Shown: positions 1 to 64,000 of the stretch, piece by piece
How positions within the stretch are numbered: position 1 is the stretch's first letter
Layout: each line of letters begins with the position of its first letter
Origin: Sphingomonas cavernae
GTDB taxonomy: Bacteria > Pseudomonadota > Alphaproteobacteria > Sphingomonadales > Sphingomonadaceae
NCBI RefSeq assembly: GCF_003590775.1
Contig: NZ_QYUM01000003.1
Span: 498,501 to 562,500 of the forward strand
DNA length: 64,000 nt
Reading direction: 5' to 3'
The notes under the pieces: model-generated
Told to the model about the DNA's origin: nothing
What the model saw: only the letters and a program-made list of their open reading frames with translations
Database searches by the model: none
Program-made: the position numbers and the translations under genes

Positions 1-80
1 CCCCGCGAAAGCGGGGATCCAGAGACGTCCGTGCGGGCGCCAGTCATCGTCTGGATTCCCGCTTTCGCGGGAATGACAGG
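1..80. repeat. REP-like inverted repeat
   Basis: Two arms face each other: CCCGCGAAAGCGGG followed by ATCCAG near position 2, and CTGGAT followed by CCCGCTTTCGCGGG near position 51. Repeats of this form are common between genes in sphingomonads and related alphaproteobacteria. It lies just downstream of the edd stop codon and could fold in RNA from either strand. Nothing here codes for protein. The first bases are cut by the window edge, so the full unit may be longer. Confidence 0.7.
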
Positions 81-100
81 AAAGGTTTTGGCGGCGTTGG

Positions 101-1924
101 TCACAATTCGGCGAGCGCGAGCATCGCCGAACCGCCACGTTCGGCCTCATCGGCGCCGTGGCGCATCAGCGCGAAGAGCTCGCGTCCGGTGCCCATCTCG
201 ACGGGCGGACGCGGCGCGGGCTTGCGGGCCTGCCAGATCTCGTCGTCGACCAGAGCCTCGATCTCGCCGGTATTGGCGCTGACGCGGACGATATCGCCGT
301 CGCGCAGCAACGCGATCGGACCATCGCACCAGCCCTCGGGGGTGAGATGGATCGCGGCAGGCACCTTTCCGCTCGCGCCCGACATGCGGCCGTCGGTGAC
401 GAGCGCGACGTTGAAGCCCTTGTCCTGCAATACGCCAAGCGCCGGGGTGAGTTTGTGGAGTTCAGGCATGCCATTGGCCTGCGGGCCCTGGAAGCGGACG
501 ACGACGACGACATCGTGTTCGAGCTCGCCCGCCTTGAAGGCCGCAAGCACCTGATCCTGGTCGGAGAAGACACGGACTGGCGCTTCGATCGTCCAGCGCG
601 CCTCGTCGACCGCGCTCGTCTTGATGACCGCGCGGCCGAGATTGCCCTGCAGCAGCCGCATACCGCCATCGCGGCGGAAAGCGCTGGCGGGTGGGCGCAG
701 CATCGTGTCGTCGCGCGTCTCGGCGGGGGCGTCGATCCAGGTGAGCGCGTCATTCTCCAGCGCGGGTTCCTGACCATATGGATCGAGCCCGCCCGTCCAG
801 ACGGTCATGATGTCGCGGTGAAGCAGACCCGCGGCGAGCAGCTCTCGAATCACGAAGCCCATGCCGCCCGCGGCGTGGAAATGGTTCACGTCGCCCGCGC
901 CATTGGGATAGACGCGCGCAACGAGCGGCACGACCGCGGACAGGCGGTCCATGTCCTCCCAGTCGATGATGATCCCCGCCGCACGCGCTATAGCGGGGAG
1001 GTGGATGGCGTGGTTGGTCGATCCGCCCGTCGCGAGCAGGCCGATCGCGGCATTCACGACCGCCTTTTCATCGACGCAGTGACCCAGCGGGCGATAGTCA
1101 TTGCCGTCCCAGCCGATCTCGGTGACGCGGTGGACCGCAGCGCGCGTCAGTTCCTGGCGGAGTTTCGTGCCCGGATTGATGAAGGCGGCGCCGGGTACGT
1201 GGAGCCCCATCATCTCCATCATCATCTGGTTGGAATTGGCGGTGCCGTAGAAGGTGCAGGTGCCCGCGCCATGATAGGATGCGGCCTCGGCTTCGAGCAG
1301 TTCGTCGCGGCTCGCCTTGCCTTCGGCATAGAGCTGGCGGACGCGCTGCTTTTCCTTGTTGGCGAGGCCCGAGGGCATCGGGCCCGCGGGGATCAGGATC
1401 ATCGGCAGATGGCCGAAGCGCAGCGCGCCGATCAGCAGGCCGGGGACGATCTTGTCGCAGATGCCGAGCAGCGTCGCGCTTTCGAACATGCCGTGGCTGA
1501 GCGCTATTGCCGTACCCATCGCGATATTGTCGCGGCTGAACAGTGAAAGCTCCATGCCGAGCTGGCCCTGCGTCACCCCGTCGCACATTGCTGGAACGCC
1601 GCCCGCGACCTGCGCGGTCGCGCCCTTTTCACGCGCAAAGACCTTCATCTGCTCGGGATAGCGACCATAGGGCTGATGCGCCGAGAGCATGTCGTTATAG
1701 GCGCTGACAATGCCGATGTTCATCGCCTTGCCGCTGCGGATGACAGCCTTGTCATCTGCCGCAGCCGCGAATCCGTGGGCGAGGTTGCCGCACGAGAGCG
1801 TGGGACGGTGGACGCCCTTTTCGCGTTCACGATCGAGCAGCTCGAGATAGGCGGTCCGCCCTTTTTTCGAGCGGCTGATGATGCGGTCGGTGACCGCCGC
1901 GATTTCGGGGTGGATCTTGGTCAT
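101..1924 (-). CDS. edd: Phosphogluconate dehydratase (Entner-Doudoroff)
   Basis: This 607-residue protein has the usual length of Edd, the iron-sulfur dehydratase that turns 6-phosphogluconate into 2-keto-3-deoxy-6-phosphogluconate in the cytoplasm. It shows ILVD/EDD family segments, including [19 protein letters not shown] near residue 75, [14 protein letters not shown] near 108 and [19 protein letters not shown] near 300, with the C-terminal [13 protein letters not shown] motif. It is the last gene of a zwf-pgl-edd set read on the minus strand, separated from pgl by 127 bases that hold a REP-like element. The aldolase gene eda is not in the window. Confidence 0.96.
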
Positions 1925-1943
1925 TTCGGCCCCCCCGCACCAT

Positions 1944-2032
1944 CGTCATGCTGAACTTGTTTCAGCATCCATGCGCACGCCGTGCCGTGGATGCGGTTTT
2001 GGCATGGACCCTGAAACAAGTTCAGGGTGACG
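1944..2032. repeat. REP-like inverted repeat between pgl and edd
   Basis: The left arm CGTCATGCTGAACTTGTTTC and the right arm GAAACAAGTTCAGGGTGACG are imperfect inverted copies separated by a central stretch. The core, GAACTTGTTTC facing GAAACAAGTTC, is perfect. This type of intergenic element is frequent in sphingomonad genomes. Here it sits inside the zwf-pgl-edd operon, where it could act as an RNA processing or partial termination hairpin. Confidence 0.75.
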
Positions 2033-2051
2033 GGGAGAGGGGCAGTGCGTG

Positions 2052-2756
2052 TCATTCGTCGAGCCAGTGGATGTCGATGGCCTGCTCGGCGTCGGCGAGT
2101 ACGCGGCCGACGGGGACATTGGAACTGGGGCCGTCGTTGATCGCCTTTTCGAGCAGCTTGCGCTTTTCCTTACCGGTGATCGCGATCAGGATTGTACGTG
2201 CGGACAGGATCGAGGCGCGGCTGAGCGTCACGCGCGCGACAGGCGCCTGAGAGGGCAGCGGATCGGGCATGACGCCGAGTGCGCGGCGCGCCTTGGGTCC
2301 GTTCAATGCCTCGTCGAGGTCGGGGCCGGGGAAGATCGAGGCGGTGTGGCCGTCCGCGCCCATGCCGAGCCAGACGAGATCGATCGGCCAGTGCAGGTCC
2401 TGCAGTCGCGCATCGGCGGCATTGCCCGCAAGCTTGTGATCGGGGTTCTCGGTGCCGATCGGCAGCACGCGTGCGCCGAGCGGCAGGAAGGCGCGCGCGA
2501 TCGACGCGACATTGCTCATCGGGCTGTCGACCGCGACAAGGCGATCATCGGTGGGGATGATCGTCACGCTCTTCCAGCGCAGTTTTTTTTGCGCCAGCTT
2601 TTCGAACACGGGCAGGGGTGTCTTGCCGCCGGGGAAGGCGACGAGCGCCTGACCGCGCGCATCGAGCGCGCTTTCGATGATGAAAGCTATGTCGCCGGCG
2701 ATCGCCTCGGCCCATTCGTCGGCGTCTTCATAGTCCCAGAATTCGGCCTCAATCAT
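2052..2756 (-). CDS. pgl: 6-phosphogluconolactonase
   Basis: The protein hydrolyses 6-phosphogluconolactone to 6-phosphogluconate, the step between Zwf and Edd. It carries the family motifs FPGGKTPLPVFEKL near residue 43 and GMGADGHTASIFP in the C-terminal half. The chosen start gives MIEAEFWDYEDADEW and about 234 residues, the usual length. This start overlaps the 3' end of zwf by 8 bases, which suggests coupled translation. An ATG five codons upstream (position 2771) and one at 2822 are also in frame but run further into zwf. Confidence 0.94.
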   Translation of the reverse strand: MIEAEFWDYEDADEWAEAIAGDIAFIIESALDARGQALVAFPGGKTPLPVFEKLAQKKLRWKSVTIIPTDDRLVAVDSPMSNVASIARAFLPLGARVLPIGTENPDHKLAGNAADARLQDLHWPIDLVWLGMGADGHTASIFPGPDLDEALNGPKARRALGVMPDPLPSQAPVARVTLSRASILSARTILIAITGKEKRKLLEKAINDGPSSNVPVGRVLADAEQAIDIHWLDE

Positions 2757-4221
2757 GCCAGCTAACTCCATCACGTTCCGTAAGCGCGATTGCGGCCGAT
2801 GGGCCCCAGCTTCCCGCGCCATATTGCTTGGGTGTCATCCCGTTCGCTGCCCAGCCGGCGCGGATCGCATCGACCCATTCCCACTGCGCCTCGACCTCGT
2901 CGCGGCGGACGAACAGCGTCGGATCGCCCTCGATCAGGTCGAGCAACAGCCGCTCATAGGCGATCCGCCGCCGCGTGCCAGCAAAAGCGCTGGTGAGCGA
3001 AAGATCGAGCGGGACCTCGCGCAGCGTAATACCCTCGCGGTCGAGTCCGGGTTCCTTGGCCATGACGAGCAGTCGAATATATTCTTCGGGCTGGAGGCGG
3101 ATGACGAGCTTGTTTGCGGTCAGCCGGCCGCCGCGCTTCGCGAAGATCGAATGCGGCACTTTCTTGAACTGGATGAAGATTTCGGACTGGCGGTTGGGGA
3201 GCCGCTTGCCCGTGCGGAGGTAGAAGGGCACGCCCTGCCAGCGCCAGTTGTCGACATGCGCCTTGATCGCGACAAAGGTTTCGGTGTCCGAAGGCTTGCC
3301 GAGCTCGTCGACATAGCCGGGAACCGCTTCGCCCTTGCTCGCGCCCGCGCCGTACTGGCCGATCACTGTGTGTGTGGCAGCGCTGTCAGAGTCTATCTTC
3401 CGGAGCGAGCGGAGCACCTTGACCTTCTCGTCGCGCACCGCGGTCGCATTCAGGTCCGCCGGCGGCTCCATCGCTACGAGCGACAGAAGCTGGAGCATGT
3501 GGTTCTGCACCATGTCGCGGAGCGCGCCCGCGCCATCATAGAAGCCGACGCGGCCTTCGAGACCGACCGTTTCCGAAACGGTGATCTGGACGTGATCGAT
3601 GCCATTGGCGTTCCACAGCGGCTCGAACATCATGTTGGCGAAGCGCAGCGCGAGCAGGTTCTGGACGGTTTCCTTGCCCAGATAATGGTCGATGCGGAAG
3701 GTGCGTTCCTCGGGAAAGGCCGCGGCCACGGCATCATTGATCTCACGCGAGGAGTCGAGATCGGTGCCAAGCGGCTTTTCGAGCCCGATACGGACATTGT
3801 CGCCGGCGAGGCCCGCCTTTTGCAGACCCGCGATCGTGGGTTCGAACAGCGAGGGCGCGGTCGACAGGAAGATCGCAATTCCGCCCGAAGTATCGCCGAT
3901 CTTTTCAGCGAGCGCGGGAAAGCCGTCGGGCTTCGAGGCGTCGAGCGGCTGGTATTTGAGCCGTTCGAGGAACGTGGCGAGCAGATCACCATTCTTGCGA
4001 TCGGCGGGGAGGAACTCCTCCAGCGCCTTCTTCGCAAAATCCTGCCATCCGGCATCATCGAGCTCGCTGCGCGCCGTGCCAACGATTTGCAGGCAATCCT
4101 TGATCAGCCCGTCGGCGTGAAGCGCATAGAGCGAGGGGAGGAGCATGCGCCGCGCAAGATCGCCGGTCGCACCGAAGAGCAGAAGGGTTTCGCAGGCCAT
4201 AGGGGAGGCGTCATTCCCCAT
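2749..4221 (-). CDS. zwf: Glucose-6-phosphate 1-dehydrogenase
   Basis: This 490-residue enzyme oxidises glucose 6-phosphate to the lactone with NAD(P)+, at the head of the Entner-Doudoroff route. The N-terminal nucleotide-binding segment FGATGDLARRMLLPSLY, the substrate segment RIGLEKPLGTDL and the active-site motif RIDHYLGKE are all present. Length matches the family. The start could be the ATG at 4221 or the one at 4200 (MACETLLLFGATGDLA), and the second fits family alignments better. It is the first gene of the minus-strand operon with pgl and edd. Confidence 0.97.
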   Translation of the reverse strand: MGNDASPMACETLLLFGATGDLARRMLLPSLYALHADGLIKDCLQIVGTARSELDDAGWQDFAKKALEEFLPADRKNGDLLATFLERLKYQPLDASKPDGFPALAEKIGDTSGGIAIFLSTAPSLFEPTIAGLQKAGLAGDNVRIGLEKPLGTDLDSSREINDAVAAAFPEERTFRIDHYLGKETVQNLLALRFANMMFEPLWNANGIDHVQITVSETVGLEGRVGFYDGAGALRDMVQNHMLQLLSLVAMEPPADLNATAVRDEKVKVLRSLRKIDSDSAATHTVIGQYGAGASKGEAVPGYVDELGKPSDTETFVAIKAHVDNWRWQGVPFYLRTGKRLPNRQSEIFIQFKKVPHSIFAKRGGRLTANKLVIRLQPEEYIRLLVMAKEPGLDREGITLREVPLDLSLTSAFAGTRRRIAYERLLLDLIEGDPTLFVRRDEVEAQWEWVDAIRAGWAANGMTPKQYGAGSWGPSAAIALTERDGVSWHD

Positions 4222-4325
4222 GCTTTCCCCAGCGTCAACCGCGCGTGCAATTTTTTGGCGGCGAAAGCGCGTGCTTTTTCATCCCGACCCGCCGCTGGCG
4301 GGCGGTCGCGTAACTTTCGTGCGCG

Positions 4326-4937
4326 TCAGGGGGTGGTCAGGAAAGCGCGACAGGCGGCGCGCATCGCGTCGCGGTCGCCCGGCAGGATCGTATCGCAGAT
4401 GACATAGCTGTAGATTAGGAACGCGCGCGCGCTGGCCTGTTCGGCGGGCACGCCGCTGGCCGCCACCACCGCTTCGAAATAGGCAAGCCGATGCCGGTCG
4501 ATCTCGGCGAGCGCGCGCGCGGCGCGCGTGTCGGTGAGCGCCCATGTGCGCATCGCGAGTTCGATATGCGAACCTGTGCGCGCGCGGTCCATCTGAGAGA
4601 TGCCGAACAGCCGCTCGAGCCGCGCCTCGGGCGTGGCGTCCATCGCTGCCAGCTCGGCGACGAGCCCCGTGGTGGTGCGCTGGCGCCAATAGTCGGTCAT
4701 CGCGTCCAGAAAGGCGTCGCGCGTCTCGAAGCGCGTGTAGAACATGCCCTTGGTGACGCCGAGCTTCTCGGCGACGAGCTCGACCCGCACCGAATCGATC
4801 CCGCCCACCGCCAGCATCTCGAGCGCCGCTATGAACCAGTGTTCGGCGGTCAGCCGCGGCTTGGGCCCGCGTCTTGCCTTTTCTCGCGCACCCACGGCGA
4901 TCGCCGGCTGAAGCGGAAGGGGCGGCAATGCGGTCAT
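4326..4937 (-). CDS. TetR-family transcriptional regulator
   Basis: A 203-residue regulator with an N-terminal helix-turn-helix at about residues 28-75 (MLAVGGIDSVRVELVAEKLG, then GVTKGMFYTRFETRDAFLDA). The C-terminal half is the variable ligand-binding domain. It is divergent from the TonB receptor that starts at 5115, with about 180 bases between them, so the receptor and the following hydrolase are its likely targets. The ligand is not predictable. Confidence 0.9.
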   Translation of the reverse strand: MTALPPLPLQPAIAVGAREKARRGPKPRLTAEHWFIAALEMLAVGGIDSVRVELVAEKLGVTKGMFYTRFETRDAFLDAMTDYWRQRTTTGLVAELAAMDATPEARLERLFGISQMDRARTGSHIELAMRTWALTDTRAARALAEIDRHRLAYFEAVVAASGVPAEQASARAFLIYSYVICDTILPGDRDAMRAACRAFLTTP

Positions 4938-5032
4938 GAGGCCTGCCTAATCCCCGCCACGCCGTGGGTCAATGCAAGGCCATATTTATAGTGCGGTACA
5001 GAATGTGTTTTCGGAGGATTGCAGGCTATATG

Positions 5033-5060
5033 TTGACGATCGCCGGGATGCGGATATATC
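5033..5060 (+). promoter_or_regulatory. Candidate promoter of the TonB receptor gene
   Basis: TTGACG at 5033-5038 and TATATC at 5055-5060 are separated by 16 bases, close to a housekeeping sigma-factor promoter. They lie in the AT-rich gap between the divergent TetR gene and the receptor gene. A GGAGGG ribosome site stands just before the ATG at 5115. No perfect palindrome for the TetR protein was found in the gap. Confidence 0.4.
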
Positions 5061-5114
5061 AATAACTCATACGGTAACGAATCTAATAAGCCGTGCTGTG
5101 GAGAGGGAGGGATT

Positions 5115-7415
5115 ATGTCGCGCAATCGATCGGCGTTAAGGCGTGCGTTGCTGGGCGGTATCATGCTGTGGGGATCGGCCACACATTCGGCATGGGCTCA
5201 GGATAGCGCGATAGACGAAGAGGGGGTGTCGGTCGGCGACATCGTCGTCACCGCGCGCCGCCGCGAGGAAAGCCTGCAGGACGTACCCATCTCGATCACT
5301 GCCTTCACCGCCGACACGCTCGACCTGCGGGGCGCTCCGGACATCACCGCGCTCCAGCGTTCGACCCCCAACCTGACAATGCAGGTTTCGCGCGGCACCA
5401 ATTCGACGCTGACCGCCTTCATCCGCGGCATCGGTCAGCAGGATCCGCTCTGGGGCTTCGAGCCCGGCGTCGGCCTCTATGTTGATGACGTCTACATCGC
5501 GCGGCCGCAGGGCGCGGTGCTCGACATTTTCGACATCGAGCGGATCGAGGTTCTGCGCGGGCCGCAAGGCACGCTCTATGGCCGCAATACCATCGGCGGC
5601 GCGGTCAAATATGTGACAAAGCGCCTGGGCGACGAGTTCAGCGGCAAGGTGCGCGGCGAGATCGGGAGTTATGACGAATACAACCTGACGGGATCGCTCG
5701 CGCTGCCGCTGGCCGAGGGGATCGCGATCGGCGGCGCCTTTGCCTGGTACAATCGCGACGGCTATGGGAAGAACTTCTTCACCGGCGCGGACACCAACGA
5801 CAAGGACGTGATCGCGGGCCGGCTGTCGGTCGAGCTCACGCCCTCCGACGCCATCTTCATCCGCCTCGCCGCCGATCGCACCGAGGATCGCTCCAACACC
5901 AATCACGGCCACCGCGAAGTCCGCGAGCCCAACAGCAACACGTCCGTGCTGCCCGGCAAATATGATACGCTTGCGGGGCTCGGAGACCGAAGCAAGGTGG
6001 TGACGCAGGGTGTGTCGCTCACCGGCGAATGGCAGGTTTCGGACATAGTGACGCTCAAGTCGGTCACCGCGTATCGCGACGGCTATACAAAGAGCGCGGG
6101 CATAGATTTCGACGGAACGCCCCAGCCTTATCTGGATATCGCGGCGGGCGGCAAGGTGTATCAGGACGACCAGTTCAGCCAGGAATTCCAGGCGCTGATC
6201 GAGACCGATCGGCTCCAGGGCGTGGTCGGCGTCTATTATCTCGACGCGCATGCCGAAGGCGCGTTTGACACGATCCTTGGACGCGGGCTCGTGCCCGAGC
6301 CGATTCTGGTGCCGCGCCCCAGCGCCTTCACCGCGCTGACCCAGCTCACCAGCGGTTCGGTCGATACCAAAAGCTTCGCGATCTTCGGCGACCTCAACTA
6401 CGACCTGAGTGAGCGGCTGAAACTCTCGCTTGGCGCGCGCTGGACGCGCGACAAGAAGACCGGGACGGTGTTCAAGGCCAATTATTTCGGGACGATCGGC
6501 AGCCCGCTGCTAAAGCCCTATGTGCCCGTGCTGCCAGCGCCCTTCAACGTTCCCCAGATACTGACCGACTACACTAACGAACGTACCTTCGAGGAGTTCA
6601 CGCCGCGCGTCAGCCTCACCTGGGAAGCGAGCGATGATGTCAATCTCTACGCGGCCTATGGGCGCGGTTTCAAATCGGGCGGTTTCGACATGCGCGGTGA
6701 CGCCACCGCCACGCCTGACACCAAGAACGGCTATGACCCGGAGATCGTCGATTCCTACGAAGTGGGTGTGAAAGGCGATTTCCTGAACAACAGCCTGCGC
6801 GTCAACGCCGCGCTTTTCTACACCGATTATCAGGGCCAGCAGGTGACGACGCAGGTGCCCAAGATCACCCCGCCGCCTGGCGTGGTCAGCTTTGTCGACA
6901 ATGTCGGCAGTTCGCGGATCTATGGCGCCGAACTCGAAGCCAGTGCGGTGCTGAGCCGCAATGTCAGCGCCAATCTGAGCTTCGGCTACATCAACGCGAA
7001 GTTCGAGGAGTTCCTCGTCTTCGATCTCGCGACCCGGCAATATGTCGACGTCGCCGACCAGCGCAAATTCCAGAACACGCCCGAGTTCACCGCGAGCGCA
7101 TCGCTCAACTGGCAGGAGGATTTCGCAGGCGGGCGTCTGGCGATGCTGCCCGCGATTTCCTTCCGCAGCGACGTCAATCTGTTCGAGATACCGATTCCTT
7201 CGATCGATCAGGACGGCTTTGCGCTGGTCGACCTCAGCGTCACCTGGACTTCGGGCGACGACCGGTGGCGCTTTGGCGCGCATGGCCGCAACCTGTTCGA
7301 CGTGCGCTATCGCACCGGGGGCTATAACTTCCAGTCGAACCAGTTCGCGCAGTCGGTTATCGGCTTTTACGGGCCCCCGCGGACGGTGCGCTTCTCGGCC
7401 GAATACCGGTTTTGA
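5115..7415 (+). CDS. TonB-dependent receptor
   Basis: A 766-residue outer-membrane receptor. It has a signal peptide (MSRNRSALRRALLGG through AWA) and a TonB-box-like stretch (GDIVVTARRREESLQDVP). A plug domain follows, with IERIEVLRGPQGTLYGRNTIGGAV near residue 150, then a beta-barrel ending in an aromatic residue (VRFSAEYRF). The plug type is the common sphingomonad form for organic substrates rather than a clear siderophore receptor. A GGAGGG site precedes the ATG. The downstream alpha/beta hydrolase starts 2 bases after the stop, so the pair is one operon: receptor for uptake, hydrolase for cleaving an ester or lactone. The substrate is unknown. Confidence 0.92.
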   Translation: MSRNRSALRRALLGGIMLWGSATHSAWAQDSAIDEEGVSVGDIVVTARRREESLQDVPISITAFTADTLDLRGAPDITALQRSTPNLTMQVSRGTNSTLTAFIRGIGQQDPLWGFEPGVGLYVDDVYIARPQGAVLDIFDIERIEVLRGPQGTLYGRNTIGGAVKYVTKRLGDEFSGKVRGEIGSYDEYNLTGSLALPLAEGIAIGGAFAWYNRDGYGKNFFTGADTNDKDVIAGRLSVELTPSDAIFIRLAADRTEDRSNTNHGHREVREPNSNTSVLPGKYDTLAGLGDRSKVVTQGVSLTGEWQVSDIVTLKSVTAYRDGYTKSAGIDFDGTPQPYLDIAAGGKVYQDDQFSQEFQALIETDRLQGVVGVYYLDAHAEGAFDTILGRGLVPEPILVPRPSAFTALTQLTSGSVDTKSFAIFGDLNYDLSERLKLSLGARWTRDKKTGTVFKANYFGTIGSPLLKPYVPVLPAPFNVPQILTDYTNERTFEEFTPRVSLTWEASDDVNLYAAYGRGFKSGGFDMRGDATATPDTKNGYDPEIVDSYEVGVKGDFLNNSLRVNAALFYTDYQGQQVTTQVPKITPPPGVVSFVDNVGSSRIYGAELEASAVLSRNVSANLSFGYINAKFEEFLVFDLATRQYVDVADQRKFQNTPEFTASASLNWQEDFAGGRLAMLPAISFRSDVNLFEIPIPSIDQDGFALVDLSVTWTSGDDRWRFGAHGRNLFDVRYRTGGYNFQSNQFAQSVIGFYGPPRTVRFSAEYRF

Positions 7416-7417
7416 CC

Positions 7418-8290
7418 ATGGCCGATTTCGTGGAGCGGCGCTGGCGCTCGGCTGACGGGCTCTCGCTTCACGCGCGGGACTATGCTGCGGCCGCGGGGGA
7501 GGCGCGGCTGCCCGTGATCTGCATCCACGGGTTGACGCGCAATGCGCGCGACTTCGAGGCGGTTGCGCCGTGGGTTGCGGCGCAGGGGCGGCGCGTGCTC
7601 GCGGTCGACATACGGGGGAGGGGGCGTTCGGACCCCGATCCCGACCCGATGAACTACAAGCCGCTCACCTATGCGCGTGACATGCTGGCGATGATGGATT
7701 CGCTTGGCATCGCGCGCGCGGTCTTTGTCGGCACTTCGATGGGCGGGCTTATCACGCTGATGGTGGCCGGGCTCAGGCTGCGGGCGATCGGGGGCGCAGT
7801 GCTCAATGATGTCGGCCCCGAAGTCGCTCAGGAGGGGCTCGATAGGATCGCGGCCTATGCAGGCAAGCCGGTCGACATCAGAAACTGGGACGATGCTGTC
7901 GCTTATCTCACGCGGACGATGGGGCCGGCGTTCCCCGATCTGGACGAAGCGCGGTGGCATGCGCTTGCACGCCGCAGTTTCGTCGAAGGATCCGATGGGG
8001 TGCCGCGGCTCGACTATGATCCTGCAATAGCGCGGCCTTTTTCCAGCAAGCCTCCGCCGCGGCAGTCGTATATCGCCGGGCTGTTGTTTCGCCGGCTCGC
8101 ACGACGCCGGCCGACCCTGCTGCTGCGCGGAGAGCTTTCGGATCTGCTTTCGGCCGAAATTGCGGCGCGGATGCGCCGCGCTGCGCCGACGATGCACTAT
8201 GCCGAAGTACCGCACGTCGGCCACGCACCCCTGCTGGAAGAGCCCGCCGCGCGCGCCGCAATCGAAGCGTTTCTGGCGAAGCTGCCTTAA
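7418..8290 (+). CDS. Alpha/beta-fold hydrolase
   Basis: A cytoplasmic hydrolase of about 290 residues with no signal peptide. It shows the oxyanion segment ICIHGLTRNARDFEAVAP near residue 30 and the nucleophile elbow VGTSMGGL (Ser near residue 109). The likely catalytic histidine lies in VPHVGHAPLLEEP near the C-terminus. The ATG at 7418 follows the receptor stop by 2 bases, implying coupled translation. An in-frame TTG at 7412 is less likely. It probably acts on the compound brought in by the receptor, but esterase, lactonase and haloalkane-type activities cannot be separated here. Confidence 0.88.
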   Translation: MADFVERRWRSADGLSLHARDYAAAAGEARLPVICIHGLTRNARDFEAVAPWVAAQGRRVLAVDIRGRGRSDPDPDPMNYKPLTYARDMLAMMDSLGIARAVFVGTSMGGLITLMVAGLRLRAIGGAVLNDVGPEVAQEGLDRIAAYAGKPVDIRNWDDAVAYLTRTMGPAFPDLDEARWHALARRSFVEGSDGVPRLDYDPAIARPFSSKPPPRQSYIAGLLFRRLARRRPTLLLRGELSDLLSAEIAARMRRAAPTMHYAEVPHVGHAPLLEEPAARAAIEAFLAKLP

Positions 8291-8294
8291 ACCT

Positions 8295-8356
8295 AGAGCC
8301 TGATCGTTTGAGGTGGAAGCGCCAAGCGCTTCCGCCGAAAGCGTGAATCAGGCTCT
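8295..8356. repeat. Nested stem-loop between convergent genes
   Basis: The outer arms AGAGCCTGAT (8295-8304) and ATCAGGCTCT (8347-8356) are perfect 10-base inverted copies. Inside them GGAAGCG and CGCTTCC form a second stem. The element lies 4 bases after the hydrolase stop, where it may end transcription, and it resembles dispersed intergenic repeats of alphaproteobacteria. Confidence 0.6.
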
Positions 8357-8369
8357 ATTCCAATAGTTG

Positions 8370-8416
8370 AGACCTTGATCGTTCCAGGCTGATTCAGCCT
8401 GGAACGATCAAGGTCT
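8370..8416. terminator. Perfect 23-bp palindrome, probable bidirectional terminator
   Basis: Positions 8370-8392 and 8394-8416 are exact reverse complements with a single central base, starting AGACCTTGATCGTTCCAGG. It lies between the plus-strand hydrolase and the minus-strand hspQ gene and overlaps the last two bases of hspQ. There is no U tract, so it is either a strong bidirectional hairpin or a cruciform-type repeat. Confidence 0.55.
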
Positions 8417-8795
8417 AGTGTCGATGCTCGCGCCGCAATTGATATCGGCCGGGCGCAAATCCATCGAACAGCCCCGAAATTGCAGGGTGATCGACGGGCT
8501 CGTCGCTGTCGTCGGCGACCAGATTCTGCTGGCTGACATAAGCGACGTAGCTGCTCTCCGCATTCTCGGCGAGCAAATGGTAAAAGGGCTGGTCGCGATG
8601 CGGCCGGATGTCTTCGGGAATCGCCTCGTACCATTCCTCGCTGTTGGCGAAGACCGGGTCGATGTCGAAGATTACCCCGCGAAACGCGAACATCCGGTGC
8701 TTCACCACATCGCCGATCGCGAAGCGTGCGTGCGAAACGGGGGGCATGGCGGCGGGAATCGTCGGGCAACCGGTCGAGATATCGGGATAGTTCAT
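8415..8795 (-). CDS. hspQ: Heat shock protein HspQ (YccV-like)
   Basis: A 126-residue protein with the HspQ/YccV hemimethylated-DNA-binding-type fold. Diagnostic segments are FAIGDVVKHRMFAFRGVIFDIDP near residue 25, then EEWYEAIPEDIRPHRDQPFYHLLAE and YVAYVSQQNLVAD. In E. coli HspQ is a specificity factor and substrate of Lon protease and is heat-induced. The first 20 residues before the domain vary in the family, and an internal start at residue 17 is possible. The gene stands alone, convergent with the upstream hydrolase. Confidence 0.92.
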   Translation of the reverse strand: MNYPDISTGCPTIPAAMPPVSHARFAIGDVVKHRMFAFRGVIFDIDPVFANSEEWYEAIPEDIRPHRDQPFYHLLAENAESSYVAYVSQQNLVADDSDEPVDHPAISGLFDGFAPGRYQLRREHRH

Positions 8796-8917
8796 ATAGC
8801 TTATTTAGGCGGGTTTTGCTTTCAAGCAAGCGGACCGCTTGCAGAGCGCGAAAGCCTGCGCTAATGGCCGCCCCTCAAACGACCGGACGGGCCGCTTTCC
8901 AAGCGCCGTTCATCAGC

Positions 8918-9007
<90 letters not shown>

Positions 9008-9109
9008 CGACTTCCTGGAATCCGCAGACTTCCTAGGATTGGCTGATTTCTGTCGCTTTTGATGCTGCTATGGCGGCTCGTTTCGTTTGAAATACACCGT
9101 GGCCTTCGC

Positions 9110-9850
9110 TCAGGGGCGCCAACTGAACAGCGCGGGATCGATGGGCACATTCACCTCGACCTTGTCCCAGAATACCTCGTTGGCCATTACGCCGTTATAA
9201 TAGAGCGTCACGCGGCGCGCCTGGAGCCAGCGGGGCTTTTCCAACATGACGAAGTCGTCATAGACGCGTTGGTGCCAGCCGCGCGGGGTCATGAAGCCCA
9301 TCGTACGGATGGCATGCGTTTTTGCGTCGATTCCGAACAGCGTGACCGCGCCCCTGGGATCGGTCAGCCGAACCATATGGAGCGGGTGACCACCGATCGT
9401 GTCATCGGGGACGCGCTCGGCCTTGAAGCCAGGCTTTGCAGCATGCCGGATGATGCCGAAGCCGAAGTTGGCAGCCCAATAGGCGTCCGCCTCCGCCTTG
9501 GGCATGACTCCGCGGTCCGACCATGTCGTCTCGCCGTCATAGCCGATCGTGAAAAGCGTTTGTTGCTTGCTCCTGGCCAGGATGCGCACCTTGCCGTCCG
9601 CGCCGTGCGCTGCAGTGCGCGCCGGATCGAAGACCCGCCACATCCGATAATCCTCGGCCCGACTTTTCGGCTCTGCGCCAGTCTCGGCATAGAAAACCGC
9701 GCGTCCCTCAAGCACCAGCGTTCTGGCGTTGATCCAATCGCTGCCGCCTGCGGCCTGGGCCGCACGCGCCAAAATCGCTCCGCCTTCTTGAACCGGATCG
9801 GCCGCGGCCGCCGGGGTGGCCACGAGCATGATCATTGCAAACGCGCGCAT
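9110..9850 (-). CDS. Exported protein of unknown function (LolA-like fold possible)
   Basis: A 246-residue protein with a signal peptide (MRAFAMIMLVATPAAAADP). The mature part has alternating beta segments that resemble outer-membrane lipoprotein-sorting (LolA/LppX-like) proteins: LVLEGRAVFYAE, KVRILARSKQQTLFTIGYDGETTWSDRG and HMVRLTDPRGAVTLFGIDAKT. No catalytic motif is visible, and the assignment rests only on this pattern. It is divergent from the gene at 9977, and a TTGTCCGGACAT palindrome lies 58 bases before its start. Confidence 0.75.
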   Translation of the reverse strand: MRAFAMIMLVATPAAAADPVQEGGAILARAAQAAGGSDWINARTLVLEGRAVFYAETGAEPKSRAEDYRMWRVFDPARTAAHGADGKVRILARSKQQTLFTIGYDGETTWSDRGVMPKAEADAYWAANFGFGIIRHAAKPGFKAERVPDDTIGGHPLHMVRLTDPRGAVTLFGIDAKTHAIRTMGFMTPRGWHQRVYDDFVMLEKPRWLQARRVTLYYNGVMANEVFWDKVEVNVPIDPALFSWRP

Positions 9851-9907
9851 ATTTCGTCCCCTCCATGTCTTCCGAAATCATTACAGCGACTCGCCGGTCG
9901 ATTCAAT

Positions 9908-9919
9908 TTGTCCGGACAT
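9908..9919. promoter_or_regulatory. TTGTCC-N2-ACAA-type operator
   Basis: TTGTCCGGACAT lies exactly midway between the divergent starts at 9850 and 9977. It matches sites before the TonB receptor genes at 29927 and 32888, the gene at 33106 and the GntR/UTRA gene at about 37487. It is a likely operator for that GntR-family regulator. Confidence 0.55.
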
Positions 9920-9976
9920 ATTTTCAATTCCCGATAGCTGCGCTAAAGAGCGTTGATTGCTTAGGGGAGGCATGAC

Positions 9977-10597
9977 GTGATTGGCTTGGCAATACTCGCG
10001 CTTGCGGACACGAATGCGGCAATAAGCCTGCAACCCGGCACCTACACCAACGAAGAATATGTCTATTTCGAACGGGACGGAGGGCGCGAACCGCCGCCAT
10101 GGATTGGTGTCGAGATCGGACGGGACGGAAGCGTGCGCCGGATCGACCCCTTTGGTGGGCCGGTGGCATCGGCGGTAAGCGTCAAGCCGAATGCTGATAC
10201 GCCGCATGCGGTGACGATCGAAACCGGAGGCAAGACCCACATATTGCGCCGCGCGCGCGGGGCTACATGTTGGGCAGCACTGCGCAAGGACAAGCCCAAG
10301 CCCGACGGCGGAGAAGATTGGCATTTCGAGCGTAACCTCAAGCTGCACGATCAGGGCGGACGCCGCGCGTTGGGAGGCGCCGACACAGGCGTCCCCGCAA
10401 TCGTCTTGCGGATGCGCAACGTCGTCTGGCCTGCAGGCAACACCAATCGCCCGAGCCTCGTTCTCTACATCCATTCAATCGAGCAACCCGATCGCGCGCT
10501 TGCCTATGCCTGGGCGGACCCGGGCGCCGCGCGAATAGGCCTTAACCTGCGCTGGGTTCAGGCAAGCTGCACGATCGAAGGGCGCGAAGATTCATAG
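9977..10597 (+). CDS. Conserved hypothetical protein, probably exported
   Basis: A 206-residue protein that I do not recognise. It starts at a GTG after a strong AGGGGAGG site, since the nearby ATG at 9972 runs into a stop. The first residues (MIGLAILALADTNAAISLQ) could be a short signal sequence. The body is mostly polar and beta-rich, with GTYTNEEYVYFERDGGREPP near residue 20. It is followed after 25 bases by the DUF1838 gene, so the two are likely co-transcribed from the promoter carrying the TTGTCC palindrome. Confidence 0.65.
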   Translation: MIGLAILALADTNAAISLQPGTYTNEEYVYFERDGGREPPPWIGVEIGRDGSVRRIDPFGGPVASAVSVKPNADTPHAVTIETGGKTHILRRARGATCWAALRKDKPKPDGGEDWHFERNLKLHDQGGRRALGGADTGVPAIVLRMRNVVWPAGNTNRPSLVLYIHSIEQPDRALAYAWADPGAARIGLNLRWVQASCTIEGREDS

Positions 10598-10622
10598 CCA
10601 GTTGTCAAAGAGGGAGAGTGCA

Positions 10623-11531
10623 ATGGTTCGTATGATGTTGCTTGGCTGCGCGGCGCTGGGCGTCCTGGCTGCGGTACCGGCTGGGGCAAGGACGCTCGAT
10701 CCGGCCAAGCCTGAAGACGCGCTTGAAATCATGAAGCGCACCCAATGCGGTGAAAAGGATGGGGCGCCCGCGGTTTATTACTGGTCCGGCAAGATCTACT
10801 CGCGCGTGACCGGCGAGCCGGATCGCCTGCTGTTCCACGGCGAAGGCATGAATGTTCGCCAATGCGTTTCCGTGAACGATCCGAAGCGTGGGACAGGGTA
10901 CCGGCAGGTCAGCCGCGAAGTGATGGTCTTCACCGATCCAAAGACGGGCGAGATCCTGCGGACGTGGAAGAATCCCTGGACCGACGAGACAGTCGACGTG
11001 ATGCAGATCGCAAATGACCCGGTCAATGCGCGTCCCAGCTTCCCTTATGGCGCAGACGGAAAGCCGTATCAGCTCGGCTACAAGAGAATGGGGCAGTGGT
11101 TCGCAATGCCGCTTGAGGTGCCGCTCTTCTACCACAATGTCCTTGCGGGCGAGTATCAGGATTATGTGGGCAACAAATATCACGCGATGGAGATTTTCGA
11201 TTTCGTCGCGCGCGCCGACGAACTGCTCGAAACCAGGCATTCCACCGCATATCCTTCGGTGTCGTGGGTTCGCATTTCCGACTGGATGCCCTGGATGAAG
11301 ATGCGCGGGCGTCAGGGCCAGATCGTATTCAACGCAATGGGAACCAAGCTCAAAGCCTATGACGAACTTCCAAAGGTGCTGAAGGACGAGATCGCGGCCA
11401 ATTATCCGATCTACAATGAGGCGCCGCCTGCCGACGACGCGCGTCCCAATGAGACGACCTGGACCGTGTTCAAGAAATGGGCTGACGAAAAGCGGAAGAA
11501 CGCGCCGGAAGCACCGAAACAGGGTCACTGA
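10623..11531 (+). CDS. DUF1838-family exported protein
   Basis: About 302 residues with a signal peptide (MVRMMLLGCAALGVLAAVPAGA). The mature protein matches the DUF1838 family pattern: KRTQCGEKDGAPAVYYWSGK, ILRTWKNPWTDETVDVMQI and YPSVSWVRISDWMPWMKM. The biochemical role of this family is unknown. DUF1838 genes often sit beside TonB receptors in sphingomonads. The ATG at 10623 follows GGGAGAG and begins the signal peptide. An in-frame upstream codon at 10602 has no ribosome site. Confidence 0.88.
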   Translation: MVRMMLLGCAALGVLAAVPAGARTLDPAKPEDALEIMKRTQCGEKDGAPAVYYWSGKIYSRVTGEPDRLLFHGEGMNVRQCVSVNDPKRGTGYRQVSREVMVFTDPKTGEILRTWKNPWTDETVDVMQIANDPVNARPSFPYGADGKPYQLGYKRMGQWFAMPLEVPLFYHNVLAGEYQDYVGNKYHAMEIFDFVARADELLETRHSTAYPSVSWVRISDWMPWMKMRGRQGQIVFNAMGTKLKAYDELPKVLKDEIAANYPIYNEAPPADDARPNETTWTVFKKWADEKRKNAPEAPKQGH

Positions 11532-11586
11532 CGCGATATGACTTGGCGGGCGGTCGCGGTCGGATGTTCCGCGATCGCCTCGCGTC
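11530..11586. terminator. GC-rich hairpin after the DUF1838 gene
   Basis: Nested inverted arms are seen: GACGCG (11530-11535) with CGCGTC (11581-11586), and GGCGGTCGCGG (11549-11559) with CCGCGATCGCC (11569-11579, one mismatch). It lies in the gap between convergent genes. There is no U tract, so termination is a guess from position. The remaining bases up to 11728 hold nothing I can identify. Confidence 0.4.
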
Positions 11587-11728
11587 ATGATGGGCAGCGA
11601 CGATCTGTCACATCATTTGCAAAAGGCGAAGAGTGCTCAAGCAAGTTCGAACGCGTCGTCCTGTCAGAGGTGGCTGGATCCTCGACCGAATTCTTCTGAC
11701 AGCGGCCCTTTCTTACTGATTGACAGTG

Positions 11729-12802
11729 TCAGCCGCGCAGGACGAACAGCAACGATGCACACAAACTCATCAATGTGGCGGCGAGAACCGGCACAACGGC
11801 CCGCCATCCAAGCTCCATGAGGAGGTCCATTCGCGATCGCATGGCAGTGGCCGTGACGGCAACGAGCAGCAGCGCCTTGGACAGCGACAGCGCCAAGGCC
11901 CTTGCATCCCCAGGCATCGCGACGACGCTGTTGAACGCGACCACGCCCAAGAATGCGATGATGAACCACGGGATGCTGATGCGACGCCAGATCGGGCGCG
12001 CCTCGCGTTCGCCGCCAGATCCCAGCCACATCGATACCAAGAGAACTACCGGCGCTAGCAACGTCACCCGGGCCAACTTGACGATCGTGGCATGGCTGCC
12101 CGCCGCATCCGAGAAGCTATAGGCACCGCCGATGGCCTGAGCGACATCATGGACCGAAGCGCCGATCAAATAGCCGGCCTGCTGGTCGTTCAGGCCCATC
12201 TCGCCGGCAAGTGCCGGATAGAGTGACATCGCGAGGGCGCTCGCCAGCGACACGCCGACCAGCGTAAGCGCAAATTGCGCCTGGCTGAGCCTGTCCTTGC
12301 CGACCACGCCGTAAAGCGCAAGCGCTGCGCTCGCGCCGCAGATCGCGGTCGCGCCACCCGCCAATATGCCGGCGTAGCGCGACTGCCCCGAAATGCGCGC
12401 ACCCACCAGCCCCGCCGCAAAGGTCAGCGACATGATGAGCAGCAGGGCGATAAACGGCTGCACGCCGAGCGCTTCGATCTGGCCATAGCTGATCTGCAGG
12501 CCGAGCAATATGATGCCGATCCGCAGAAAGTTCCGCGATGCAAAATCGAGCCCGGCATGCGTTGCCGCGTCGCGCGTGACGAAATTGAGCGAAAGCCCGA
12601 TCAAAAGCCCAAGCAAGATGACGGGCATGCCATAATGATCGGAAAGCCATGCCGCGGCCCCTGAACCGACCGCGCAGATGGCGAGCCCCGGCAGCAAATT
12701 CCGCAAACGTGATGTTTCGCCGTGCTGGATCTTTTCGGCAAGGTACAGTTCGCCGAACAGGTCGCCGCTATAAGGCATCTCCGCCTGATCCGCACGTTTC
12801 AT
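11729..12802 (-). CDS. YeiH/CuyZ-type (UPF0324) putative sulfite/sulfate exporter
   Basis: A 357-residue inner-membrane protein with about ten hydrophobic segments. It carries the family motif AGGATAICGASAALA near residue 155 and YLIGASVHDVAQAIGGAYSF near 215. The UPF0324 family is annotated as putative sulfate exporter, and the related CuyZ is proposed to export sulfite during cysteate breakdown. Here it is divergent from an MFS permease and 4 kb from a sulfoquinovose desulfonation operon that would release sulfite. A TGTC...CGGTGTCA element shared with the operon promoter lies in the gap before it. A sulfite-export role is inferred from this context. Confidence 0.85.
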   Translation of the reverse strand: MKRADQAEMPYSGDLFGELYLAEKIQHGETSRLRNLLPGLAICAVGSGAAAWLSDHYGMPVILLGLLIGLSLNFVTRDAATHAGLDFASRNFLRIGIILLGLQISYGQIEALGVQPFIALLLIMSLTFAAGLVGARISGQSRYAGILAGGATAICGASAALALYGVVGKDRLSQAQFALTLVGVSLASALAMSLYPALAGEMGLNDQQAGYLIGASVHDVAQAIGGAYSFSDAAGSHATIVKLARVTLLAPVVLLVSMWLGSGGEREARPIWRRISIPWFIIAFLGVVAFNSVVAMPGDARALALSLSKALLLVAVTATAMRSRMDLLMELGWRAVVPVLAATLMSLCASLLFVLRG

Positions 12803-12820
12803 ATCGTCCCCGACGCCTTG

Positions 12821-12837
12821 TGTCCTACGGTGTCATA
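12821..12837. promoter_or_regulatory. Candidate LacI operator (site 1)
   Basis: TGTCCTACGGTGTCATA lies between the divergent exporter and MFS genes. It shares TGTC, CGGTGTCA and a following A with TGTCAAGCGGTGTCACA at 17069, which lies between the TonB receptor and the glycosidase genes. The conserved half CGGTGTCA resembles LacI/GalR half-sites with a central CG. The most likely binder is the LacI protein encoded at 19155. Confidence 0.4.
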
Positions 12838-12915
12838 TTCTGCTTCCCTTATCGTCGCGAAACGTTAGGTTGCAAGCCGAAACACGCCCGAAGGACGGAC
12901 AGGGGAGAAATTGGC

Positions 12916-14151
12916 ATGGCGACGGCCGCGGTTGGAGATGCGAGAACGAGCAGGATTTTCGTTGTCCTGGTCACCCTGCTTTTCTTGGGTAACGCGCTCA
13001 ACTATGTCGATCGCCAGGTGCTGGCTTTGCTCAAGCCGACGCTCGAAATCGAGTTTGGCTGGACCGACTCCGACTATGCCCATCTCGGCTCGACCTTCCA
13101 GATTGCTGCCGCTTTTGCGCTTCTGGGCGTTGGCTGGTTCGTCGATCGCCTGGGTGTCCGCCTGGCCTATGGCATCGCGATCGTCGTGTGGAGCGCAGCG
13201 GGCATGGCGCATGCGCTGGCCATGTCGGTCCAGCAATTCGTCGCGGCGCGCGTCGTGCTGGCGATCGGGGAATCGGTCAGCACGCCTGCCGGAATCAAGA
13301 CCGCCGCCACGTACCTGCCGCTGAAGCAACGCAATATGGCGATCGGGTTGATCAATACCGCGCCCAACATCGGTGCGATCATAACGCCGCTTCTCATCCC
13401 CCCCCTCGCGATCGCGTTCGGCTGGAAGGCCGCGTTCCTTCTCACCGGCGCGCTCGGCTTCATATGGCTGGCCTTCTGGCTCCCGGCGACGCGCAACCTC
13501 AAGCCGCTCGGCGATACGCCCGAACGCGCGCCGGTCAATTGGGGACCGCTGCTGCGCGATCGGCGGACCTGGGCAGTCGTCGGCGCGAAGGCTTTCACCG
13601 ATTGCGTCTGGTGGTTCGTCCTGTTTTGGATGCCCGATTTCTTCAGCCGTTCCTTCAACATGGGACAGGGTGAATTGGGATGGCCGATCGCGATCATCTT
13701 CACGCTGGCCGCACTCGGCGCGATCACGTCGGGCGCGCTATATCCCATCATGCTCAGCCGCGGCTATTCGGTCAACAAGGCACGAAAATCGTCGATGCTG
13801 CTATTCGCGCTGGCCGTGCTCGCGATGCCCTTGGCCCTTACGACCGCCAATCCCTGGCTGGCCGCGATGTTTATCGGGGTCGGTCTCTTCGCCCACCAGG
13901 GATTTTCCACGAATATTTTTGGCATGACTGCGGATATCATTCCGCCGTTGCGCGTCGCGACGGTCATCGCGTTCGGCGCCGTCGCCGGCAACCTCTCGGG
14001 GACCGCGATCATCGAGTTCGCCGGCTGGTCGCTCGGTAACGGCCTCGGTTATGGCCCGCTCTTCGCAATCTGCAGCGTTGCCTATCTTTGCGCGCTGGGC
14101 CTCGTTCACGTCATACTACCGCGGCTTCAGCTTTCCCACACCGATCAGTAA
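12916..14151 (+). CDS. MFS transporter, anion:cation symporter (ExuT-like) family
   Basis: About 411 residues with 12 predicted membrane helices, beginning MATAAVGDARTSRIFVVLVTLL. The segment NALNYVDRQVLALLKPTLEIEFGWTDSDYAHL and the following VDRLGVRLAYG loop are typical of the ACS/hexuronate (ExuT) branch, which carries sugar acids and other organic anions. An anionic sugar such as sulfoquinovose would fit. The ATG at 12916 follows AGGGGAG. The gene is divergent from the putative exporter and shares an operator-like element with the sulfoquinovose operon, so an inner-membrane sulfoquinovose or sulfoquinovosyl glycerol importer is my inference. Confidence 0.88.
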   Translation: MATAAVGDARTSRIFVVLVTLLFLGNALNYVDRQVLALLKPTLEIEFGWTDSDYAHLGSTFQIAAAFALLGVGWFVDRLGVRLAYGIAIVVWSAAGMAHALAMSVQQFVAARVVLAIGESVSTPAGIKTAATYLPLKQRNMAIGLINTAPNIGAIITPLLIPPLAIAFGWKAAFLLTGALGFIWLAFWLPATRNLKPLGDTPERAPVNWGPLLRDRRTWAVVGAKAFTDCVWWFVLFWMPDFFSRSFNMGQGELGWPIAIIFTLAALGAITSGALYPIMLSRGYSVNKARKSSMLLFALAVLAMPLALTTANPWLAAMFIGVGLFAHQGFSTNIFGMTADIIPPLRVATVIAFGAVAGNLSGTAIIEFAGWSLGNGLGYGPLFAICSVAYLCALGLVHVILPRLQLSHTDQ

Positions 14152-14300
14152 CTGCCGGGCGATTGCAGCGACGGACGATGCGTCCGTCACCGGTGCGTCC
14201 TGGTTCGTCAAACGAGTCCCACGGGCGGGAGCGTCTGGCTGAACTGAGAAGAGCTCGGGTGGCGCATTCATGCCGCCGTTACGACCAACTGACATCTAGG

Positions 14301-14430
14301 GTCGTTCCGGATTTGAATGAATCGTCATTGCGAGGGAGCGTACCGACGAAGCAATCCAGTGGGAGCCCGGCCTGTCGCCTCTTCGCTTTGCTGGCAATGA
14401 CGGGCCGCTTCAATGTAAATCGGAACGGCT
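14301..14430. repeat. Imperfect nested inverted repeat (REP-like)
   Basis: The outer arms are GTCGTTCCGGATTT (14301-14314) and AAATCGGAACGGC near 14418. Inside them CGTCATTGCGAG (14323) faces GGCAATGACG (14392), with a middle stretch resembling the CAATCCAG-type REP seen in many alphaproteobacteria. It fills much of the gene-free gap 14152-14573, and no protein-coding reading is convincing there. Confidence 0.6.
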
Positions 14431-14573
14431 CTACGCGTATTCGCCCGCTGCCAGATCCAAGCGCGACGACCTTGCGCTCGAAAGCAGAGGCATCGCCCGC
14501 TGGGCGCTGAGCCCGTCGCATTCCCTATTGTCCGGAGTGTGATCGTCATGGTTGTCGTGGGGGCATCAAATCA

Positions 14574-14606
14574 GAAAAAAAGCCCTCCTGCCATAGGCAG
14601 GAGGGC
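14574..14606 (-). terminator. Rho-independent terminator of the TonB receptor gene
   Basis: Read on the minus strand, GCCCTCCTGCC and GGCAGGAGGGC form a perfect 11-bp stem with a three-base loop, directly followed by a run of eight U. It stands 43 bases after the stop of the minus-strand receptor gene that ends at 14649. Confidence 0.92.
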
Positions 14607-14648
14607 CGAATTGCAAATGCCAGCGCCGGGGCGCCGGCGGAATATTGA

Positions 14649-16961
14649 TCACATCTTGGCGCGCAAGCTGACCCCGAAATAACGGTCCGCATCGCGCGGG
14701 ATCTGCAGGCGCTGAGCGTTCGACACGTTCAGCAGAATATAGCTTTCGTCGCTGATGTTGCGGACGTGGAAAGTCAGCCGGTACTGGTCTTCGGGGTCGG
14801 AAAAACCAAGCGACGCGTTCCATTGTCCATAGGCATCGATCGGGCCCGACTCTCCCAGATCCGAAAATTGCTTCGAGACATGGCGATAGTCGGTGCCGAG
14901 ATAGAGCATGACGCCGCCCAAGGACCGCTCATAATCGGCGCCAAGCGTGTAAGTGAACTTGGGCGCGAGCGGCAGGCGGGTGCCGTCGCGGGCGTCGGGT
15001 GCGTTGGTCAGCGGGTTGGGATTGAAACGCTTGACCTTGGCATCGGCATAGGCGGCGCTCGCACGCAATGTCAGCCCTTCGACCGGCACGGCGGTGAGGT
15101 CGACCTCGAACCCCTGGCTCTTGACCGTTCCTGCATTCGTCAGGTTAGTGACGACCGCGCCGTTAAGCAGCACGAAGTTGTTCGCCTGAAATCCGTCATA
15201 CTCGACGCTGAAACCAGCGAGATTGAGCTGGACCTTGTTGTCGAGGAAGCGCGACTTGAGACCGATTTCAAACGCGTCGGAAGTTTCCTCATCGATCGGC
15301 ACCGAATTGATCGGCGCGGTATGATTGAAGAAGACGTTAAACGCGGGGCCTTTGTAACCGCGGGTATAGCTGCCGTAGAGCATGAGATCTTCGGCCGGCG
15401 TGAACTGGAGGACCGCCTTGCCCGACAGATTGCCGTTGCTGCTCGACCCGCTCGAGATGTTGCGTCCCGTGCCCCCCGAAGCGATCGTTCCGCCCGCCGG
15501 GCTGCCCGAAATGCCGGGGCCGGTTGCGGGCAGGCCGGTGGCGGCATTGACGCCAGGCGCGCGGATATGGGTGTAGCTGAGTTCGTCCCATGTGTAGCGC
15601 AGGCCGCCGGTCACCGCGAACATGTCGTTGAGGCGGTAGGTGGCCTGACCGAATAGCGCATAGTTGGTCGAGTTGACGTCGCTATTCGAAGTCGCGGTCG
15701 GGAAGATGGTGTTTACCGTGTCATTGACATTGCAGGGCGTGCCGCCGGTCCGCGGATCGACGGGCAACGTCGACCGGGCGCATGTGATGTCGCGGCGCGT
15801 GAAGTCCTGCTTGTTGTCCGAATGCCAGACGAAGCCGCCGAACTGGTAGAAGAAGGGCAGGGCCTGGTCAGAGGCGATGCGGGCCTCGACCGAGAATTGC
15901 TGCGTCTTGACCACCCCATTGTCGTGGAGTTCCGGGGTGCCGACAATGGCGCGCGGTAGGAAGTCGCCTTCCCGAATTTCCTCGTTCTGCCAGTTGCGGT
16001 AACCCGCGACGACGCTCAGCGTATGGCTGTCCGAGAGCTCGAAATCGCCGCTGGCGGTGAGGCTCCATTGCTTGTCGCGCGTGCGGGTGACGAGGTTGTG
16101 ATTTACGAAGCGCTGGTCTTCTCCCAGCGCGACCCCGCTCGGAAGGCCGAGTTCGGCGTCGAGGACCGCGCCACGGCTCGCGCCGGTGACGTCGGCGCAG
16201 CAGTCGTCATCAGCCCTGAAATAATCGGCGATGAAGCGGAGCTGGGCGACCTCGCCGCGATAGTCGACAATGCCGCGCGTGCCCCAATGCTCATAGCCGT
16301 TGACCTTGCGATTGCGACCGCCGTTGATGTTGGTGATGTTGCCGTCATAGCTGCCGTAGAAGCCAGTCAGGCGGCCGCTCCAGTCCGTGCCCAACGGGCC
16401 CGCGACCGAAGCGCGCAGGCGATATTCGTCGCCCTCATACCACTCGGCCTTGCCCTCGGCCTCTAGTGTGTCTGAGCCACCCTTGGATACGATATTCACC
16501 AGGCCGGCAGATGCGTTTTTGCCGAAGAGCGTTCCCTGCGGTCCGCGGAGCACTTCGAGGCGTTCGGCGTCGACCAGATCCATGAACGCCTGGCCCGAAC
16601 GGCTGAGGACGATGCCGTCGACCACGGTCGATACGCTCGGCTCGGCGGCCACCGAGAAGGTGATGGTGCCGACGCCGCGCATCACGATCGCGCTGTTGGC
16701 GCTCGTAGTGCCCTTGCGGAAAGTCACCGAGGGAACGATGCGGGTGATGCCTTCCAGGCTGGTCGTTCCCGTCGTTTCGAGCCGGTCTGCCGATACCGCC
16801 GTAATTGCGATCGGCACCGACTGGACATTTTCCTCGACCTTCTGCGCGGTGACGGTGATCTCCTCGACCTCCTGCGCATAAGCGGAATTGGAAGCAATCA
16901 TCGCGATCGCGCTCGCCGTCATGGCCGCTGTGCGTGCGAAAGAATATCTGGAAGCATTCAT
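14649..16961 (-). CDS. TonB-dependent receptor, probable sulfoquinovoside uptake
   Basis: A 770-residue outer-membrane receptor. It has a signal peptide (MNASRYSFARTAAMTASAIAM...SAYAQ), a TonB-box region (EVEEITVTAQKVEENVQSVP), a plug with AERLEVLRGPQGTLFGKNASAG and a C-terminal barrel ending FGVSLRAKM. The start at 16961 follows GGGGAGGAAAT, so an upstream in-frame extension is rejected. It is divergent from the family 31 glycosidase, and the gap contains an operator-like element shared with the MFS/exporter promoter. Uptake of sulfoquinovosyl glycerol or a sulfolipid fragment is inferred from context. The sequence itself does not show the ligand. Confidence 0.92.
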   Translation of the reverse strand: MNASRYSFARTAAMTASAIAMIASNSAYAQEVEEITVTAQKVEENVQSVPIAITAVSADRLETTGTTSLEGITRIVPSVTFRKGTTSANSAIVMRGVGTITFSVAAEPSVSTVVDGIVLSRSGQAFMDLVDAERLEVLRGPQGTLFGKNASAGLVNIVSKGGSDTLEAEGKAEWYEGDEYRLRASVAGPLGTDWSGRLTGFYGSYDGNITNINGGRNRKVNGYEHWGTRGIVDYRGEVAQLRFIADYFRADDDCCADVTGASRGAVLDAELGLPSGVALGEDQRFVNHNLVTRTRDKQWSLTASGDFELSDSHTLSVVAGYRNWQNEEIREGDFLPRAIVGTPELHDNGVVKTQQFSVEARIASDQALPFFYQFGGFVWHSDNKQDFTRRDITCARSTLPVDPRTGGTPCNVNDTVNTIFPTATSNSDVNSTNYALFGQATYRLNDMFAVTGGLRYTWDELSYTHIRAPGVNAATGLPATGPGISGSPAGGTIASGGTGRNISSGSSSNGNLSGKAVLQFTPAEDLMLYGSYTRGYKGPAFNVFFNHTAPINSVPIDEETSDAFEIGLKSRFLDNKVQLNLAGFSVEYDGFQANNFVLLNGAVVTNLTNAGTVKSQGFEVDLTAVPVEGLTLRASAAYADAKVKRFNPNPLTNAPDARDGTRLPLAPKFTYTLGADYERSLGGVMLYLGTDYRHVSKQFSDLGESGPIDAYGQWNASLGFSDPEDQYRLTFHVRNISDESYILLNVSNAQRLQIPRDADRYFGVSLRAKM

Positions 16962-17068
16962 GGCTATTTCCTCCCCGTCCTGATCTTGGCCGTTTCCCGA
17001 TGCTTGTGAGCACATCGGCGTAAGATGGCTCCTCGTTTCGCGCTTGCATTGCCGAGGAGGGGCCGATA

Positions 17069-17085
17069 TGTCAAGCGGTGTCACA
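17069..17085. promoter_or_regulatory. Candidate LacI operator (site 2)
   Basis: TGTCAAGCGGTGTCACA lies in the 187-base gap between the divergent receptor gene (start 16961) and the glycosidase gene (start 17149). It reads on the other strand as TGACA-N5-TGACA within a wider match to site 1 at 12821. Both ends of the locus could therefore respond to the LacI protein encoded in the operon. Confidence 0.4.
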
Positions 17086-17148
17086 TTTACCCGGTGGCGG
17101 AGCCAACATGCGGGTGATCAAGCATAAGGGCGAGAGGATTTTTTAGCG

Positions 17149-19158
17149 GTGGAACTGCGCATTTTCGACGCAGAGGACGGATTTGACCTCCTGCTTCAAG
17201 GCCGCGTCGTCCTGCGTCATCGCGCGGATTGTCCTGCGGTGGTCATTGCGCGTGGTCAGCCCACCATCATCATGTATCGGGGCAATTTCAGCATCGATGA
17301 TCAGCCGTCGGACGCGATCTCGCCGACCGAGTGGCGCCTCGTCGATTCGCGGATCGAGCTCTGCGATGCCGGACAGGTCGCGGCGATTGTGCGGTTCGAA
17401 GGTTCCGCGCTCGAGATCAAGGCCGTCTGCGAGGGATATGATCGCATCATCACCTCTTTTCATGCAGAGCCGGGTGAGGCGATCTGGGGTGGCGGCGAGC
17501 AGATGAGCTACCTGATGCTGACGGGCCGCCGCTTTCCGATCTGGACGAGCGAGCCGGGCGTCGGCCGCGACAAGACAACCGAGCTGACGCGCATCATGGA
17601 CGCCGAGGGCATGGCCGGCGGCGACTATTGGAACAGCAATTATCCGCAGCCGACTTTCCTGACGTCGCGCTGGCTCGCGGTTCATCTCGACAGCGCAAGC
17701 TATAGCGTGCTCGATTTCACCGATCCGGCGGCGCACCGTGTCGAAGCCTGGGCTCGCGTTGCGCGTTTCGAAATTTTTGCCGCTGACGCTCCCGCCGGAC
17801 TGGTCTGCGACCTGTCGCGACGCTTCGGGCGCCAGCCGGCGCTGCCCGATTGGGCGATTGGCGGTGCGATCGTCGGCCTCAAGGCGGGCGCGACGAGCTT
17901 CGATCGGCTTGAGCGTTTTCTGTCGGCTGGCGCCGCCGTTTCGGCGATCTGGTGCGAGGACTGGGCCGGGGTGCGCGAGACGAGCTTCGGACGCCGCCTA
18001 TTCTGGGATTGGGCGTGTGGAGCGCGTAGTGACGAGCGCTATCCCGGCCTTCGCGACCGCATTGCGGAATTGGCGGCGCGCGACATTCGCTTTCTTGGCT
18101 ATGCCAATCCCTATCTTGCGGTAGATGGCGCGCTCTTCGCCGAGGCGCGCGAAGGCGGGCATTTCTGTCTGCGGCAGGACAATGACGACGTCTATCTCGT
18201 CGACTTCGGCGAGTTCGATTGCGGGGTTGTCGATTTTACGCGGCCTGAGACGCGAAACTGGTTTGCCGAGCGCATTCTGGGGCGCGAGATGCTCGATATC
18301 GGCATTGCCGGCTGGATGGCCGACTTCGGGGAATATCTGCCCACCGACGTGCGACTTTCGGATGGTTCGGACCCGATGGAAGCCCATAACCGCTGGCCCG
18401 TGCTATGGGCCGAAGTCAACGCGCAGGCCGTGGCGTCGCGCGGCAAGACGGGCGATGCGCTGTTTTTCATGCGCGCGGGGTTTTCGGGCGTTCAGGCGCA
18501 TTGCCCGCTGCTCTGGGCCGGCGATCAATGCGTGGATTTTACCCGGCACGACGGAATCGGCACGGTGATCACCGCCGCGCTGTCGGCCGGACTAGTCGGC
18601 AACGCCTATAGTCACTCCGATTGCGGCGGCTATACATCGCTGCACGGTCATGTCCGCAGCGAGGAACTGCTTCAGCGCTGGTGCGAGCTTGCTGCCTTCG
18701 CGCCGGTGATGCGCAGCCATGAGGGCAATCGGCCCGATGATAATCTGCAATATGATTCGACGACCGATCTGCTTTCCTGCTTCGCGCGCTGGTCACGCGT
18801 CCACGCGCATCTCGCTCCTTATGCGCGCCATCTTTGCGACGAGGCGCGGGCCAGCGGGCTTCCCGCACAGCGTCCGCTGTTTCTCCATTATCCCGGCGAA
18901 GCAGACCTCTTTACGGTGCAGGACCAGTTTCTCTACGGTGCCGATCTCTTGGTGGCGCCGGTCATCGAGCAGGGGGCAAGTGCACGCACGGTAATCCTTC
19001 CCGGAGAAGAGGCGTGGCGAAACTGCTGGACAGGCGAAGATTATGAGCCTGGCGTCCATCTCGTTCCCGCACCGATCGGCGCGCCACCAGTCTTCTACCG
19101 GCCATGCAGCGTCTTTGCGTCGCTCTTCGCCGGCATGGCGGAGGTGTTGGGGCAATGA
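17149..19158 (+). CDS. smoI: Sulfoquinovosidase (glycoside hydrolase family 31)
   Basis: A 669-residue cytoplasmic family 31 glycosidase that aligns along its length with E. coli YihQ: GGGEQ near residue 114, FPIWTSEPGVGRDK at 129, SFGRRLFWDW at 279. The nucleophile is Asp392 in GWMADFGEYLPTD and the acid/base is Asp459 in WAGDQ. Sulfonate recognition in this family uses a QQRW set (E. coli) or a KERW set (Agrobacterium). Here Lys245, Glu270, Arg283 and Trp286 give KERW. The enzyme should split sulfoquinovosyl glycerol into sulfoquinovose and glycerol. It is the first gene of an operon with LacI, reductase, monooxygenase, glpD, FMN reductase, a RibB-like gene and glpK, and its TGA overlaps the LacI start by 4 bases. 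The symbol follows the Agrobacterium smo naming. Confidence 0.93.
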   Translation: MELRIFDAEDGFDLLLQGRVVLRHRADCPAVVIARGQPTIIMYRGNFSIDDQPSDAISPTEWRLVDSRIELCDAGQVAAIVRFEGSALEIKAVCEGYDRIITSFHAEPGEAIWGGGEQMSYLMLTGRRFPIWTSEPGVGRDKTTELTRIMDAEGMAGGDYWNSNYPQPTFLTSRWLAVHLDSASYSVLDFTDPAAHRVEAWARVARFEIFAADAPAGLVCDLSRRFGRQPALPDWAIGGAIVGLKAGATSFDRLERFLSAGAAVSAIWCEDWAGVRETSFGRRLFWDWACGARSDERYPGLRDRIAELAARDIRFLGYANPYLAVDGALFAEAREGGHFCLRQDNDDVYLVDFGEFDCGVVDFTRPETRNWFAERILGREMLDIGIAGWMADFGEYLPTDVRLSDGSDPMEAHNRWPVLWAEVNAQAVASRGKTGDALFFMRAGFSGVQAHCPLLWAGDQCVDFTRHDGIGTVITAALSAGLVGNAYSHSDCGGYTSLHGHVRSEELLQRWCELAAFAPVMRSHEGNRPDDNLQYDSTTDLLSCFARWSRVHAHLAPYARHLCDEARASGLPAQRPLFLHYPGEADLFTVQDQFLYGADLLVAPVIEQGASARTVILPGEEAWRNCWTGEDYEPGVHLVPAPIGAPPVFYRPCSVFASLFAGMAEVLGQ

Positions 19159-20168
19159 GCGAGCGGGCCAGTATCCGGGATGTCGCATCGAAAGCGGGGG
19201 TCGCCGTGAAGACGGTCAGCCGCGTTCTCAATGGTCATCCTTATGTCAGCGCCGAAACGCGTTCGCGCATCGAGGCGGCGATGGCGGAACTGGAATTTCG
19301 GCCAAGTATAGCGGCGCGCATCCTCTCGGGCGCAAAGTCGAACCAGATCGCGCTCATCTACGACAATCACAGTCCCTATTACATGTTCCAGATCCAGAGC
19401 GGATGCTGGCAATTGTGCAAGGAACGTGGGATCCGCCTTCTCTCCCAACCGGTCGACGTCGCCGATCCGCGCGTTGGCGACCAGGTCCGCGAACTCGTTA
19501 CCGAGACGCATGTGGACGGGATCATCCTCTCCTCGCCGGTCACCGATTGCGCGTCGGTGCTGGACGCGCTGGAACATCTCGACGTGCCGTTTGTGCGCAT
19601 CTCGCCCGGCACCAATCATTCGCTCGCCAGCTCGGTCTTCATGGACGATGCGCAGGCGGCCGACGACATGACGTCCTATCTCATCAATGTCGGGCATCGC
19701 CGGATCGGCTTCATCAAGGGACATCCGAGCCACATGGCGTCGGACGATCGCCTGTTCGGCTATCGCCGCGCGCTCGATCGCGCCGGAATCCCATTCGAAC
19801 CGAAGATGGTGTGCGACGGCGAGTTTGATTTCGACAGCGGGGTGCGCGCGGGCCGCTGCCTGCTCGACCTCGATCAACCGCCGACTGCCATTTTTGCCGC
19901 GAATGACGACATGGCGGCGGGCGTGCTCGCCGTCGCCCATGACCGCGGAATCGATATTCCGGGCGAATTGTCGGTCGCGGGTTTCGACGACACGACCTTG
20001 TCGCGCACCGTCTGGCCGCCGCTGACCACGATCCATCAGCCCATGCTGGAACTCGCGCGGACGGCGACCGAAATCCTGATCGACGGCGGCGACATCACAC
20101 ACCTTCGCTTGCCCCATTCCCTCGCCGAGCGCGCATCGGTCGCGCCGCCAACCAGGAAAAATCAATGA
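19155..20168 (+). CDS. LacI-family transcriptional regulator
   Basis: About 337 residues. The N-terminal LacI helix-turn-helix is clear (ASIRDVASKAGVAVKTVSRVLNG), with the hinge helix region RPSIAARILSGAKSNQIALIYD. A periplasmic-binding-protein-like effector domain follows, including GFIKGHPSHMASDDRLFGYRRAL and FAANDDMAAGVLAVAHDRGI. The ATG at 19155 overlaps the glycosidase stop (ATGA). A local regulator that senses sulfoquinovose, its glycoside or an intermediate is likely, with operators at 12821 and 17069 as candidates. Confidence 0.93.
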   Translation: MSERASIRDVASKAGVAVKTVSRVLNGHPYVSAETRSRIEAAMAELEFRPSIAARILSGAKSNQIALIYDNHSPYYMFQIQSGCWQLCKERGIRLLSQPVDVADPRVGDQVRELVTETHVDGIILSSPVTDCASVLDALEHLDVPFVRISPGTNHSLASSVFMDDAQAADDMTSYLINVGHRRIGFIKGHPSHMASDDRLFGYRRALDRAGIPFEPKMVCDGEFDFDSGVRAGRCLLDLDQPPTAIFAANDDMAAGVLAVAHDRGIDIPGELSVAGFDDTTLSRTVWPPLTTIHQPMLELARTATEILIDGGDITHLRLPHSLAERASVAPPTRKNQ

Positions 20169-21079
20169 GCCTGTTGCCTGCACCACCCCAATCGCGTTCT
20201 CTTAAAGACAGCGGAATTTCCGTCTCACCCATAGCCTGGGGGATGTGGCGCTTTGCCGAAGGTGGCCGGACGACTGCCGAAGCAGCGACGCTCGTCCATG
20301 CCGCGCTCGATGCGGGCATAACGCTCCTTGATACCGCCGACATCTACGGTTTCGACGGAACGGGCGGTTTCGGGGATGCTGAATCGTTGCTCGGCGACGT
20401 GCTGACCTCGGAACCGTCGCTGCGCGATCGGATGGTCCTTGCGACCAAGGGCGGGATTCGTCCGCCGCTTCCCTACGACCAGAGCGCCGCCTATCTCGCC
20501 GAAGCGATCGACGCGTCACTGCGGCGCCTCAAGGTCGACCATGTTGACCTTTGGCAGGTGCATCGGCCCGATATTCTCGCGCATCCGCAGGAAGTGGCGC
20601 GCGCGCTCGACGATGCCGTTTCGGCGGGCAAGATCCGTGCCCTTGGAGTATCCAATTTCACGGTCGCCCAGACCGAGGCGTTGGACGGGTTTCTCGACAA
20701 CAAGCTTGTCGCCACCCAGCCGGAAATCAGCCCTTTGCGGATCGACTGCTTCGAGAATGGCGAGCTCGATAGCGCCATGGCGCTCGGCCTGGCTCCGCTC
20801 GCCTGGTCGCCGCTCGGCGGCGGGCGCCTTGCTGTCCCTGGAAACGCGCGCGAGAAGGCTGTCGCGGCGGCGCTCGACACGGTGGCGGAGGCGCAAGGCG
20901 TCTCGCGCCAAGTCGCGGCCTATAGCTGGCTGATGGCGCATCCGGCGGGGATCATCCCGATTGTCGGTTCGCAACGCGCTGAGCGTATTGTCGAGGCGGC
21001 GTCGGCGACCGGCATCCGATGGACGCGATCCGACTGGTACGCGGTGTTGGTCGCGGCCCGAGGGGAGGCCCTGCCATAG
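20165..21079 (+). CDS. smoB: Aldo-keto reductase, candidate 6-oxo-glucose reductase
   Basis: A 304-residue cytoplasmic NAD(P)H aldo-keto reductase. The tetrad segments are visible: LLDTADIYGFDG (Asp and Tyr), LATKGGIRPP (Lys) and WQVHRPDILAHP (His). The phosphate-binding end is IPIVGSQRAERI. In the sulfoquinovose monooxygenase pathway SmoB reduces 6-dehydroglucose, left after desulfonation, to glucose. This gene lies directly before the monooxygenase gene and overlaps the LacI stop by 4 bases, which supports the same job. Other sugar or aldehyde substrates cannot be excluded from sequence. Confidence 0.85.
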   Translation: MSLLPAPPQSRSLKDSGISVSPIAWGMWRFAEGGRTTAEAATLVHAALDAGITLLDTADIYGFDGTGGFGDAESLLGDVLTSEPSLRDRMVLATKGGIRPPLPYDQSAAYLAEAIDASLRRLKVDHVDLWQVHRPDILAHPQEVARALDDAVSAGKIRALGVSNFTVAQTEALDGFLDNKLVATQPEISPLRIDCFENGELDSAMALGLAPLAWSPLGGGRLAVPGNAREKAVAAALDTVAEAQGVSRQVAAYSWLMAHPAGIIPIVGSQRAERIVEAASATGIRWTRSDWYAVLVAARGEALP

Positions 21080-21179
21080 CCGGCCGATCATGGACCGCCC
21101 GCCGCGCGGGCTGATTTGCCGTGTCGAGCGCGGCCCGCCTCCCGCAAGGAGCGGGAAGGAGCCAATGGAGAGGAAATTC

Positions 21180-22268
21180 ATGACCGGACAACAATGCGAA
21201 ATCGCCTGGTTCTCGGCGCTGTGCGACGATGACTATGAGTTTCTCGGGGTTTCGGATCCCTATCTGCGATCGAGCTGGGACCATTGCCGGAATATCGTGA
21301 TGCGCGCCGAAGAGGGCGGCTTCGATAATATCCTGCTTCCCTCGGGCTATCAGCTCGGCCTCGATACGACCGCCTTCGCGGCGGCCGTCGCGACGCAGGT
21401 TCGACGGATCAAGCTGCTCTGGGCCACGCGGATCGGCGAAGACTGGCCTCCGCAGCTCGCGCGCCGCATTGCGACGCTCGACCGGATCCTTGGGCCGAAT
21501 ACGGCCGGCACGGGAGGGCGGCTCAACGTGAACATCATCTCGTCCGACATGCCGGGCGAACAACTCGCGGGCGGGCCGCGCTACGCCCGCGCCACCGAGG
21601 TGATGAAGATATTGCGCACGCTGCTCAACGGCGAGCATCTCGACCATGATGGCGAATTCTACAAGCTCAAGCTCGACCCGCCGCGCATCACGACGCTGTC
21701 GGGCAAATGCCCGCCCTTCTATTTTGGCGGTCTGAGCCATGAGGCGCGCGAATGCGCGGCCGAAGGCTGCGATGTCTATCTGATGTGGCCCGACACGATG
21801 GACAAGGTGCGCGAGACGATCGCCGACATGAAGCAACGCGCCGCGCGTTTCGGCCGCACGCTCAAATTCGGCTATCGCGTCCATGTCATAGTTCGCGAAA
21901 CGGAAGAGGAAGCGAGGCTTTATGCCGACCGCTTGCTGTCCAAGCTCGATGAAGCGACCGGCGCCGCGATCCGCGAAAAATCGCTCGATGCCAAGAATTA
22001 CGGGGTCCAGCGCCAAGCCGAACTGCGCGGAGCCGCCGACGGCGACGGTTTCGTGGAGGACAATCTGTGGACGGGCATCGGGCGCGCGCGGTCGGGCTGC
22101 GGCGCAGCGATCGTTGGAACGCCGGACCAGGTTCTCGCCAAGCTGCGCGCCTATCAGGACGAGGGCATCGAGGCCTTCATCCTCTCGGGCTATCCGCATG
22201 CGCAGGAAGCCGATCTCTTCGCCCGGCACGTTCTGCCGCACATCGCGCATGGTCCGCTTGAAGGCTGA
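21180..22268 (+). CDS. smoC: FMNH2-dependent sulfoquinovose monooxygenase (SsuD-like)
   Basis: About 362 residues of the bacterial luciferase-like flavin monooxygenase family. It aligns with the alkanesulfonate monooxygenase SsuD: AEEGGFDNILLPSGY, ATRIGEDWPPQLARRIATLDRI, GGRLNVNIISSDMPGEQLAG, FGYRVHVIVRETEEEA and IEAFILSGYPHAQEADLF. SmoC in Agrobacterium cleaves the C-S bond of sulfoquinovose to give 6-dehydroglucose and sulfite. The operon partners, a sulfoquinovosidase and an FMN reductase, support this over a general SsuD. The start at 21180 follows GGAGAGG with good spacing, and the ATG at 21165 is an alternative five codons upstream. Confidence 0.87.
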   Translation: MTGQQCEIAWFSALCDDDYEFLGVSDPYLRSSWDHCRNIVMRAEEGGFDNILLPSGYQLGLDTTAFAAAVATQVRRIKLLWATRIGEDWPPQLARRIATLDRILGPNTAGTGGRLNVNIISSDMPGEQLAGGPRYARATEVMKILRTLLNGEHLDHDGEFYKLKLDPPRITTLSGKCPPFYFGGLSHEARECAAEGCDVYLMWPDTMDKVRETIADMKQRAARFGRTLKFGYRVHVIVRETEEEARLYADRLLSKLDEATGAAIREKSLDAKNYGVQRQAELRGAADGDGFVEDNLWTGIGRARSGCGAAIVGTPDQVLAKLRAYQDEGIEAFILSGYPHAQEADLFARHVLPHIAHGPLEG

Positions 22269-22283
22269 GGGCGGAGCTAGCGC

Positions 22284-23771
22284 GTGACGGCTGACCTGTT
22301 CGACATCGCCATCGTTGGAGGGGGGGTGAATGGCTGCGGCATCGCGCGCGATGCCGCGGGCCGCGGCGCGCGCGTGCTTCTCCTGGAAGCGGATGACCTG
22401 GCCAGCGGCACCTCGTCGGCATCGACCAAGCTGATCCATGGCGGACTGCGCTACCTCGAACATTATGAATTTGCGCTCGTCCGTGAATCGCTGTCGGAAC
22501 GCGAGCGCCTTTGGGCGATCGCGCCGCACATCGTGCGGCCGATGCGCTTCGTTCTTCCTCATGTCGCGGGCTTGCGGCCGCGTTGGCTCCTGCGGCTCGG
22601 CCTGTTTCTCTACGACCATATTGGCGGCCGCAAGCGCCTGCCGCCCGCGGAGTCGCTCGCTCTCGCGCACCATCCGGCGGGCGCCCCGCTCAAGCCGGAA
22701 TTCGGCCACGGCTTTGCCTATTCCGACTGTTGGGTCGACGATGCCCGCTTGGTGATCCTCAATGCGCGCGACGCGGCCGACCGGGGTGCATTGGTCCTCA
22801 CGCGCTGCCGGGTCGAGAGTTTCGTGCGCGCGCAGGACCATTGGGACATCGGGACGACGCGCGGCCGGTTCCGCGCGCGCGCCATCGTCAATGCCGCCGG
22901 ACCCGCGGTGCTCGACGTCGCCGGGCTTGCCGGCCAAACCGCGACGCGGCGCGTGCGTCTCGTGCGTGGTTCGCACATCATCGTGCCGCGCCTTTTCGAT
23001 CATGATTTCTCCTATTTTTTCCAACTGCCCGACGGACGCATCTTCTTCGCGATCCCCTATGAGGGCGAATTTACGCTGATCGGGACGACCGACCGCGATC
23101 ATGCAGCTAGCCTCGCTGACGTCCGGGCGAGTGAAGAGGAAATCGCGTATCTGTGCGAAGGCGCGAACCGCTTTTTCCGGAAATCGGTGACGCCGGCCGA
23201 TGTCGTTTGGACATATTCGGGGGTGCGACCGCTCATCGACGATGGCTCCGGCCGCCCCGAAGCCGCGACGCGAGGTTACCATCTGAGCCTGTCTGAGCGA
23301 TCGGCCGGAGCGCCGCTGCTTTCGATTTTTGGCGGGAAGATCACGACCTATCGCCGTCTCGCCGAGGAAGTGATCGATCTTCTCGCGCCGCGCGTGCCGG
23401 CGCTGGGGAAGCGGCGCTGGACCGGCGATGCGCCCTTGCCGGGTGGCAACTTTCCTCTTGGCGGTTTCTACGATCAGGTAGCGCGGCTTGTTCAGCGCTA
23501 TCCGTTCCTTGAGCCGGGGTGGGCGACCCGCCTCGTTCGCAGCTACGGGACCTTGGCCGACACCATCCTCGACGGAGCGCGGAGCCTCGAAGATTGCGGT
23601 CGTCATTTCGGACAAGGGCTGACCGAACGCGAAGTGCGCTATCTCGTTGAGCGCGAGTGGTGTCGAAGTGCCGACGACTTGCTCTGGCGGCGCAGCAAGC
23701 TCGGACTGCACATTGCGGCAGCCGAAGCGCAGGCCCTGTCCGAATATCTCGATGAAAAGGAACATGCGTGA
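22284..23771 (+). CDS. glpD: FAD-dependent glycerol-3-phosphate dehydrogenase
   Basis: A 495-residue respiratory-type enzyme that oxidises glycerol 3-phosphate to dihydroxyacetone phosphate at the inner membrane. The N-terminal FAD motif DIAIVGGGVNGCGIARDAAGRG is followed by LLEADDLASGTSSASTKLIHGGLRYLE, and later TYSGVRPLIDD and SIFGGKITTYRRLAEE. It begins at a GTG 15 bases after the monooxygenase stop. In this operon it would process glycerol freed by the sulfoquinovosidase, with the glpK kinase three genes downstream. Confidence 0.94.
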   Translation: MTADLFDIAIVGGGVNGCGIARDAAGRGARVLLLEADDLASGTSSASTKLIHGGLRYLEHYEFALVRESLSERERLWAIAPHIVRPMRFVLPHVAGLRPRWLLRLGLFLYDHIGGRKRLPPAESLALAHHPAGAPLKPEFGHGFAYSDCWVDDARLVILNARDAADRGALVLTRCRVESFVRAQDHWDIGTTRGRFRARAIVNAAGPAVLDVAGLAGQTATRRVRLVRGSHIIVPRLFDHDFSYFFQLPDGRIFFAIPYEGEFTLIGTTDRDHAASLADVRASEEEIAYLCEGANRFFRKSVTPADVVWTYSGVRPLIDDGSGRPEAATRGYHLSLSERSAGAPLLSIFGGKITTYRRLAEEVIDLLAPRVPALGKRRWTGDAPLPGGNFPLGGFYDQVARLVQRYPFLEPGWATRLVRSYGTLADTILDGARSLEDCGRHFGQGLTEREVRYLVEREWCRSADDLLWRRSKLGLHIAAAEAQALSEYLDEKEHA

Positions 23772-24343
23772 CCATCAATATCGTCGCCATTGGCGGAACA
23801 GTGTCACCGGCAAGCACGACCGAACAGGCGCTCCGACTCGCAGCGGCGCGCGCCGAAGCGCAGGGCGCGCAGGTTGTTGTTTTCGGCGGCACTTATCTCG
23901 GCGCCTTGCCGCATTATCGCGGCGACCTGCACGGTCCCGATAACGGTGCCGATCTGGTCGAGGCGGTGCGGGCAGCCGACGGCGTGCTGATTGCAGCGCC
24001 GGGCTATCACGGTTCGATCTCCGGGCTGGTCAAGAATGCGCTCGATTATCTCGAGGATCTTGCCGATGACGGTCGCCCCTATCTGGATGGACGCGCCGTC
24101 GGGTTGATCGCAACCGCTTATGGCGATCAGGCGACGATGAGCACCATGCAGACGCTTCGCAGCATTGTCCACGCGCTACGCGGCTGGCCGACCCCGATGG
24201 GAGCGACGATCCGGACCTATCGCGGGCTCTTCTCGTCTGACGGCGAGTGCCTCGAAGACAGGGCGCGCCTGCAGCTCGAGATCGTCGCCGACCAGTTGGT
24301 CAGGGGAGCTCGAAGCTTCGCAGGGCTGAGGACGGTCGCTTGA
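23768..24343 (+). CDS. NAD(P)H-dependent FMN reductase
   Basis: A 191-residue flavodoxin-fold reductase of the SsuE/NADPH-FMN reductase family. The FMN phosphate loop is IGGTVSPASTTEQALRLA, and APGYHGSISGLVKNALDYLEDL is the diagnostic second motif. It would supply FMNH2 to the two-component monooxygenase encoded upstream, the role SmoA has in Agrobacterium. I did not verify that it belongs to the same reductase family as SmoA, so I give no symbol. The GTG start overlaps the glpD stop (GTGA). Confidence 0.9.
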   Translation: MTINIVAIGGTVSPASTTEQALRLAAARAEAQGAQVVVFGGTYLGALPHYRGDLHGPDNGADLVEAVRAADGVLIAAPGYHGSISGLVKNALDYLEDLADDGRPYLDGRAVGLIATAYGDQATMSTMQTLRSIVHALRGWPTPMGATIRTYRGLFSSDGECLEDRARLQLEIVADQLVRGARSFAGLRTVA

Positions 24344-24939
24344 TGTCGGGCCTCGACGATGCCATCGCCGCGCTTGCCGCAGGCAAAGTGATCATCATTA
24401 CCGGCGATCGGCTGCGCGGCGGCGATATCGATTTCGCGATCGCGGCGCGACACGTCACGATGGAGGCGATCAACTTCATGGCCAGCCATGGCCGCGGTCT
24501 CATCTGTCTTGCGATGGGGCCCGATCGGGCGGTTCGGCTTGGGATCGGGTTATTGAACCCGGGGGCGGAGCGCCAGTCGGGGCGTCCTTTCGGCCGTTCG
24601 ATCGAAGCGCGGCGCGGCGTTACAACCGGAATTTCCGCTGCCGATCGGGCAGAGACGGTGCGCGTCGCGGCCTCACCCCAGGCAGCCGGTGACGACCTGG
24701 TGTCGCCCGGACATGTCTTTCCCCTGATTGCCGCTCGGGGAGGCATAGTCGATCGTCCCGCGGCGGCGGAAGCGGCGATCGAATTGTGCCGTCTCGCCGA
24801 TGCGGGCGACATGGCGGTGATCTGCTCGATCATGCGCGATGACGGGGAAATGGCTCGTATCGATGATCTCGACGCACTGATCCGGCGGGAGAATATGGCG
24901 GTCGCCGACATTGGCGACATGCTTGAACGCGCGCGTTGA
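24343..24939 (+). CDS. RibB-like protein lacking active-site residues
   Basis: A 198-residue homologue of 3,4-dihydroxy-2-butanone-4-phosphate synthase (RibB). The fold-defining segments are clear: GRGLICLAMGPDR, RRGVTTGISAADRAETVRVAA, SPGHVFPL and RDDGEMARIDDL. The catalytic DRENEGD motif is replaced by DRLRGGD, so E. coli Glu38 and Glu40 correspond to Leu24 and Gly26. The metal-ligand His153 of RGGHTEA is Ala141 in RPAAAEA, and catalytic Glu174 is Ser162. It should not make the riboflavin precursor by the known mechanism. The start overlaps the FMN reductase stop by one base (TGATG). Its place beside flavin-dependent genes hints at a flavin-related or new role, unknown at present. Confidence 0.85.
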   Translation: MSGLDDAIAALAAGKVIIITGDRLRGGDIDFAIAARHVTMEAINFMASHGRGLICLAMGPDRAVRLGIGLLNPGAERQSGRPFGRSIEARRGVTTGISAADRAETVRVAASPQAAGDDLVSPGHVFPLIAARGGIVDRPAAAEAAIELCRLADAGDMAVICSIMRDDGEMARIDDLDALIRRENMAVADIGDMLERAR

Positions 24940-24994
24940 ACGACGGGCAGCGGCGTCCGCGGGAAATATGGAATTGGCTGGGAAGGAAACGGGC

Positions 24995-26473
24995 ATGCGC
25001 GAGCAGTTCATCCTCGTGCTCGACGAAGGCACGACCTCGACGCGGGCCATGATCTTTGCGCCCGACGGCGCGATCGTTGGCAAATGTCAGGCCGAGCTCA
25101 CCCAATATTACCCCGCGCCGGGTTGGGTAGAGCATGACGCAATCGAAATCCGCGACCGGACCATCGCATGCGCACGGCAAATGATCGAGCGGGCAGGCGG
25201 CGCTGACCGGATCGCGGCGATCGGGATCGCCAACCAGCGTGAAACCATCGTCGCGTGGGATCGAAGCACCGGCCAGCCGGTCAGCCGCGCGATCGTCTGG
25301 CAGGACCGCCGCACGGCCGCGCGCTGCGACGCCTTGCGCGACGCCGGTCACGAGCCGCTTGTGTCGCGGCGAAGCGGACTCGTTCTCGACCCCTATTTCT
25401 CGGCCACGAAGATCTCCTGGATCCTCGACAATGTTCCTGAAGCGCGCGCTCTCGGCGATCGTCTTGCGGTCGGCACTGTCGAAAGCTGGCTCCTATGGAG
25501 CCTCACGGGCGGGCTTCACGCCAGCGATGCCAGCAATGCCAGCCGGACGATGCTTATGGACATTGCGAAGGGGCAATGGGACGATGAATTGCTGGCGCTC
25601 CACGATGTGCCGCGTTTGGCGCTTCCCGAAATTGTCGATTGTGCTGGGAATTTCGGCGTTACGTCGCCCGAACTGTTCGGGTCGCCGATCCGGATTTGCG
25701 GACTTGTTGGCGATCAGCAGGCGGCGGCGATCGGACAGTCATGTCTTGCGCCAGGACAAGTGAAAGCGACGCTGGGGACGGGCGCCTTCATATTGTGCAA
25801 CACCGGCGCGCAGCCTGTAGCAAGTGGTCATCGCCTGCTCGGTACGGTGCTCTTTCAGCTCGATGGCGAGCGGAGCTATGCTCTCGAGGGATCGATCTTC
25901 GTGGCCGGCAGCGTGGTTCAGTGGCTGCGCGACAGGCTGGGGATCATCGCGAGCGCCGCCGAAACCGAGACCCTCGCGCGATCGGTTCGCGATAGCGGTG
26001 GGGTGATGATAATTCCCGCCTTGTCGGGTCTTGGCGCGCCCCACTGGCGACCCGACGCCCGCGCGATCGTTGCTGGGTTGAGCCATGGATCGGGCCGCGC
26101 CGAAATCGTGCGCGCTGCGCTTGAGTCGATCGCGCACCAGTTGAGCGACCTGCAGCGGGCTTATGCGGGTGACGGATGTGTGTGGCAATCGTTGCGGATC
26201 GACGGCGGGATGAGCGCCAATAACTGGATCGCGCAGGATATTGCCGACATGCTCGATGTGACGGTACAGCGACCCGATAATGTCGAGACGACCGCGCTCG
26301 GAGCTGCAATGCTGGCCGCAATGGGCTGCGGCCTTATGAGTTCGCTTGACGAGGCGGCTTCGATGCAGCGCAGCGCCGCGTCCTTCACTCCCGGTATGGA
26401 GAATAATGTCCGAAAGGCGCGGATGGATGGTTGGCGAAGTTTAATGGCAGTCCATGCGGCATCGTCGTCATGA
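24995..26473 (+). CDS. glpK: Glycerol kinase
   Basis: About 492 residues of the FGGY kinase family. Typical GlpK segments are LVLDEGTTSTRAMIFAPDG at the N-terminus, IGIANQRETIVAWDRSTGQP, AIVWQDRRTA, GLVGDQQAAAIGQ and VKATLGTGAFILCNTG. It phosphorylates glycerol with ATP to glycerol 3-phosphate, the substrate of GlpD. The ATG at 24995 follows GGAAGG at good distance, and an in-frame ATG at 24968 is less likely. It is the last gene of the sulfoquinovose operon, 55 bases after the RibB-like gene, and no GlpF facilitator is present nearby. Confidence 0.94.
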   Translation: MREQFILVLDEGTTSTRAMIFAPDGAIVGKCQAELTQYYPAPGWVEHDAIEIRDRTIACARQMIERAGGADRIAAIGIANQRETIVAWDRSTGQPVSRAIVWQDRRTAARCDALRDAGHEPLVSRRSGLVLDPYFSATKISWILDNVPEARALGDRLAVGTVESWLLWSLTGGLHASDASNASRTMLMDIAKGQWDDELLALHDVPRLALPEIVDCAGNFGVTSPELFGSPIRICGLVGDQQAAAIGQSCLAPGQVKATLGTGAFILCNTGAQPVASGHRLLGTVLFQLDGERSYALEGSIFVAGSVVQWLRDRLGIIASAAETETLARSVRDSGGVMIIPALSGLGAPHWRPDARAIVAGLSHGSGRAEIVRAALESIAHQLSDLQRAYAGDGCVWQSLRIDGGMSANNWIAQDIADMLDVTVQRPDNVETTALGAAMLAAMGCGLMSSLDEAASMQRSAASFTPGMENNVRKARMDGWRSLMAVHAASSS

Positions 26474-26475
26474 AT

Positions 26476-26523
26476 AAATGCCTCGATCACGTTGAGGCCA
26501 ATGCCGCCGAGGCCGAAGACGAC
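26476..26523 (-). pseudogene. Possible scrap of class III alcohol dehydrogenase
   Basis: Minus-strand translation gives VVFGLGGIGLNVIEAF, which matches the NAD-binding turn of glutathione-dependent formaldehyde dehydrogenase (AdhC/FrmA). Only about 16 residues remain, bordered by the IS5-type remnant on one side and the glpK stop on the other. The match is short, so this is a pattern-based suggestion. Confidence 0.4.
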
Positions 26524-26528
26524 GATTT

Positions 26529-26798
26529 ATTGTCGCGATCGGCGGTCAGCGCATCGAACACATGCTCCCACACGCCCGCATGGCACCAGCGGCTGAAACG
26601 GCGGTGCACCGTCCGCCACTTACCATAGCGCTCCGGAAAGTGGCGCCAGTGCGCGCCCGATCGCAAAACCTACAAACATCCATTCACAAACAAACGGTTA
26701 TCTGAGCCGTTACGACCCGGATGACTCGTCTTTCCCGGCAGCAACATTGCAATCTTCGCCCATTGCGCCTCATTTAACTCATACCGCTTCACGCCCAT
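26529..26798 (-). pseudogene. Decayed IS5-family transposase, N-terminal part
   Basis: Minus-strand translation starts [20 protein letters not shown], continues [19 protein letters not shown], hits an in-frame TAG at 26670-26672, and goes on with GAHWRHFPERYGKWRTVHRR and FSRWCHAGVWEHVFDALTAD. This is the N-terminal third of IS5-type transposases (first frame). The DDE catalytic part is missing and the sequence diverges after DRDN. No intact terminal repeats were found. It marks an old insertion between glpK and the cytochrome b561 gene. The bases from 26799 to 26928 hold nothing recognisable. Confidence 0.85.
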
Positions 26799-26928
26799 CC
26801 ATCGCCTCCGCTCAATCGCGGAAACCCATGAAGCAGCTCTTATCCCGCTTGGGAATCCTGAATGTCGATCCGTCCTAGGCCGCTGAACTCTATGGGGCGC
26901 ATCGCAAGGGCAAAGTCGGGACGCATTG

Positions 26929-27504
26929 CTAGCGGCCGTCGGATCGCCGCATATCGAACCACATTGCCCGGAGCGTATCGTCCTTTTTGCGGTCGTGATG
27001 CCAGAAAGCTGCGATCACGTGGAAAGAGACGGCGGCAAGCAATAGCCAGGAAAGTCCGAAATGCGTCCAATATGCGGGCCCGACCAATGCTTTGGTCTTG
27101 GGGATGATCCCCGGTATCTCGAACAGCCCGAAGAATTTCGTCGGGCTACCGAACGCCGAGGAGGAAATCCAGCCGGTGAGCGGCACGACGACCATTAGGA
27201 TATAGAGCGAACGGTGCGCCAGCTTCGCCGCGCGCTCCTCGATAGGGGAGAGCTCGACGATCTTTGGCGGAGGGTTGCTCCATCTCCACGCCAGCCGCGC
27301 GAAGATCAGGGCGAACGCGATCAGGCCCAGCGCTTTGTGCCAATGGACATAGGTGATGAATATCAGCGGACCTGACTTGAACCATGGCATGCTGTCATTG
27401 ACGTGAAGAACCAGAAGCGACGTGCCGATGATGAGCAGCGCCATTACCCAATGCAGAAGTTTCGCCGCCGTTCCCCACGAACTCACGGTGTTACGAATTG
27501 CCAT
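26929..27504 (-). CDS. Cytochrome b561-type protein
   Basis: About 191 residues with four membrane helices. Haem-ligand histidines fit those in [52 protein letters not shown] and [25 protein letters not shown], the pattern of bacterial cytochrome b561. It would move electrons at the inner membrane, possibly from quinol to a periplasmic partner. The start at 27504 ([15 protein letters not shown]) lies 8 bases after the stop of the upstream TonB receptor gene, so the two form an operon. Confidence 0.9.
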
Positions 27505-27512
27505 CGCGCACC

Positions 27513-29927
27513 TCAGAATCGATATTGGAGATTGATGCCGAACTGCTGCTTGCGCGGCGCGGACACCGCAAAATCTCTGAAGAAAGTGGTCTGATTGCGT
27601 CCGGTCAGCGGATTGACGCGCGTCAGCAGCCGATTGAAGTCGAGCAGGCGGGTCACGACCAGCGGCGTCTGATCGTTGAGCAGATTGCGCGCGAACAGGC
27701 TCACGCTCCATTCCGGGCGCTCGATCCCGATGCTCAAATTGACGTTGTAGCTGTCGCCGGTGTGGTTGAGGTTGTCGACCTGCGCATAGCGCTTCGATTC
27801 ATAGGCGAAATCGCCACGGCCGAAGAATTCGAGCGCGCCCGAGAGCGGCGCCGTCACCTGTGCAGTCGCGATGATTTGATGTTCGGGCGTCTGGGGCAGC
27901 TTGTTGCCGCTGACGTCACCCCCGGCAAGCCCATCGACATCCGCGGGATTGCGCTGCCCGTTCGGAAGGCGTGCGGGCCTGCCATCGGTGTCGAATATCT
28001 CTTCGGTCGTGTCGTCGTAGAAATCCGTGAACTCGGCGTTCACATAGGTATAGCCAAGGCGCAGATAGAGCCAGTCTGCGGGCTTTCCGGAAAGCTCGAC
28101 CTCGAAACCCTTGATCTCGGACGCTCCGGCATTCTGGATGAAGGCGACGCTGTTGGGCGTGCCGTTCAGCCGGGTATAGGCCTCGCCGCGGCTCAACTGC
28201 TGCTTGGTCCAGTCGATATAGAACGCCGCGACCGCAGCATCCACGACGCCGCCGATCCGCCCCTTGCTGCCGATTTCATAGCTCCATGCGGTTTCCTCGT
28301 CGAAAACGTCGAAGCCTGCAGCCGTGAAGGCAGCGATATCGGCGGGGATGGCGTCCGTCGGAAAGTTGTTGAAGCCTCCAGGCTTGTTGCCCTTGGCGGC
28401 GCTCACGTAAAAGCTCACGTCGCTCGAAGGCTCGTAGCGGGCGGTGAAGCGCGGGAGAAAGGCGTCGAACTTGGCCCGGCGTATTCCGGTCGTGGCGGGA
28501 GGCGGGTTGCCTGCCGTGCCCAGAACTTCGGTAGAACCCTTGATCGTTTCGGACTGGTAGCGCGCTTCGGCGCTCAGAGTGACCTGGTCGGTGACCGCGC
28601 CCTCGATCATGCCGAAGACCGACTTGCTGCGCACGCCGTCTTCGCTGTCAAAAGGACGCCGCGTCGGACTCGTGTTGGTGTAAGTGAAACCGGGCTCGAC
28701 GTCTTCGCGGTAGTAATAGGCGCCGATAAGACCGCGCAGGGGCTTGTCTTGCGGCGTCATCAGCCGGATTTCCTGGCTGAAGTCCTCGCTCTTGGAACGG
28801 TCAACGGTGAAGGCCGGATTTGCGCTGGGCAGCAGCGTGTTGTCCTGGCCGGTGATGCTGTCATTCGTGTTGTACGCCGAAATCGACGTCAGGCTAAAAC
28901 CCGAATCGGTGGTGTAGGTCATGGCGAGGCTGGTGCGAAGAAACTCGCGGTTCAACCCATCAAAGCCGGCCGCCTCGATCGCGTCGTTGTTATAGGCGTA
29001 GCTCGGCAGGATCTCGACTTCGCCGCAATAAAAGCCGCGCCGGCTTGTATTGGTGCGAGGGAAAGGCATGGTCCCGACGATCGGCGGGGCGAAGCAATTG
29101 TTCTTGGCCGAGCCCTGAAAGCCGTAAACATAGCCTTTGTCCCGGTCCTGGCTAAAGCCGATCGATGCGATCGCTTCGAAATTTGTGGACGGGGTGAAGA
29201 GCAGCCGCCCGCCGACATTGGTGCTCTTCTGAGCGCCGAGATCGCGCTTTCCGGTGTCCCCGTTCACATAGTCGCCGCCGAAAGTTGAATAGCGGGCATT
29301 CATTTCGAACAGCAGGACGTCGGTGACGATCGGCCCGGACAGATAGCCCGACGCTTCGAGATTGTCGTATTCGGCAAGCGTCAGCTTGGCCTTGCCGCTG
29401 AAATCGTTGGTTGGACGGCGCGTGACATAGTTGATCGCGCCGGAGAATGTCTGGCGGCCGAACAGCGCGGATTGGGGCCCTTTGATCACCTCGACGCGCT
29501 CCAGATTGTCGAGGTGATAACTGCTGATATTGTCCGAGACGAAAACCCCGTCGACGAAAAACGCGGCGTTGGGCGCGCCGACCACGGAGGACATCCCGCG
29601 AATCGAAGGACGGACACCGGCCCCGCCCCCGCCGCCGATCCGTCCGAAACCTTGCTTGAAGGAAAAACCGGGGGTCTGCATAGCCAGATCGGAAATGTTT
29701 TCGAGATTGGCTCGGTCTATCGTGTCCGACCCGACTACCGAAATAGACAGCGGAACGTCCTGGAGGCGCTCCTCGCGCTTACGCGCCGTCACAATGATCT
29801 CGCCCGTATCAACAGGGCTCGCCTCATTGGCGCCGGCGGTTCGGATAGCTGAATCAGCTTGCGCCAAAGCTGGCGCCGCGCAGCCCGCGAAAAGCATCGC
29901 GGCAAACCGCAGCGAACGATATTTCAT
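27513..29927 (-). CDS. TonB-dependent receptor
   Basis: An 804-residue receptor with a signal peptide (MKYRSLRFAAMLFAGCAAPALAQ), a TonB-box region (GEIIVTARKREERLQDVP), a glycine-rich plug insert (GGGGGAGVRPSIRGMSS), the plug motif LERVEVIKGPQSALFGRQTFSGAINYVT and a C-terminal barrel ending FGINLQYRF. The start follows a GGGGGAGGAATAT site. Two TTGTCC-type palindromes 22 bp apart stand 64-97 bases upstream. It resembles the receptor at 30339-32888 in plug type, suggesting related substrates under one regulator. The substrate is unknown. Confidence 0.92.
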   Translation of the reverse strand: MKYRSLRFAAMLFAGCAAPALAQADSAIRTAGANEASPVDTGEIIVTARKREERLQDVPLSISVVGSDTIDRANLENISDLAMQTPGFSFKQGFGRIGGGGGAGVRPSIRGMSSVVGAPNAAFFVDGVFVSDNISSYHLDNLERVEVIKGPQSALFGRQTFSGAINYVTRRPTNDFSGKAKLTLAEYDNLEASGYLSGPIVTDVLLFEMNARYSTFGGDYVNGDTGKRDLGAQKSTNVGGRLLFTPSTNFEAIASIGFSQDRDKGYVYGFQGSAKNNCFAPPIVGTMPFPRTNTSRRGFYCGEVEILPSYAYNNDAIEAAGFDGLNREFLRTSLAMTYTTDSGFSLTSISAYNTNDSITGQDNTLLPSANPAFTVDRSKSEDFSQEIRLMTPQDKPLRGLIGAYYYREDVEPGFTYTNTSPTRRPFDSEDGVRSKSVFGMIEGAVTDQVTLSAEARYQSETIKGSTEVLGTAGNPPPATTGIRRAKFDAFLPRFTARYEPSSDVSFYVSAAKGNKPGGFNNFPTDAIPADIAAFTAAGFDVFDEETAWSYEIGSKGRIGGVVDAAVAAFYIDWTKQQLSRGEAYTRLNGTPNSVAFIQNAGASEIKGFEVELSGKPADWLYLRLGYTYVNAEFTDFYDDTTEEIFDTDGRPARLPNGQRNPADVDGLAGGDVSGNKLPQTPEHQIIATAQVTAPLSGALEFFGRGDFAYESKRYAQVDNLNHTGDSYNVNLSIGIERPEWSVSLFARNLLNDQTPLVVTRLLDFNRLLTRVNPLTGRNQTTFFRDFAVSAPRKQQFGINLQYRF

Positions 29928-29990
29928 TGATATTCCTCCCCCAAGGAATGCGTGCCTGTTTTCCCCGCATCCCCACGCAGAGTTGCAAAG

Positions 29991-30024
29991 CTGTCCGGAC
30001 AAATCAAGCAATTTGTCCGGACAT
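29991..30024. promoter_or_regulatory. Tandem TGTCCGGACA operators
   Basis: TGTCCGGACA occurs at 29992-30001 and again at 30014-30023, with centres 22 bp apart, two helical turns. Flanking A/T bases give TTGTCCGGACA at the second site. They lie before the TonB receptor gene that starts at 29927. The rest of the gap to 30280 shows no gene. A dimer of a GntR/HutC-type protein is the likely binder. Confidence 0.6.
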
Positions 30025-30280
30025 TTCGACATTTGGCGAGGTGTGCTTGTTTCGATGATCGCGCCTCAAGACGCACCGTGATTGACCACCGAACGTTCCC
30101 GGTGCTCCTCCGGATGCTCTCGAACGAGATCGATCCAGACTATCAGGGTGCATCGCGCGTCGGCAGGCGACTATCGAGCCAAGCGAAGGCATTTACGCCT
30201 TGCGACGTTGTTGGGCGTGATCGGCGACGGCGCCGCATGTCGTTGAGACATTGAAGGCAGGCTCGGCCAGGTGCGCGGCA

Positions 30281-30314
30281 AAAAAAGAGCCCGCCGGGGT
30301 GATCCTGGCGGGCG
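30281..30314 (-). terminator. Rho-independent terminator of the second receptor gene
   Basis: Read on the minus strand, GCCCGCC and GGCGGGC pair around an 11-base loop, and the stem is followed by TC and a run of seven U. It lies 25 bases after the receptor stop at 30339. Confidence 0.85.
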
Positions 30315-30338
30315 CAGTGTTTCTGTTGAAGGCGATTA

Positions 30339-32888
30339 TCAGAAAGTGAACGTGCCCTCGATGCCGAAGGTGCGGCCTCTGCGCAGCGTGGAGAAGAACG
30401 CGCGCGGCGCACCGGTTTCCACCGAGAATGTCTGCCCCTGGAAAGTGCCTGTCGTCCCGACGTCCCGACGTGCATTGCCATAGCGATAATCGAACCAGCG
30501 GGTAGCGAGCGGGATCGACTCCTCATTGGTGAGATTGCGGCCGAACAGCGTCAGGCCCCAATTCTCGTTGCGGATGCCGAGGCGCGCGTTGAGCAGGAAG
30601 GCATCACCGGTCTTTGCCAGATTGTCGACCTGGATGTACTTCGCGTCCTCATAGCTGAAGCTCGTGTTCGCGATCAGGCTGAGACCAGTTGCGCCGATCT
30701 CGTGCTCGTAGCTCATCGAGCCGTTGACGATCCACGGCGATCCCAAAGGCATGCGCTTGCCGGTGATGTCGCAGAGCGGCAAAAGTGCGGCCGGGGGGGC
30801 GTCGGTGTCGAAATTGGGCCTGAACCCGCCCGAGTTGAGCGTGAAGAGATCGGCATCGCAGCCCTTTGTGAACTTCGCATCAACATACGCTACGCCAAGC
30901 GAGACATTGAAGCCGTCCACAGGAGCTGCCTGCATCTCGAGCTCGAAGCCCTTTGTTTCGGCATCGCCCTGATTGGTCACGATCGAGGTGGCTGTCTGGC
31001 CGGCGACGGTGGGTGGTATGGCGCGCGTGAGTTGAACATCGGCGAGCTTGTTGTAGAAGATCGAGCCAGCAAAGCGCGCCTTACGATCGGCGGTGTCGAA
31101 TTTCACGCCCAGTTCGCCGCCGCGGACGGTCTCAGGTAGATACACGGTCTGGTCGGTGCCGGTCAGCGCGGTGGCCGCAAGCCCGCCGGTGCCGTTGAAA
31201 CCGCCCGGCTTGTTGCCCTCGGCATAGACGGCATAGACCAGCACATCGTCACTTGGCTTCCAGTCGAGGGTTATGCGCGGCGTCCAGTCCTTGAACTTGC
31301 CCACAGGGAGGCAGGTGCCGGTGAAGCCGAACTGGCCAGCACGACCCGGCTCGCCCGCGCAAAAGATCGTCGTTGCCGACGCGCGCTCCATGATCGTCTT
31401 GCGCTCTTCGGCGTAGCGCAACTCGCCCGTAATCGTGATGGCGTCCGTGATTTCTGCGCTGACCAGGCCGAACACCGCTATGTCCTCGATCGACCCATAG
31501 GCAGAACTGTTTGCGCCGAGCGCTTCGCCTTCGGTCGGGTTGGCAAAGGTCAAATCGCGGTTGCGGTTCGTCTGCTTGAAATAATATCCGCCGATAAGCC
31601 CCCGGATCGGCTTGTCGGCGGGGCTCGCCAACCGAATTTCCTGGCTGAAGTCCTGCGTATCGTCGCGGTTGGTGTTCGCAAATGCCGGTTCGGTCGACGC
31701 CGGGGGGACCGGCGGGAAGAGGAAGAAGAAACCCTCCGAATGATCGCCATCGCTTCCGAACAAATTGGTGTTGTCGCGAAAGCCGGTCAAGCTCGAGAGA
31801 ACCCAGCCCGAACCTGCAATGTCCCAGTCCATGATGCCCGACGCCAGATACTGGTCGTTGCGGTTGCCATCGAACGCCGTACCGTCGCGCGTGCCGAAAA
31901 AGGTGGCAACCGGGTCCGTATTGACGCGGACGTTGTTCGGCTGCGGCTGGATGGTTCCGCAGAAATACTGGTTCGCGTTATTCGAAATGCCGATGGCAGG
32001 CTGGAAAGTGGTCGTCGGCGAAACCGGTACCGGGGGAGGGAGGTTGCGCTGGCGATAGCGCAGGCTGCGGAATCCCGGCATGCAGTTGTTCGCATCGGCG
32101 CCCTGCAGGAAGATGGCAAGCGGCCCGTCGCGGTCGTGCTGATATTGCCCCCGCAGGCGGATCTTGATGTCGTCATTGGGCTTGGCAACGAGCGTTACGT
32201 AACCCGAATAGCTCTTTTCCGAGCCCACCTTGTTGCCGGTGAGCTGATTGCGGTACTCGCCGCCATAGCTGTAATAACGGCCGCCCGCCGAAACGCCCAA
32301 AGCGTCGCCGAGGATGGGCGTTGAGACCGACGCGCTCAGATCATAGGTGTCATGCTCGGCCAGGCTCGCCTTGCCCGCCACGGTGAGCTTGTCCGCGGGG
32401 TCCTTGGTGACGTAGTTGATCGCGCCCGAATAGGTATTGCGGCCGTACAGCGCAGACTGGGGCCCCTTGATGATCTCTACGCGCTGGATCGAATTGGGAT
32501 CGAAGCCCTGTATGTCGCCTTGATAATAAATTCCGTCGACGAAATAGGCGGCGCCAGTCTCGACGCCGAACTGGACGTTCGCCAGCACGTTCGACTGGCC
32601 GCGTATGACGGGCCGATCCGACGAACGACCAAAGGCCTGGCTGAAGCTGATACCGGTTGCCTGTTTGGCAAAGTCGTCAATGGAATTGAGGCCGAGTTGC
32701 TGGATCATCTTGTCGGATACCGCCGACACCGCAACGGGTGCATCGGACAGCGACTCCTCGGTTTTTCGCGCCGTCACGATAATGTCTTCGATCCCGCCTT
32801 GCTCCTGGGTGGCGCCTTGCTGCGCAAGCCCCGGCGCCGACGCCAAAATGGTCGCGGCCAGCAAGGCGCTTCGAAACATGAATCGCAT
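30339..32888 (-). CDS. TonB-dependent receptor
   Basis: An 849-residue outer-membrane receptor with a signal peptide (MRFMFRSALLAATILASAPG...AQ), the TonB-box region EDIIVTARKTEESLSDAPVAV, the plug segment IQRVEIIKGPQSALYGRNTYSGAINYVT and a barrel ending RTFGIEGTFTF. A GGGGAGGATATTT site precedes the start at 32888, so a longer reading to 33044 is rejected. A TTGTCCAGACAA palindrome lies 52 bases upstream. It is divergent from the DUF1330 gene at 33106. The substrate is unknown. Confidence 0.92.
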   Translation of the reverse strand: MRFMFRSALLAATILASAPGLAQQGATQEQGGIEDIIVTARKTEESLSDAPVAVSAVSDKMIQQLGLNSIDDFAKQATGISFSQAFGRSSDRPVIRGQSNVLANVQFGVETGAAYFVDGIYYQGDIQGFDPNSIQRVEIIKGPQSALYGRNTYSGAINYVTKDPADKLTVAGKASLAEHDTYDLSASVSTPILGDALGVSAGGRYYSYGGEYRNQLTGNKVGSEKSYSGYVTLVAKPNDDIKIRLRGQYQHDRDGPLAIFLQGADANNCMPGFRSLRYRQRNLPPPVPVSPTTTFQPAIGISNNANQYFCGTIQPQPNNVRVNTDPVATFFGTRDGTAFDGNRNDQYLASGIMDWDIAGSGWVLSSLTGFRDNTNLFGSDGDHSEGFFFLFPPVPPASTEPAFANTNRDDTQDFSQEIRLASPADKPIRGLIGGYYFKQTNRNRDLTFANPTEGEALGANSSAYGSIEDIAVFGLVSAEITDAITITGELRYAEERKTIMERASATTIFCAGEPGRAGQFGFTGTCLPVGKFKDWTPRITLDWKPSDDVLVYAVYAEGNKPGGFNGTGGLAATALTGTDQTVYLPETVRGGELGVKFDTADRKARFAGSIFYNKLADVQLTRAIPPTVAGQTATSIVTNQGDAETKGFELEMQAAPVDGFNVSLGVAYVDAKFTKGCDADLFTLNSGGFRPNFDTDAPPAALLPLCDITGKRMPLGSPWIVNGSMSYEHEIGATGLSLIANTSFSYEDAKYIQVDNLAKTGDAFLLNARLGIRNENWGLTLFGRNLTNEESIPLATRWFDYRYGNARRDVGTTGTFQGQTFSVETGAPRAFFSTLRRGRTFGIEGTFTF

Positions 32889-32939
32889 AAATATCCTCCC
32901 CAATCCTGAACGCGGTGAAGCTCTCATTGACAACGAAAG

Positions 32940-32951
32940 TTGTCCAGACAA
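32940..32951. promoter_or_regulatory. TTGTCC-N2-ACAA operator before receptor gene
   Basis: TTGTCCAGACAA, a full match to the TTGTCC-N2-ACAA pattern, lies 52 bases upstream of the minus-strand receptor gene. A second site, TTGTCCATACAA, is 138 bp away before the divergent gene at 33106. Confidence 0.6.
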
Positions 32952-33077
32952 ATATGAAGGAGACGCAAGGCAGGGAGCGGCTGTTTCATAATTGCAACAG
33001 GGGATCGCTGTTTTTTTGAAGCGGATCCGGTCGAAGCGTAGCAAGCTTCGGGCGCCAGTTTTGATACTATGCTAAAC

Positions 33078-33089
33078 TTGTCCATACAA
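33078..33089. promoter_or_regulatory. TTGTCC-N2-ACAA operator before DUF1330 gene
   Basis: TTGTCCATACAA ends 16 bases before the ATG at 33106, where bound protein would block transcription or initiation. It belongs to the same set as the sites at 9908, 29991, 32940 and 37364. Confidence 0.6.
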
Positions 33090-33105
33090 CTAAGGGCGCG
33101 GCCTC

Positions 33106-33411
33106 ATGAAAGCCTATCTCATTATTACGGCCAGGATTTTGGACCGTTCGGCCTTCCTTGAAGGCTATGCACCAAGCGCGGCTCGCCTCGTCGAAAACTT
33201 TGGGGGCAAATATTTGCTGCGCGCTCCGGGGGCTGAACGGCTCGAGGGCAGTGGTAGCGACGGGATATCGGTGGTCATATCCGAGTGGCCCAGCAAGGCG
33301 GCGGCGCTCGCCTTTTGGAACTCGCCCGAATATCACGAAGCGAAAAGGCTTCGGGAGGGCATTGCCGAATGCGAGGTTCTTCTGATCGAGGCGCCGTCGC
33401 TTGCCGACTGA
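33106..33411 (+). CDS. DUF1330-family protein
   Basis: A 101-residue cytoplasmic protein with the DUF1330 (dimeric alpha-beta barrel) pattern: MKAYLIITARILDRSAFLEGY, GGKYLLRAPG, VVISEWPSKAAALAFWNSPEY and LIEAPSLAD. Family members are small proteins of unknown activity often found near catabolic genes. A TTGTCCATACAA palindrome lies immediately upstream. The exported VOC gene follows after 45 bases, so both likely share a transcript. Confidence 0.9.
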   Translation: MKAYLIITARILDRSAFLEGYAPSAARLVENFGGKYLLRAPGAERLEGSGSDGISVVISEWPSKAAALAFWNSPEYHEAKRLREGIAECEVLLIEAPSLAD

Positions 33412-33456
33412 TCCCGTTGCGACGTCCGGTTACTCAAGATCAAGGAAGCGAACCAC

Positions 33457-34032
33457 ATGAGCCCGACCCTTCTGGCGTTGCTGATGGCCAGTCCCGCGCC
33501 CGCCGCTCCACCACGATCCGCGCTTGGAATTGAGGCCCATGAGCAGCAGGCGCCTACCGATGTCCGCCGCGTGACCCTGATCGTTCGCGACATGGAAAAT
33601 TCATTGCAGCTCTACCGCGATGTGGTCGGGCTGAAGGTGAATTACGATGCCGTCGTCGAAACATCGGGTGTTGCGCTTCCTGCCGGCGAGCCCGGCGCCA
33701 AGGCCCGTCTCGTCCTGCTCAACGGAAATGATCCCTGGATTGGCTGGATCGGGCTGATGCAGTGGATTGACCCGCCGCTTGCTGATCCGGGCCCCTATCC
33801 GCGGCGCATGGGTCCGGGCGGTCATGTCATCGTCATGAACACCGACGACGTCGAAGGACGATGCGCTGCCGCTGCCAAAGTGCGGGGTGTGACGACGACC
33901 TCTGCGCCCAGGAACCAAATCTATCCAGGCCGAAATGGGGGACCGCCCATCCATGTTTTAGGCTGCAATTTCTTCGATCCCGACGGGACGTTGATTGAGA
34001 TGAACCAAATCCAGCCGTCCCCGGCGCGCTGA
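33457..34032 (+). CDS. VOC/glyoxalase-fold protein with signal peptide
   Basis: A 191-residue protein. After an N-terminal hydrophobic stretch (MSPTLLALLMASPAPAAPP) that looks like a signal peptide, a VOC domain follows: VRRVTLIVRDMENSLQLYRDVVGLKV, PGGHVIVMNTDDVEG and CNFFDPDGTLIEMNQIQ. The metal-site positions fit His and Glu of the two beta-alpha-beta units. VOC enzymes are normally cytoplasmic, so an exported form is unusual. It sits in the same run as the DUF1330 gene under a TTGTCC palindrome. Substrate unknown. Confidence 0.82.
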   Translation: MSPTLLALLMASPAPAAPPRSALGIEAHEQQAPTDVRRVTLIVRDMENSLQLYRDVVGLKVNYDAVVETSGVALPAGEPGAKARLVLLNGNDPWIGWIGLMQWIDPPLADPGPYPRRMGPGGHVIVMNTDDVEGRCAAAAKVRGVTTTSAPRNQIYPGRNGGPPIHVLGCNFFDPDGTLIEMNQIQPSPAR

Positions 34033-34446
34033 TGAAATGAAGGTTGCTTGTGTGACCTGACCACGCTCGCGAATGACCTGGGTCGATCTCTCGTGTGAAT
34101 GCATCTCGAGGAGCACGGATGCGTTCTGCGGTCGGTCACCGTTCGAAGCATGGGCCGATGCGCGCATATTGAAACAATACCACTGACGTCGAAATGATGT
34201 CACCGATTGGTAGAGTCGCGAGCTGGTCCAAATTTAGATTGGCACTTTCAAGTCCGAACTCGGCCGACCGGGCATGCGTGCCAAGGGCCAGGAAATCGGC
34301 CGCCGACAGATAGGCCTTTGGGCATATGGACGCAGTAATCCCGGGTGCCTAGGCTTTGCAACGGATGTGCGATCGGGACGGCGGTGATGTCAAATGCACG
34401 CATTGTGGCGAGCCTGTTGTCCGCGCGCCTCGCGAGTACCGCAACT
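34033..34446. other. Gene-poor gap before ispH
   Basis: About 410 bases without a supported gene. Plus-strand codons in frame with ispH extend back to a GTG at 34345. A minus-strand reading through 34140-34330 gives a protein-like stretch (LSAADFLALGTHARSAEFG) but needs a frame change and matches nothing I know. No hairpin with a U tract and no TTGTCC palindrome were seen. Confidence 0.4.
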
Positions 34447-35385
34447 ATGTCGCCCGCAAAACTCTTGCTACTCATGGCATCCCCGCGCGGCTTTTGCGCT
34501 GGTGTCACGCGCGCTATCCAGGGCGTCGTCGATGCTCTGCGCCACTATGGCCCTCCCGTCTATGTCAGGCGCCCGATAGTTCACAACCGCTCGGTGGTTC
34601 GCATGCTCGAGCAGCAGGGCGCCATATTTGTCGAGGAGCTCGACCAGGTGCCGGAAGGAGCGGTCGTCATCCTGTCTGCACATGGAGTCCCACAGGACGT
34701 CACAGCGGAAATGAAGCGCCGTGATCTGCGCGGCTTCGATGCGATCTGCCCGCTCGTTCAAAAGGTTCATTCGGGTGTGGCACGACATCATCGCGCAGGC
34801 CGGCACATCGTCCTGATAGGCCACGGGGATCACCCCGAAATCGTGGGCACGCTCGGCCAGCTTCCCCACGGGGCCATGTCGCTCGTCCAGTCGGTCGATG
34901 ACGTGCTTGCATTGGCTCTCCACCAACGCACGCCAATCGCATACGCCATCCAGACAACCTTTTCGCTCGATGAGGCGCGCGCGATAGTAGATGTTATCAA
35001 GGCGTGCTTTTCCGATGTCATTGGGCCCAACAGCAGCGACATCTGCTATGCGACAAGCAATCGCCAGGCCGCGGTCAAGGCCATTGCGTTGCGGTCAGAT
35101 TCGGTCATTGTCGCTGGAGAGCGTTTTTCGTCAAACGCCCTGCGGCTTGCCGAGGTGGCGCGCGCGGCGGGATGTCTGCGGGTGCAGCTCATTCCCGATG
35201 CCTCGCATATTGACTGGTCGCTCATTATGGGCGCGCGCACCGTTGGCCTTTCGGCCGCCGCTTCCACGCCGGAGTGGTCGGTCACGACGATTGTCGATGC
35301 TATGCGCGCGCGTTTCGAGGTCTCGATCGAGGAGTTTTTCGACGCGGATGAAACCGCCGTTTTCAGACCGTTGTCGATTAACTGA
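34447..35385 (+). CDS. ispH: 4-hydroxy-3-methylbut-2-enyl diphosphate reductase
   Basis: The last enzyme of the MEP isoprenoid route, which makes IPP and DMAPP with a [4Fe-4S] cluster. The three cluster cysteines are present at residues 17 (SPRGFCAG), 101 (ICPLVQKVH) and 200 (DICYATSNRQ). Substrate residues His in PIVHN, His/Glu in GHGDHPE and Thr in QTTFS are kept. About 312 residues from the ATG at 34447, the usual length, and an ATG at 34387 or GTG at 34345 would add a tail. Several positions deviate from common forms (TCPLVTKVH, QTTLS), suggesting a second, accessory copy. Its stop overlaps the prenyl synthase start by one base. Confidence 0.9.
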   Translation: MSPAKLLLLMASPRGFCAGVTRAIQGVVDALRHYGPPVYVRRPIVHNRSVVRMLEQQGAIFVEELDQVPEGAVVILSAHGVPQDVTAEMKRRDLRGFDAICPLVQKVHSGVARHHRAGRHIVLIGHGDHPEIVGTLGQLPHGAMSLVQSVDDVLALALHQRTPIAYAIQTTFSLDEARAIVDVIKACFSDVIGPNSSDICYATSNRQAAVKAIALRSDSVIVAGERFSSNALRLAEVARAAGCLRVQLIPDASHIDWSLIMGARTVGLSAAASTPEWSVTTIVDAMRARFEVSIEEFFDADETAVFRPLSIN

Positions 35386-36290
35386 TGATCTGCTCCAGCA
35401 GCACGACGCTTGATCTCACGGTTGCATTTGGACGCGTGCGTCTTGAGGTGGACGATCTGCTCGACCGGTTGATCGTCGTTCCCGACGATGACCGGGCAGT
35501 CCTTTTCCACGCCATGCGATATGCTGTAATGGGTGGAGGCAAGCGCCTGCGCCCGCTGCTTGTCACTGCCACTTGCGAACTCTTTGGTGGATCACGCAGT
35601 CAGGCGCTGCTGGTTGGTGCCGCGGCCGAGTGCGTACATGCGCAGTCGCTTGCCCATGATGATCTGCCGTGCATGGATGATGATGATCTGAGACGCGGAA
35701 AACCGTCGGTTCATAACGCATTTGGTGAAGCGGTAGCAGTGTTGGCGGGCGATGCGCTACTGGCGTTTGCTTTCGAGCTTCTGGGACGCCGCGACGTTCA
35801 CGATGACGGCAGTGTCCGTGCAGAACTTGTACGCTCTCTTGCCGAAGCCGTCGGCGCCGCGGGCATGGCCGGAGGGCAGGTTATGGATCTGGTGGCGACC
35901 CAAGGGGTGGATGCGGCCGAAATTGCGAAAATGCAGGAACTCAAGACTGCAGCCCTCATCGGCTGGTGTGCGGAAGCCGGAGCGTCGCTTGCCGGCATAC
36001 CTGCCGAAGCGCGGGCAAGCCTCACGCGCTACGCAACATCGCTGGGGCTGGCCTTCCAGATCGTCGACGACCTGCTCGATATCGAGGGAATCCCGCTTCG
36101 CACCGGCAAGCGATTAGGACGCGACAAGGCGGCAGGGCGCCATAATCTGGTGACGATCTTGGGTAGGGACGAAGCGCGCGCATTGGCATCGTCGACCGCG
36201 AACCAAGCGATTGATTGCCTTGGCCAATTTGGTGAGAGAGCGAACCTTCTGCGCGATCTTGCCCGCTTTTCGGTGTTGCGCGATCACTAG
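35385..36290 (+). CDS. Polyprenyl (farnesyl/geranylgeranyl-type) diphosphate synthase
   Basis: A 301-residue trans-prenyltransferase. It has MGGGKRLRPLLVTATCELFG near residue 50, the first aspartate-rich motif HDDLPCMDDDDLRRGKPS (DDxxxxD), GQVMDL in the middle and the second motif FQIVDDLLDIEG (DDxxD). Length and motifs fit IspA/CrtE-type short-chain synthases. Chain length cannot be fixed by eye. Coupling to ispH by a TGATG overlap suggests a unit that raises isoprenoid flux, perhaps for carotenoids or quinones. It converges with the LOV-HTH gene, the two overlapping by 4 bases. Confidence 0.92.
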   Translation: MICSSSTTLDLTVAFGRVRLEVDDLLDRLIVVPDDDRAVLFHAMRYAVMGGGKRLRPLLVTATCELFGGSRSQALLVGAAAECVHAQSLAHDDLPCMDDDDLRRGKPSVHNAFGEAVAVLAGDALLAFAFELLGRRDVHDDGSVRAELVRSLAEAVGAAGMAGGQVMDLVATQGVDAAEIAKMQELKTAALIGWCAEAGASLAGIPAEARASLTRYATSLGLAFQIVDDLLDIEGIPLRTGKRLGRDKAAGRHNLVTILGRDEARALASSTANQAIDCLGQFGERANLLRDLARFSVLRDH

Positions 36291-36928
36291 CGCAAGGAAA
36301 GTTCGGCCTCAACGGCGATACGGATAGCGTCGGCGCTCGTCTGCACGCTCAGCCGCGAGAGGAGGCTTGATCGATGAAGTTTAACGGTTTTTTCCGCAAT
36401 ATTGAGCCGGCTAGCGATTTGCTTGCTGCGCAGCCCCATAGCGATCAACTCTAGGATCTGCGTCTGGCGTGGCGTAAGCGCCTTCAGCCGTTCCTGCGCG
36501 CATTTTCGGCGTGCAATCCGGGCATGTGCATCGCCTGCAGTCACGTCCATCTGCGATCCGATAAAGTAGCGAACTGCGCCGTTGGTATCCATGTGCGGCG
36601 CGATCATGACGGCGTTGAGAAATGGCTCCCCGTCGGCACGGTAGTTGATCAGTTCGGTCACAATGGGAAACCCGCCATGTATGGCTTCACGCAGTCGCGC
36701 CAACGCGCCACTCTCCGTTTCCGGGCCGGACAGGAAACGGCAATTGCGACCAATCACTTCCTCGCTCGTATAACCAGTCAATTGGCAGAAGGCTTGGTTG
36801 ACTGCCACAATGGGATTGTCCCGCTGGCGCGGGTCGGTGATGATTGTCGGGATAGGCGTTTCGTGAATCGATCTGAAAAGAGCCTGATCTTTGTCGACGC
36901 TCAATGCGACATCCTGATTGGCAGCCAT
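36287..36928 (-). CDS. LOV blue-light sensor with LuxR-type HTH (EL222-like)
   Basis: A 213-residue one-component photoreceptor regulator. The LOV domain shows NPIVAVNQAFCQLTGYTSEEVIGRNC with the flavin-adduct cysteine at residue 63 in GRNCRFLSG, then INYRADGEPFLNAVMI and FIGSQMDVT. A C-terminal LuxR HTH follows from about residue 148 (LTPRQTQILELIAMGLRSKQ, then LNIAEKTVKLHRSSLLSRL). Order and size match EL222 of Erythrobacter litoralis, which dimerises and binds DNA in blue light. It is convergent with the ispH-prenyl synthase pair, so light control of isoprenoid supply is a plausible guess. Confidence 0.92.
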   Translation of the reverse strand: MAANQDVALSVDKDQALFRSIHETPIPTIITDPRQRDNPIVAVNQAFCQLTGYTSEEVIGRNCRFLSGPETESGALARLREAIHGGFPIVTELINYRADGEPFLNAVMIAPHMDTNGAVRYFIGSQMDVTAGDAHARIARRKCAQERLKALTPRQTQILELIAMGLRSKQIASRLNIAEKTVKLHRSSLLSRLSVQTSADAIRIAVEAELSLR

Positions 36929-37363
36929 GCTTTGAACCTAACATCCCCAACGGTAGTTTCAAGAATCCGGTGTCGATAGCACCAATGACGACGTGTCCGG
37001 CAACCGACCTCAGGGTCAAAACTGCCGCCGCACGACGCAAACTATTGGGACGGACCAGCGCGTAGTGCTCCCGCATTGTGATAGCGGCCGGAAAAACACG
37101 GGCTCGCCGCCCGCTGGATGTGAGGATCGATCCTGTCGGGTGACCAAGAATTTCAGGCGGTCACGAGCCGCGATAAGCCGGTTTACTGAAAATCCCGGGA
37201 GTCTGGGTCTGGGTCTGGGTGCGGGTGCGGGTGCGGGGATTGCTCCCAGCTTATGGGCGCGGGTCACGCGGCCCATCCTTCCGTTCGATACGGGCGTTTA
37301 CCGCCGAGCCGCGCATTGGTGAGGCGCGGAAAGTCTGGATTTCGAGGGACTGGAACCGCGTTT
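36929..37363. other. Gene-poor gap with hexamer tract
   Basis: No supported gene. At 37201-37238 three GTCTGG units are followed by three GTGCGG units and GG, a short hexamer tandem array. Upstream of the LOV gene no clear palindrome was found. The TTGTCCGTACAA site begins at 37364. Confidence 0.5.
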
Positions 37364-37375
37364 TTGTCCGTACAA
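37364..37375. promoter_or_regulatory. TTGTCC-N2-ACAA operator before GntR/UTRA gene
   Basis: TTGTCCGTACAA lies about 110 bases before the GntR/UTRA gene and matches the sites before the receptor genes to the left. A palindrome of the TTGT-N4-ACAA type suits GntR/HutC dimers, and one copy before the regulator gene suggests autoregulation. Confidence 0.6.
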
Positions 37376-37486
37376 TATTTTCCAGCGCGCGTTGCGGGTG
37401 CTGTGCAAGCCGTTCGGTTGGACTATGGTTGATTGCGCTGGTCGGAAGAATTCCGACGTGTAACGACTTGGCGGGGGGGCGCAGTT

Positions 37487-38248
37487 TTGTCAGTTGCAGT
37501 GCAGAAGACGACCGGAAATGGCGGCAGAAGGCCGCGCTACCAGGAACTGGCCGAAGATTTGCGCGCGGGAATAATGCGCGGCGACTATCCGGATCCAGCC
37601 CATTTCCCCACCGAAAACGTGTTGTGTGCGCGCTATGGCGTCAGCCGCTTCACCGTCCGTGAAGCATTGCGCTCGCTGCAGACCGATGGCCTGATCCAGC
37701 GCAAGCGCGGCTCGGGCACCGTCATCCAGCCCGCTGCGGCGCGTGGCGGTGCGCTGCACCAGCCACTGTCCAACGTCGGCGAGATCCTTCAATATGCGCG
37801 CGACACCAAATATCTGTTCACCACCCAAGGCACGACGCTGCTGCCCAAGAAGCTCGCGGGCCATATTGGTGCGAACGCGTGCGGCCGATGGTTCCATTTC
37901 CGTGGGCTGCGAATGCGAGAGAGCCCGTCCGAGCCGATCGCGCTGACTGACGCTTACATCCACCCCGATTTCGCGGCCGCCGCGCGCGAGATCAGGCCTA
38001 ACGAGGACACGATCTTCCGTCAGCTCGAGCGCCTCGCCGCCGTCAAGATCGCAACTGTGACGCAGGACATCCAGGCCGTGCCCGCCAGCGGACTGGTTGC
38101 CGCCGAACTCGGCATCCCACGTCGTAGCCCATGCCTCAGGATTCTGCGCTGCTACCTCGACGCGAATGGTAACATCCTCGAGATTTCCGCGAGCTATCAT
38201 CCCGGCAGCCGCTTCGCCTACACGATGCACATTGAGGTCGAGAAGTAA
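37487..38248 (+). CDS. GntR-family (HutC/UTRA) transcriptional regulator
   Basis: About 253 residues. The winged HTH is clear: YQELAEDLRAGIMRGDYPDP, FPTENVLCARYGVSRFTVREALRSLQTDG and IQRKRGSGTVIQP. A UTRA ligand domain follows, with FHFRGLRMRESPSEPIALTDAYIHPDF and CLRILRCYLDANGNILEISASYHPG. The start is uncertain: a TTG at 37487 follows a G-rich stretch, and a GTG at 37499 is also possible. It is the best candidate binder of the TTGTCC-N2-ACAA sites found in this window. Confidence 0.88.
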   Translation: MSVAVQKTTGNGGRRPRYQELAEDLRAGIMRGDYPDPAHFPTENVLCARYGVSRFTVREALRSLQTDGLIQRKRGSGTVIQPAAARGGALHQPLSNVGEILQYARDTKYLFTTQGTTLLPKKLAGHIGANACGRWFHFRGLRMRESPSEPIALTDAYIHPDFAAAAREIRPNEDTIFRQLERLAAVKIATVTQDIQAVPASGLVAAELGIPRRSPCLRILRCYLDANGNILEISASYHPGSRFAYTMHIEVEK

Positions 38249-38482
38249 CGATCCAACGACCGGCGCGAAGTCCTGGCGACGGCTTCTTAGCCGTGCGCGC
38301 GGCAATCAAACCTCCCAGCCATTGTCCCAGCAACTCACCGCCAATGATCAGCGGTGCCTAGGACAGGATATCCATATTCCGAGGCGCAAGGGCCATATAT
38401 CTTCAAGGGACGGCTCGTCGAAATCTGCACCGCGAATTTGACCCGCGCGAAAGGGATACCGGTCCGGTAAAAGTTGAATCGC
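38249..38482. other. Non-coding gap before the SnoaL-like gene
   Basis: No gene is supported between the GntR/UTRA stop and the GATAG palindrome at 38483. Base composition is like the surroundings. No terminator with a U tract is visible. Confidence 0.4.
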
Positions 38483-38504
38483 ATAGATAGTGCATGCTAT
38501 CTAT
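38483..38504. promoter_or_regulatory. TetR operator candidate, GATAG-N6-CTATC (site A)
   Basis: ATAGATAG and CTATCTAT flank a TGCATG centre, giving a 22-base near-perfect palindrome 51 bases before the SnoaL-like gene. The same GATAG-N6-CTATC core occurs at 40820, upstream of the TetR gene itself. Confidence 0.65.
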
Positions 38505-38554
38505 AGTTGATATGGCGTCGTCGCAGCGCACGGCCAATCAACACGGGAGGACGC

Positions 38555-38959
38555 ATGACGCAGACCAATCATCAGATTGTCCGAGACTTTTTTTCCGCGA
38601 TATCGCGCGGCGAAACACCGGACGACCTGTTCACGCCGGACATGACCGGTTGGACCGCATCTTCGGGCACTTCGGAAAAGGCGCGCTTTCTGGGCGGCAT
38701 CCGGTTGCTGGCTTCGATATTTTCCGAGCCTTTCCAATACAGCGTCAAGTCGCTCACCGCCGAAGAGGATCGCGTCGTGGCCGAAGTCCATGGTGCGGGC
38801 ACGCTGGTCAGTGGAGAGGCGTATGAAAACGACTATGCGTTCGTTTTCCGAATCCGTGACGGACAGATCGCCTCGATTGCGGAACATACGAACGTGGCGC
38901 TGGTCCGCGAAAAACTCTACCCGCTGCTGGCCGCGGCCATGGCGAAGGCGGAGGGCTAG
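38555..38959 (+). CDS. SnoaL/NTF2-like protein
   Basis: A 134-residue cone-fold protein of the SnoaL/NTF2-like superfamily: HQIVRDFFSAISRGETPDDLFTPDM at the start, VAEVHGAGTLVSGEAYENDYAFVFRIRDGQIASIAEHTN in the second half. Members act as small hydrolases, isomerases or dehydratases. A GGGAGG site precedes the ATG at 38555. One base separates its stop from the Gfo/Idh/MocA gene. Both are probably controlled through the palindrome at 38483. Confidence 0.85.
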   Translation: MTQTNHQIVRDFFSAISRGETPDDLFTPDMTGWTASSGTSEKARFLGGIRLLASIFSEPFQYSVKSLTAEEDRVVAEVHGAGTLVSGEAYENDYAFVFRIRDGQIASIAEHTNVALVREKLYPLLAAAMAKAEG

Positions 38960-38960
38960 C

Positions 38961-40043
38961 ATGGCGATTGCAGGTCCAGGCGAAGCACCGAGAGTCGTCG
39001 TTGCGGGCACGGGACATGGCTTGCGCGTCCATGTACCCGCACTGCGACGCGCGGGTTTCGACGTTGTTGCGCTTGTGGGCAGCGATCCCGAACGGACAGC
39101 GCGCCGGGCGGAGAAGGCCGGAATACCGAACGCATTTACCGACCTTGCCGAAGCCATAACGCAAACACGGGCAGACTGTGTCGTGGTCGCCACCACTCCG
39201 CCCTCGCACGGGCCGCTGGTCCGCGTCGCCCTGGCGCATAACTGCCATGTGCTATGCGAGAAGCCGTTCGCCCGGAACGCCGAGGAAGCGCGCGAACTGT
39301 TCGCGGCAGCCGAAGAGGCGGGCGTCGTGCACTTGCTGGGCAACCAGTTTCGCATGTTGCCCGAACGCGCTGCGATCACGCGCGCAATTGCCGATGGCGC
39401 GATCGGTGCGCCACGGCTGGTGACGATCACGCAATATGCCGGCCTGCTCGCGGATACGACGCGCAAATGGCCGGACTGGTGGTTCGATCGCGAAGCCGGC
39501 GGCGGCTGGCTTGGCTCCTCGGGCTCGCACATGATCGACATGATCCGCAACTGGCTCGGCGAGTTCGAGTCCCTGAGCGCCTCGACGCTCGTGGTCGCGG
39601 ATCGCACCGGAGTCAGCGAGGACAGCTATACTGTGCGCTTCGAGATGACAAACGGCGCACAAGGTCTGTTGGCCCAGACTGGTGGCGCGTGGGGCCCCTT
39701 TGCATCGATGACTCGCGTTGCCGGTTCGCAGGGGACGGTCTGGCTGGACGACGGTGCGGCCTGGCTCGCCGACAAGGACTCTACGTGCAAACTCCCCATC
39801 CCTGACGCGCTTGTGCTGCCGCCGGAAAGCCCGAGCGACGATCCGCGCCAACAGTTCCTCCACGTCGAGCTGCCGCCGGCTCGTCGCCTGTGCCAAGCTT
39901 GGCTTGCCCTGATCGAAGGCAGGCCATTCGACGGACCGTCCCCAGCCACCTTTGCCGATGGCCTTGCCTGCATGAAGGTGATCGACGCCATCCACGCCTC
40001 CGCCGCGCACGGCGGCGCGCGGGTCGCGATAGCGCCCGAGTGA
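38961..40043 (+). CDS. Gfo/Idh/MocA-family oxidoreductase
   Basis: A 360-residue NAD(P)-dependent oxidoreductase. The N-terminal Rossmann segment VVVAGTGHGLRVHVPALRRAGF is followed by DCVVVATTPPSHGPLVRVAL and the family motif HVLCEKPFARNAEEARELF (Glu-Lys-Pro). The C-terminal domain has GGGWLGSSGSHMIDMIRNWLG, with the His often used in catalysis. It starts one base after the SnoaL-like gene. Substrates in the family are mostly sugars, inositols and related alcohols, not predictable here. Confidence 0.9.
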   Translation: MAIAGPGEAPRVVVAGTGHGLRVHVPALRRAGFDVVALVGSDPERTARRAEKAGIPNAFTDLAEAITQTRADCVVVATTPPSHGPLVRVALAHNCHVLCEKPFARNAEEARELFAAAEEAGVVHLLGNQFRMLPERAAITRAIADGAIGAPRLVTITQYAGLLADTTRKWPDWWFDREAGGGWLGSSGSHMIDMIRNWLGEFESLSASTLVVADRTGVSEDSYTVRFEMTNGAQGLLAQTGGAWGPFASMTRVAGSQGTVWLDDGAAWLADKDSTCKLPIPDALVLPPESPSDDPRQQFLHVELPPARRLCQAWLALIEGRPFDGPSPATFADGLACMKVIDAIHASAAHGGARVAIAPE

Positions 40044-40074
40044 ACGGACGGTCCGACGCGCTACCGGGATTTGA

Positions 40075-40761
40075 TTAGGACGCGCCCGCCCGGCCGGACT
40101 TTTCCGCCGAAGCGGAATTTGCATTGATACCGTCCAGGACGAAGTCGATGATGGCGGAGCTGATCTCTTCGTCTCGCGCCAGCCCTTCCGGAAACAGCCA
40201 GTCCTTGAACATCATGTTCGCGAGCACGGCGGCAAAGGAGACGCGCACCATCAGCCTTGGATCGACTTTCGCATCGTCGCCGACCCGGTTGCTCTGGATC
40301 GCTGCGCCGCGATCGAAATAGGTAGCGAGGCTGTCGATCGCGCCGACGCCATGGGTGTCGTCCGCGCCATAGGTCTGGGTCAGGATCAAGGCGCGGAACA
40401 GTTGCGCATGCTCCTCGATGAAGCGCTGCAGCTCGGTGATGTAGAGCCTGGCATTATCCCTGCTCGCTCCGCCGTCGGGTGCGTCCGCGACATGCTCGGC
40501 ATTGAACCGCTCGAAATGCGCGTTGAGCGGCCGAAACACCGCCTCTCGAAACAGGTCCGCCTTGGAGGCGAAGGTGCGGAATAGCTGCGCCTCGGTGACG
40601 TCCGCACGCCTTGCAATCGCTGCGGTCGTCGCACCGGCATAGCCGCAGCGCTTGAACTCCTCTTCGGCCGCGCGGATCAGCCGATCGGTGATCTCCTCGG
40701 ATGAGCGTCGTTTTCTTCGAACAGCTTGCGGGGTGGGATTCACGATCGCTCCATCCTTCAT
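40075..40761 (-). CDS. TetR-family transcriptional regulator
   Basis: About 228 residues with an N-terminal TetR HTH: ITDRLIRAAEEEFKRCGYAG, ATTAAIARRADVTEAQLFRTFASKADLFREAV. The rest is an all-helical ligand domain. The start is uncertain: ATG 40761 has no good ribosome site, a GTG at 40743 has GGAG upstream, and ATG 40812 would overlap the promoter. A GATAG-N6-CTATC palindrome lies between this gene and the divergent VOC gene, and another precedes the SnoaL-like gene, so it probably controls both arms and itself. Confidence 0.88.
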   Translation of the reverse strand: MKDGAIVNPTPQAVRRKRRSSEEITDRLIRAAEEEFKRCGYAGATTAAIARRADVTEAQLFRTFASKADLFREAVFRPLNAHFERFNAEHVADAPDGGASRDNARLYITELQRFIEEHAQLFRALILTQTYGADDTHGVGAIDSLATYFDRGAAIQSNRVGDDAKVDPRLMVRVSFAAVLANMMFKDWLFPEGLARDEEISSAIIDFVLDGINANSASAEKSGRAGAS

Positions 40762-40819
40762 TTGAACGCTGTCTATCACGCACACGATCCATCGCCATCC
40801 ATCGCTTGCCAATCTTATT

Positions 40820-40835
40820 GATAGTACATACTATC
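40820..40835. promoter_or_regulatory. TetR operator candidate, GATAG-N6-CTATC (site B)
   Basis: GATAGTACATACTATC is a near-perfect palindrome between the TetR gene and the divergent operon starting at 40893. It shares the GATAG/CTATC arms and the six-base spacing with site A at 38483. Confidence 0.65.
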
Positions 40836-40892
40836 TAAATTGTCGAAACCGAATCCGGTGGAATTCGTAAAAAGGGCGAGAGGAAGACAGGC

Positions 40893-41405
40893 GTGAGCGG
40901 TTTGTTGACACGTCCAGGTTCGGGCTTTTCACCTTCGCAAGGACTGCTCCGCGCGGAACAGTTCCAGATCGCCTATGCGACCAACGACATCGAAGCCGCG
41001 TGCGCCGTCTTCCGCGATCGCTTTGGCATCACCGAGTTTCAGCGCCTCGAAGGGCCGTTGCCGGATGGCGGTCACATCCGGGTGGAACTCGCCTGGGTCG
41101 GCACGGTGATGTACGAGCTTTTGACGGCGAGCGGCCCGGGTTCTGCGCTTTACATGGATCGGGTACCCGACGACGGATTTGTCATCCGGCACCACCATCT
41201 GGGCTTTCTCATCCATGACGCCGCGCAATGGGCGGCGCTCGCGCGCGAGGCCGAACGCGTCGGCGCGGCGCTGCTCAATCAGCGTCAGAATGAAGGGTTC
41301 ATGCGGACATGCTTCGTCGCTGCTCCGGAGCTCGGTCATTATCTCGAATATATCTTTCCCGAACCCGCCGGCCTCGAATTCCTCAACGCGGTGCCGGGCA
41401 ATTGA
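40893..41405 (+). CDS. VOC-fold protein
   Basis: A 170-residue cytoplasmic VOC/glyoxalase-superfamily protein: FQIAYATNDIEAACAVFRDRFGI with RVELAWVGTVMYELL, then HHHLGFLIHDAAQWAALAREAE and LGHYLEYIFPEP. The His and Glu positions fit a metal site. It begins at a GTG after GAGAGGAAG and is the first gene of an operon with DUF1214, sulfotransferase and alcohol dehydrogenase genes. Substrate unknown. Confidence 0.85.
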   Translation: MSGLLTRPGSGFSPSQGLLRAEQFQIAYATNDIEAACAVFRDRFGITEFQRLEGPLPDGGHIRVELAWVGTVMYELLTASGPGSALYMDRVPDDGFVIRHHHLGFLIHDAAQWAALAREAERVGAALLNQRQNEGFMRTCFVAAPELGHYLEYIFPEPAGLEFLNAVPGN

Positions 41406-41414
41406 GGATAGTCA

Positions 41415-42590
41415 ATGACTGAAATCCGCCCCCATATCCTCGATTATCTCGGCGATCTCGAAGGCGCGGTCGCCGAACTGGCCAATACCTGGCGCCCCGA
41501 CGATCCGGCCTATCGGGCGGACGTCTATCGCCAGACAATGGCGAGTTTTTCTTACAGCTATTTCGCCTTCTTCCACGCCGATGCCGAGCATCCCGACTGG
41601 GCGCCGCTGTGGAATCCCGTCTTCACGCTTCAGCCCAACCCGGACGACATCTACACCTACAGTCCGATCCGGGGCGACCTCCGCTACCGCGTGTCGGGCA
41701 ATCGCGGGACCGTGAAGATCCTCAGCTTCACCAGCCAGCGCCACATGTCGGGGATGATCGACGATATCTCGATGATCGGCGCACACAACGAGATCGACGA
41801 CAGTGACTTCGAGGTCGAGGCCAGTGGCGAGTTCGAGATCCTGTTCAGCGCAGAGCGGCCCCACGGGCACACGGGCAACTGGGCGAAGATCGATCCCGAA
41901 GCCACGGCAATCTTCACGCGCTTCCGCAGCTATGACTGGGAGAATGAAATCGATCCGGTGTTGTCGATCGAATGTCTCGATCCGGTGCCGCCCAAGGCGC
42001 GGCTGACCCCGGACCAGATCCTCGCGCGCATCCAGGAAATGGCCAGGTTCCCGGCGCGCAAGACGCGCAGCTACTATCGGCTGCAGAACGGCGTGAAGGA
42101 GCGCGTCGGCTTCAACGTCTTCGAGCCCGTTCAGATGAAGGGTGCGCTGGCGAAGCAGGTCTATTGGCCGGCATGCTTCCGGTTCGAGCCTGGTGAGGCG
42201 CTGATCATCGAGACCGAGCTGCCCGAACGCTGCCCCTATTGGAACATTCAGCTCAACGACCCCTATTTCAACGCGCTCGAATATGTCTACCGCCTCTCCA
42301 GCCTCAACGGTCATAGCGCGAAGCTGAGTTCGGACGGCAGGTTTCGCGCGGTGATCGCGCTCGAGGATCCCGGCGTACCCAACTGGCTCGATCCTGCCGG
42401 CTATACCGAAGGCGGGATCTATGGCCGTTGGTTCGACTGCAGTTCTGCGCCGCTGCCCGTGCTCAAACGTGTAAAGCTCGCCGAACTGCGCGATCACCTT
42501 CCGCCCGACACGCCCGTGGTCACGCCTGAGGAGCGCGCCGAGGAGCTGCGCCGCCGCGTGCGCGCCGGCCAGCGCCGGCGTCGCTGGTAA
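41415..42590 (+). CDS. DUF1214-domain protein
   Basis: A 391-residue protein without a signal peptide. The C-terminal third has the DUF1214 pattern: ALIIETELPERCPYWNIQLNDPYFN, HSAKLSSDGRFRAVIALEDPGVPNWLDPAGYTEGGIYGRW. The N-terminal part (FTLQPNPDDIYTYSPIRGDLRYRV) is typical of the cytoplasmic sphingomonad and mycobacterial forms. No activity is established for the domain. It lies 9 bases after the VOC gene and 12 before the sulfotransferase gene, so it belongs to that operon. Confidence 0.85.
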   Translation: MTEIRPHILDYLGDLEGAVAELANTWRPDDPAYRADVYRQTMASFSYSYFAFFHADAEHPDWAPLWNPVFTLQPNPDDIYTYSPIRGDLRYRVSGNRGTVKILSFTSQRHMSGMIDDISMIGAHNEIDDSDFEVEASGEFEILFSAERPHGHTGNWAKIDPEATAIFTRFRSYDWENEIDPVLSIECLDPVPPKARLTPDQILARIQEMARFPARKTRSYYRLQNGVKERVGFNVFEPVQMKGALAKQVYWPACFRFEPGEALIIETELPERCPYWNIQLNDPYFNALEYVYRLSSLNGHSAKLSSDGRFRAVIALEDPGVPNWLDPAGYTEGGIYGRWFDCSSAPLPVLKRVKLAELRDHLPPDTPVVTPEERAEELRRRVRAGQRRRRW

Positions 42591-42602
42591 GAGGAGAGTT
42601 TC

Positions 42603-43811
42603 ATGGCAGGCTTCGAGGAACGTTTCCCGGCCCCCGACCAGTTCCGCGATGCGTCCGACGAGTTGCATGCATTGGTCGGCTTGCAGCTCGGCACCGATGA
42701 TTTCGGACCGGGCGATTATCTGCCGGGGCTGGAGATGCTGCTGCAATCGATGGATGTCGATCCGCATTTCACCGAGCGCGGGCGTCGCATTGCCTGGGGC
42801 GATCTGGTCAACGTGCTGGGCGCGCGGGCGCACGCCTGGCGCGCGATGAAGATCAATCCCGGTTTCGACAGGCATCCCGTCTCGCGGCCCATCGTCATCA
42901 CCGGCGTCCCGCGCACGGGCACTACCGCGCTGCACAAGCTGATGGCGGTCGATCCGCAGTTCCAGGGGCTGCAGACCTGGCTCACCGGCGCACCGATGCC
43001 GCGGCCGCCGCGCGATCAATGGAGCCAGCACCCGCAATTCCTCAAGGTCGCGGAGCAGTTACGCGCGCGCTACGACGCGGCGCCGGACTCGCGCGCGGCG
43101 CACCTTATGGTCGCCGAGGAAGTCGACGAATGCTGCCTCGTCCTGCGGCAGAGCTTCGTCTCCAATCTGTGGACCTGCGGCTGGTCGGCGCACAGCTATG
43201 ACGCATGGTGGCAGCAGCAGAGCGAACGACCCGCCTATCGCCATCTTGCCCGCGTCCTGCAGCTCATCGGCAGCGCTGAACCCGACAAGCGCTGGCTGCT
43301 CAAGAACCCGGGGCATATCGCCAATCTCGACCTGGTCTTCGAAACATTCCCCGACGCGCTCGTCATCCAGACGCACCGCGACAGCGCCAAGGCGCTTCCT
43401 TCGCTGTGCGCGCTGCTGATGCAGCGCTTCCCGCTCATGGAAGAAGGTTCGCGGCCCAAGCGCGCACGGGCGATGCTGACGCGCGAGACCGAAAAATGGG
43501 CCGACGCCGTGCATAAAGCTGAGGCGGTCCGGCATCAACATCCCGGCCGGATATTCGACGTGGTGCATGCCGATTTCCACCGCGATCCGATGGGCATCAT
43601 CCGCCGCATCTATAGTTTTGCGGGCCTGGAACTGACGCCCGAGGTGGACGCCGACATGGTACGGCGCGCCGAAGAGCGGCCCGAGCTCGCGCACGGCGTC
43701 CATCGCTACGACCTGGCGGATTTCGGCATGGGCGAGGAAGCGATACGCGCGCCCTTCGGCGACTATATCGATCGCTTCGGTCTCGCGCCCGGCAAGAGCG
43801 CCGCTGCATGA
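42603..43811 (+). CDS. Sulfotransferase-family protein
   Basis: A 402-residue protein with the PAPS 5'-phosphosulfate loop VITGVPRTGTTALHKLMAVDP near residue 97 and a 3'-phosphate-binding-like segment LVIQTHRDSAKALPS near 255, preceded by KRWLLKNPGHIANLDLVFE. This is the PF13469-type family common in actinobacteria and sphingomonads. It would move sulfate from PAPS to a hydroxyl group, but the acceptor is unknown. The following dehydrogenase gene starts inside its stop codon (ATGA), so the two are tightly coupled. Confidence 0.88.
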   Translation: MAGFEERFPAPDQFRDASDELHALVGLQLGTDDFGPGDYLPGLEMLLQSMDVDPHFTERGRRIAWGDLVNVLGARAHAWRAMKINPGFDRHPVSRPIVITGVPRTGTTALHKLMAVDPQFQGLQTWLTGAPMPRPPRDQWSQHPQFLKVAEQLRARYDAAPDSRAAHLMVAEEVDECCLVLRQSFVSNLWTCGWSAHSYDAWWQQQSERPAYRHLARVLQLIGSAEPDKRWLLKNPGHIANLDLVFETFPDALVIQTHRDSAKALPSLCALLMQRFPLMEEGSRPKRARAMLTRETEKWADAVHKAEAVRHQHPGRIFDVVHADFHRDPMGIIRRIYSFAGLELTPEVDADMVRRAEERPELAHGVHRYDLADFGMGEEAIRAPFGDYIDRFGLAPGKSAAA

Positions 43812-44815
43812 GGGCGATCGTCTATCCGGGCGCGGGTGCGCCACTGGTGCTCGAGCGCATCCCCGACCCGGTGCCGGGCCCGGGAGAGCTGGTCATCAAG
43901 GTGCACCGCTGCGGCATTTGCGGGACCGATCTGCACATGACCGAAGGATCAGGGTTCGAGTTTCCCGCGGGCACCGTGCCCGGCCATGAATATGCCGGTG
44001 AAGTGGTGGCGGTCGGCAAGGAGGTGACGGGCTGGGCTGAGGGCGATCGGCTGACCGCGCTTCCGTCGACCGGTTGCGGCAAATGCGCCGCATGCGCCCA
44101 GGGCAATCTCGTGCTCTGCCGCGATGCGCCCGGCGTGATGGGCGGTTTCGCGGAATATCTGAAGGTGCCGGCCAGTGTTGCGGTCAAGCTGCCGTCGGTC
44201 TTGTCGCTCGCCGACGGAGCACTGATCGAGCCCATGGCGGTGGGCTTGTACGGCATGCGCCAGGTGCCGATGGACGCGTGCAGCCGCGTGCTCGTGCTCG
44301 GCGGCGGGTCGGTCGCGCTGGCGGCGATCTGGTGGGCGCGCAGACTTGGCGCCGGACGGATCGTCGCGGCGTCGCGCTCGCCGCGCCGTGCCGAGATGGC
44401 ACTCGCAATGGGAGCAGACGCCTTCGTGGCCTTTGGCGAGAATGAGGCTGCGGAGATCCGCGAGGCGCTGGGCGGCCCGCCCGACACCGTCGTCGAATGC
44501 GTCGGCACAAGCGGGTTTCTCGGCAAGGCGGTGCAGCATGTCGCTTCGCTCGGTCAGGTGCTGTCGATGGGCTTCTGCACCGTGCCTGACACGCTTATCC
44601 CCGCTATTGCCGCCACCAAGGGTGTCACGATGCGCTTCCCGGTCGGCTACGCGCTGTCGGACTTCGAACGCGTCGCGCGCGACATCGATAGCTGCCATGC
44701 CGACCCCAAGATGATGATCAGTTCGGTGGTCTCGCTCGACGAGGTCCCGGCGACTTTCGATCGGCTGCGCGCGCCGAACGCGGAGACGAAAGTGCACATC
44801 ACCTTCGATAGCTAA
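43808..44815 (+). CDS. Zinc-dependent alcohol dehydrogenase (MDR family)
   Basis: A 335-residue medium-chain dehydrogenase. The catalytic zinc region is HRCGICGTDLHM with VPGHEYAGEVVAVGKEV, the structural zinc cysteines are in STGCGKCAACAQGNLVLC, and the NAD motif is VLVLGGGSVALAAIWWARRLGAG. The fold and zinc sites are intact. It ends the operon VOC-DUF1214-sulfotransferase-dehydrogenase and presumably oxidises an alcohol or polyol intermediate of the same unknown pathway. Confidence 0.92.
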   Translation: MRAIVYPGAGAPLVLERIPDPVPGPGELVIKVHRCGICGTDLHMTEGSGFEFPAGTVPGHEYAGEVVAVGKEVTGWAEGDRLTALPSTGCGKCAACAQGNLVLCRDAPGVMGGFAEYLKVPASVAVKLPSVLSLADGALIEPMAVGLYGMRQVPMDACSRVLVLGGGSVALAAIWWARRLGAGRIVAASRSPRRAEMALAMGADAFVAFGENEAAEIREALGGPPDTVVECVGTSGFLGKAVQHVASLGQVLSMGFCTVPDTLIPAIAATKGVTMRFPVGYALSDFERVARDIDSCHADPKMMISSVVSLDEVPATFDRLRAPNAETKVHITFDS

Positions 44816-45027
44816 GCGCATTTCAGCGCCGAGGCCGCGTGCGCCAATGCTCCATTTCGTCGCAAGAGTCGCTTCCATCCTATGATTGAGCGACCCGGGC
44901 GATGCAAAAGAGCCCCATGTTTTGAGCGAGTCTCATAACCCACGCGCCGCAACGACCATCCGATCTCATTCGATCCGGCGAACCCGGTGGCGAGGGCCTG
45001 ACGACTTTATTTCGTGGAGCGAGCGAA

Positions 45028-45210
45028 ATGAGTAAATTGTCGAGAGTGACCCAATCAATGATTGGCCGTGCGGCAATCGGCTTCGTGGGCACGGCAATTG
45101 TGCTGCTGGGCACACCGCTGCTGACGCCCGACGCATCCGCCGGCACACCAGTCGCGGTACATCTATCTAACGAAGTGATCATTGAGGGCAATGTCATGCA
45201 ACCCTCATGA
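45028..45210 (+). CDS. Possible small exported peptide
   Basis: A 60-codon reading frame with a positively charged start, a hydrophobic core and an Ala-Ser-Ala-like cleavage site (IGRAAIGFVGTAIVLLG...DASAG), as in a signal peptide. GGAGCGAG lies upstream of the ATG. The mature part would be only about 20 residues. It sits in an otherwise gene-free stretch (44816-45398) in which I see no repeat, RNA gene or clear terminator. No homologue is known to me. Confidence 0.35.
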   Translation: MSKLSRVTQSMIGRAAIGFVGTAIVLLGTPLLTPDASAGTPVAVHLSNEVIIEGNVMQPS

Positions 45211-45398
45211 ACTACCCGCATCGTGAGACTGCTGTGTCGGAGCGGGCGGAACACATATTCATCATCCAATCTATTGTATTCTGTCGTTTATTTTTAGCTC
45301 GATAAGTTGAGTGCTCTTGGTCTGAGACTGAAGGGTGCCCCGACTCCGACGGCTTGCTGGTGTGGTGGAAGTGCAAGTCGCAGAGCCGGGGCTATCGG

Positions 45399-48300
45399 TC
45401 ACCAGCGGAACGCGATGCCGCCGGAGACCGAATGAGCAGTGAGGTTCTCGCGAGCCTCAAGACCGTAGCGGATCTTGAACTCCGCGCCTGCGATCTTGCC
45501 GATCACCCCGAGGTCGACCAGTCCGGCGGTGCGACCGGGTTCGGCGCCATCGATCCGAAACGCGCTGACGCCGCCGATCATCCGTGACGAAACCGACCAG
45601 CCATGCTGAACAATGTCATGCCCGAGTGCGAGGTTGGCAAAGGGCTTCACGCTGCCATTGCCGACAGCGATCTCGCCGGTCAGGTTGATGCCAACCGCCC
45701 CCGTCAGCGCCTCATATTCCGCGCTGCCCACGATTAATGCCGCATCGCCGGCGTCTGCTTCGGTGAAACCATTCTGGTTCACCTTCGCATAGCCCAGGCT
45801 GACGCCTGGCCGGACAGCGATGTTGCCGGACGTCAGCGTGATGCCGGTTTTCACCGAGGCGCGGAACTCGTCCGCGTCGGTTTCGCCGCTGGCCTGGCGC
45901 GACGAGCTGTTGCCGGTGACTATCCGACGCGTGGTGCCAATCTCGTGACGGGTATAGCCGATCTGCGCATCGACGAAGAGGCGGTCGGCGTCGACCATCG
46001 CATAGGCGCCGACATGATAGCTGTCGACGTCGCCATTCGAGCCGGTACCGGACTGGTTGAGATCGGTGCTCGAATAGCCGCCGGCGATGCCGAGGCGGGC
46101 GGTTTCGCCGATCGCACGATCGACGCCGATGGCCACGCCCTTGACGTCGTAGTCATAGCCCGATGCGCCACCGCCGCCGTCAACATCGCCGAAGGTGCCG
46201 ATCCCCTGCATCCAGAAGGCGGTGCCATGTTCGGCGCCTTCGGACCGCACTTCCGCGTCGGACACGGCATAGCCTGAACGCTCGGCGGCCATGCGACCAT
46301 CCAGCAGGCCGGCGAACTGACGGCCGGCCTGCGCCGCGATCGCCGGCGTGACGCCGTGCACCTCGCCCGAGAAGGAGTCGAGCGCAGCGGCGGCCTTTGA
46401 CGGATCAATGACGTTCAACGAGGCACGCACCGCAGCCAGATCCGAGGTGAACGCGCCGTCGGCAAGGAAGGCGTTGCGCACGGCGATCTGGTTCGGTGTC
46501 AGCCCTTGGATCACCGGAAAGATCGGTGGATTGGGGTTCGGGTTCGGGTTCGGGTTCGGGTTCGGATTCGGATTGGGGTTCGGGTTTGGATTGGGGTTCG
46601 GATTCGGATTCGGATTGGGATTAGGGTTAGGGTTAGGGTTGGGGTTGGGGTTGGGGTTAGGATTGCCCCCCGTCTTGCCTACATTCACCGACACCGCGTT
46701 CGGATCACTATAGTCCACTGCATAGGTGAACAGCAGTCCCTGCGCGATCGTCTGGTCGGGGTTGATCGTGCCGAACGTCCCGGTCACGCCCTGCGCCGCG
46801 CGCAGGAAGGTGTATTTGCCGAACATTGCCGCATCGAGTGGGATGAACTGCACAGCACCATCGAGGCGCGCGGTGCCCTGGATGTCGAGGAGATCCGAAA
46901 CGCCAGGCGCGCCGAGTTCGATATCGAGCCTGCCACCCGCATTCTGGATGAAATCGCCGAACACCGTCAGCGTCCCGATCGAGTTGCCCGGGGCAACAAT
47001 GCCAGAATTGGTCAGGTTATGGCGCGTACCCGCGGCGAAGAGGGCATTGCTGCCGACGGCGCCGGTACCCATCAATGTGCCCGTGGTCTCCACCGCAACA
47101 TTGCCGATATTCGCGCCATTGAGCCTGTAGGTGCCCTGGGTGCGGACCGTCGTGCCGCCGTGAAGCGCGCCGCCCGCGGCCAGCTCCAACAGGCCGGACC
47201 GGACGAGGGCGGGGTTTGCCAAATTGCCAAGCTGCCAATTGCCGGTAATTGTCGTCGTTCCACCGGCGTCCTTCACCAGTCCTTCGATATTGACGAAGCG
47301 CGCCGCATCCCAGCTTCCGGTATTGCCATAGAAGGTCACGACGTCGGCGCCTCCGGCACCGCCATCGATGTTGCTGCCTGCCGCAATCGTCGCAGCGCCG
47401 ACAATCCCGAACTGGTCGTTGCCGTCACCAAGCATGACATTTCCGTTCACCGAACCCACAACGTCCACCCGGTCGTCGCCGGTGCCCGTGTCGACGGCGC
47501 CGGTCAGTACGCCGTCCAGCGTGATGAGGTCGTCGCCCGCGCCCGATTTCACATCACCGCTGATCGTCGCGCCTTCGCGGTTTTCGATGATGTCATAGCC
47601 CTCGGCGGTCTCGATATTGCCGGCGATCGTGCCCCAGTTGATGACGACGTCGTCGCCGCGACCTGCGAGGATCGAACCATCGATCCGCATCGGACCCGTC
47701 AACCTGCCGTCATTCCCACGCAGACCGTTTGTGACGTGAGCGCGTTCGGCGCCCGACAGGTCGAGCGCGCCATGGATGCGTCCGGCATTCTCGATCTCGA
47801 TGATGCCTGCGTTGGCGGCGCTGACCGCGCGGACATTGGTGGTGCCCTGCTGGCCGATGGTGCCGCTGGCCTCGTTTCGGAGCGTGCCGATTTTGCCGGG
47901 GGCGCTGGAGAAGCGAATGACCGTCGCATTCTGGCCGCCCGATGCATTGGGGGCGTTGATCAGCCCGGCATTGGTCAGCCGGTTGGTTTCGCCCTCCATC
48001 GCAAGCGCCGCGCCCGTTTGAGCTTGATTCACGATACCCGCGCCGGCCGCCACGGTGAGGACCGCGTTGCTGCCGGTCGTCCGGATGACCGGATCGGGCG
48101 AGAGGAAATCCAGCACGCCTTCGACGCTGATGGTCAGGTCCTGCGCCGCGAACAGATAGGTCTGGTCGACGGGCGGCTTGCAGATCACGGTCTGGCCCGA
48201 TGTGGGGTTGGCAGGGGTGCAGGCGGTCGGTGTGGGTGTCGGCGTCGGCGTGGAGCCTGTCTTCACCACGTTCACGACGGCCTTGTCGGCTTGGTAGTCG

Positions 48301-50402
48301 ACGGCATAGGTGAAGAAGAGACCCGGCGCCGCCGCGCCGCTGGTAACCTGATCGAACGTTCCGGAGCGCGCGCCGTAGGTCATGAAGGTATAGGCGCCGG
48401 TCCCCGCCAGATCGAGCGGGATGAAATTGACCGTGCCGGCAAGCGTCGCGGTGCCGCCGACGGCAAGCAGGTCAGAGGTGCCCGGAGCGCCAAGCTCGAT
48501 ATCGAGGCGGCCCGTGGCGGTCTGAATATAGTCGCGCAACAGGGTCAGCGTGCCGATGCTCTGGCCGGGCGAGACGATGCCCGCATTGGTCACCACCGCA
48601 TTGTCGAGCGTGATGTCGCTAACCCGGCCGATGCCGCCCAGCGTGCCGCCTTGGGCGATGTTTATATTGCCTTTATGCGTGCCGTTCAGGATATACGTCC
48701 CGAGGCCATCGACCTCCATATCGCCGAACAGCTCATTGTCCGCGCCTTCGGCGAGGACGAGCGTACCGCGCTCCACCTCCATTCCGGCCGAAAACGCACC
48801 CCAGCCGCCCGTCAGTGTGGTGGCGCCGTCCTGAGTCCTGATGAGCCGCTCGAATCCCTCAAACTGCGATGCGTCCCAGGTTCCGCTGTCGCCGGAGAAT
48901 ATCAGCTCGTCGGCGTCGCCGCCCTCGGCCTGGATGCGCACGCTCCCAGCGAGGACCGGGCGATTGTGGATGTAGAACCTATCATCTCCTGCCCCCAACA
49001 GGACGTCACCATTGATCGCGCCTCCGTTGAAAAAGAAGAGATCATTGTTGTCGCCCAGGTTGGTCGTGCCATTGATCGTGCCAAAATTGTAGACCTTGTC
49101 GACGCCCGCTCCGAAGCTGAGGTTGCCGTTGATCGTCGCACCGCTTTCGTTGTGGAGCCTGTTGCCGGGGCTTGCCAGCGATCCCGGTCCACCCGCTCCG
49201 AAAGTCAGGTTTCCGTTAATCGTTCCCCCGGCAAGATTGTCCACCCGGTTGTCGCCGTCGCCAAGATTCACATTGCCCGAAATCGTGCCCGCATTGCGAA
49301 CGACATCGTCCTCGGCGGTCAGCCAGATGTCGCCGTCGATGAGGCTGGTGCCCGCGATGGCGGCGCCTTCGCCCTCGACGCCGTTGTAGATCGCCTTGCC
49401 GTCGCCGTCCTCCATGCGGATGTCGCCATAGATACGGCCGCTGTTCTGCACGACAACCTTGCCCGAATTGCCCGAGGAGATGGCGCGGGCTCCGTCTGGC
49501 ATCCCTGTGTGGCCGATCACGCCGGTTGCATCGTTCCTGATCGTGCCGGTCGTTCCCACGCCGGTGTTGAACTGGACGACAGAGCCATTCGCGTCGATGT
49601 TCGGCGTGTCGATCACGCCGCTGTTGGAAAGCTGGTTCTGGCCAAAGACCATCTGGACCGTCGAGCCGGTGCCGGAATTGGTCAGCGAACCGCCCGCGCG
49701 GTTGGTCAGCGTGCCGCCTCCGGTGAAGACCACCGCGTTGCGCGAGCCGAAAATCTCCGCTGCGTTGTCGAGCGTCGAACCCGCGCCAAGCTGAACGCCG
49801 ATACCATCGGACTCGGCGCGGATGGAGGCCGTGGAGGTCACGGTGCTGTTCGAGCCGACGACCACGCCGTAGCCCTGCGCGCCGGTGTTGCGGATGGAGG
49901 CGCTGGAGCCTCCGTGCGTGATGGTGCTGCCGTTACCAACCGAGACGGTGTGCGAATGCTGGCCGGTGGTGGAGATTGCCCCGCTATTCTCGATGGCTGC
50001 CGAACCGGCAACGACGATGCCATGCGCCCCGACACTATCCACGGCCGAGATCGTGCCGGTATTGACGATCTTGCTGCCCGCTCGCATCCCCCCGACGCTG
50101 ATCGCGTGAAGACCTGGGGTGTTGTTGGCGCGCGCGGCAATCGTACCGTTGTTCGTGATGTTGCCGGTGTCGGTGCCCGCCACGAGAGCCACGCCCGCGG
50201 CCGCATCGATCGTGCCGTCATTGACGAAAACATCATTGCCCGAACCGATATTGGTTGCCGGGCTAATATCCGTGCAGGTCACGGTCTTCTTGCCGTCGGC
50301 GTCGGTGGTCGTCGTACAGGCGGCGTAGGCCGGCTGGCTGTTGATAAGAACAAGGCTTCCGCACAAGGCAGAGGCACAAAAAAGCATACGCTTCGCGATC
50401 AT
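45399..50402 (-). CDS. Autotransporter with two passenger modules
   Basis: About 1,667 residues: a signal peptide (MIAKRMLFCASALCGSLVL...PAYA), a long beta-helical passenger rich in N-G and G-T repeats, and a C-terminal autotransporter beta-domain of about 280 residues ending GGIAFRW. The passenger appears duplicated: each half ends in a PL-type segment (IGTLTLLRDYIQTATGRLDI and IGTLTVFGDFIQNAGGRLDI) and then FFTYAVDY or LFTYAVDY. The first half is followed by a Thr-Pro linker and the second by about 22 Asn-Pro dipeptides. It would be displayed on the cell surface as an adhesin or similar protein. The start is uncertain, as ATG 50447 is also in frame and neither has a good ribosome site. Confidence 0.9.
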   Translation of the reverse strand: MIAKRMLFCASALCGSLVLINSQPAYAACTTTTDADGKKTVTCTDISPATNIGSGNDVFVNDGTIDAAAGVALVAGTDTGNITNNGTIAARANNTPGLHAISVGGMRAGSKIVNTGTISAVDSVGAHGIVVAGSAAIENSGAISTTGQHSHTVSVGNGSTITHGGSSASIRNTGAQGYGVVVGSNSTVTSTASIRAESDGIGVQLGAGSTLDNAAEIFGSRNAVVFTGGGTLTNRAGGSLTNSGTGSTVQMVFGQNQLSNSGVIDTPNIDANGSVVQFNTGVGTTGTIRNDATGVIGHTGMPDGARAISSGNSGKVVVQNSGRIYGDIRMEDGDGKAIYNGVEGEGAAIAGTSLIDGDIWLTAEDDVVRNAGTISGNVNLGDGDNRVDNLAGGTINGNLTFGAGGPGSLASPGNRLHNESGATINGNLSFGAGVDKVYNFGTINGTTNLGDNNDLFFFNGGAINGDVLLGAGDDRFYIHNRPVLAGSVRIQAEGGDADELIFSGDSGTWDASQFEGFERLIRTQDGATTLTGGWGAFSAGMEVERGTLVLAEGADNELFGDMEVDGLGTYILNGTHKGNINIAQGGTLGGIGRVSDITLDNAVVTNAGIVSPGQSIGTLTLLRDYIQTATGRLDIELGAPGTSDLLAVGGTATLAGTVNFIPLDLAGTGAYTFMTYGARSGTFDQVTSGAAAPGLFFTYAVDYQADKAVVNVVKTGSTPTPTPTPTACTPANPTSGQTVICKPPVDQTYLFAAQDLTISVEGVLDFLSPDPVIRTTGSNAVLTVAAGAGIVNQAQTGAALAMEGETNRLTNAGLINAPNASGGQNATVIRFSSAPGKIGTLRNEASGTIGQQGTTNVRAVSAANAGIIEIENAGRIHGALDLSGAERAHVTNGLRGNDGRLTGPMRIDGSILAGRGDDVVINWGTIAGNIETAEGYDIIENREGATISGDVKSGAGDDLITLDGVLTGAVDTGTGDDRVDVVGSVNGNVMLGDGNDQFGIVGAATIAAGSNIDGGAGGADVVTFYGNTGSWDAARFVNIEGLVKDAGGTTTITGNWQLGNLANPALVRSGLLELAAGGALHGGTTVRTQGTYRLNGANIGNVAVETTGTLMGTGAVGSNALFAAGTRHNLTNSGIVAPGNSIGTLTVFGDFIQNAGGRLDIELGAPGVSDLLDIQGTARLDGAVQFIPLDAAMFGKYTFLRAAQGVTGTFGTINPDQTIAQGLLFTYAVDYSDPNAVSVNVGKTGGNPNPNPNPNPNPNPNPNPNPNPNPNPNPNPNPNPNPNPNPNPNPNPPIFPVIQGLTPNQIAVRNAFLADGAFTSDLAAVRASLNVIDPSKAAAALDSFSGEVHGVTPAIAAQAGRQFAGLLDGRMAAERSGYAVSDAEVRSEGAEHGTAFWMQGIGTFGDVDGGGGASGYDYDVKGVAIGVDRAIGETARLGIAGGYSSTDLNQSGTGSNGDVDSYHVGAYAMVDADRLFVDAQIGYTRHEIGTTRRIVTGNSSSRQASGETDADEFRASVKTGITLTSGNIAVRPGVSLGYAKVNQNGFTEADAGDAALIVGSAEYEALTGAVGINLTGEIAVGNGSVKPFANLALGHDIVQHGWSVSSRMIGGVSAFRIDGAEPGRTAGLVDLGVIGKIAGAEFKIRYGLEARENLTAHSVSGGIAFRW
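46529..46664. repeat. Hexamer array encoding an Asn-Pro linker
   Basis: About 22 imperfect hexamers (GGGTTC, GGATTC, GGATTG, GGGTTA, GGGTTG) on the plus strand encode Asn-Pro repeats in the minus-strand autotransporter. They lie between the passenger and the beta-domain. Unit loss or gain keeps the frame but changes linker length. Confidence 0.9.
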
Positions 50403-50560
50403 ATGTTCATGCCGGCAAATGCCGGCCCCCTGTGATTGAGTTGTCATGAGAATGGCGACCGAAGGGCATTCGACTGCTTCGGGAAGGATCGGATCAACCG
50501 ACCCCGATCAGGCTGTTTTCTGCGAATTATGAACCAGTGCAGATTGCCGTGTTCGTTCCT

Positions 50561-50604
50561 CCGACTATGCGCGCGGCGCCCTTTTCTGGGCGTGCCATAG
50601 TCGG
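50561..50604. promoter_or_regulatory. Inverted repeat between autotransporter and LuxR genes
   Basis: CCGACTATG (50561-50569) and CATAGTCGG (50596-50604) are perfect inverted arms, with an inner GCGCCC/GGGCG pair. It lies in the 415-base gap between the divergent genes and could be an operator or a leader hairpin of the autotransporter mRNA. The rest of the gap is AT-richer than the surroundings near 50640-50780 and may hold promoters. Confidence 0.45.
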
Positions 50605-50817
50605 GGTGATGAAGATTGCGCCCCATACGAACGTAGGGGAGTAGAAATTTTTTATGCACCCTGTTCGGATTGGAAAAATATTTGAATTATGTGATGAAGA
50701 TGGCGCTTGGCCGAGACGTTCGCGGGAACGCGCCAAGTAACAAGCCACGAGACATTATTGATTTTATTCGTAAATCAGGTGATTCTTGGCATCTTGGTAA
50801 GCTTTGATCGGTTGGCA

Positions 50818-51957
50818 ATGCGTTCTATTTCAGGTTCAGACGACGGTGTTCCCGCCATGATCGACGCAATCTATGAGGCGTCGCTTCATCCGGAAGGATG
50901 GGCCGGCGTCGTCCTTGCGCTGGAGGAGGTGCTCAAGGGGCCCACGGCACTCGTTGTTCAACGAGAAAGGCCCGTAGGAGCGATTGCCGCGGCCTCGGCG
51001 GCCGAAGAGCGGCACATCAGCAGCTATCTGGATCATTACTGGTCGGGCGATCGCGCGATGATGCGCATGAGGGTTGCGCCCGTGGGAGAGATTCTGCGCG
51101 ACAGCGAGCTTGTGACGGACTCCGAACGCGGACGTCTCGAATTCTACAGCGATTATCTCGGCGAGATAGACGCGCATCGCGGAATCTATGCGTCGCTGCT
51201 GAAGTGCGGAGAGGAAACCATCACGCTGGGCGCGCATCGCCGTCGTTGCCAGGACGATTTCGATCAGGAGGACAAGCGCCTGCTCGGTCGATTGCTGCCG
51301 CATCTGAGCCGGAGCCTGCAAATCCACCGCCGGATGGAAGCCGCCGCTCTCCAGCGACATTCTTCAGTTCAGGCGCTCGATCATGCCGCGATCGGGCTTA
51401 TCATCGTCAGCCGCGACGCGAATGTTCGATATGCAAACCGCATCGCCGAGGACCACCTGCGCGGTGGGGGCCTCGGCGTGAGCCGAAATCGCCTTCACGC
51501 ATCGACGCCTTCGGCGACGCGCGACCTGCATGCGGCCATTGCAGGCGCGGCGATCCGGCCGGGCGGAGTCGCGGCATCGGTCACTATCCCGGTTCTCGAC
51601 CCATCGGAGACGATCCACATCATCGCCGCACCGGTGCAGGCGGAGAGCGAGATCGGCTCCTTTACCGAGCCTATGGCCATGCTCATTCTCGGCAAGCCGA
51701 CCGGGGCGACGATTCCCGACGATCGGCTGAGGAAAGCCTATGGCTTGACGGCGGCGGAGGCGCGGCTGCTGAGCGCGCTCGTGGCCGGCGAACGGCTCTC
51801 AGCCTATGCCGAGCGAACGCGGATCAGCATCACGACCGCAAAGTTTCACCTCTCCGCCTTGTTTGCGAAGACCGGAGTCCGCCGCCAGACCGATCTCATC
51901 CGGCTGGCGCTGGCCGACCCCGTTCTGCGGCTGCACATCGATCCCGCAACGATGTGA
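50818..51957 (+). CDS. LuxR-type HTH transcriptional regulator
   Basis: About 379 residues. The C-terminal 65 residues form a LuxR/GerE-type HTH: YGLTAAEARLLSALVAGERL, SAYAERTRISITTAKFHLSALFAKTGVRRQTDLIRLAL. A PAS-like middle segment (HAAIGLIIVSRDANVRYANRIAEDHL) may sense a signal. The start is unsure. The ATG at 50818 begins a plausible N-terminus but lacks a clear ribosome site, and an upstream TTG at 50707 is unlikely. Divergent position suggests control of the autotransporter gene. Confidence 0.85.
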   Translation: MRSISGSDDGVPAMIDAIYEASLHPEGWAGVVLALEEVLKGPTALVVQRERPVGAIAAASAAEERHISSYLDHYWSGDRAMMRMRVAPVGEILRDSELVTDSERGRLEFYSDYLGEIDAHRGIYASLLKCGEETITLGAHRRRCQDDFDQEDKRLLGRLLPHLSRSLQIHRRMEAAALQRHSSVQALDHAAIGLIIVSRDANVRYANRIAEDHLRGGGLGVSRNRLHASTPSATRDLHAAIAGAAIRPGGVAASVTIPVLDPSETIHIIAAPVQAESEIGSFTEPMAMLILGKPTGATIPDDRLRKAYGLTAAEARLLSALVAGERLSAYAERTRISITTAKFHLSALFAKTGVRRQTDLIRLALADPVLRLHIDPATM

Positions 51958-51978
51958 GGAGCCGGCCCAGGTCGCGCG

Positions 51979-54045
51979 TCAAAAACGGTACGCGACTGTG
52001 CCCATAACATTGCGCGGCGCCCCCATGAAGCAATCGCCGCGCGCGAGGCAGGAGGCGTAGAACTTGTCGTTGAACAGGTTGGTCGCGTTGATGGAGAAGC
52101 GCCAATCGCGCCAAAGGACCTCCGCCAGCGCATCGACCAGCGTGTTGTCCCCGGTCACGTTGGTCCAGGCCGGCCCGATCGACGTGCGCTTGCCGGTGTA
52201 GTGCACGCCGGCGCCAAGCCGCAGCGACGCCTCATCGCCCATCTCGAAGGTCTTGGTCGACCAGATCGATGCGGTGTGGCGCGGCAGATAATCGAAATAG
52301 TCCGCGTCCTTCGCGACGAGCTTGTTGTAGCCATAGCTCACCGACACGTCGAAATTGTCGGGCAGGGTGCGTGTGGCTTCGAACTCGACGCCCTTGGTGG
52401 TGAGTTCGCCCGACTGGATCTGGCCCAGCGGATTGGCGGGGTCGGCGACCGGGCGGTTGCTTTCCTTGATATGGAAGCCCGTCACCGTCACCAGCGTGTT
52501 GAGATCAGGCTGCCATTTGACGCCCGCTTCATATTGAACGCCGCGCTGTGGCTTGAAGGGCGAACCGTCGCTGGTGGCCCCCGCGATCGGCTGGAAGGAT
52601 TCAGTGTAGCTGAAGAAGGGCGAGACGCCGGCGCCGATCTCGCCGATGATACCCGCGCGGAAGGTGGTCGCCTTGTCGACTTCGCCGCCGGCCGTGTCCA
52701 CCCGGTCGCGCCGGACGCCCAGCACCACCGAGACGCGATCCCAGAGGCGGATCTGATCCTGCAGATAGAAGCCGAGCTGCTTCTGCGACTCTCGTGTCGA
52801 ATATTGGTCGAGCGTGGGGATGGTCAGCGCATCGCGGTCGATATCGTATAGGTCGACGACCTCGTAATCGAACCCGCCGCGTTTCCTCACTTCATTCCAG
52901 CTATAGTCGACGCCGGCGAGCAGCAGGTGTTCGATCTGATCGCCGGTGTTGAACTTGAGCTGCAGATTGTTGTCGGTGGTGAAGACGTTGAGGTTGGCGT
53001 AGCTGCCGTCGCTGTAGAGGCCGATCAACCGCCCTGTGGGGTCGAGATAAGGGTTAGTTGGACTGGTATAGCTGTCTGTATAATGCGTGAAATAGGTGAC
53101 ATCGCTGTCGATGTAGCGCGCCTTGAGGTTGAGCTGCACGGCGTCGCTGAACCGGTGGCTGATCGAACCGCCGCCCTGGAGCAGGCGCCCGTCATAGCGG
53201 TCCCAGCCGGGCTTGCCGACGAAGAGGAAACGGTCGAGCTGCTCGGGATTATCGGGATTGTCCCTGAGTGTGCCGATGATCGGCAGGAATTGCGAGGTCG
53301 AGCCGCCGTCGTCCTCCTGATAGACCCCGAGCAACGTGATGTCGGTGTCCTCGGTCGGCTGCCAGCGGACCGATGGTGCGAAGAAGACGCGATCATCGGG
53401 CACATGATCGACATAGGTGTCGGCATTGCGCACGCGGCCGACCATCCGCACCGCGAACTTGTCGGAGAGGGCGGCGTTGACATCGGCGAAGGCTTCGATG
53501 CGATCGTAGCTGCCATAGGTGATGCCGGCTTCGCCGCCGGTCTCGAAGACGGGTGTCTTGGACACGAGGTTGACGAGGCCGCCGATCGATCCCTGGCCGA
53601 ACAGGACTGAAGCCGGGCCGCGCACGACCTCCACGCGCGAAAAATTATACGGGTCCGCGGTGATGCTGGCATAATAGCTGAAGATGTCGCGCATGCCGTC
53701 ACGGAACTGCAGCGCGTTGATTCCGCGAATGACGAAACCGTCGACGCGCGTGTCGCGGCCATAGGGATTGGCGGTGATGCCCGCGGCATAGCGGACGGTG
53801 TCACTGATGTTGATGGCCCCCTGCGCCCGGAACACGTCTTCGGTGATGATCGTGATCGGTTGCGGTGTTTCGATGAGCGGGGTTTCCGTCTTCGTTCCGG
53901 CAAATTCTTCAGTCCGGCTGGCCGTCACCAGAATGGTATCCGAACTATCTGCCTCCACAGGCGCATCGACGGGGGCTTCGCTTGCAGCCGCAACTTGCGG
54001 CCACAGCACCAGCATGGTTCCGGTCAATACGATTGCTTTTTTCAT
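51979..54045 (-). CDS. TonB-dependent siderophore receptor (FhuA-like)
   Basis: About 688 residues with a signal peptide (MKKAIVLTGTMLVLWPQVAAA), a TonB-box region (DTILVTASRTEEFAGTKTETP) and a siderophore-type plug: ETPQPITIITEDVFRAQGAIN, VRYAAGITANPYGRDTRVDGF and VEVVRGPASVLFGQGSIGGLVN. The barrel ends RNVMGTVAYRF. This plug class is that of FhuA/FpvA-type ferric siderophore receptors. The adjacent divergent operon encodes a PepSY membrane protein, often linked to siderophore iron release. Nested inverted repeats in the gap may be an iron-responsive operator. Confidence 0.92.
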   Translation of the reverse strand: MKKAIVLTGTMLVLWPQVAAASEAPVDAPVEADSSDTILVTASRTEEFAGTKTETPLIETPQPITIITEDVFRAQGAINISDTVRYAAGITANPYGRDTRVDGFVIRGINALQFRDGMRDIFSYYASITADPYNFSRVEVVRGPASVLFGQGSIGGLVNLVSKTPVFETGGEAGITYGSYDRIEAFADVNAALSDKFAVRMVGRVRNADTYVDHVPDDRVFFAPSVRWQPTEDTDITLLGVYQEDDGGSTSQFLPIIGTLRDNPDNPEQLDRFLFVGKPGWDRYDGRLLQGGGSISHRFSDAVQLNLKARYIDSDVTYFTHYTDSYTSPTNPYLDPTGRLIGLYSDGSYANLNVFTTDNNLQLKFNTGDQIEHLLLAGVDYSWNEVRKRGGFDYEVVDLYDIDRDALTIPTLDQYSTRESQKQLGFYLQDQIRLWDRVSVVLGVRRDRVDTAGGEVDKATTFRAGIIGEIGAGVSPFFSYTESFQPIAGATSDGSPFKPQRGVQYEAGVKWQPDLNTLVTVTGFHIKESNRPVADPANPLGQIQSGELTTKGVEFEATRTLPDNFDVSVSYGYNKLVAKDADYFDYLPRHTASIWSTKTFEMGDEASLRLGAGVHYTGKRTSIGPAWTNVTGDNTLVDALAEVLWRDWRFSINATNLFNDKFYASCLARGDCFMGAPRNVMGTVAYRF

Positions 54046-54078
54046 AACTAGCCCCGCGCAACGTTCCAAAAAGGGTCC

Positions 54079-54130
54079 CATTAACGCTAATGCTACCCAT
54101 TCGCAATAGCGTTAATGGCTTGCGCATTAG
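54079..54130. promoter_or_regulatory. Nested inverted repeats, possible iron-responsive operator
   Basis: CATTAACGCTA (54079-54089) and TAGCGTTAATG (54107-54117) are perfect 11-base inverted arms. Within and beyond them, CTAATG(C) at 54087 faces (G)CATTAG at 54125. They lie between the divergent siderophore receptor gene and the PepSY operon. A Fur-type repressor is the obvious guess, though the sequence is not a standard Fur box. Confidence 0.45.
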
Positions 54131-54191
54131 TCGCGTTAATAATAACGACTTGCAAGAGCGCTGGAATTGGCTGGCCCATCAGGGAGGATTG

Positions 54192-54497
54192 ATGTCGCCC
54201 ACGTCACGAAAATGGTGTCGGATCCTTTTCGCGGGCCCCGGCGCCGTGATCATCGCGATCGTGATCATGGCGGGCATGACGCTGTGGTTGCCGCGCGGCG
54301 TGGCAGGGATCGACAATCTGGTCCTGCCGCTCGTGCTGGTCCCGCTGATCTGGGCGGGTCTCTTCTTTCACGCGTGCCTGGACCCAAGGCTTGGACGTGT
54401 CGCGATCGTGGCGCTCGGCTTGTTTGCGATCCACGGCGGGCTGGTCGCCCACAAATTCCTCGATCGTCCCGTCCCTAGCGGAGAGGTGCCGAAATGA
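54192..54497 (+). CDS. Small membrane protein of the iron-uptake operon
   Basis: About 101 residues with three hydrophobic segments: AVIIAIVIMAGMTLWLP, NLVLPLVLVPLIWAGLFFHA and VAIVALGLFAIHGGLVAHK. The ATG at 54192 follows GGGAGGATTG. Its stop overlaps the PepSY gene start (ATGA). Similar small proteins accompany PepSY and siderophore receptor genes in sphingomonads. No activity is known. Confidence 0.8.
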   Translation: MSPTSRKWCRILFAGPGAVIIAIVIMAGMTLWLPRGVAGIDNLVLPLVLVPLIWAGLFFHACLDPRLGRVAIVALGLFAIHGGLVAHKFLDRPVPSGEVPK

Positions 54498-56080
54498 TCC
54501 ATCTGCCCAGGGAAGAGACCAAGCTCATGGTCGCCGTCCACGGCTGGTCGGGCATCCTGCTCGGCCTGCTGCTCTACGCGGTTGTCATTACAGGCACGGT
54601 CGCTGTATTCGCCGAAGAGATCGGCATCTGGTCGGCAGGTCATGTCGAGACGCGATCGGCATTTGAGCGGCCGATCGACGGCGCCGTACGAGAACTCGGC
54701 GCGCGCACGCCAGCCAAATACCATGAGGGCGTCGACCTGTTCGAGATCGGCGACCATAATCTCGGCGCCTTTTTTCACCGGCATGAGACCGATCCCGATG
54801 GCACCCTCGTCAGCCGCGGCATCTATTATCAGCTCGACAGCGATGGCCGCGTGGCCAGGGAACTGCACGGCACCGGCGAGGAAGTATTCGGTCCGCGCAA
54901 CGACGATGCGCTGAGCAGTTTTCTCGTCGACACCCATGTCCGGCTGCACGTTCCCGATCCATGGGGGCTGCTGCTGACGGGCATACTCGGGCTGGCAATG
55001 CTCGTTGCTGCCATATCGGGCCTGTTGATCCACCGCCATCTGTTCAAGGACATCTTTACACTGCGGCGGAAGGCCAGTCCCGTGCTCGCCAATCGAGACC
55101 GTCATAGCGTCGCCGGCACCTGGAGCCTGCCCTTTGCCTTCATGCTCGCCTTTACAGGCAGTTTCTTTTCCTTTTTCGGGACGATCGGCGTGCCCGTCGT
55201 GGCGATGGCCGCCTTCGGGGGCGATGTGCAGGCACTGAACGATGCGGTGTTCGGCAATCCGGGAAAGCCCGACCCGCGGGCCGTCGCGATCGGCAATCTC
55301 GACCGGATCGCCGCCGATTCCATTCGCCGCACCGGCGCCGCTCCCACTTTCGTCGCGATCGAGAATTTTGGTCGCGCCGACGCCAAGGTCAGCAGCTTCC
55401 ACGATCCCAAGGCTGGCGACATTGAACCTGTTACGCTGCTTTACAACGGGGCAACCGCCGAGTTTGCGCACACCAAGCCATCGATCGGGGCCCGGCCGTC
55501 GACGGGTGGCACTCTGGCGGCGATCATGGCGCCGCTCCATTTCGGCAATTTCGCGGGAATTTTGTCGAAGGCGGCCTGGTTCGGGCTCGGGTTCGCGATG
55601 TGCTACGTGACGCTCACCGGCCTTCGTCTGTGGCTCGCGCGCCGGCGTGAGCGTACGCGATCGCTTGACTGGCTGGAGCGCGCGGTGGCGGTTGTTGGCT
55701 TCGGCCTGCCCTTTGCGCTCGTCGTCACAGCAGCCGCATTCCTGGTCGCCATGCCACTTGGAGTCGCCGTCTTCTGGACTCCCACCGCCTTCCTCATCGC
55801 CGCTGTGGCTGCGATCCTCGGCGGGATCTTCCTGCGCTCCGGCGCGGTTGTCGATCGCTGGCTGCAGGTCGGCACCGGGGTGGTCCTGCTGGTGCTTCCG
55901 CTGCTTCGGCTCCTCACCGGCGGGCCGGGCTGGGCGGATGCGATTTCGGTCGGTCAGCCGATCATCGCCGCGCTTGATCTTGCTTTCCCGCTGGCTGGCC
56001 TCTGGATGATCTGGAGCGTTTTCGGCGCGCGGCGCGGGCGCGGCGGCGTCGGCCTTTCCGCTTTGCAGGCGGCTGAATGA
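54494..56080 (+). CDS. PepSY-associated membrane protein (PiuB-like)
   Basis: A 528-residue inner-membrane protein. The N-terminal helix is followed by a large periplasmic region and several helices: HGWSGILLGLLLYAVVITGTVAVFAEEI, VDTHVRLHVPDPWGLLLTGILGLAMLVAAISGLLIHRH, RDRHSVAGTWSLPFAFMLAFTGSFFSFFG and further helices at the end. Histidines near the membrane fit haem or electron-transfer roles proposed for PepSY_TM proteins, such as reducing ferric siderophores. It is coupled by 4-base overlaps to the small genes on both sides. Confidence 0.9.
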   Translation: MIHLPREETKLMVAVHGWSGILLGLLLYAVVITGTVAVFAEEIGIWSAGHVETRSAFERPIDGAVRELGARTPAKYHEGVDLFEIGDHNLGAFFHRHETDPDGTLVSRGIYYQLDSDGRVARELHGTGEEVFGPRNDDALSSFLVDTHVRLHVPDPWGLLLTGILGLAMLVAAISGLLIHRHLFKDIFTLRRKASPVLANRDRHSVAGTWSLPFAFMLAFTGSFFSFFGTIGVPVVAMAAFGGDVQALNDAVFGNPGKPDPRAVAIGNLDRIAADSIRRTGAAPTFVAIENFGRADAKVSSFHDPKAGDIEPVTLLYNGATAEFAHTKPSIGARPSTGGTLAAIMAPLHFGNFAGILSKAAWFGLGFAMCYVTLTGLRLWLARRRERTRSLDWLERAVAVVGFGLPFALVVTAAAFLVAMPLGVAVFWTPTAFLIAAVAAILGGIFLRSGAVVDRWLQVGTGVVLLVLPLLRLLTGGPGWADAISVGQPIIAALDLAFPLAGLWMIWSVFGARRGRGGVGLSALQAAE

Positions 56081-56352
56081 TGATGTTGGTTTTCGCAGCG
56101 ATCGTTTTCTCGACGATCCTCATCGTCATGCTCTGCTACGGCGATCCAAAGCGCCGCCGCGCTGCCAGCCTACCGGGCGAAGGGCATGGCGCCGGGTCTC
56201 GTCGGTTGCTCGCCGCCGCCGCCTGCTTGCCCGGTCTCTTGTGGGCGCTGTGGGGCGATTCCGCGGCTTTCCTTGTCTGGCTCGGGGGCTGCGCCGCTGC
56301 CGGCTGGATCGTCGCGCTGTGGTTCAGCCGGGCGCGTGAAGACGCGGGCTGA
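56077..56352 (+). CDS. Small membrane protein
   Basis: A 91-residue protein with three hydrophobic stretches (MLVFAAIVFSTILIVMLCYG, LLAAAACLPGLLWALWGD and FLVWLGGCAAAGWIVALWF). The ATG overlaps the PepSY gene stop by 4 bases. It resembles the small DUF-type proteins that end PepSY iron-uptake operons. Function unknown. Confidence 0.8.
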   Translation: MMMLVFAAIVFSTILIVMLCYGDPKRRRAASLPGEGHGAGSRRLLAAAACLPGLLWALWGDSAAFLVWLGGCAAAGWIVALWFSRAREDAG

Positions 56353-56440
56353 CGCATCGCAAGCGGGACAGTTGCTGATACCACCGGGAATGCGCTGGCC
56401 TGACCGAAGCAGCTATGCAGCCCTTCGACCAGGCCTGCCC

Positions 56441-57637
56441 TCACAGGATATAGTCTAACTGGACCCACAACTTGCGCGTGTCGGTCGCGAAGCCGTCGGC
56501 GTCATAGTCAGCATATTTGAGCGTCAGCCCGAGCGTCTTCATCGGCTTCAACGTGATCTGCGCGTTCCATTCGGTGCCATAATTCATCGAGAGGCGGTCG
56601 CTGTCATACTGGTGCCAGGCGACAAGCATGGAGACGGGGCCGAGCGGACCGGCCTTTTTGATCGTGTAACCGCCGCTGGCATAGAAATCGCGGATGCCAT
56701 TGGGCGGGGTCACGAGGAACTTGTCGGCCCAACCCTGGAATTTGTGGAGCGTCGCGAGCGGCGTCTGGAAACTTGTGAAGGCGGCGCCGTCATCCGCGCC
56801 CAACACCTCATAGCCGCCGGTGAGCGAGAAGCCCGCGACTTCCAATCCTGCCTCACCAAGCCAATAGTCGGCAGAATAGTCGTTGGGATTGTTGTGCCAG
56901 TCAGACTGGCGCGCATAGCTGGCGGTGAGGTTGAGCTTTGCCTTTGCGCCGAGCTTGAAGCCGCCTGTCGCGCGGACGCCATAGGTCTGGCTCGAGAACT
57001 GACGGCGGCCGGCTTCGTCCTGATCGATCAGAAAGGCCAGACTCTTGACCGTCACAGGGCCGAGCTTGACGCCCGCGGTTCCGAAGACATTGTCGCCCGA
57101 GATCGACTGGATCGGGCTGTCGATGCCGAAAATGGTACGATCCGACCAGCTATAGGTGAGATCGACTGTCACTGGCCCGAGTGCCGAGCTTTCGACGCGC
57201 ACCGCATCGAAAGTCTGCTCGTTCTGCCGCCAGCCGACCGCGCCCACGAAACGCTGATCGTCGAGGTTGATGCGTTGCCGTCCGACCGTCACCACCGTCC
57301 TGGGCAGGCCCCGATACTGTATCTGGAGACGGTTGAGCTCGATATTCTCAGGGTCGGCGACCATCGGATATTGGGTGAGGCCGTTGGTGCTGCTGTTATA
57401 TTGCTCGTTGATCGCGAGCGTAGCCTCGGATTCTGCAAGGAAGGAGAAATCCCCCTTTTTCAGCTCGAACCCGGCGCGCATCCGCGCGGTCACTGCATCG
57501 GCGTCGCGCGCGATCCCGTCCTGGTCGACGGTTTCATAGCGCAGCCGCGTATCGATCAGCGGCTTGAACTCCACGTCCTTGGCTAGCGCAGGCGCAGCGC
57601 TGGCAAGCAGACCCAACGCGAGGGCATATTTGAACAT
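56441..57637 (-). CDS. Outer-membrane porin-like beta-barrel (alginate-export-like)
   Basis: About 398 residues with a signal peptide (MFKYALALGLLASAAPALAKD) and alternating beta strands through the whole length, ending in an aromatic-rich strand (KLWVQLDYIL). Features such as DTRLRYETVDQDGIARDADAVTARMRAGFELKKGDFSFLAE and TVGRQRINLDDQRFVGAVGWRQNEQTFDAVR are typical of the alginate-export/OprD-like group. A GAAGGGGAAAAG site precedes the start at 57637. The solute is unknown. Confidence 0.88.
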   Translation of the reverse strand: MFKYALALGLLASAAPALAKDVEFKPLIDTRLRYETVDQDGIARDADAVTARMRAGFELKKGDFSFLAESEATLAINEQYNSSTNGLTQYPMVADPENIELNRLQIQYRGLPRTVVTVGRQRINLDDQRFVGAVGWRQNEQTFDAVRVESSALGPVTVDLTYSWSDRTIFGIDSPIQSISGDNVFGTAGVKLGPVTVKSLAFLIDQDEAGRRQFSSQTYGVRATGGFKLGAKAKLNLTASYARQSDWHNNPNDYSADYWLGEAGLEVAGFSLTGGYEVLGADDGAAFTSFQTPLATLHKFQGWADKFLVTPPNGIRDFYASGGYTIKKAGPLGPVSMLVAWHQYDSDRLSMNYGTEWNAQITLKPMKTLGLTLKYADYDADGFATDTRKLWVQLDYIL

Positions 57638-57815
57638 TATCTTTTCCCCTTCAAAAGACATCGCTCCAGGCCATCCTGTTTTCGGTCATTGCCACCACGC
57701 GGTCAGCGAGCAGGATTGCAGGTTCCAGCGCGCCAGGCTGTCGAACATGCCGACAATGAAACCAAACGTGCGGCCGTTATCGATCCGCTCCCAAGGTGCG
57801 GTTTAAAAAGACACG

Positions 57816-57862
57816 AAAAAAGCCGCCTCGAAAACCTGTCTGTGGAGACCGGTTCGGGCGGC
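57816..57862 (-). terminator. Rho-independent terminator on the minus strand
   Basis: Read on the minus strand, GCCGCC pairs with GGCGGC with further imperfect pairing inside (CGAACC against GGTTTTCG), and the stem is followed by six U. It would stop transcripts coming from the TonB receptor gene at 58366-61380 and the short frame after it, before they reach the porin gene. Confidence 0.75.
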
Positions 57863-57976
57863 GTCATTGCCTTCTGCACATTTCAAATTGAGAGAAATGC
57901 GCCTCGGATTCGTCCGCCATTGGACGCGTCCGGCTATTTTCTGTCCAGGCTCCATCGTCCAGACGTCATGAAGCTG

Positions 57977-58330
57977 TCACCGTTTTTTGTGCGGCGCAAG
58001 ATAATTTTTGATGCACTGCAACAATTTTCCGTCGGCGTTCTCCGCGGGGCTACTGCAGACCCCGCGCGGGCGGAAAGACGAGTGCTCGCCATGGGCTATG
58101 AAAGCCATAATTTCCGCCACTGCCAACTGCGCTGGCGTCGAATGGTTGGATCGGTAGACCGACCGCATCACCGCGGCGCTTACCACCACCTTGCGGATCG
58201 AGGCGGCGCGCCCCGAATCATCCCGGGTCACGCGCCGCCGCGAAACGGCGATATCGGCCGGCCCGTCAGCGCTGGCCGATATCCCGCCCTTCAGGTCGAA
58301 CGAAATACTGGCGCTCGCCGCCGGCTCCAA
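57977..58330 (-). CDS. Uncertain reading frame or gene remnant after the receptor
   Basis: A 117-codon minus-strand frame starting at a TTG, 35 bases after the receptor stop and ending 115 bases before the terminator at 57862. The third codon position is GC-rich, as in real genes here, and SASISFDLKGGISASADGPA reads like protein. No ribosome site or known domain is seen, and the frame just upstream (SFALAAAALEPAASA) resembles a cut signal peptide. It may be a small real gene with a misplaced start or a decayed one. The rest of 57638-58365 holds nothing else that I can identify. Confidence 0.35.
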   Translation of the reverse strand: MEPAASASISFDLKGGISASADGPADIAVSRRRVTRDDSGRAASIRKVVVSAAVMRSVYRSNHSTPAQLAVAEIMAFIAHGEHSSFRPRGVCSSPAENADGKLLQCIKNYLAPHKKR

Positions 58331-58365
58331 TGCCGCGGCGGCGAGCGCGAAGGATCAACCTCGCC

Positions 58366-61300
58366 TCAGCGTAGCTTCATGCGGACGCCGACGCGGTATG
58401 CCCGCCCGAGCAGATCGCTATAGGTGCTGTTCGCGGCGAGACCGGTTTCGGGCAGCAGGATCGGATCGGCATCGAACAGATTGGTGACGTTGACGAAGAA
58501 CTCCGCGTCGCCACGGCCCATCGCGTCGAACTTGAACGTCGCGTTGAGATCGACGTAGGTCGCGCCCCCGATGCTGTTATCCTCGTAGGTCGGGAACTGG
58601 TTGGTCGAGATCGGGCAGGTGGTCCCACACTCGATACCTGTGGCGTCGTACCTGCCGTCGCCTACCCCGCGCGCCGTCGCCGTCAGCGAGTAATCCTCGA
58701 TGTCGTAGGTCGCGGTGAAACGGTAGATCCACTTCGGCGTGATCGATTGCGTGCCGGTGCCGACACCAAGCGTCCCGACGGAGTTGAGCGGCACAAATCC
58801 CGGCACCCCGGTGGTGACGATGTTGTCGGTGTAGCGCGTCGCCATGCCGCGCAGGGAGAGATTGCCCCCGGCGAGGGGCATCCGATACGCCGCTTCCAAA
58901 TCGACACCGCGGATGACGAGGCTGGAGAAATTGACCGGCTGGCGGGCGATGAGGACGCGCGCAGGATTGGCGGGGTCAGGCGTGATCGCCGCGCAGAAGT
59001 CCGCCAGCCCCTCGAAACAGCGGTTGACGATGTCGTCCGCGCTGAGGCTGTCGATCGCGTCCTTCACCTTGACGTCAAAATAGTCGATCGACGCTGAGAA
59101 ACCCGGAAGGAAGCGGGGCGCGAACACCGCGCCGACGTTCCACGAATCGGCCTTCTCCGGATTCAGATCCAGATTGCCCGTGATCGTGCCCAGGTAGGAG
59201 AGGCTTGCTCCATAGACGCCAGTTCCCGGCCCTGGATTGGACTGCCCGGGCACAAAGAACGGGTTGGTGACGGTGGAGGTGTTGGCGGTGCCTGCCTGGA
59301 ACAGCTCGTTAAGGTTGGGCGCGCGAATGTCGCGCGAGCGCGTGACGCGCAGTCGAATGTCGTCGATCGGCTGCCAGGTCGCGCCCAGCTTCCACGTCGT
59401 GACATAGCCCGAGGTCGAATAGTCGGTGCCGCGCACCGCCCCGTTGAACTCGAATCCGAAGCCCAGTGGCACGACCGTTTCGAGATAGGCTTCCTTGACG
59501 TCGTAGCTGCCCTTGCTGGGGCGGTAGTTGCCGACCGACCAAACGCTGGTCGATGCGCCGGTAGTTGAGTTGAAGATGGGTTGGAATTCGGTGGGCACGA
59601 AGCCGGAAATCTTCTCCTTGCGATACTCGGCGCCGATCGCGACACTGACGTCGCCCGCCCAGGTCGCGAACGGCGTGAGCGACAGGTTGGCGCCGACCAC
59701 GGTCTGTTCGAGCGTCTGATCGCGGAACGGATCGCCCAGAACATAGTCGACCGCAGCGGGATCGGCCACGCCGATGCCCAACAGGTTGAGCGGGCGGCAG
59801 GCGGGATCGTCATCCGTCGCGCTGGCGTTGACGTTGATCAGGCACTGGATCGAACCGACCGGAAGATTGTTTGGGTTGCCGGCGGGCGCGAACACGGCGG
59901 CGAGCGCGTTGTTTCTCCGCGTTGTTTGCTGAATATTGGTTAGCTGCTCGTGCAACTCGGCGCGACCGTACTGGCCGTAAACGTCCCAGCGCGCCTGCTT
60001 TCCGAAGGCGTCGAAACCACCCTCCGCGCCGATCAGATAGCGCTGCACCTTGCGCTCGTTGTTCGAGCCGCGGCCGGGCAGGTCGACGGCGGTCGTCGCC
60101 AGCGTGGCGCTGGTCAGGCCCGTTAGCCGCGCCGGTCCGAGCGTGTTGTAGAGGAAAGCGTTGCAAGTAAGCGGAGCCGCCGCAGCCGTCGCCGCAGTGC
60201 CGCATCCAGTCGCACTTAACGACAGGCCGGTCATCAGGTTCGGACCAGCGTTGAACAGTGTTTCCTGCCGATTGTACGAGGCCTCGGCGAAAAGCGTGAA
60301 CGCGTCGCTGACATCGAAGCTCAGCCTGCCGAAGAGACCATAGCGGTCTTCTTCCGAGTTGAGGCCGATGCGGCGGCCCGAATCATTGATCCGCCAGTCA
60401 CCGCCCTGTGTCAGGGAGGGGGTCGAGGAGCAGGCAGGCGACGGAAACGTCAGGCTGCCATACTGGTACTGGTTGATAGAGCCGGCCTGACCGAAATAGG
60501 TGCCGCAGAGCCGGTTGGCGACGCCACCGGCCGAACCGGTAATTAGCCCACCGGGGGTTGAGTTGGCTGCGCCGACCTGGGTGCGGAAGAGGTACCGCGG
60601 CACTGTGCTGTTGGCTGTCCAGGCAGGGTTCTGGATGCGCACGAAGCCGGTGTGGTTCCAGTCACGATCAACCTCGAAGATGCCGTCCGTGTGGGCGAGC
60701 TCGCCGGCCAGGATCAGGCGGCCGCGTCCATCGGCGAACTTAAAGCCGGCGGCAATATCAGCCGAGTAGTTGAAGCCGTCGCCCCTTTCGGTGATGCCGG
60801 TGTCGGCGGACAGCTTCAGGCCCTCGAACTTCTTGTTGAGGATGAAGTTGGTCACGCCGGCAACCGCGTCGGAGCCATACTGAGCCGAGGCACCACCCGT
60901 CACCACTTCGACGCGTTCCACGAGCGACTGGGGGATCGTATTGACGTCGACGACGCCATTGGCGGTTGAACCCACCGACCGCCGCCCGTCGATCAGCACG
61001 AGCGTGCGAACGGTGCCCAGGCTGCGCAGGTTGAGCGCGTTGATTCCCGCGATACCATCGCTGAGGTTGAGGCGCGAGTTCGACGGACGGATGGACGCCG
61101 CGAGCGCTGGAAGCTGATTGACGAAGTCCGCGATGTTGTTGGTCGGCGAGGAATTCTCGATGTCCGCCTCGGTCAGCACCTGTAGCGGGGTCGGCGCCTG
61201 GAAGCCGTCGCGCACGACGCGCGTTCCGGTGACCACGATCTCGCTGCCATCGGCGCCGGTCGCGGACGTTTCCGCCGGCGCGCCGTCCTGCGCATGTGCC

Positions 61301-61380
61301 ATCGTCGTGCCTGCCCAGCACAGCGTGGCAAGCGCCGTCCCCGTCACCAGAAAACGCCGCATCGCCGTCACGTCACGCAT
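58366..61380 (-). CDS. TonB-dependent receptor
   Basis: A 1,004-residue receptor with a signal peptide (MRDVTAMRRFLVTGTALATL...AHAQ), a TonB-box region (SEIVVTGTRVVRDGFQAPTP), the plug motif VERVEVVTGGASAQYGSDAVAGVTNFIL and a barrel ending YRVGVRMKLR. This large class with the ASAQYGSDAVAGV signature is frequent in sphingomonads and Caulobacter and is linked to oligosaccharide, peptide or complex substrates. AAGGGGGTC precedes the start. The divergent AmpG and serine hydrolase genes suggest a cell-wall-related or peptide substrate, which is only a guess. Confidence 0.92.
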   Translation of the reverse strand: MRDVTAMRRFLVTGTALATLCWAGTTMAHAQDGAPAETSATGADGSEIVVTGTRVVRDGFQAPTPLQVLTEADIENSSPTNNIADFVNQLPALAASIRPSNSRLNLSDGIAGINALNLRSLGTVRTLVLIDGRRSVGSTANGVVDVNTIPQSLVERVEVVTGGASAQYGSDAVAGVTNFILNKKFEGLKLSADTGITERGDGFNYSADIAAGFKFADGRGRLILAGELAHTDGIFEVDRDWNHTGFVRIQNPAWTANSTVPRYLFRTQVGAANSTPGGLITGSAGGVANRLCGTYFGQAGSINQYQYGSLTFPSPACSSTPSLTQGGDWRINDSGRRIGLNSEEDRYGLFGRLSFDVSDAFTLFAEASYNRQETLFNAGPNLMTGLSLSATGCGTAATAAAAPLTCNAFLYNTLGPARLTGLTSATLATTAVDLPGRGSNNERKVQRYLIGAEGGFDAFGKQARWDVYGQYGRAELHEQLTNIQQTTRRNNALAAVFAPAGNPNNLPVGSIQCLINVNASATDDDPACRPLNLLGIGVADPAAVDYVLGDPFRDQTLEQTVVGANLSLTPFATWAGDVSVAIGAEYRKEKISGFVPTEFQPIFNSTTGASTSVWSVGNYRPSKGSYDVKEAYLETVVPLGFGFEFNGAVRGTDYSTSGYVTTWKLGATWQPIDDIRLRVTRSRDIRAPNLNELFQAGTANTSTVTNPFFVPGQSNPGPGTGVYGASLSYLGTITGNLDLNPEKADSWNVGAVFAPRFLPGFSASIDYFDVKVKDAIDSLSADDIVNRCFEGLADFCAAITPDPANPARVLIARQPVNFSSLVIRGVDLEAAYRMPLAGGNLSLRGMATRYTDNIVTTGVPGFVPLNSVGTLGVGTGTQSITPKWIYRFTATYDIEDYSLTATARGVGDGRYDATGIECGTTCPISTNQFPTYEDNSIGGATYVDLNATFKFDAMGRGDAEFFVNVTNLFDADPILLPETGLAANSTYSDLLGRAYRVGVRMKLR

Positions 61381-61647
61381 ATTGACCCCCTTATTAGGAT
61401 TCCGCCTCCCCAGGCGGCTCGCGCCATTAACGATCAGATCAAGAAGCGCGCGGCATAGTATCTGTTTGCCGGGCCATAACCACACGGCATTCTGTCATAT
61501 TTATGCCACACCGGAGTCCGCTGCGTCGTGTGTCCACGTTCACGACCATTGACTGGAGTTACGCTTGGCGTGACGAAAGGGACAGGGGGCCACGCACGGC
61601 CGCAGGAGGCCGAATGCCAGCCCGACATATGCAATGGAAATCCTGCA

Positions 61648-63162
61648 ATGGGTGAGGGCGCAGCCCTGACGGCAAGCGATCTGCCGACAGAGGAAACCGT
61701 GCGCGCGTTGCCATCGCCGCTCGCGCGGCGGGCGTTGTACATCTTGCTCGGCTTTTCGGCGGGACTGCCCTTCTACATGTTCTCGACGGTGCTGATGCTC
61801 AGGCTGCAGGCGCATGGCGTCGGCGTCGTCATCATCGGCTTCTTCGCCTGGGTGCAATTGCTGCCGACCTTCAAATTCCTGTGGGCACCAATGCTCGACC
61901 GCTTCGACGTGCCCGGATTCGCGCGTTTCTGGGGCAAGCGCCGCGGCTGGATCATGCTCTCGCAGCTCGGCATCTTCACCGCGATGGTCGCGATGGCGTT
62001 CACATCGTCGGACGAGAACCTCGCTGTCACCGCGTTGTTCGCGGTGCTCCTTGCCTTCTGGACCACGACGCTCGAGGTGGCGGCGGACGCCTGGCGCATC
62101 GAACTCGCGCCGACCCAGGCGGAGCAAGGCCCGATCGCAGCGGCGAACCTGTGGGGCTACCGCACCGCGATGGTCGCGGCGGGGAGTGGCGCGTTGCTGA
62201 TCGCCGACCATGCCGACTGGACCATCGCCTATCTCGCCATAGCCGCGGCAGCCTTTCTGCCTTTCCCGATTCTCGCCGCCATGCGCCCCGATCCCGGGCA
62301 CGGCGGCAGTCGCTGGCCGGCACTCGCCATCGGCGTCGGCACGAGCGTGGCGATCCTGTTCGCCGCCATGGCGCTGGCCGCGGCGGTCGGCTGGGTGATA
62401 TTGGGCACGGCCGCGAATATGGGGATGAGCGACAAGACCAACGTCACGCCCTATGTGCTCGTGATCTGCATGGTGCCGTTCCTGATCATGGCGGCGGCGA
62501 TACCCAGGATCCGCACGCTGCCAGCAGCGCATCCGCTTCGGCAATCGGCCGCGATCGGCCCCTATGTCGATTTCTTCTGGCGCTATGCCTATGGCGCACT
62601 GCTGCTCATGGCGTTCGTCTCGGTCTATCGGATGGGCGACGTTCTCGCGCTCAACCTGTCCAAGCCGATGATCAAGGAACTGGGCTATTCGCTGAGCGAG
62701 ATCGGGCGCGCCGACAGCTATGTGGCGCTTATCGCAAGCATAATCGGCGTGGGGCTTGGCGGCTGGATGGCCGCGCGCTGGCGCTGGGGTGTCACGCTCT
62801 CGATCGGTGCGGTCTTCGCCGCGCTGGGCAATTTCGGCTTTGTCTGGCTGGCGCATCAAAGCCCGAGCGAGATGATGCTTTACATCGCTACCGCCGCGGA
62901 TCAGTTCGGAAATGGCATGGCGGGCGCGATCTTCGTCGTCTATCTCTCGATGCTGGTGAACCCGCGTTATCCCGGTGCGCAATATGCCTTTCTATCGGGC
63001 TTCGCCTTTCTGTTGCCGCGACTGCTGTCGGGGGCGGGCGGCGCGATGGTGGTGCGGATCGGCTATGACGGCTTCTTCATCCTTTCAGGGCTGGTAAGCC
63101 TTGGCGCGATCCTCTTCCTGCCGTTGATCGCCCGCATCAGGCCAAGGACGGAGAAGATATGA
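61648..63162 (+). CDS. ampG: AmpG-family muropeptide permease (MFS)
   Basis: About 504 residues with 12 or more membrane helices. The AmpG signature is clear: RRALYILLGFSAGLPFYMFSTVLMLRLQAHG, VQLLPTFKFLWAPMLDRFDVPGF, WGKRRGWIMLSQLGIF and EVAADAWRIELAPTQAEQGP. AmpG imports anhydro-muropeptides for peptidoglycan recycling. Start ATG 61648 is chosen by comparison with the family, and the ribosome site is weak. The downstream serine hydrolase gene overlaps its stop by 4 bases, fitting a recycling role. Confidence 0.85.
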   Translation: MGEGAALTASDLPTEETVRALPSPLARRALYILLGFSAGLPFYMFSTVLMLRLQAHGVGVVIIGFFAWVQLLPTFKFLWAPMLDRFDVPGFARFWGKRRGWIMLSQLGIFTAMVAMAFTSSDENLAVTALFAVLLAFWTTTLEVAADAWRIELAPTQAEQGPIAAANLWGYRTAMVAAGSGALLIADHADWTIAYLAIAAAAFLPFPILAAMRPDPGHGGSRWPALAIGVGTSVAILFAAMALAAAVGWVILGTAANMGMSDKTNVTPYVLVICMVPFLIMAAAIPRIRTLPAAHPLRQSAAIGPYVDFFWRYAYGALLLMAFVSVYRMGDVLALNLSKPMIKELGYSLSEIGRADSYVALIASIIGVGLGGWMAARWRWGVTLSIGAVFAALGNFGFVWLAHQSPSEMMLYIATAADQFGNGMAGAIFVVYLSMLVNPRYPGAQYAFLSGFAFLLPRLLSGAGGAMVVRIGYDGFFILSGLVSLGAILFLPLIARIRPRTEKI

Positions 63163-64000
63163 TCGACCAGGCCTTCGCGCCCGCTGCGGCTGCCGTTGCG
63201 GACGGCAGTATTCCGGGCGCGACGCTGGGTATCGTGGCAGCCGATGGCAGGCGCTGGACAAGGACCGCGGGCATGGCAGCGCTGGTGCCCGAACCCCAGC
63301 CCCTGACCGCCGACCACTGGTTCGACCTCGCCTCCGTCAGCAAGGTGATTGCGACGACAATGATGATCCTCGAACTCGCCGAGCGGGGCAGGATCGCGCT
63401 CGACGCGCCGTTGATCGGCGCGATTCCCGATCTGCGGCAATATGACGTCGCCAACGCCGCCGAGCGCAAGATCACCTTTCGCGATTGCCTGGCGCACCGA
63501 ACGTTCCTGCCTGCGGTCGAGCCGATCTACACCTATGGCGACGACCCGGCGCGGCTGCGTGCATTCGTGCTCCAGCGCGAATGGCGGCAGGGCCCGGCCG
63601 TCTATTCGGACATCAACTATATTCTGCTCGGCATCGCGATAGAGCGCATCACCGGCGCGCCGCTGTCCGATTGGGCGCTTGGCTATGGCCTGACCTTCGG
63701 GCCACCGCCCGGTCCCGCGGTCGCCACCGAGCATTGCCAGTGGCGCGGCCGGATCCTCAAGGGCGAGGTCCATGACGAAAACGCCTATGCGCTGGGCGGC
63801 GCGTCCGGCCATGCCGGGCTGTTCGGCACGGTGGACGGCGTATTGGGCTTTGCCGAAGGGCTGCTCAACGGCAGCGGCGCATCGCCCGCGACGCTTGCTG
63901 CAATCCGCACGCGGATGAACGGCGATCGCACCGCGGGGTGGGAGCGCCGTTTTGCGGGCTGGTCGGGCGGCGATGCCTGTTCGGACGAGACGATTGGGCA
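63159..64000 (+). CDS. Serine hydrolase (beta-lactamase/PBP4 family), cut by window end
   Basis: The ATG overlaps the ampG stop (ATGA). The reading frame is open for about 280 codons to the last base of the window. The class C beta-lactamase-like motif Ser59-Val-Ser-Lys62 lies in FDLASVSKVIATT, and the second motif is Tyr-Ser-Asp in VYSDINYILLGIAIERITG. The segment VHDENAYALGGASGHAGLFG is diagnostic for the family. There is no signal peptide, so it should act in the cytoplasm, possibly on muropeptides brought in by AmpG. The third motif lies beyond the window. Confidence 0.88.
   Translation, partial: MIDQAFAPAAAAVADGSIPGATLGIVAADGRRWTRTAGMAALVPEPQPLTADHWFDLASVSKVIATTMMILELAERGRIALDAPLIGAIPDLRQYDVANAAERKITFRDCLAHRTFLPAVEPIYTYGDDPARLRAFVLQREWRQGPAVYSDINYILLGIAIERITGAPLSDWALGYGLTFGPPPGPAVATEHCQWRGRILKGEVHDENAYALGGASGHAGLFGTVDGVLGFAEGLLNGSGASPATLAAIRTRMNGDRTAGWERRFAGWSGGDACSDETIG

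Follow-up and report, generated by a model that had tools for sequence, protein, structure and literature searches.

Sulfoquinovose (SQ) is described as one of the most abundant organosulfur compounds (PMC12890257), and reviews describe its use by the sulfo-SMO pathway in Novosphingobium aromaticivorans (PMC9594981, PMC12890257). An isotope probing study places Novosphingobium among the main SQ assimilators, predicts the pathway in related genomes and presents sphingomonads as active SQ assimilators in nature; as its criterion for sulfo-SMO it asks for SmoC with a SmoB/SquF aldo-keto reductase inside a 10-ORF window (PMC13372026). For the smo locus of Agrobacterium tumefaciens, the published accounts name a GH31 sulfoquinovosidase (SQase), an SQ monooxygenase and a 6-dehydroglucose reductase (PMC9594981), as well as the flavin reductase SmoA (PMC13372026).

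Here we study a stretch of 64,000 nucleotides from Sphingomonas cavernae (the window), whose interval 11729-26473 had been read in an initial annotation as a complete SQ utilisation locus. Our analysis supports the core of that reading. The interval is a predicted sulfo-SMO (sulfo-ASMO) locus with putative counterparts of all four Agrobacterium enzymes, a PF03358 protein standing in the place of SmoA. All genes that had been named are intact ORFs, each with the expected family match, while GlpD, a RibB-like protein and GlpK had been omitted from the same interval. The pathway reading is supported and is not new for the group, being already described for Novosphingobium (PMC9594981, PMC12890257, PMC13372026). 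What sets the locus apart most are GlpD and GlpK and, in particular, the RibB-like protein. The features are:

11729-12802, minus strand: YeiH-type membrane protein, candidate sulfite/sulfate exporter (PF03601, 183.8 bits, over cut-off)
12821-12835, no strand assigned: operator-like element TGTCCTACGGTGTCA between the divergent YeiH and MFS genes, one mismatch to TGTCNNGCGGTGTCA
12916-14151, plus strand: MFS permease (MFS_1; best NCBIfam model D-galactonate transporter subfamily, 156 bits, cut-off 395)
14649-16961, minus strand: TonB-dependent receptor (PF00593 and PF07715)
17069-17083, no strand assigned: operator-like element TGTCAAGCGGTGTCA between the TonB receptor and SQase
17149-19158, plus strand: GH31 sulfoquinovosidase, SQase (5ohy_A, 803.8 bits)
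19155-20168, plus strand: LacI-family regulator (PF00356, PF13377)
20165-21079, plus strand: SquF/SmoB-like aldo-keto reductase, predicted to convert 6-dehydroglucose to glucose (closest solved chain 7bbz_A, 186.7 bits)
21165-22268, plus strand: SquD/SmoC-like, SsuD-like luciferase-family FMNH2-dependent sulfoquinovose monooxygenase (7olf 366 bits, 7oh2 352 bits; TIGR03565 245 bits, cut-off 518)
22284-23771, plus strand: glycerol-3-phosphate dehydrogenase GlpD (NF009906, 740.6 bits)
23768-24343, plus strand: NAD(P)H:FMN reductase, FMN_red (PF03358, 93 bits, over cut-off)
24343-24939, plus strand: RibB-like protein, DHBP-synthase fold without E38, H153 and E174 in E. coli numbering (PF00926, 197 bits)
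24995-26473, plus strand: glycerol kinase GlpK (TIGR01311, 595.4 bits, cut-off 590.35)

Predicted pathway enzymes and gene order

The SQase aligns with chain 5ohy, which we take to be the Agrobacterium SQase. The glycosidase motif on which the earlier reading had relied is borne out: K245, E270, R283, W286, Y491, D455 and the Asp of GWMADFGEYLP (positions counted by eye), presumably involved in sulfonate binding or catalysis, are all conserved in the alignment to 5ohy and 5ohs, the counterpart of D455 being N in 5ohs. A signal peptide is absent by eye, from which we infer a cytoplasmic enzyme that would split sulfoquinovosyl glycerol (SQGro) into SQ and glycerol. SquD would then use O2 to cleave the C-S bond, giving sulfite and 6-dehydroglucose, and the aldo-keto reductase would convert the latter to glucose. 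The aldo-keto reductase, whose best chain 7bbz is presumably SmoB, is encoded directly next to SquD, that is, within the 10-ORF window. In the genome there is one PF00174 protein, a family looked for with regard to sulfite oxidation.

FMNH2 for SquD would come from FMN_red. This protein is far from SsuE (34 bits to the SsuE model, cut-off 164), and four further PF03358 proteins are found elsewhere in the genome. We rejected the idea that it is an SQ-only protein: its close clade (at least 304 bits) occurs in 27 of 298 genomes, four of them without SquD or the RibB-like protein, and in three of these four it follows a GlpD.

The coupled starts claimed earlier are present, as ATGA overlaps at SQase/LacI and LacI/aldo-keto reductase, GTGA at GlpD/FMN_red and TGATG at FMN_red/RibB-like. 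Of 80 named loci, picked for having the closest SquD matches, 74 show the order SQase-LacI-aldo-keto reductase-SquD, as do 29 of 76 family regions; with a divergent TonB receptor in front the numbers are 68/80 and 29/76. This recurrence excludes a chance origin of the locus. The genes present, their nearest solved relatives, the synteny across loci and a shared operator-like element all fit the SQ reading.

Among 63 SquD regions SQase is undetected in 30 and the RibB-like gene is missing from 43, so SquD needs neither of them, and the SquD homologues in the 30 regions may have other substrates. This lends some weight to the alternative that the locus is not for SQ, with SquD and its reductase using simple alkanesulfonates or a different sulfosugar instead. 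However, SquD here is nearer to 7olf and 7oh2, both of which we take to be SmoC, than to 7jv3 (207 bits) or 1nqk/1m41 (176 bits), and its gene lies in one operon-like run together with that of a sulfoquinovosidase. We therefore consider another substrate highly improbable.

The glycerol half of SQGro would reach DHAP through GlpK and GlpD. In the 63 SquD regions 22 of 23 GlpD regions also contain SQase; SQase without GlpD is seen in 11 and neither in 29 (Fisher p 6e-8). For GlpK the association with SQase is not significant in these regions (both in 8, SQase alone in 25, GlpK alone in 3, neither in 27; p 0.19). These tests ignore phylogeny, and therefore the p-values are too small. The GlpD of the locus is the only NF009906 match over the cut-off in the genome, the three others being weak and partial (at most 32 bits), and it may therefore also serve general glycerol use. 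A second GlpK copy is located elsewhere in the genome.

Transport and regulation

The Agrobacterium locus has an ABC importer for SQGro, while a TonB receptor and an MFS permease are found here. As claimed earlier, these appear in place of the importer: there is no ABC gene among the eleven genes of the locus. SQGro would enter via the receptor and then the permease, both with predicted substrates. The start of the receptor was moved inward from 17084, and its N-terminus is signal-peptide-like, as judged by eye. Sulfite or sulfate would be exported by the YeiH protein, a candidate role that is the weakest assignment of the scheme. The protein scores 131 bits against TIGR00698 (cut-off 232.6), and a homologue is present in 31 of the 63 SquD regions.

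The best solved chain for the LacI regulator, 1zvv (glucose-resistance amylase regulator), scores only 165 bits, so it has no close solved relative. It is the presumed owner of the operator-like element and, judging from position, would repress the divergent operons via TGTCNNGCGGTGTCA. The element was derived from shared 8-mers, the commonest of which occurs in 94 of 107 upstream regions. In 2.89 Mb there are 189 sites versus 2 for the reversed pattern, the pattern being drawn from the same loci where it is counted, and 182 of the 189 are located at TBDR/SQase, at YeiH/MFS or directly before GlpD, the last in three genomes. The pattern, looser than the element itself and written after the sites had been seen, has 100 sites at TBDR/SQase and 78 at the starts of YeiH/MFS, counted over 157 sequences.

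In the 4.24 Mb genome 17069-17083 is the sole site with at most one mismatch (reversed control 0). At three mismatches the window has 3 sites where 1.49 are expected, which is nothing out of the ordinary, so support for the element comes from the search of the whole genome and from comparing the loci. Simple palindrome scoring found no palindromic operator in the TBDR/SQase region.

The RibB-like protein

With canonical DHBP synthase RibB this protein shares the fold (Foldseek TM by query 0.83-0.89 in 46 of 47 matches with E <= 0.001; 0.88 to 3h07) and the phosphate-binding arginines, which are invariant across the cluster copies. In RibB, the protein ligands reported for the Mg ions are H150 and E35, the equivalents of H153 and E38, while R34 and R147 bind the phosphono group (PMC12268802). 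The cluster alignment has 46 rows, 41 of them distinct, with one unreliable row (L189). In contrast to canonical RibB, H153 and E174 are replaced in all 41 copies and E38 in 40, while 36 canonical copies retain H153 in 35 cases and E174 and E38 in all. At the metal ligands the copy of this locus has G at 38 and A at 153; L067 has Asp at 38, and L207 alone has Glu38, which is real and not a misalignment. Further, Arg81 is present in 41/41 copies where 36/36 canonical ones have Thr93. Judged by these residues, the metal site is lost and the anion-binding pocket kept, and the protein has probably ceased to work as a DHBP synthase. Its Pfam score is above the cut-off of that family, so a family-based name would hide the lost active site; against TIGR00506 it scores 163 bits (cut-off 177).

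In the genomes searched the gene is found only together with SquD. Of 298 family genomes 23 carry it, namely 23 of the 78 with SquD and none of the 220 without; 385 genomes of the class gave no further copy scoring near it, and neither did those from other families in a set of 398 from the phylum. FMN_red adjoins it in all 22 regions with both, 0-77 bases apart. Over the 63 SquD regions both are present in 20, FMN_red alone in 2, the RibB-like gene alone in none and neither in 41.

The position next to an FMN reductase and a luciferase-family monooxygenase would suit a working RibB that supplies extra FMN. There is a parallel in Photobacterium, where rib genes are described directly downstream of luxG and co-transcribed with lux, and in V. 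campbellii with ribB alone (PMC6409340); the Glu38 of L207 points the same way. The replaced residues and a separate canonical RibBA elsewhere in the genome argue against it, and we find this reading unlikely. A recent duplication of the genome's own RibBA is not supported: in a midpoint-rooted tree where long branches meet, a branch with 100/99 support separates the 46 cluster rows from sphingomonad RibBA. The "variant" trait in this tree was scored as lack of EDREN and so includes some canonical rows; the 7 changes counted for it, instead of 1, do not bear on the clade.

The gene could also be a decaying paralogue without function, given that the catalytic residues are gone and dN/dS reaches 0.54 in some pairs (0.29-0.48 in three of the twelve closest pairs listed). 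Against this, dN/dS is 0.04-0.15 in the nine closest pairs, the pocket residues are invariant in all rows and Arg81 is universal, so that decay is improbable as well. Most likely the RibB-like protein works in SQ catabolism alongside the flavin reductase, where it would either be a partner that binds flavin or phosphate or catalyse a reaction of a pathway intermediate. We see it as a new component of SQ loci with a predicted role. More specifically, there is perhaps an even chance that a DHBP-synthase fold lacking its metal site was recruited in sphingomonad SQ clusters, and only there in the genomes searched, to a new role in the oxidative breakdown of sulfosugars, such as flavin delivery or the binding of a sugar with a sulfonate or phosphate group, the invariant R81 compensating for the lost metal site.

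Comparison with known systems

Very probably the locus is an aerobic sulfo-SMO unit for SQGro and SQ, presumably repressed by LacI, with glycerol handled by GlpK/GlpD and with a RibB-like protein that is probably not a working DHBP synthase and most likely serves SQ catabolism. The locus suggests a possible way for sphingomonads to use SQ and glycerol, the two halves of SQGro, under the control of a single operator. It also adds to SQ catabolism gene sets a conserved RibB-like protein that is directly testable. GlpD, GlpK and the RibB-like protein, all present here, are to our knowledge absent from the A. tumefaciens smo locus. Among the open-licence papers that our searches listed, none looked, from its title and the opening of its abstract, to treat this gene combination in sphingomonads.

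A glycerol kinase that may use the glycerol of SQGro is also described in the sulfo-SFT cluster of Eubacterium rectale (PMC11968277), which differs in its sulfoglycolytic chemistry and belongs to another phylum; in the account drawn on here neither GlpD nor a RibB-like protein is named. The SquD/SquF cluster of N. aromaticivorans, from related bacteria, has the same core enzymes; compared by description only, it lacks an SsuE-type reductase in a review's account (PMC9594981), while FMN_red and the RibB-like protein are present here. In the cluster on plasmid pLA3 of Novosphingobium pentaromativorans US6-1 the TonB receptor, SQase, LacI, aldo-keto reductase, SquD, GlpD and GlpK follow in the same order; however, FMN_red and the RibB-like protein were not detected there and the MFS gene is further off. 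In general, the SQ pathway itself is already known in related bacteria, and GlpD/GlpK and the RibB-like protein are the added parts here.

Gene content of the locus and its operator-like element

The initial annotation read window 11729-26473 as a sulfoquinovose (SQ) utilisation locus. By ORF and profile matches it holds eleven intact genes, a left part of three followed by a rightward, operon-like run:

minus strand, YeiH-type exporter
plus strand, MFS protein
minus strand, TonB receptor
plus strand, sulfoquinovosidase (SQase)
plus strand, LacI regulator
plus strand, aldo-keto reductase (AKR)
plus strand, SsuD-like SQ monooxygenase (SquD)
plus strand, GlpD
plus strand, FMN_red
24343-24939, plus strand, RibB-like protein
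plus strand, GlpK

The coupled starts claimed earlier are indeed present: SQase/LacI, LacI/AKR, GlpD/FMN_red and FMN_red/RibB-like overlap by 1-4 bases. The window covers 498501-562500 of contig C3, and SquD has a single match in the 4.24 Mb genome. Close to the cluster end there is another TonB receptor (window 27513-30032), and an element-like match inside it, at 28745, is probably due to chance. The translation of an ORF at window 8726-9046 (AERSKAPHSKCGVP...PWVRIPPSPP) looks like that of a tRNA gene read through.

The operator-like sequence TGTCAAGCGGTGTCA, between TonB receptor and SQase (window 17069-17083), is the only site in the genome at one mismatch or fewer. For a wider count the pattern TGTCNNGCGGTGTCA, one mismatch allowed, was run on 157 sequences (the window, 80 named loci and 76 regions from Sphingomonadaceae, some organisms occurring twice), giving 189 sites versus 2 for the reversed pattern; as the pattern derives from the same loci, these counts describe conservation and are no independent test. 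Most sites lie at TonB receptor/SQase (100) or YeiH/MFS (78), with 4 directly before GlpD, 1 at LacI and 6 elsewhere. We infer that LacI binds the element.

The four sites before GlpD belong to loci L067, L192, L215 and L219. L067 and L192 have identical RibB-like proteins and GlpD downstream of SquD, and look like one genome. In L215 and L219 the GlpD cassette stands apart from SquD; they are the 2 of 33 such loci in which the 350 bases ahead of GlpD contain an element (up to 2 mismatches). Among the other 31, the YeiH/MFS element is found in 30, and a separate GlpD commonly lies downstream of YeiH on the same strand. An element before GlpD, or at YeiH/MFS upstream of it, would thus tie the GlpD cassette to the SQ regulon.

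A probable glycerol arm and the spread of SquD

At E <= 1e-60, 78 of the 298 family genomes have SquD, counting that of the window. Regions were taken for 76 of the 77 others, omitting G007, whose gene is fragmented; from G116 we used the contig that carries RibB-like, which has no SquD. The census set is the 63 regions of at least 14 kb with SquD (13 were dropped). At tblastn E <= 1e-10 it contains AKR in 60, TonB receptor in 57, MFS in 50, LacI in 42, SQase in 33, YeiH in 31, GlpD in 23, FMN_red in 22, RibB-like in 20 and GlpK in 11, where the TonB, MFS and LacI counts may include paralogues.

SQase accompanies GlpD in 22 of 23 GlpD-bearing regions, while the association of GlpK with SQase across the 63 is not significant (p 0.19). 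The GlpD of the locus is the genome's only match above the cut-off of one narrow model, a threshold that 1 of 14 control genomes reaches. Another GlpK copy is found at a different place in the genome. A glycerol kinase in a different SQ cluster has been given the same glycerol-use reading (PMC11968277). SQase was not detected in 30 of the 63 regions of at least 14 kb (L233, L235, L241 and similar), so SquD there may act on free SQ or another substrate. In three of four genomes examined (L267, L268, L269) the same FMN_red clade adjoins GlpD without SquD or RibB-like, and L269 also has a YeiH gene.

Named-genome loci are the best 80 of 200 SquD relatives from one scan, and among these the nearest SquD is that of Sphingopyxis jiangsuensis (94%). 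The sample includes four further genomes of the window's genus; three have SquD at 73-75% identity and one has none at E <= 1e-60. G122, from a different genus, has 92%, closer than these four, which suggests that the cluster has been exchanged horizontally. SquD relatives on plasmids comprise 29 listed records.

A Spirosoma oryzicola (Bacteroidota) plasmid (L035 9962-18244) carries a SquD homologue (47%), with sigma/FecR and SusC/SusD-type genes coming after it. In Novosphingobium sp. EMRT-2 (L032 4825-15092) SquD (92%) and AKR (78%) occur in a different setting: the SQase nearby has diverged (53%), and the neighbours include a phytanoyl-CoA dioxygenase family protein and a long-chain fatty-acid-CoA ligase. 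This could reflect use of sulfolipid acyl chains. One short Porphyrobacter MAG contig (L073) has LacI-AKR-SquD in inverted duplicate, perhaps an assembly artefact.

The RibB-like protein

The RibB-like protein scores 197 bits against PF00926; the canonical RibBA of the genome, on another contig, scores 287. A profile built from 15 cluster copies splits the 298 family genomes into two separate groups, 23 at 256-347 bits and the rest at 227 or below. All 23 are SquD-positive. By coordinates, 16 have the gene no more than about 3 kb downstream of SquD, 6 have it at a distance of about 7-11 kb, and G116 has it on a different contig. In the class (385 genomes) the highest score besides the window's is 233 bits. 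Among 398 phylum genomes there are three carriers, all of the family and including the window's, and beyond the family no score exceeds 235 bits, a value given by a frame of 421 residues. RibB-like is present in 23 of the 80 named loci (flanks of 10 kb, which cut some clusters), with FMN_red adjoining in every case. Among the plasmid matches listed, the closest are two Novosphingobium humi records (59.6%, about 11 kb from their SquD), and the remainder are at most 48.6%.

We compared 41 distinct cluster copies with 36 distinct canonical domains, in E. coli numbering (the N-terminus of the L189 row is unreliable). H153 and E174 are replaced in all 41, E38 in 40 and T154 in 38; R37, C67, H136, R150 and E155 are kept in all and D42 in 40. 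New invariant positions include P82 and R81, the latter corresponding to T93 in 36 of 36 canonical domains. In a solved complex the protein ligands of the Mg ions are E35 and H150, equivalent to E38 and H153; the phosphono group is held by R34 and R147, and the inhibitor is contacted by H133 and D39 (PMC12268802). The shift of 3 between the two numberings was assigned here. At position 38 L207 keeps Glu and L067 has Asp; since no copy retains H153 or E174, this leaves the odds for the RibB-like protein unaltered. The diverged L207 protein (13080-13718) combines Glu38 with Thr153 and Ala174, and forms with L067, L215 and L219 the most distant subgroup, which may show the order of residue loss.

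For the twelve lowest-dS pairs dN/dS is 0.04-0.15 in nine and 0.29-0.48 in three; over 764 pairs, most near synonymous saturation, the median is 0.25 and the maximum 0.54. An AlphaFold2 model (pLDDT 89) matches DHBP synthases. We conclude that this is a maintained protein with a predicted anion-binding pocket, in which the metal site of DHBP synthase is gone in nearly all copies.

Comparison with the known sulfo-SMO pathway

The match of SQase to solved chain 5ohy covers residues 8-661 and scores 803.8 bits. The positions assigned to recognition and catalysis, roles that we assume, are kept in this alignment, which bears out the glycosidase motif reported initially. SquD best matches 7olf (366 bits) and 7oh2 (352), followed by 7jv3 (207) and 1nqk/1m41 (176), the last presumably E. 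coli SsuD; the top solved chain for AKR is 7bbz. We take the chains that the three enzymes match best to be the published Smo enzymes.

Gene content and chain matches fit the oxidative SQ desulfonation (sulfo-SMO) pathway, so the initial assignment is supported for the core, while its gene list omits GlpD, RibB-like and GlpK. The genes, their residues, the synteny and the element are direct observations; substrates, transport, regulation and what the RibB-like protein does are predictions. The chemistry is reviewed for Agrobacterium and Novosphingobium aromaticivorans (PMC9594981; PMC12890257), and an isotope-probing paper describes Novosphingobium with predicted sulfo-SMO genes (PMC13372026). 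The core enzymes of the window are therefore a further case of a known pathway, and the whole locus is very probably a sphingomonad variant of it that also has a glycerol arm and a RibB-like protein, the latter probably repurposed.
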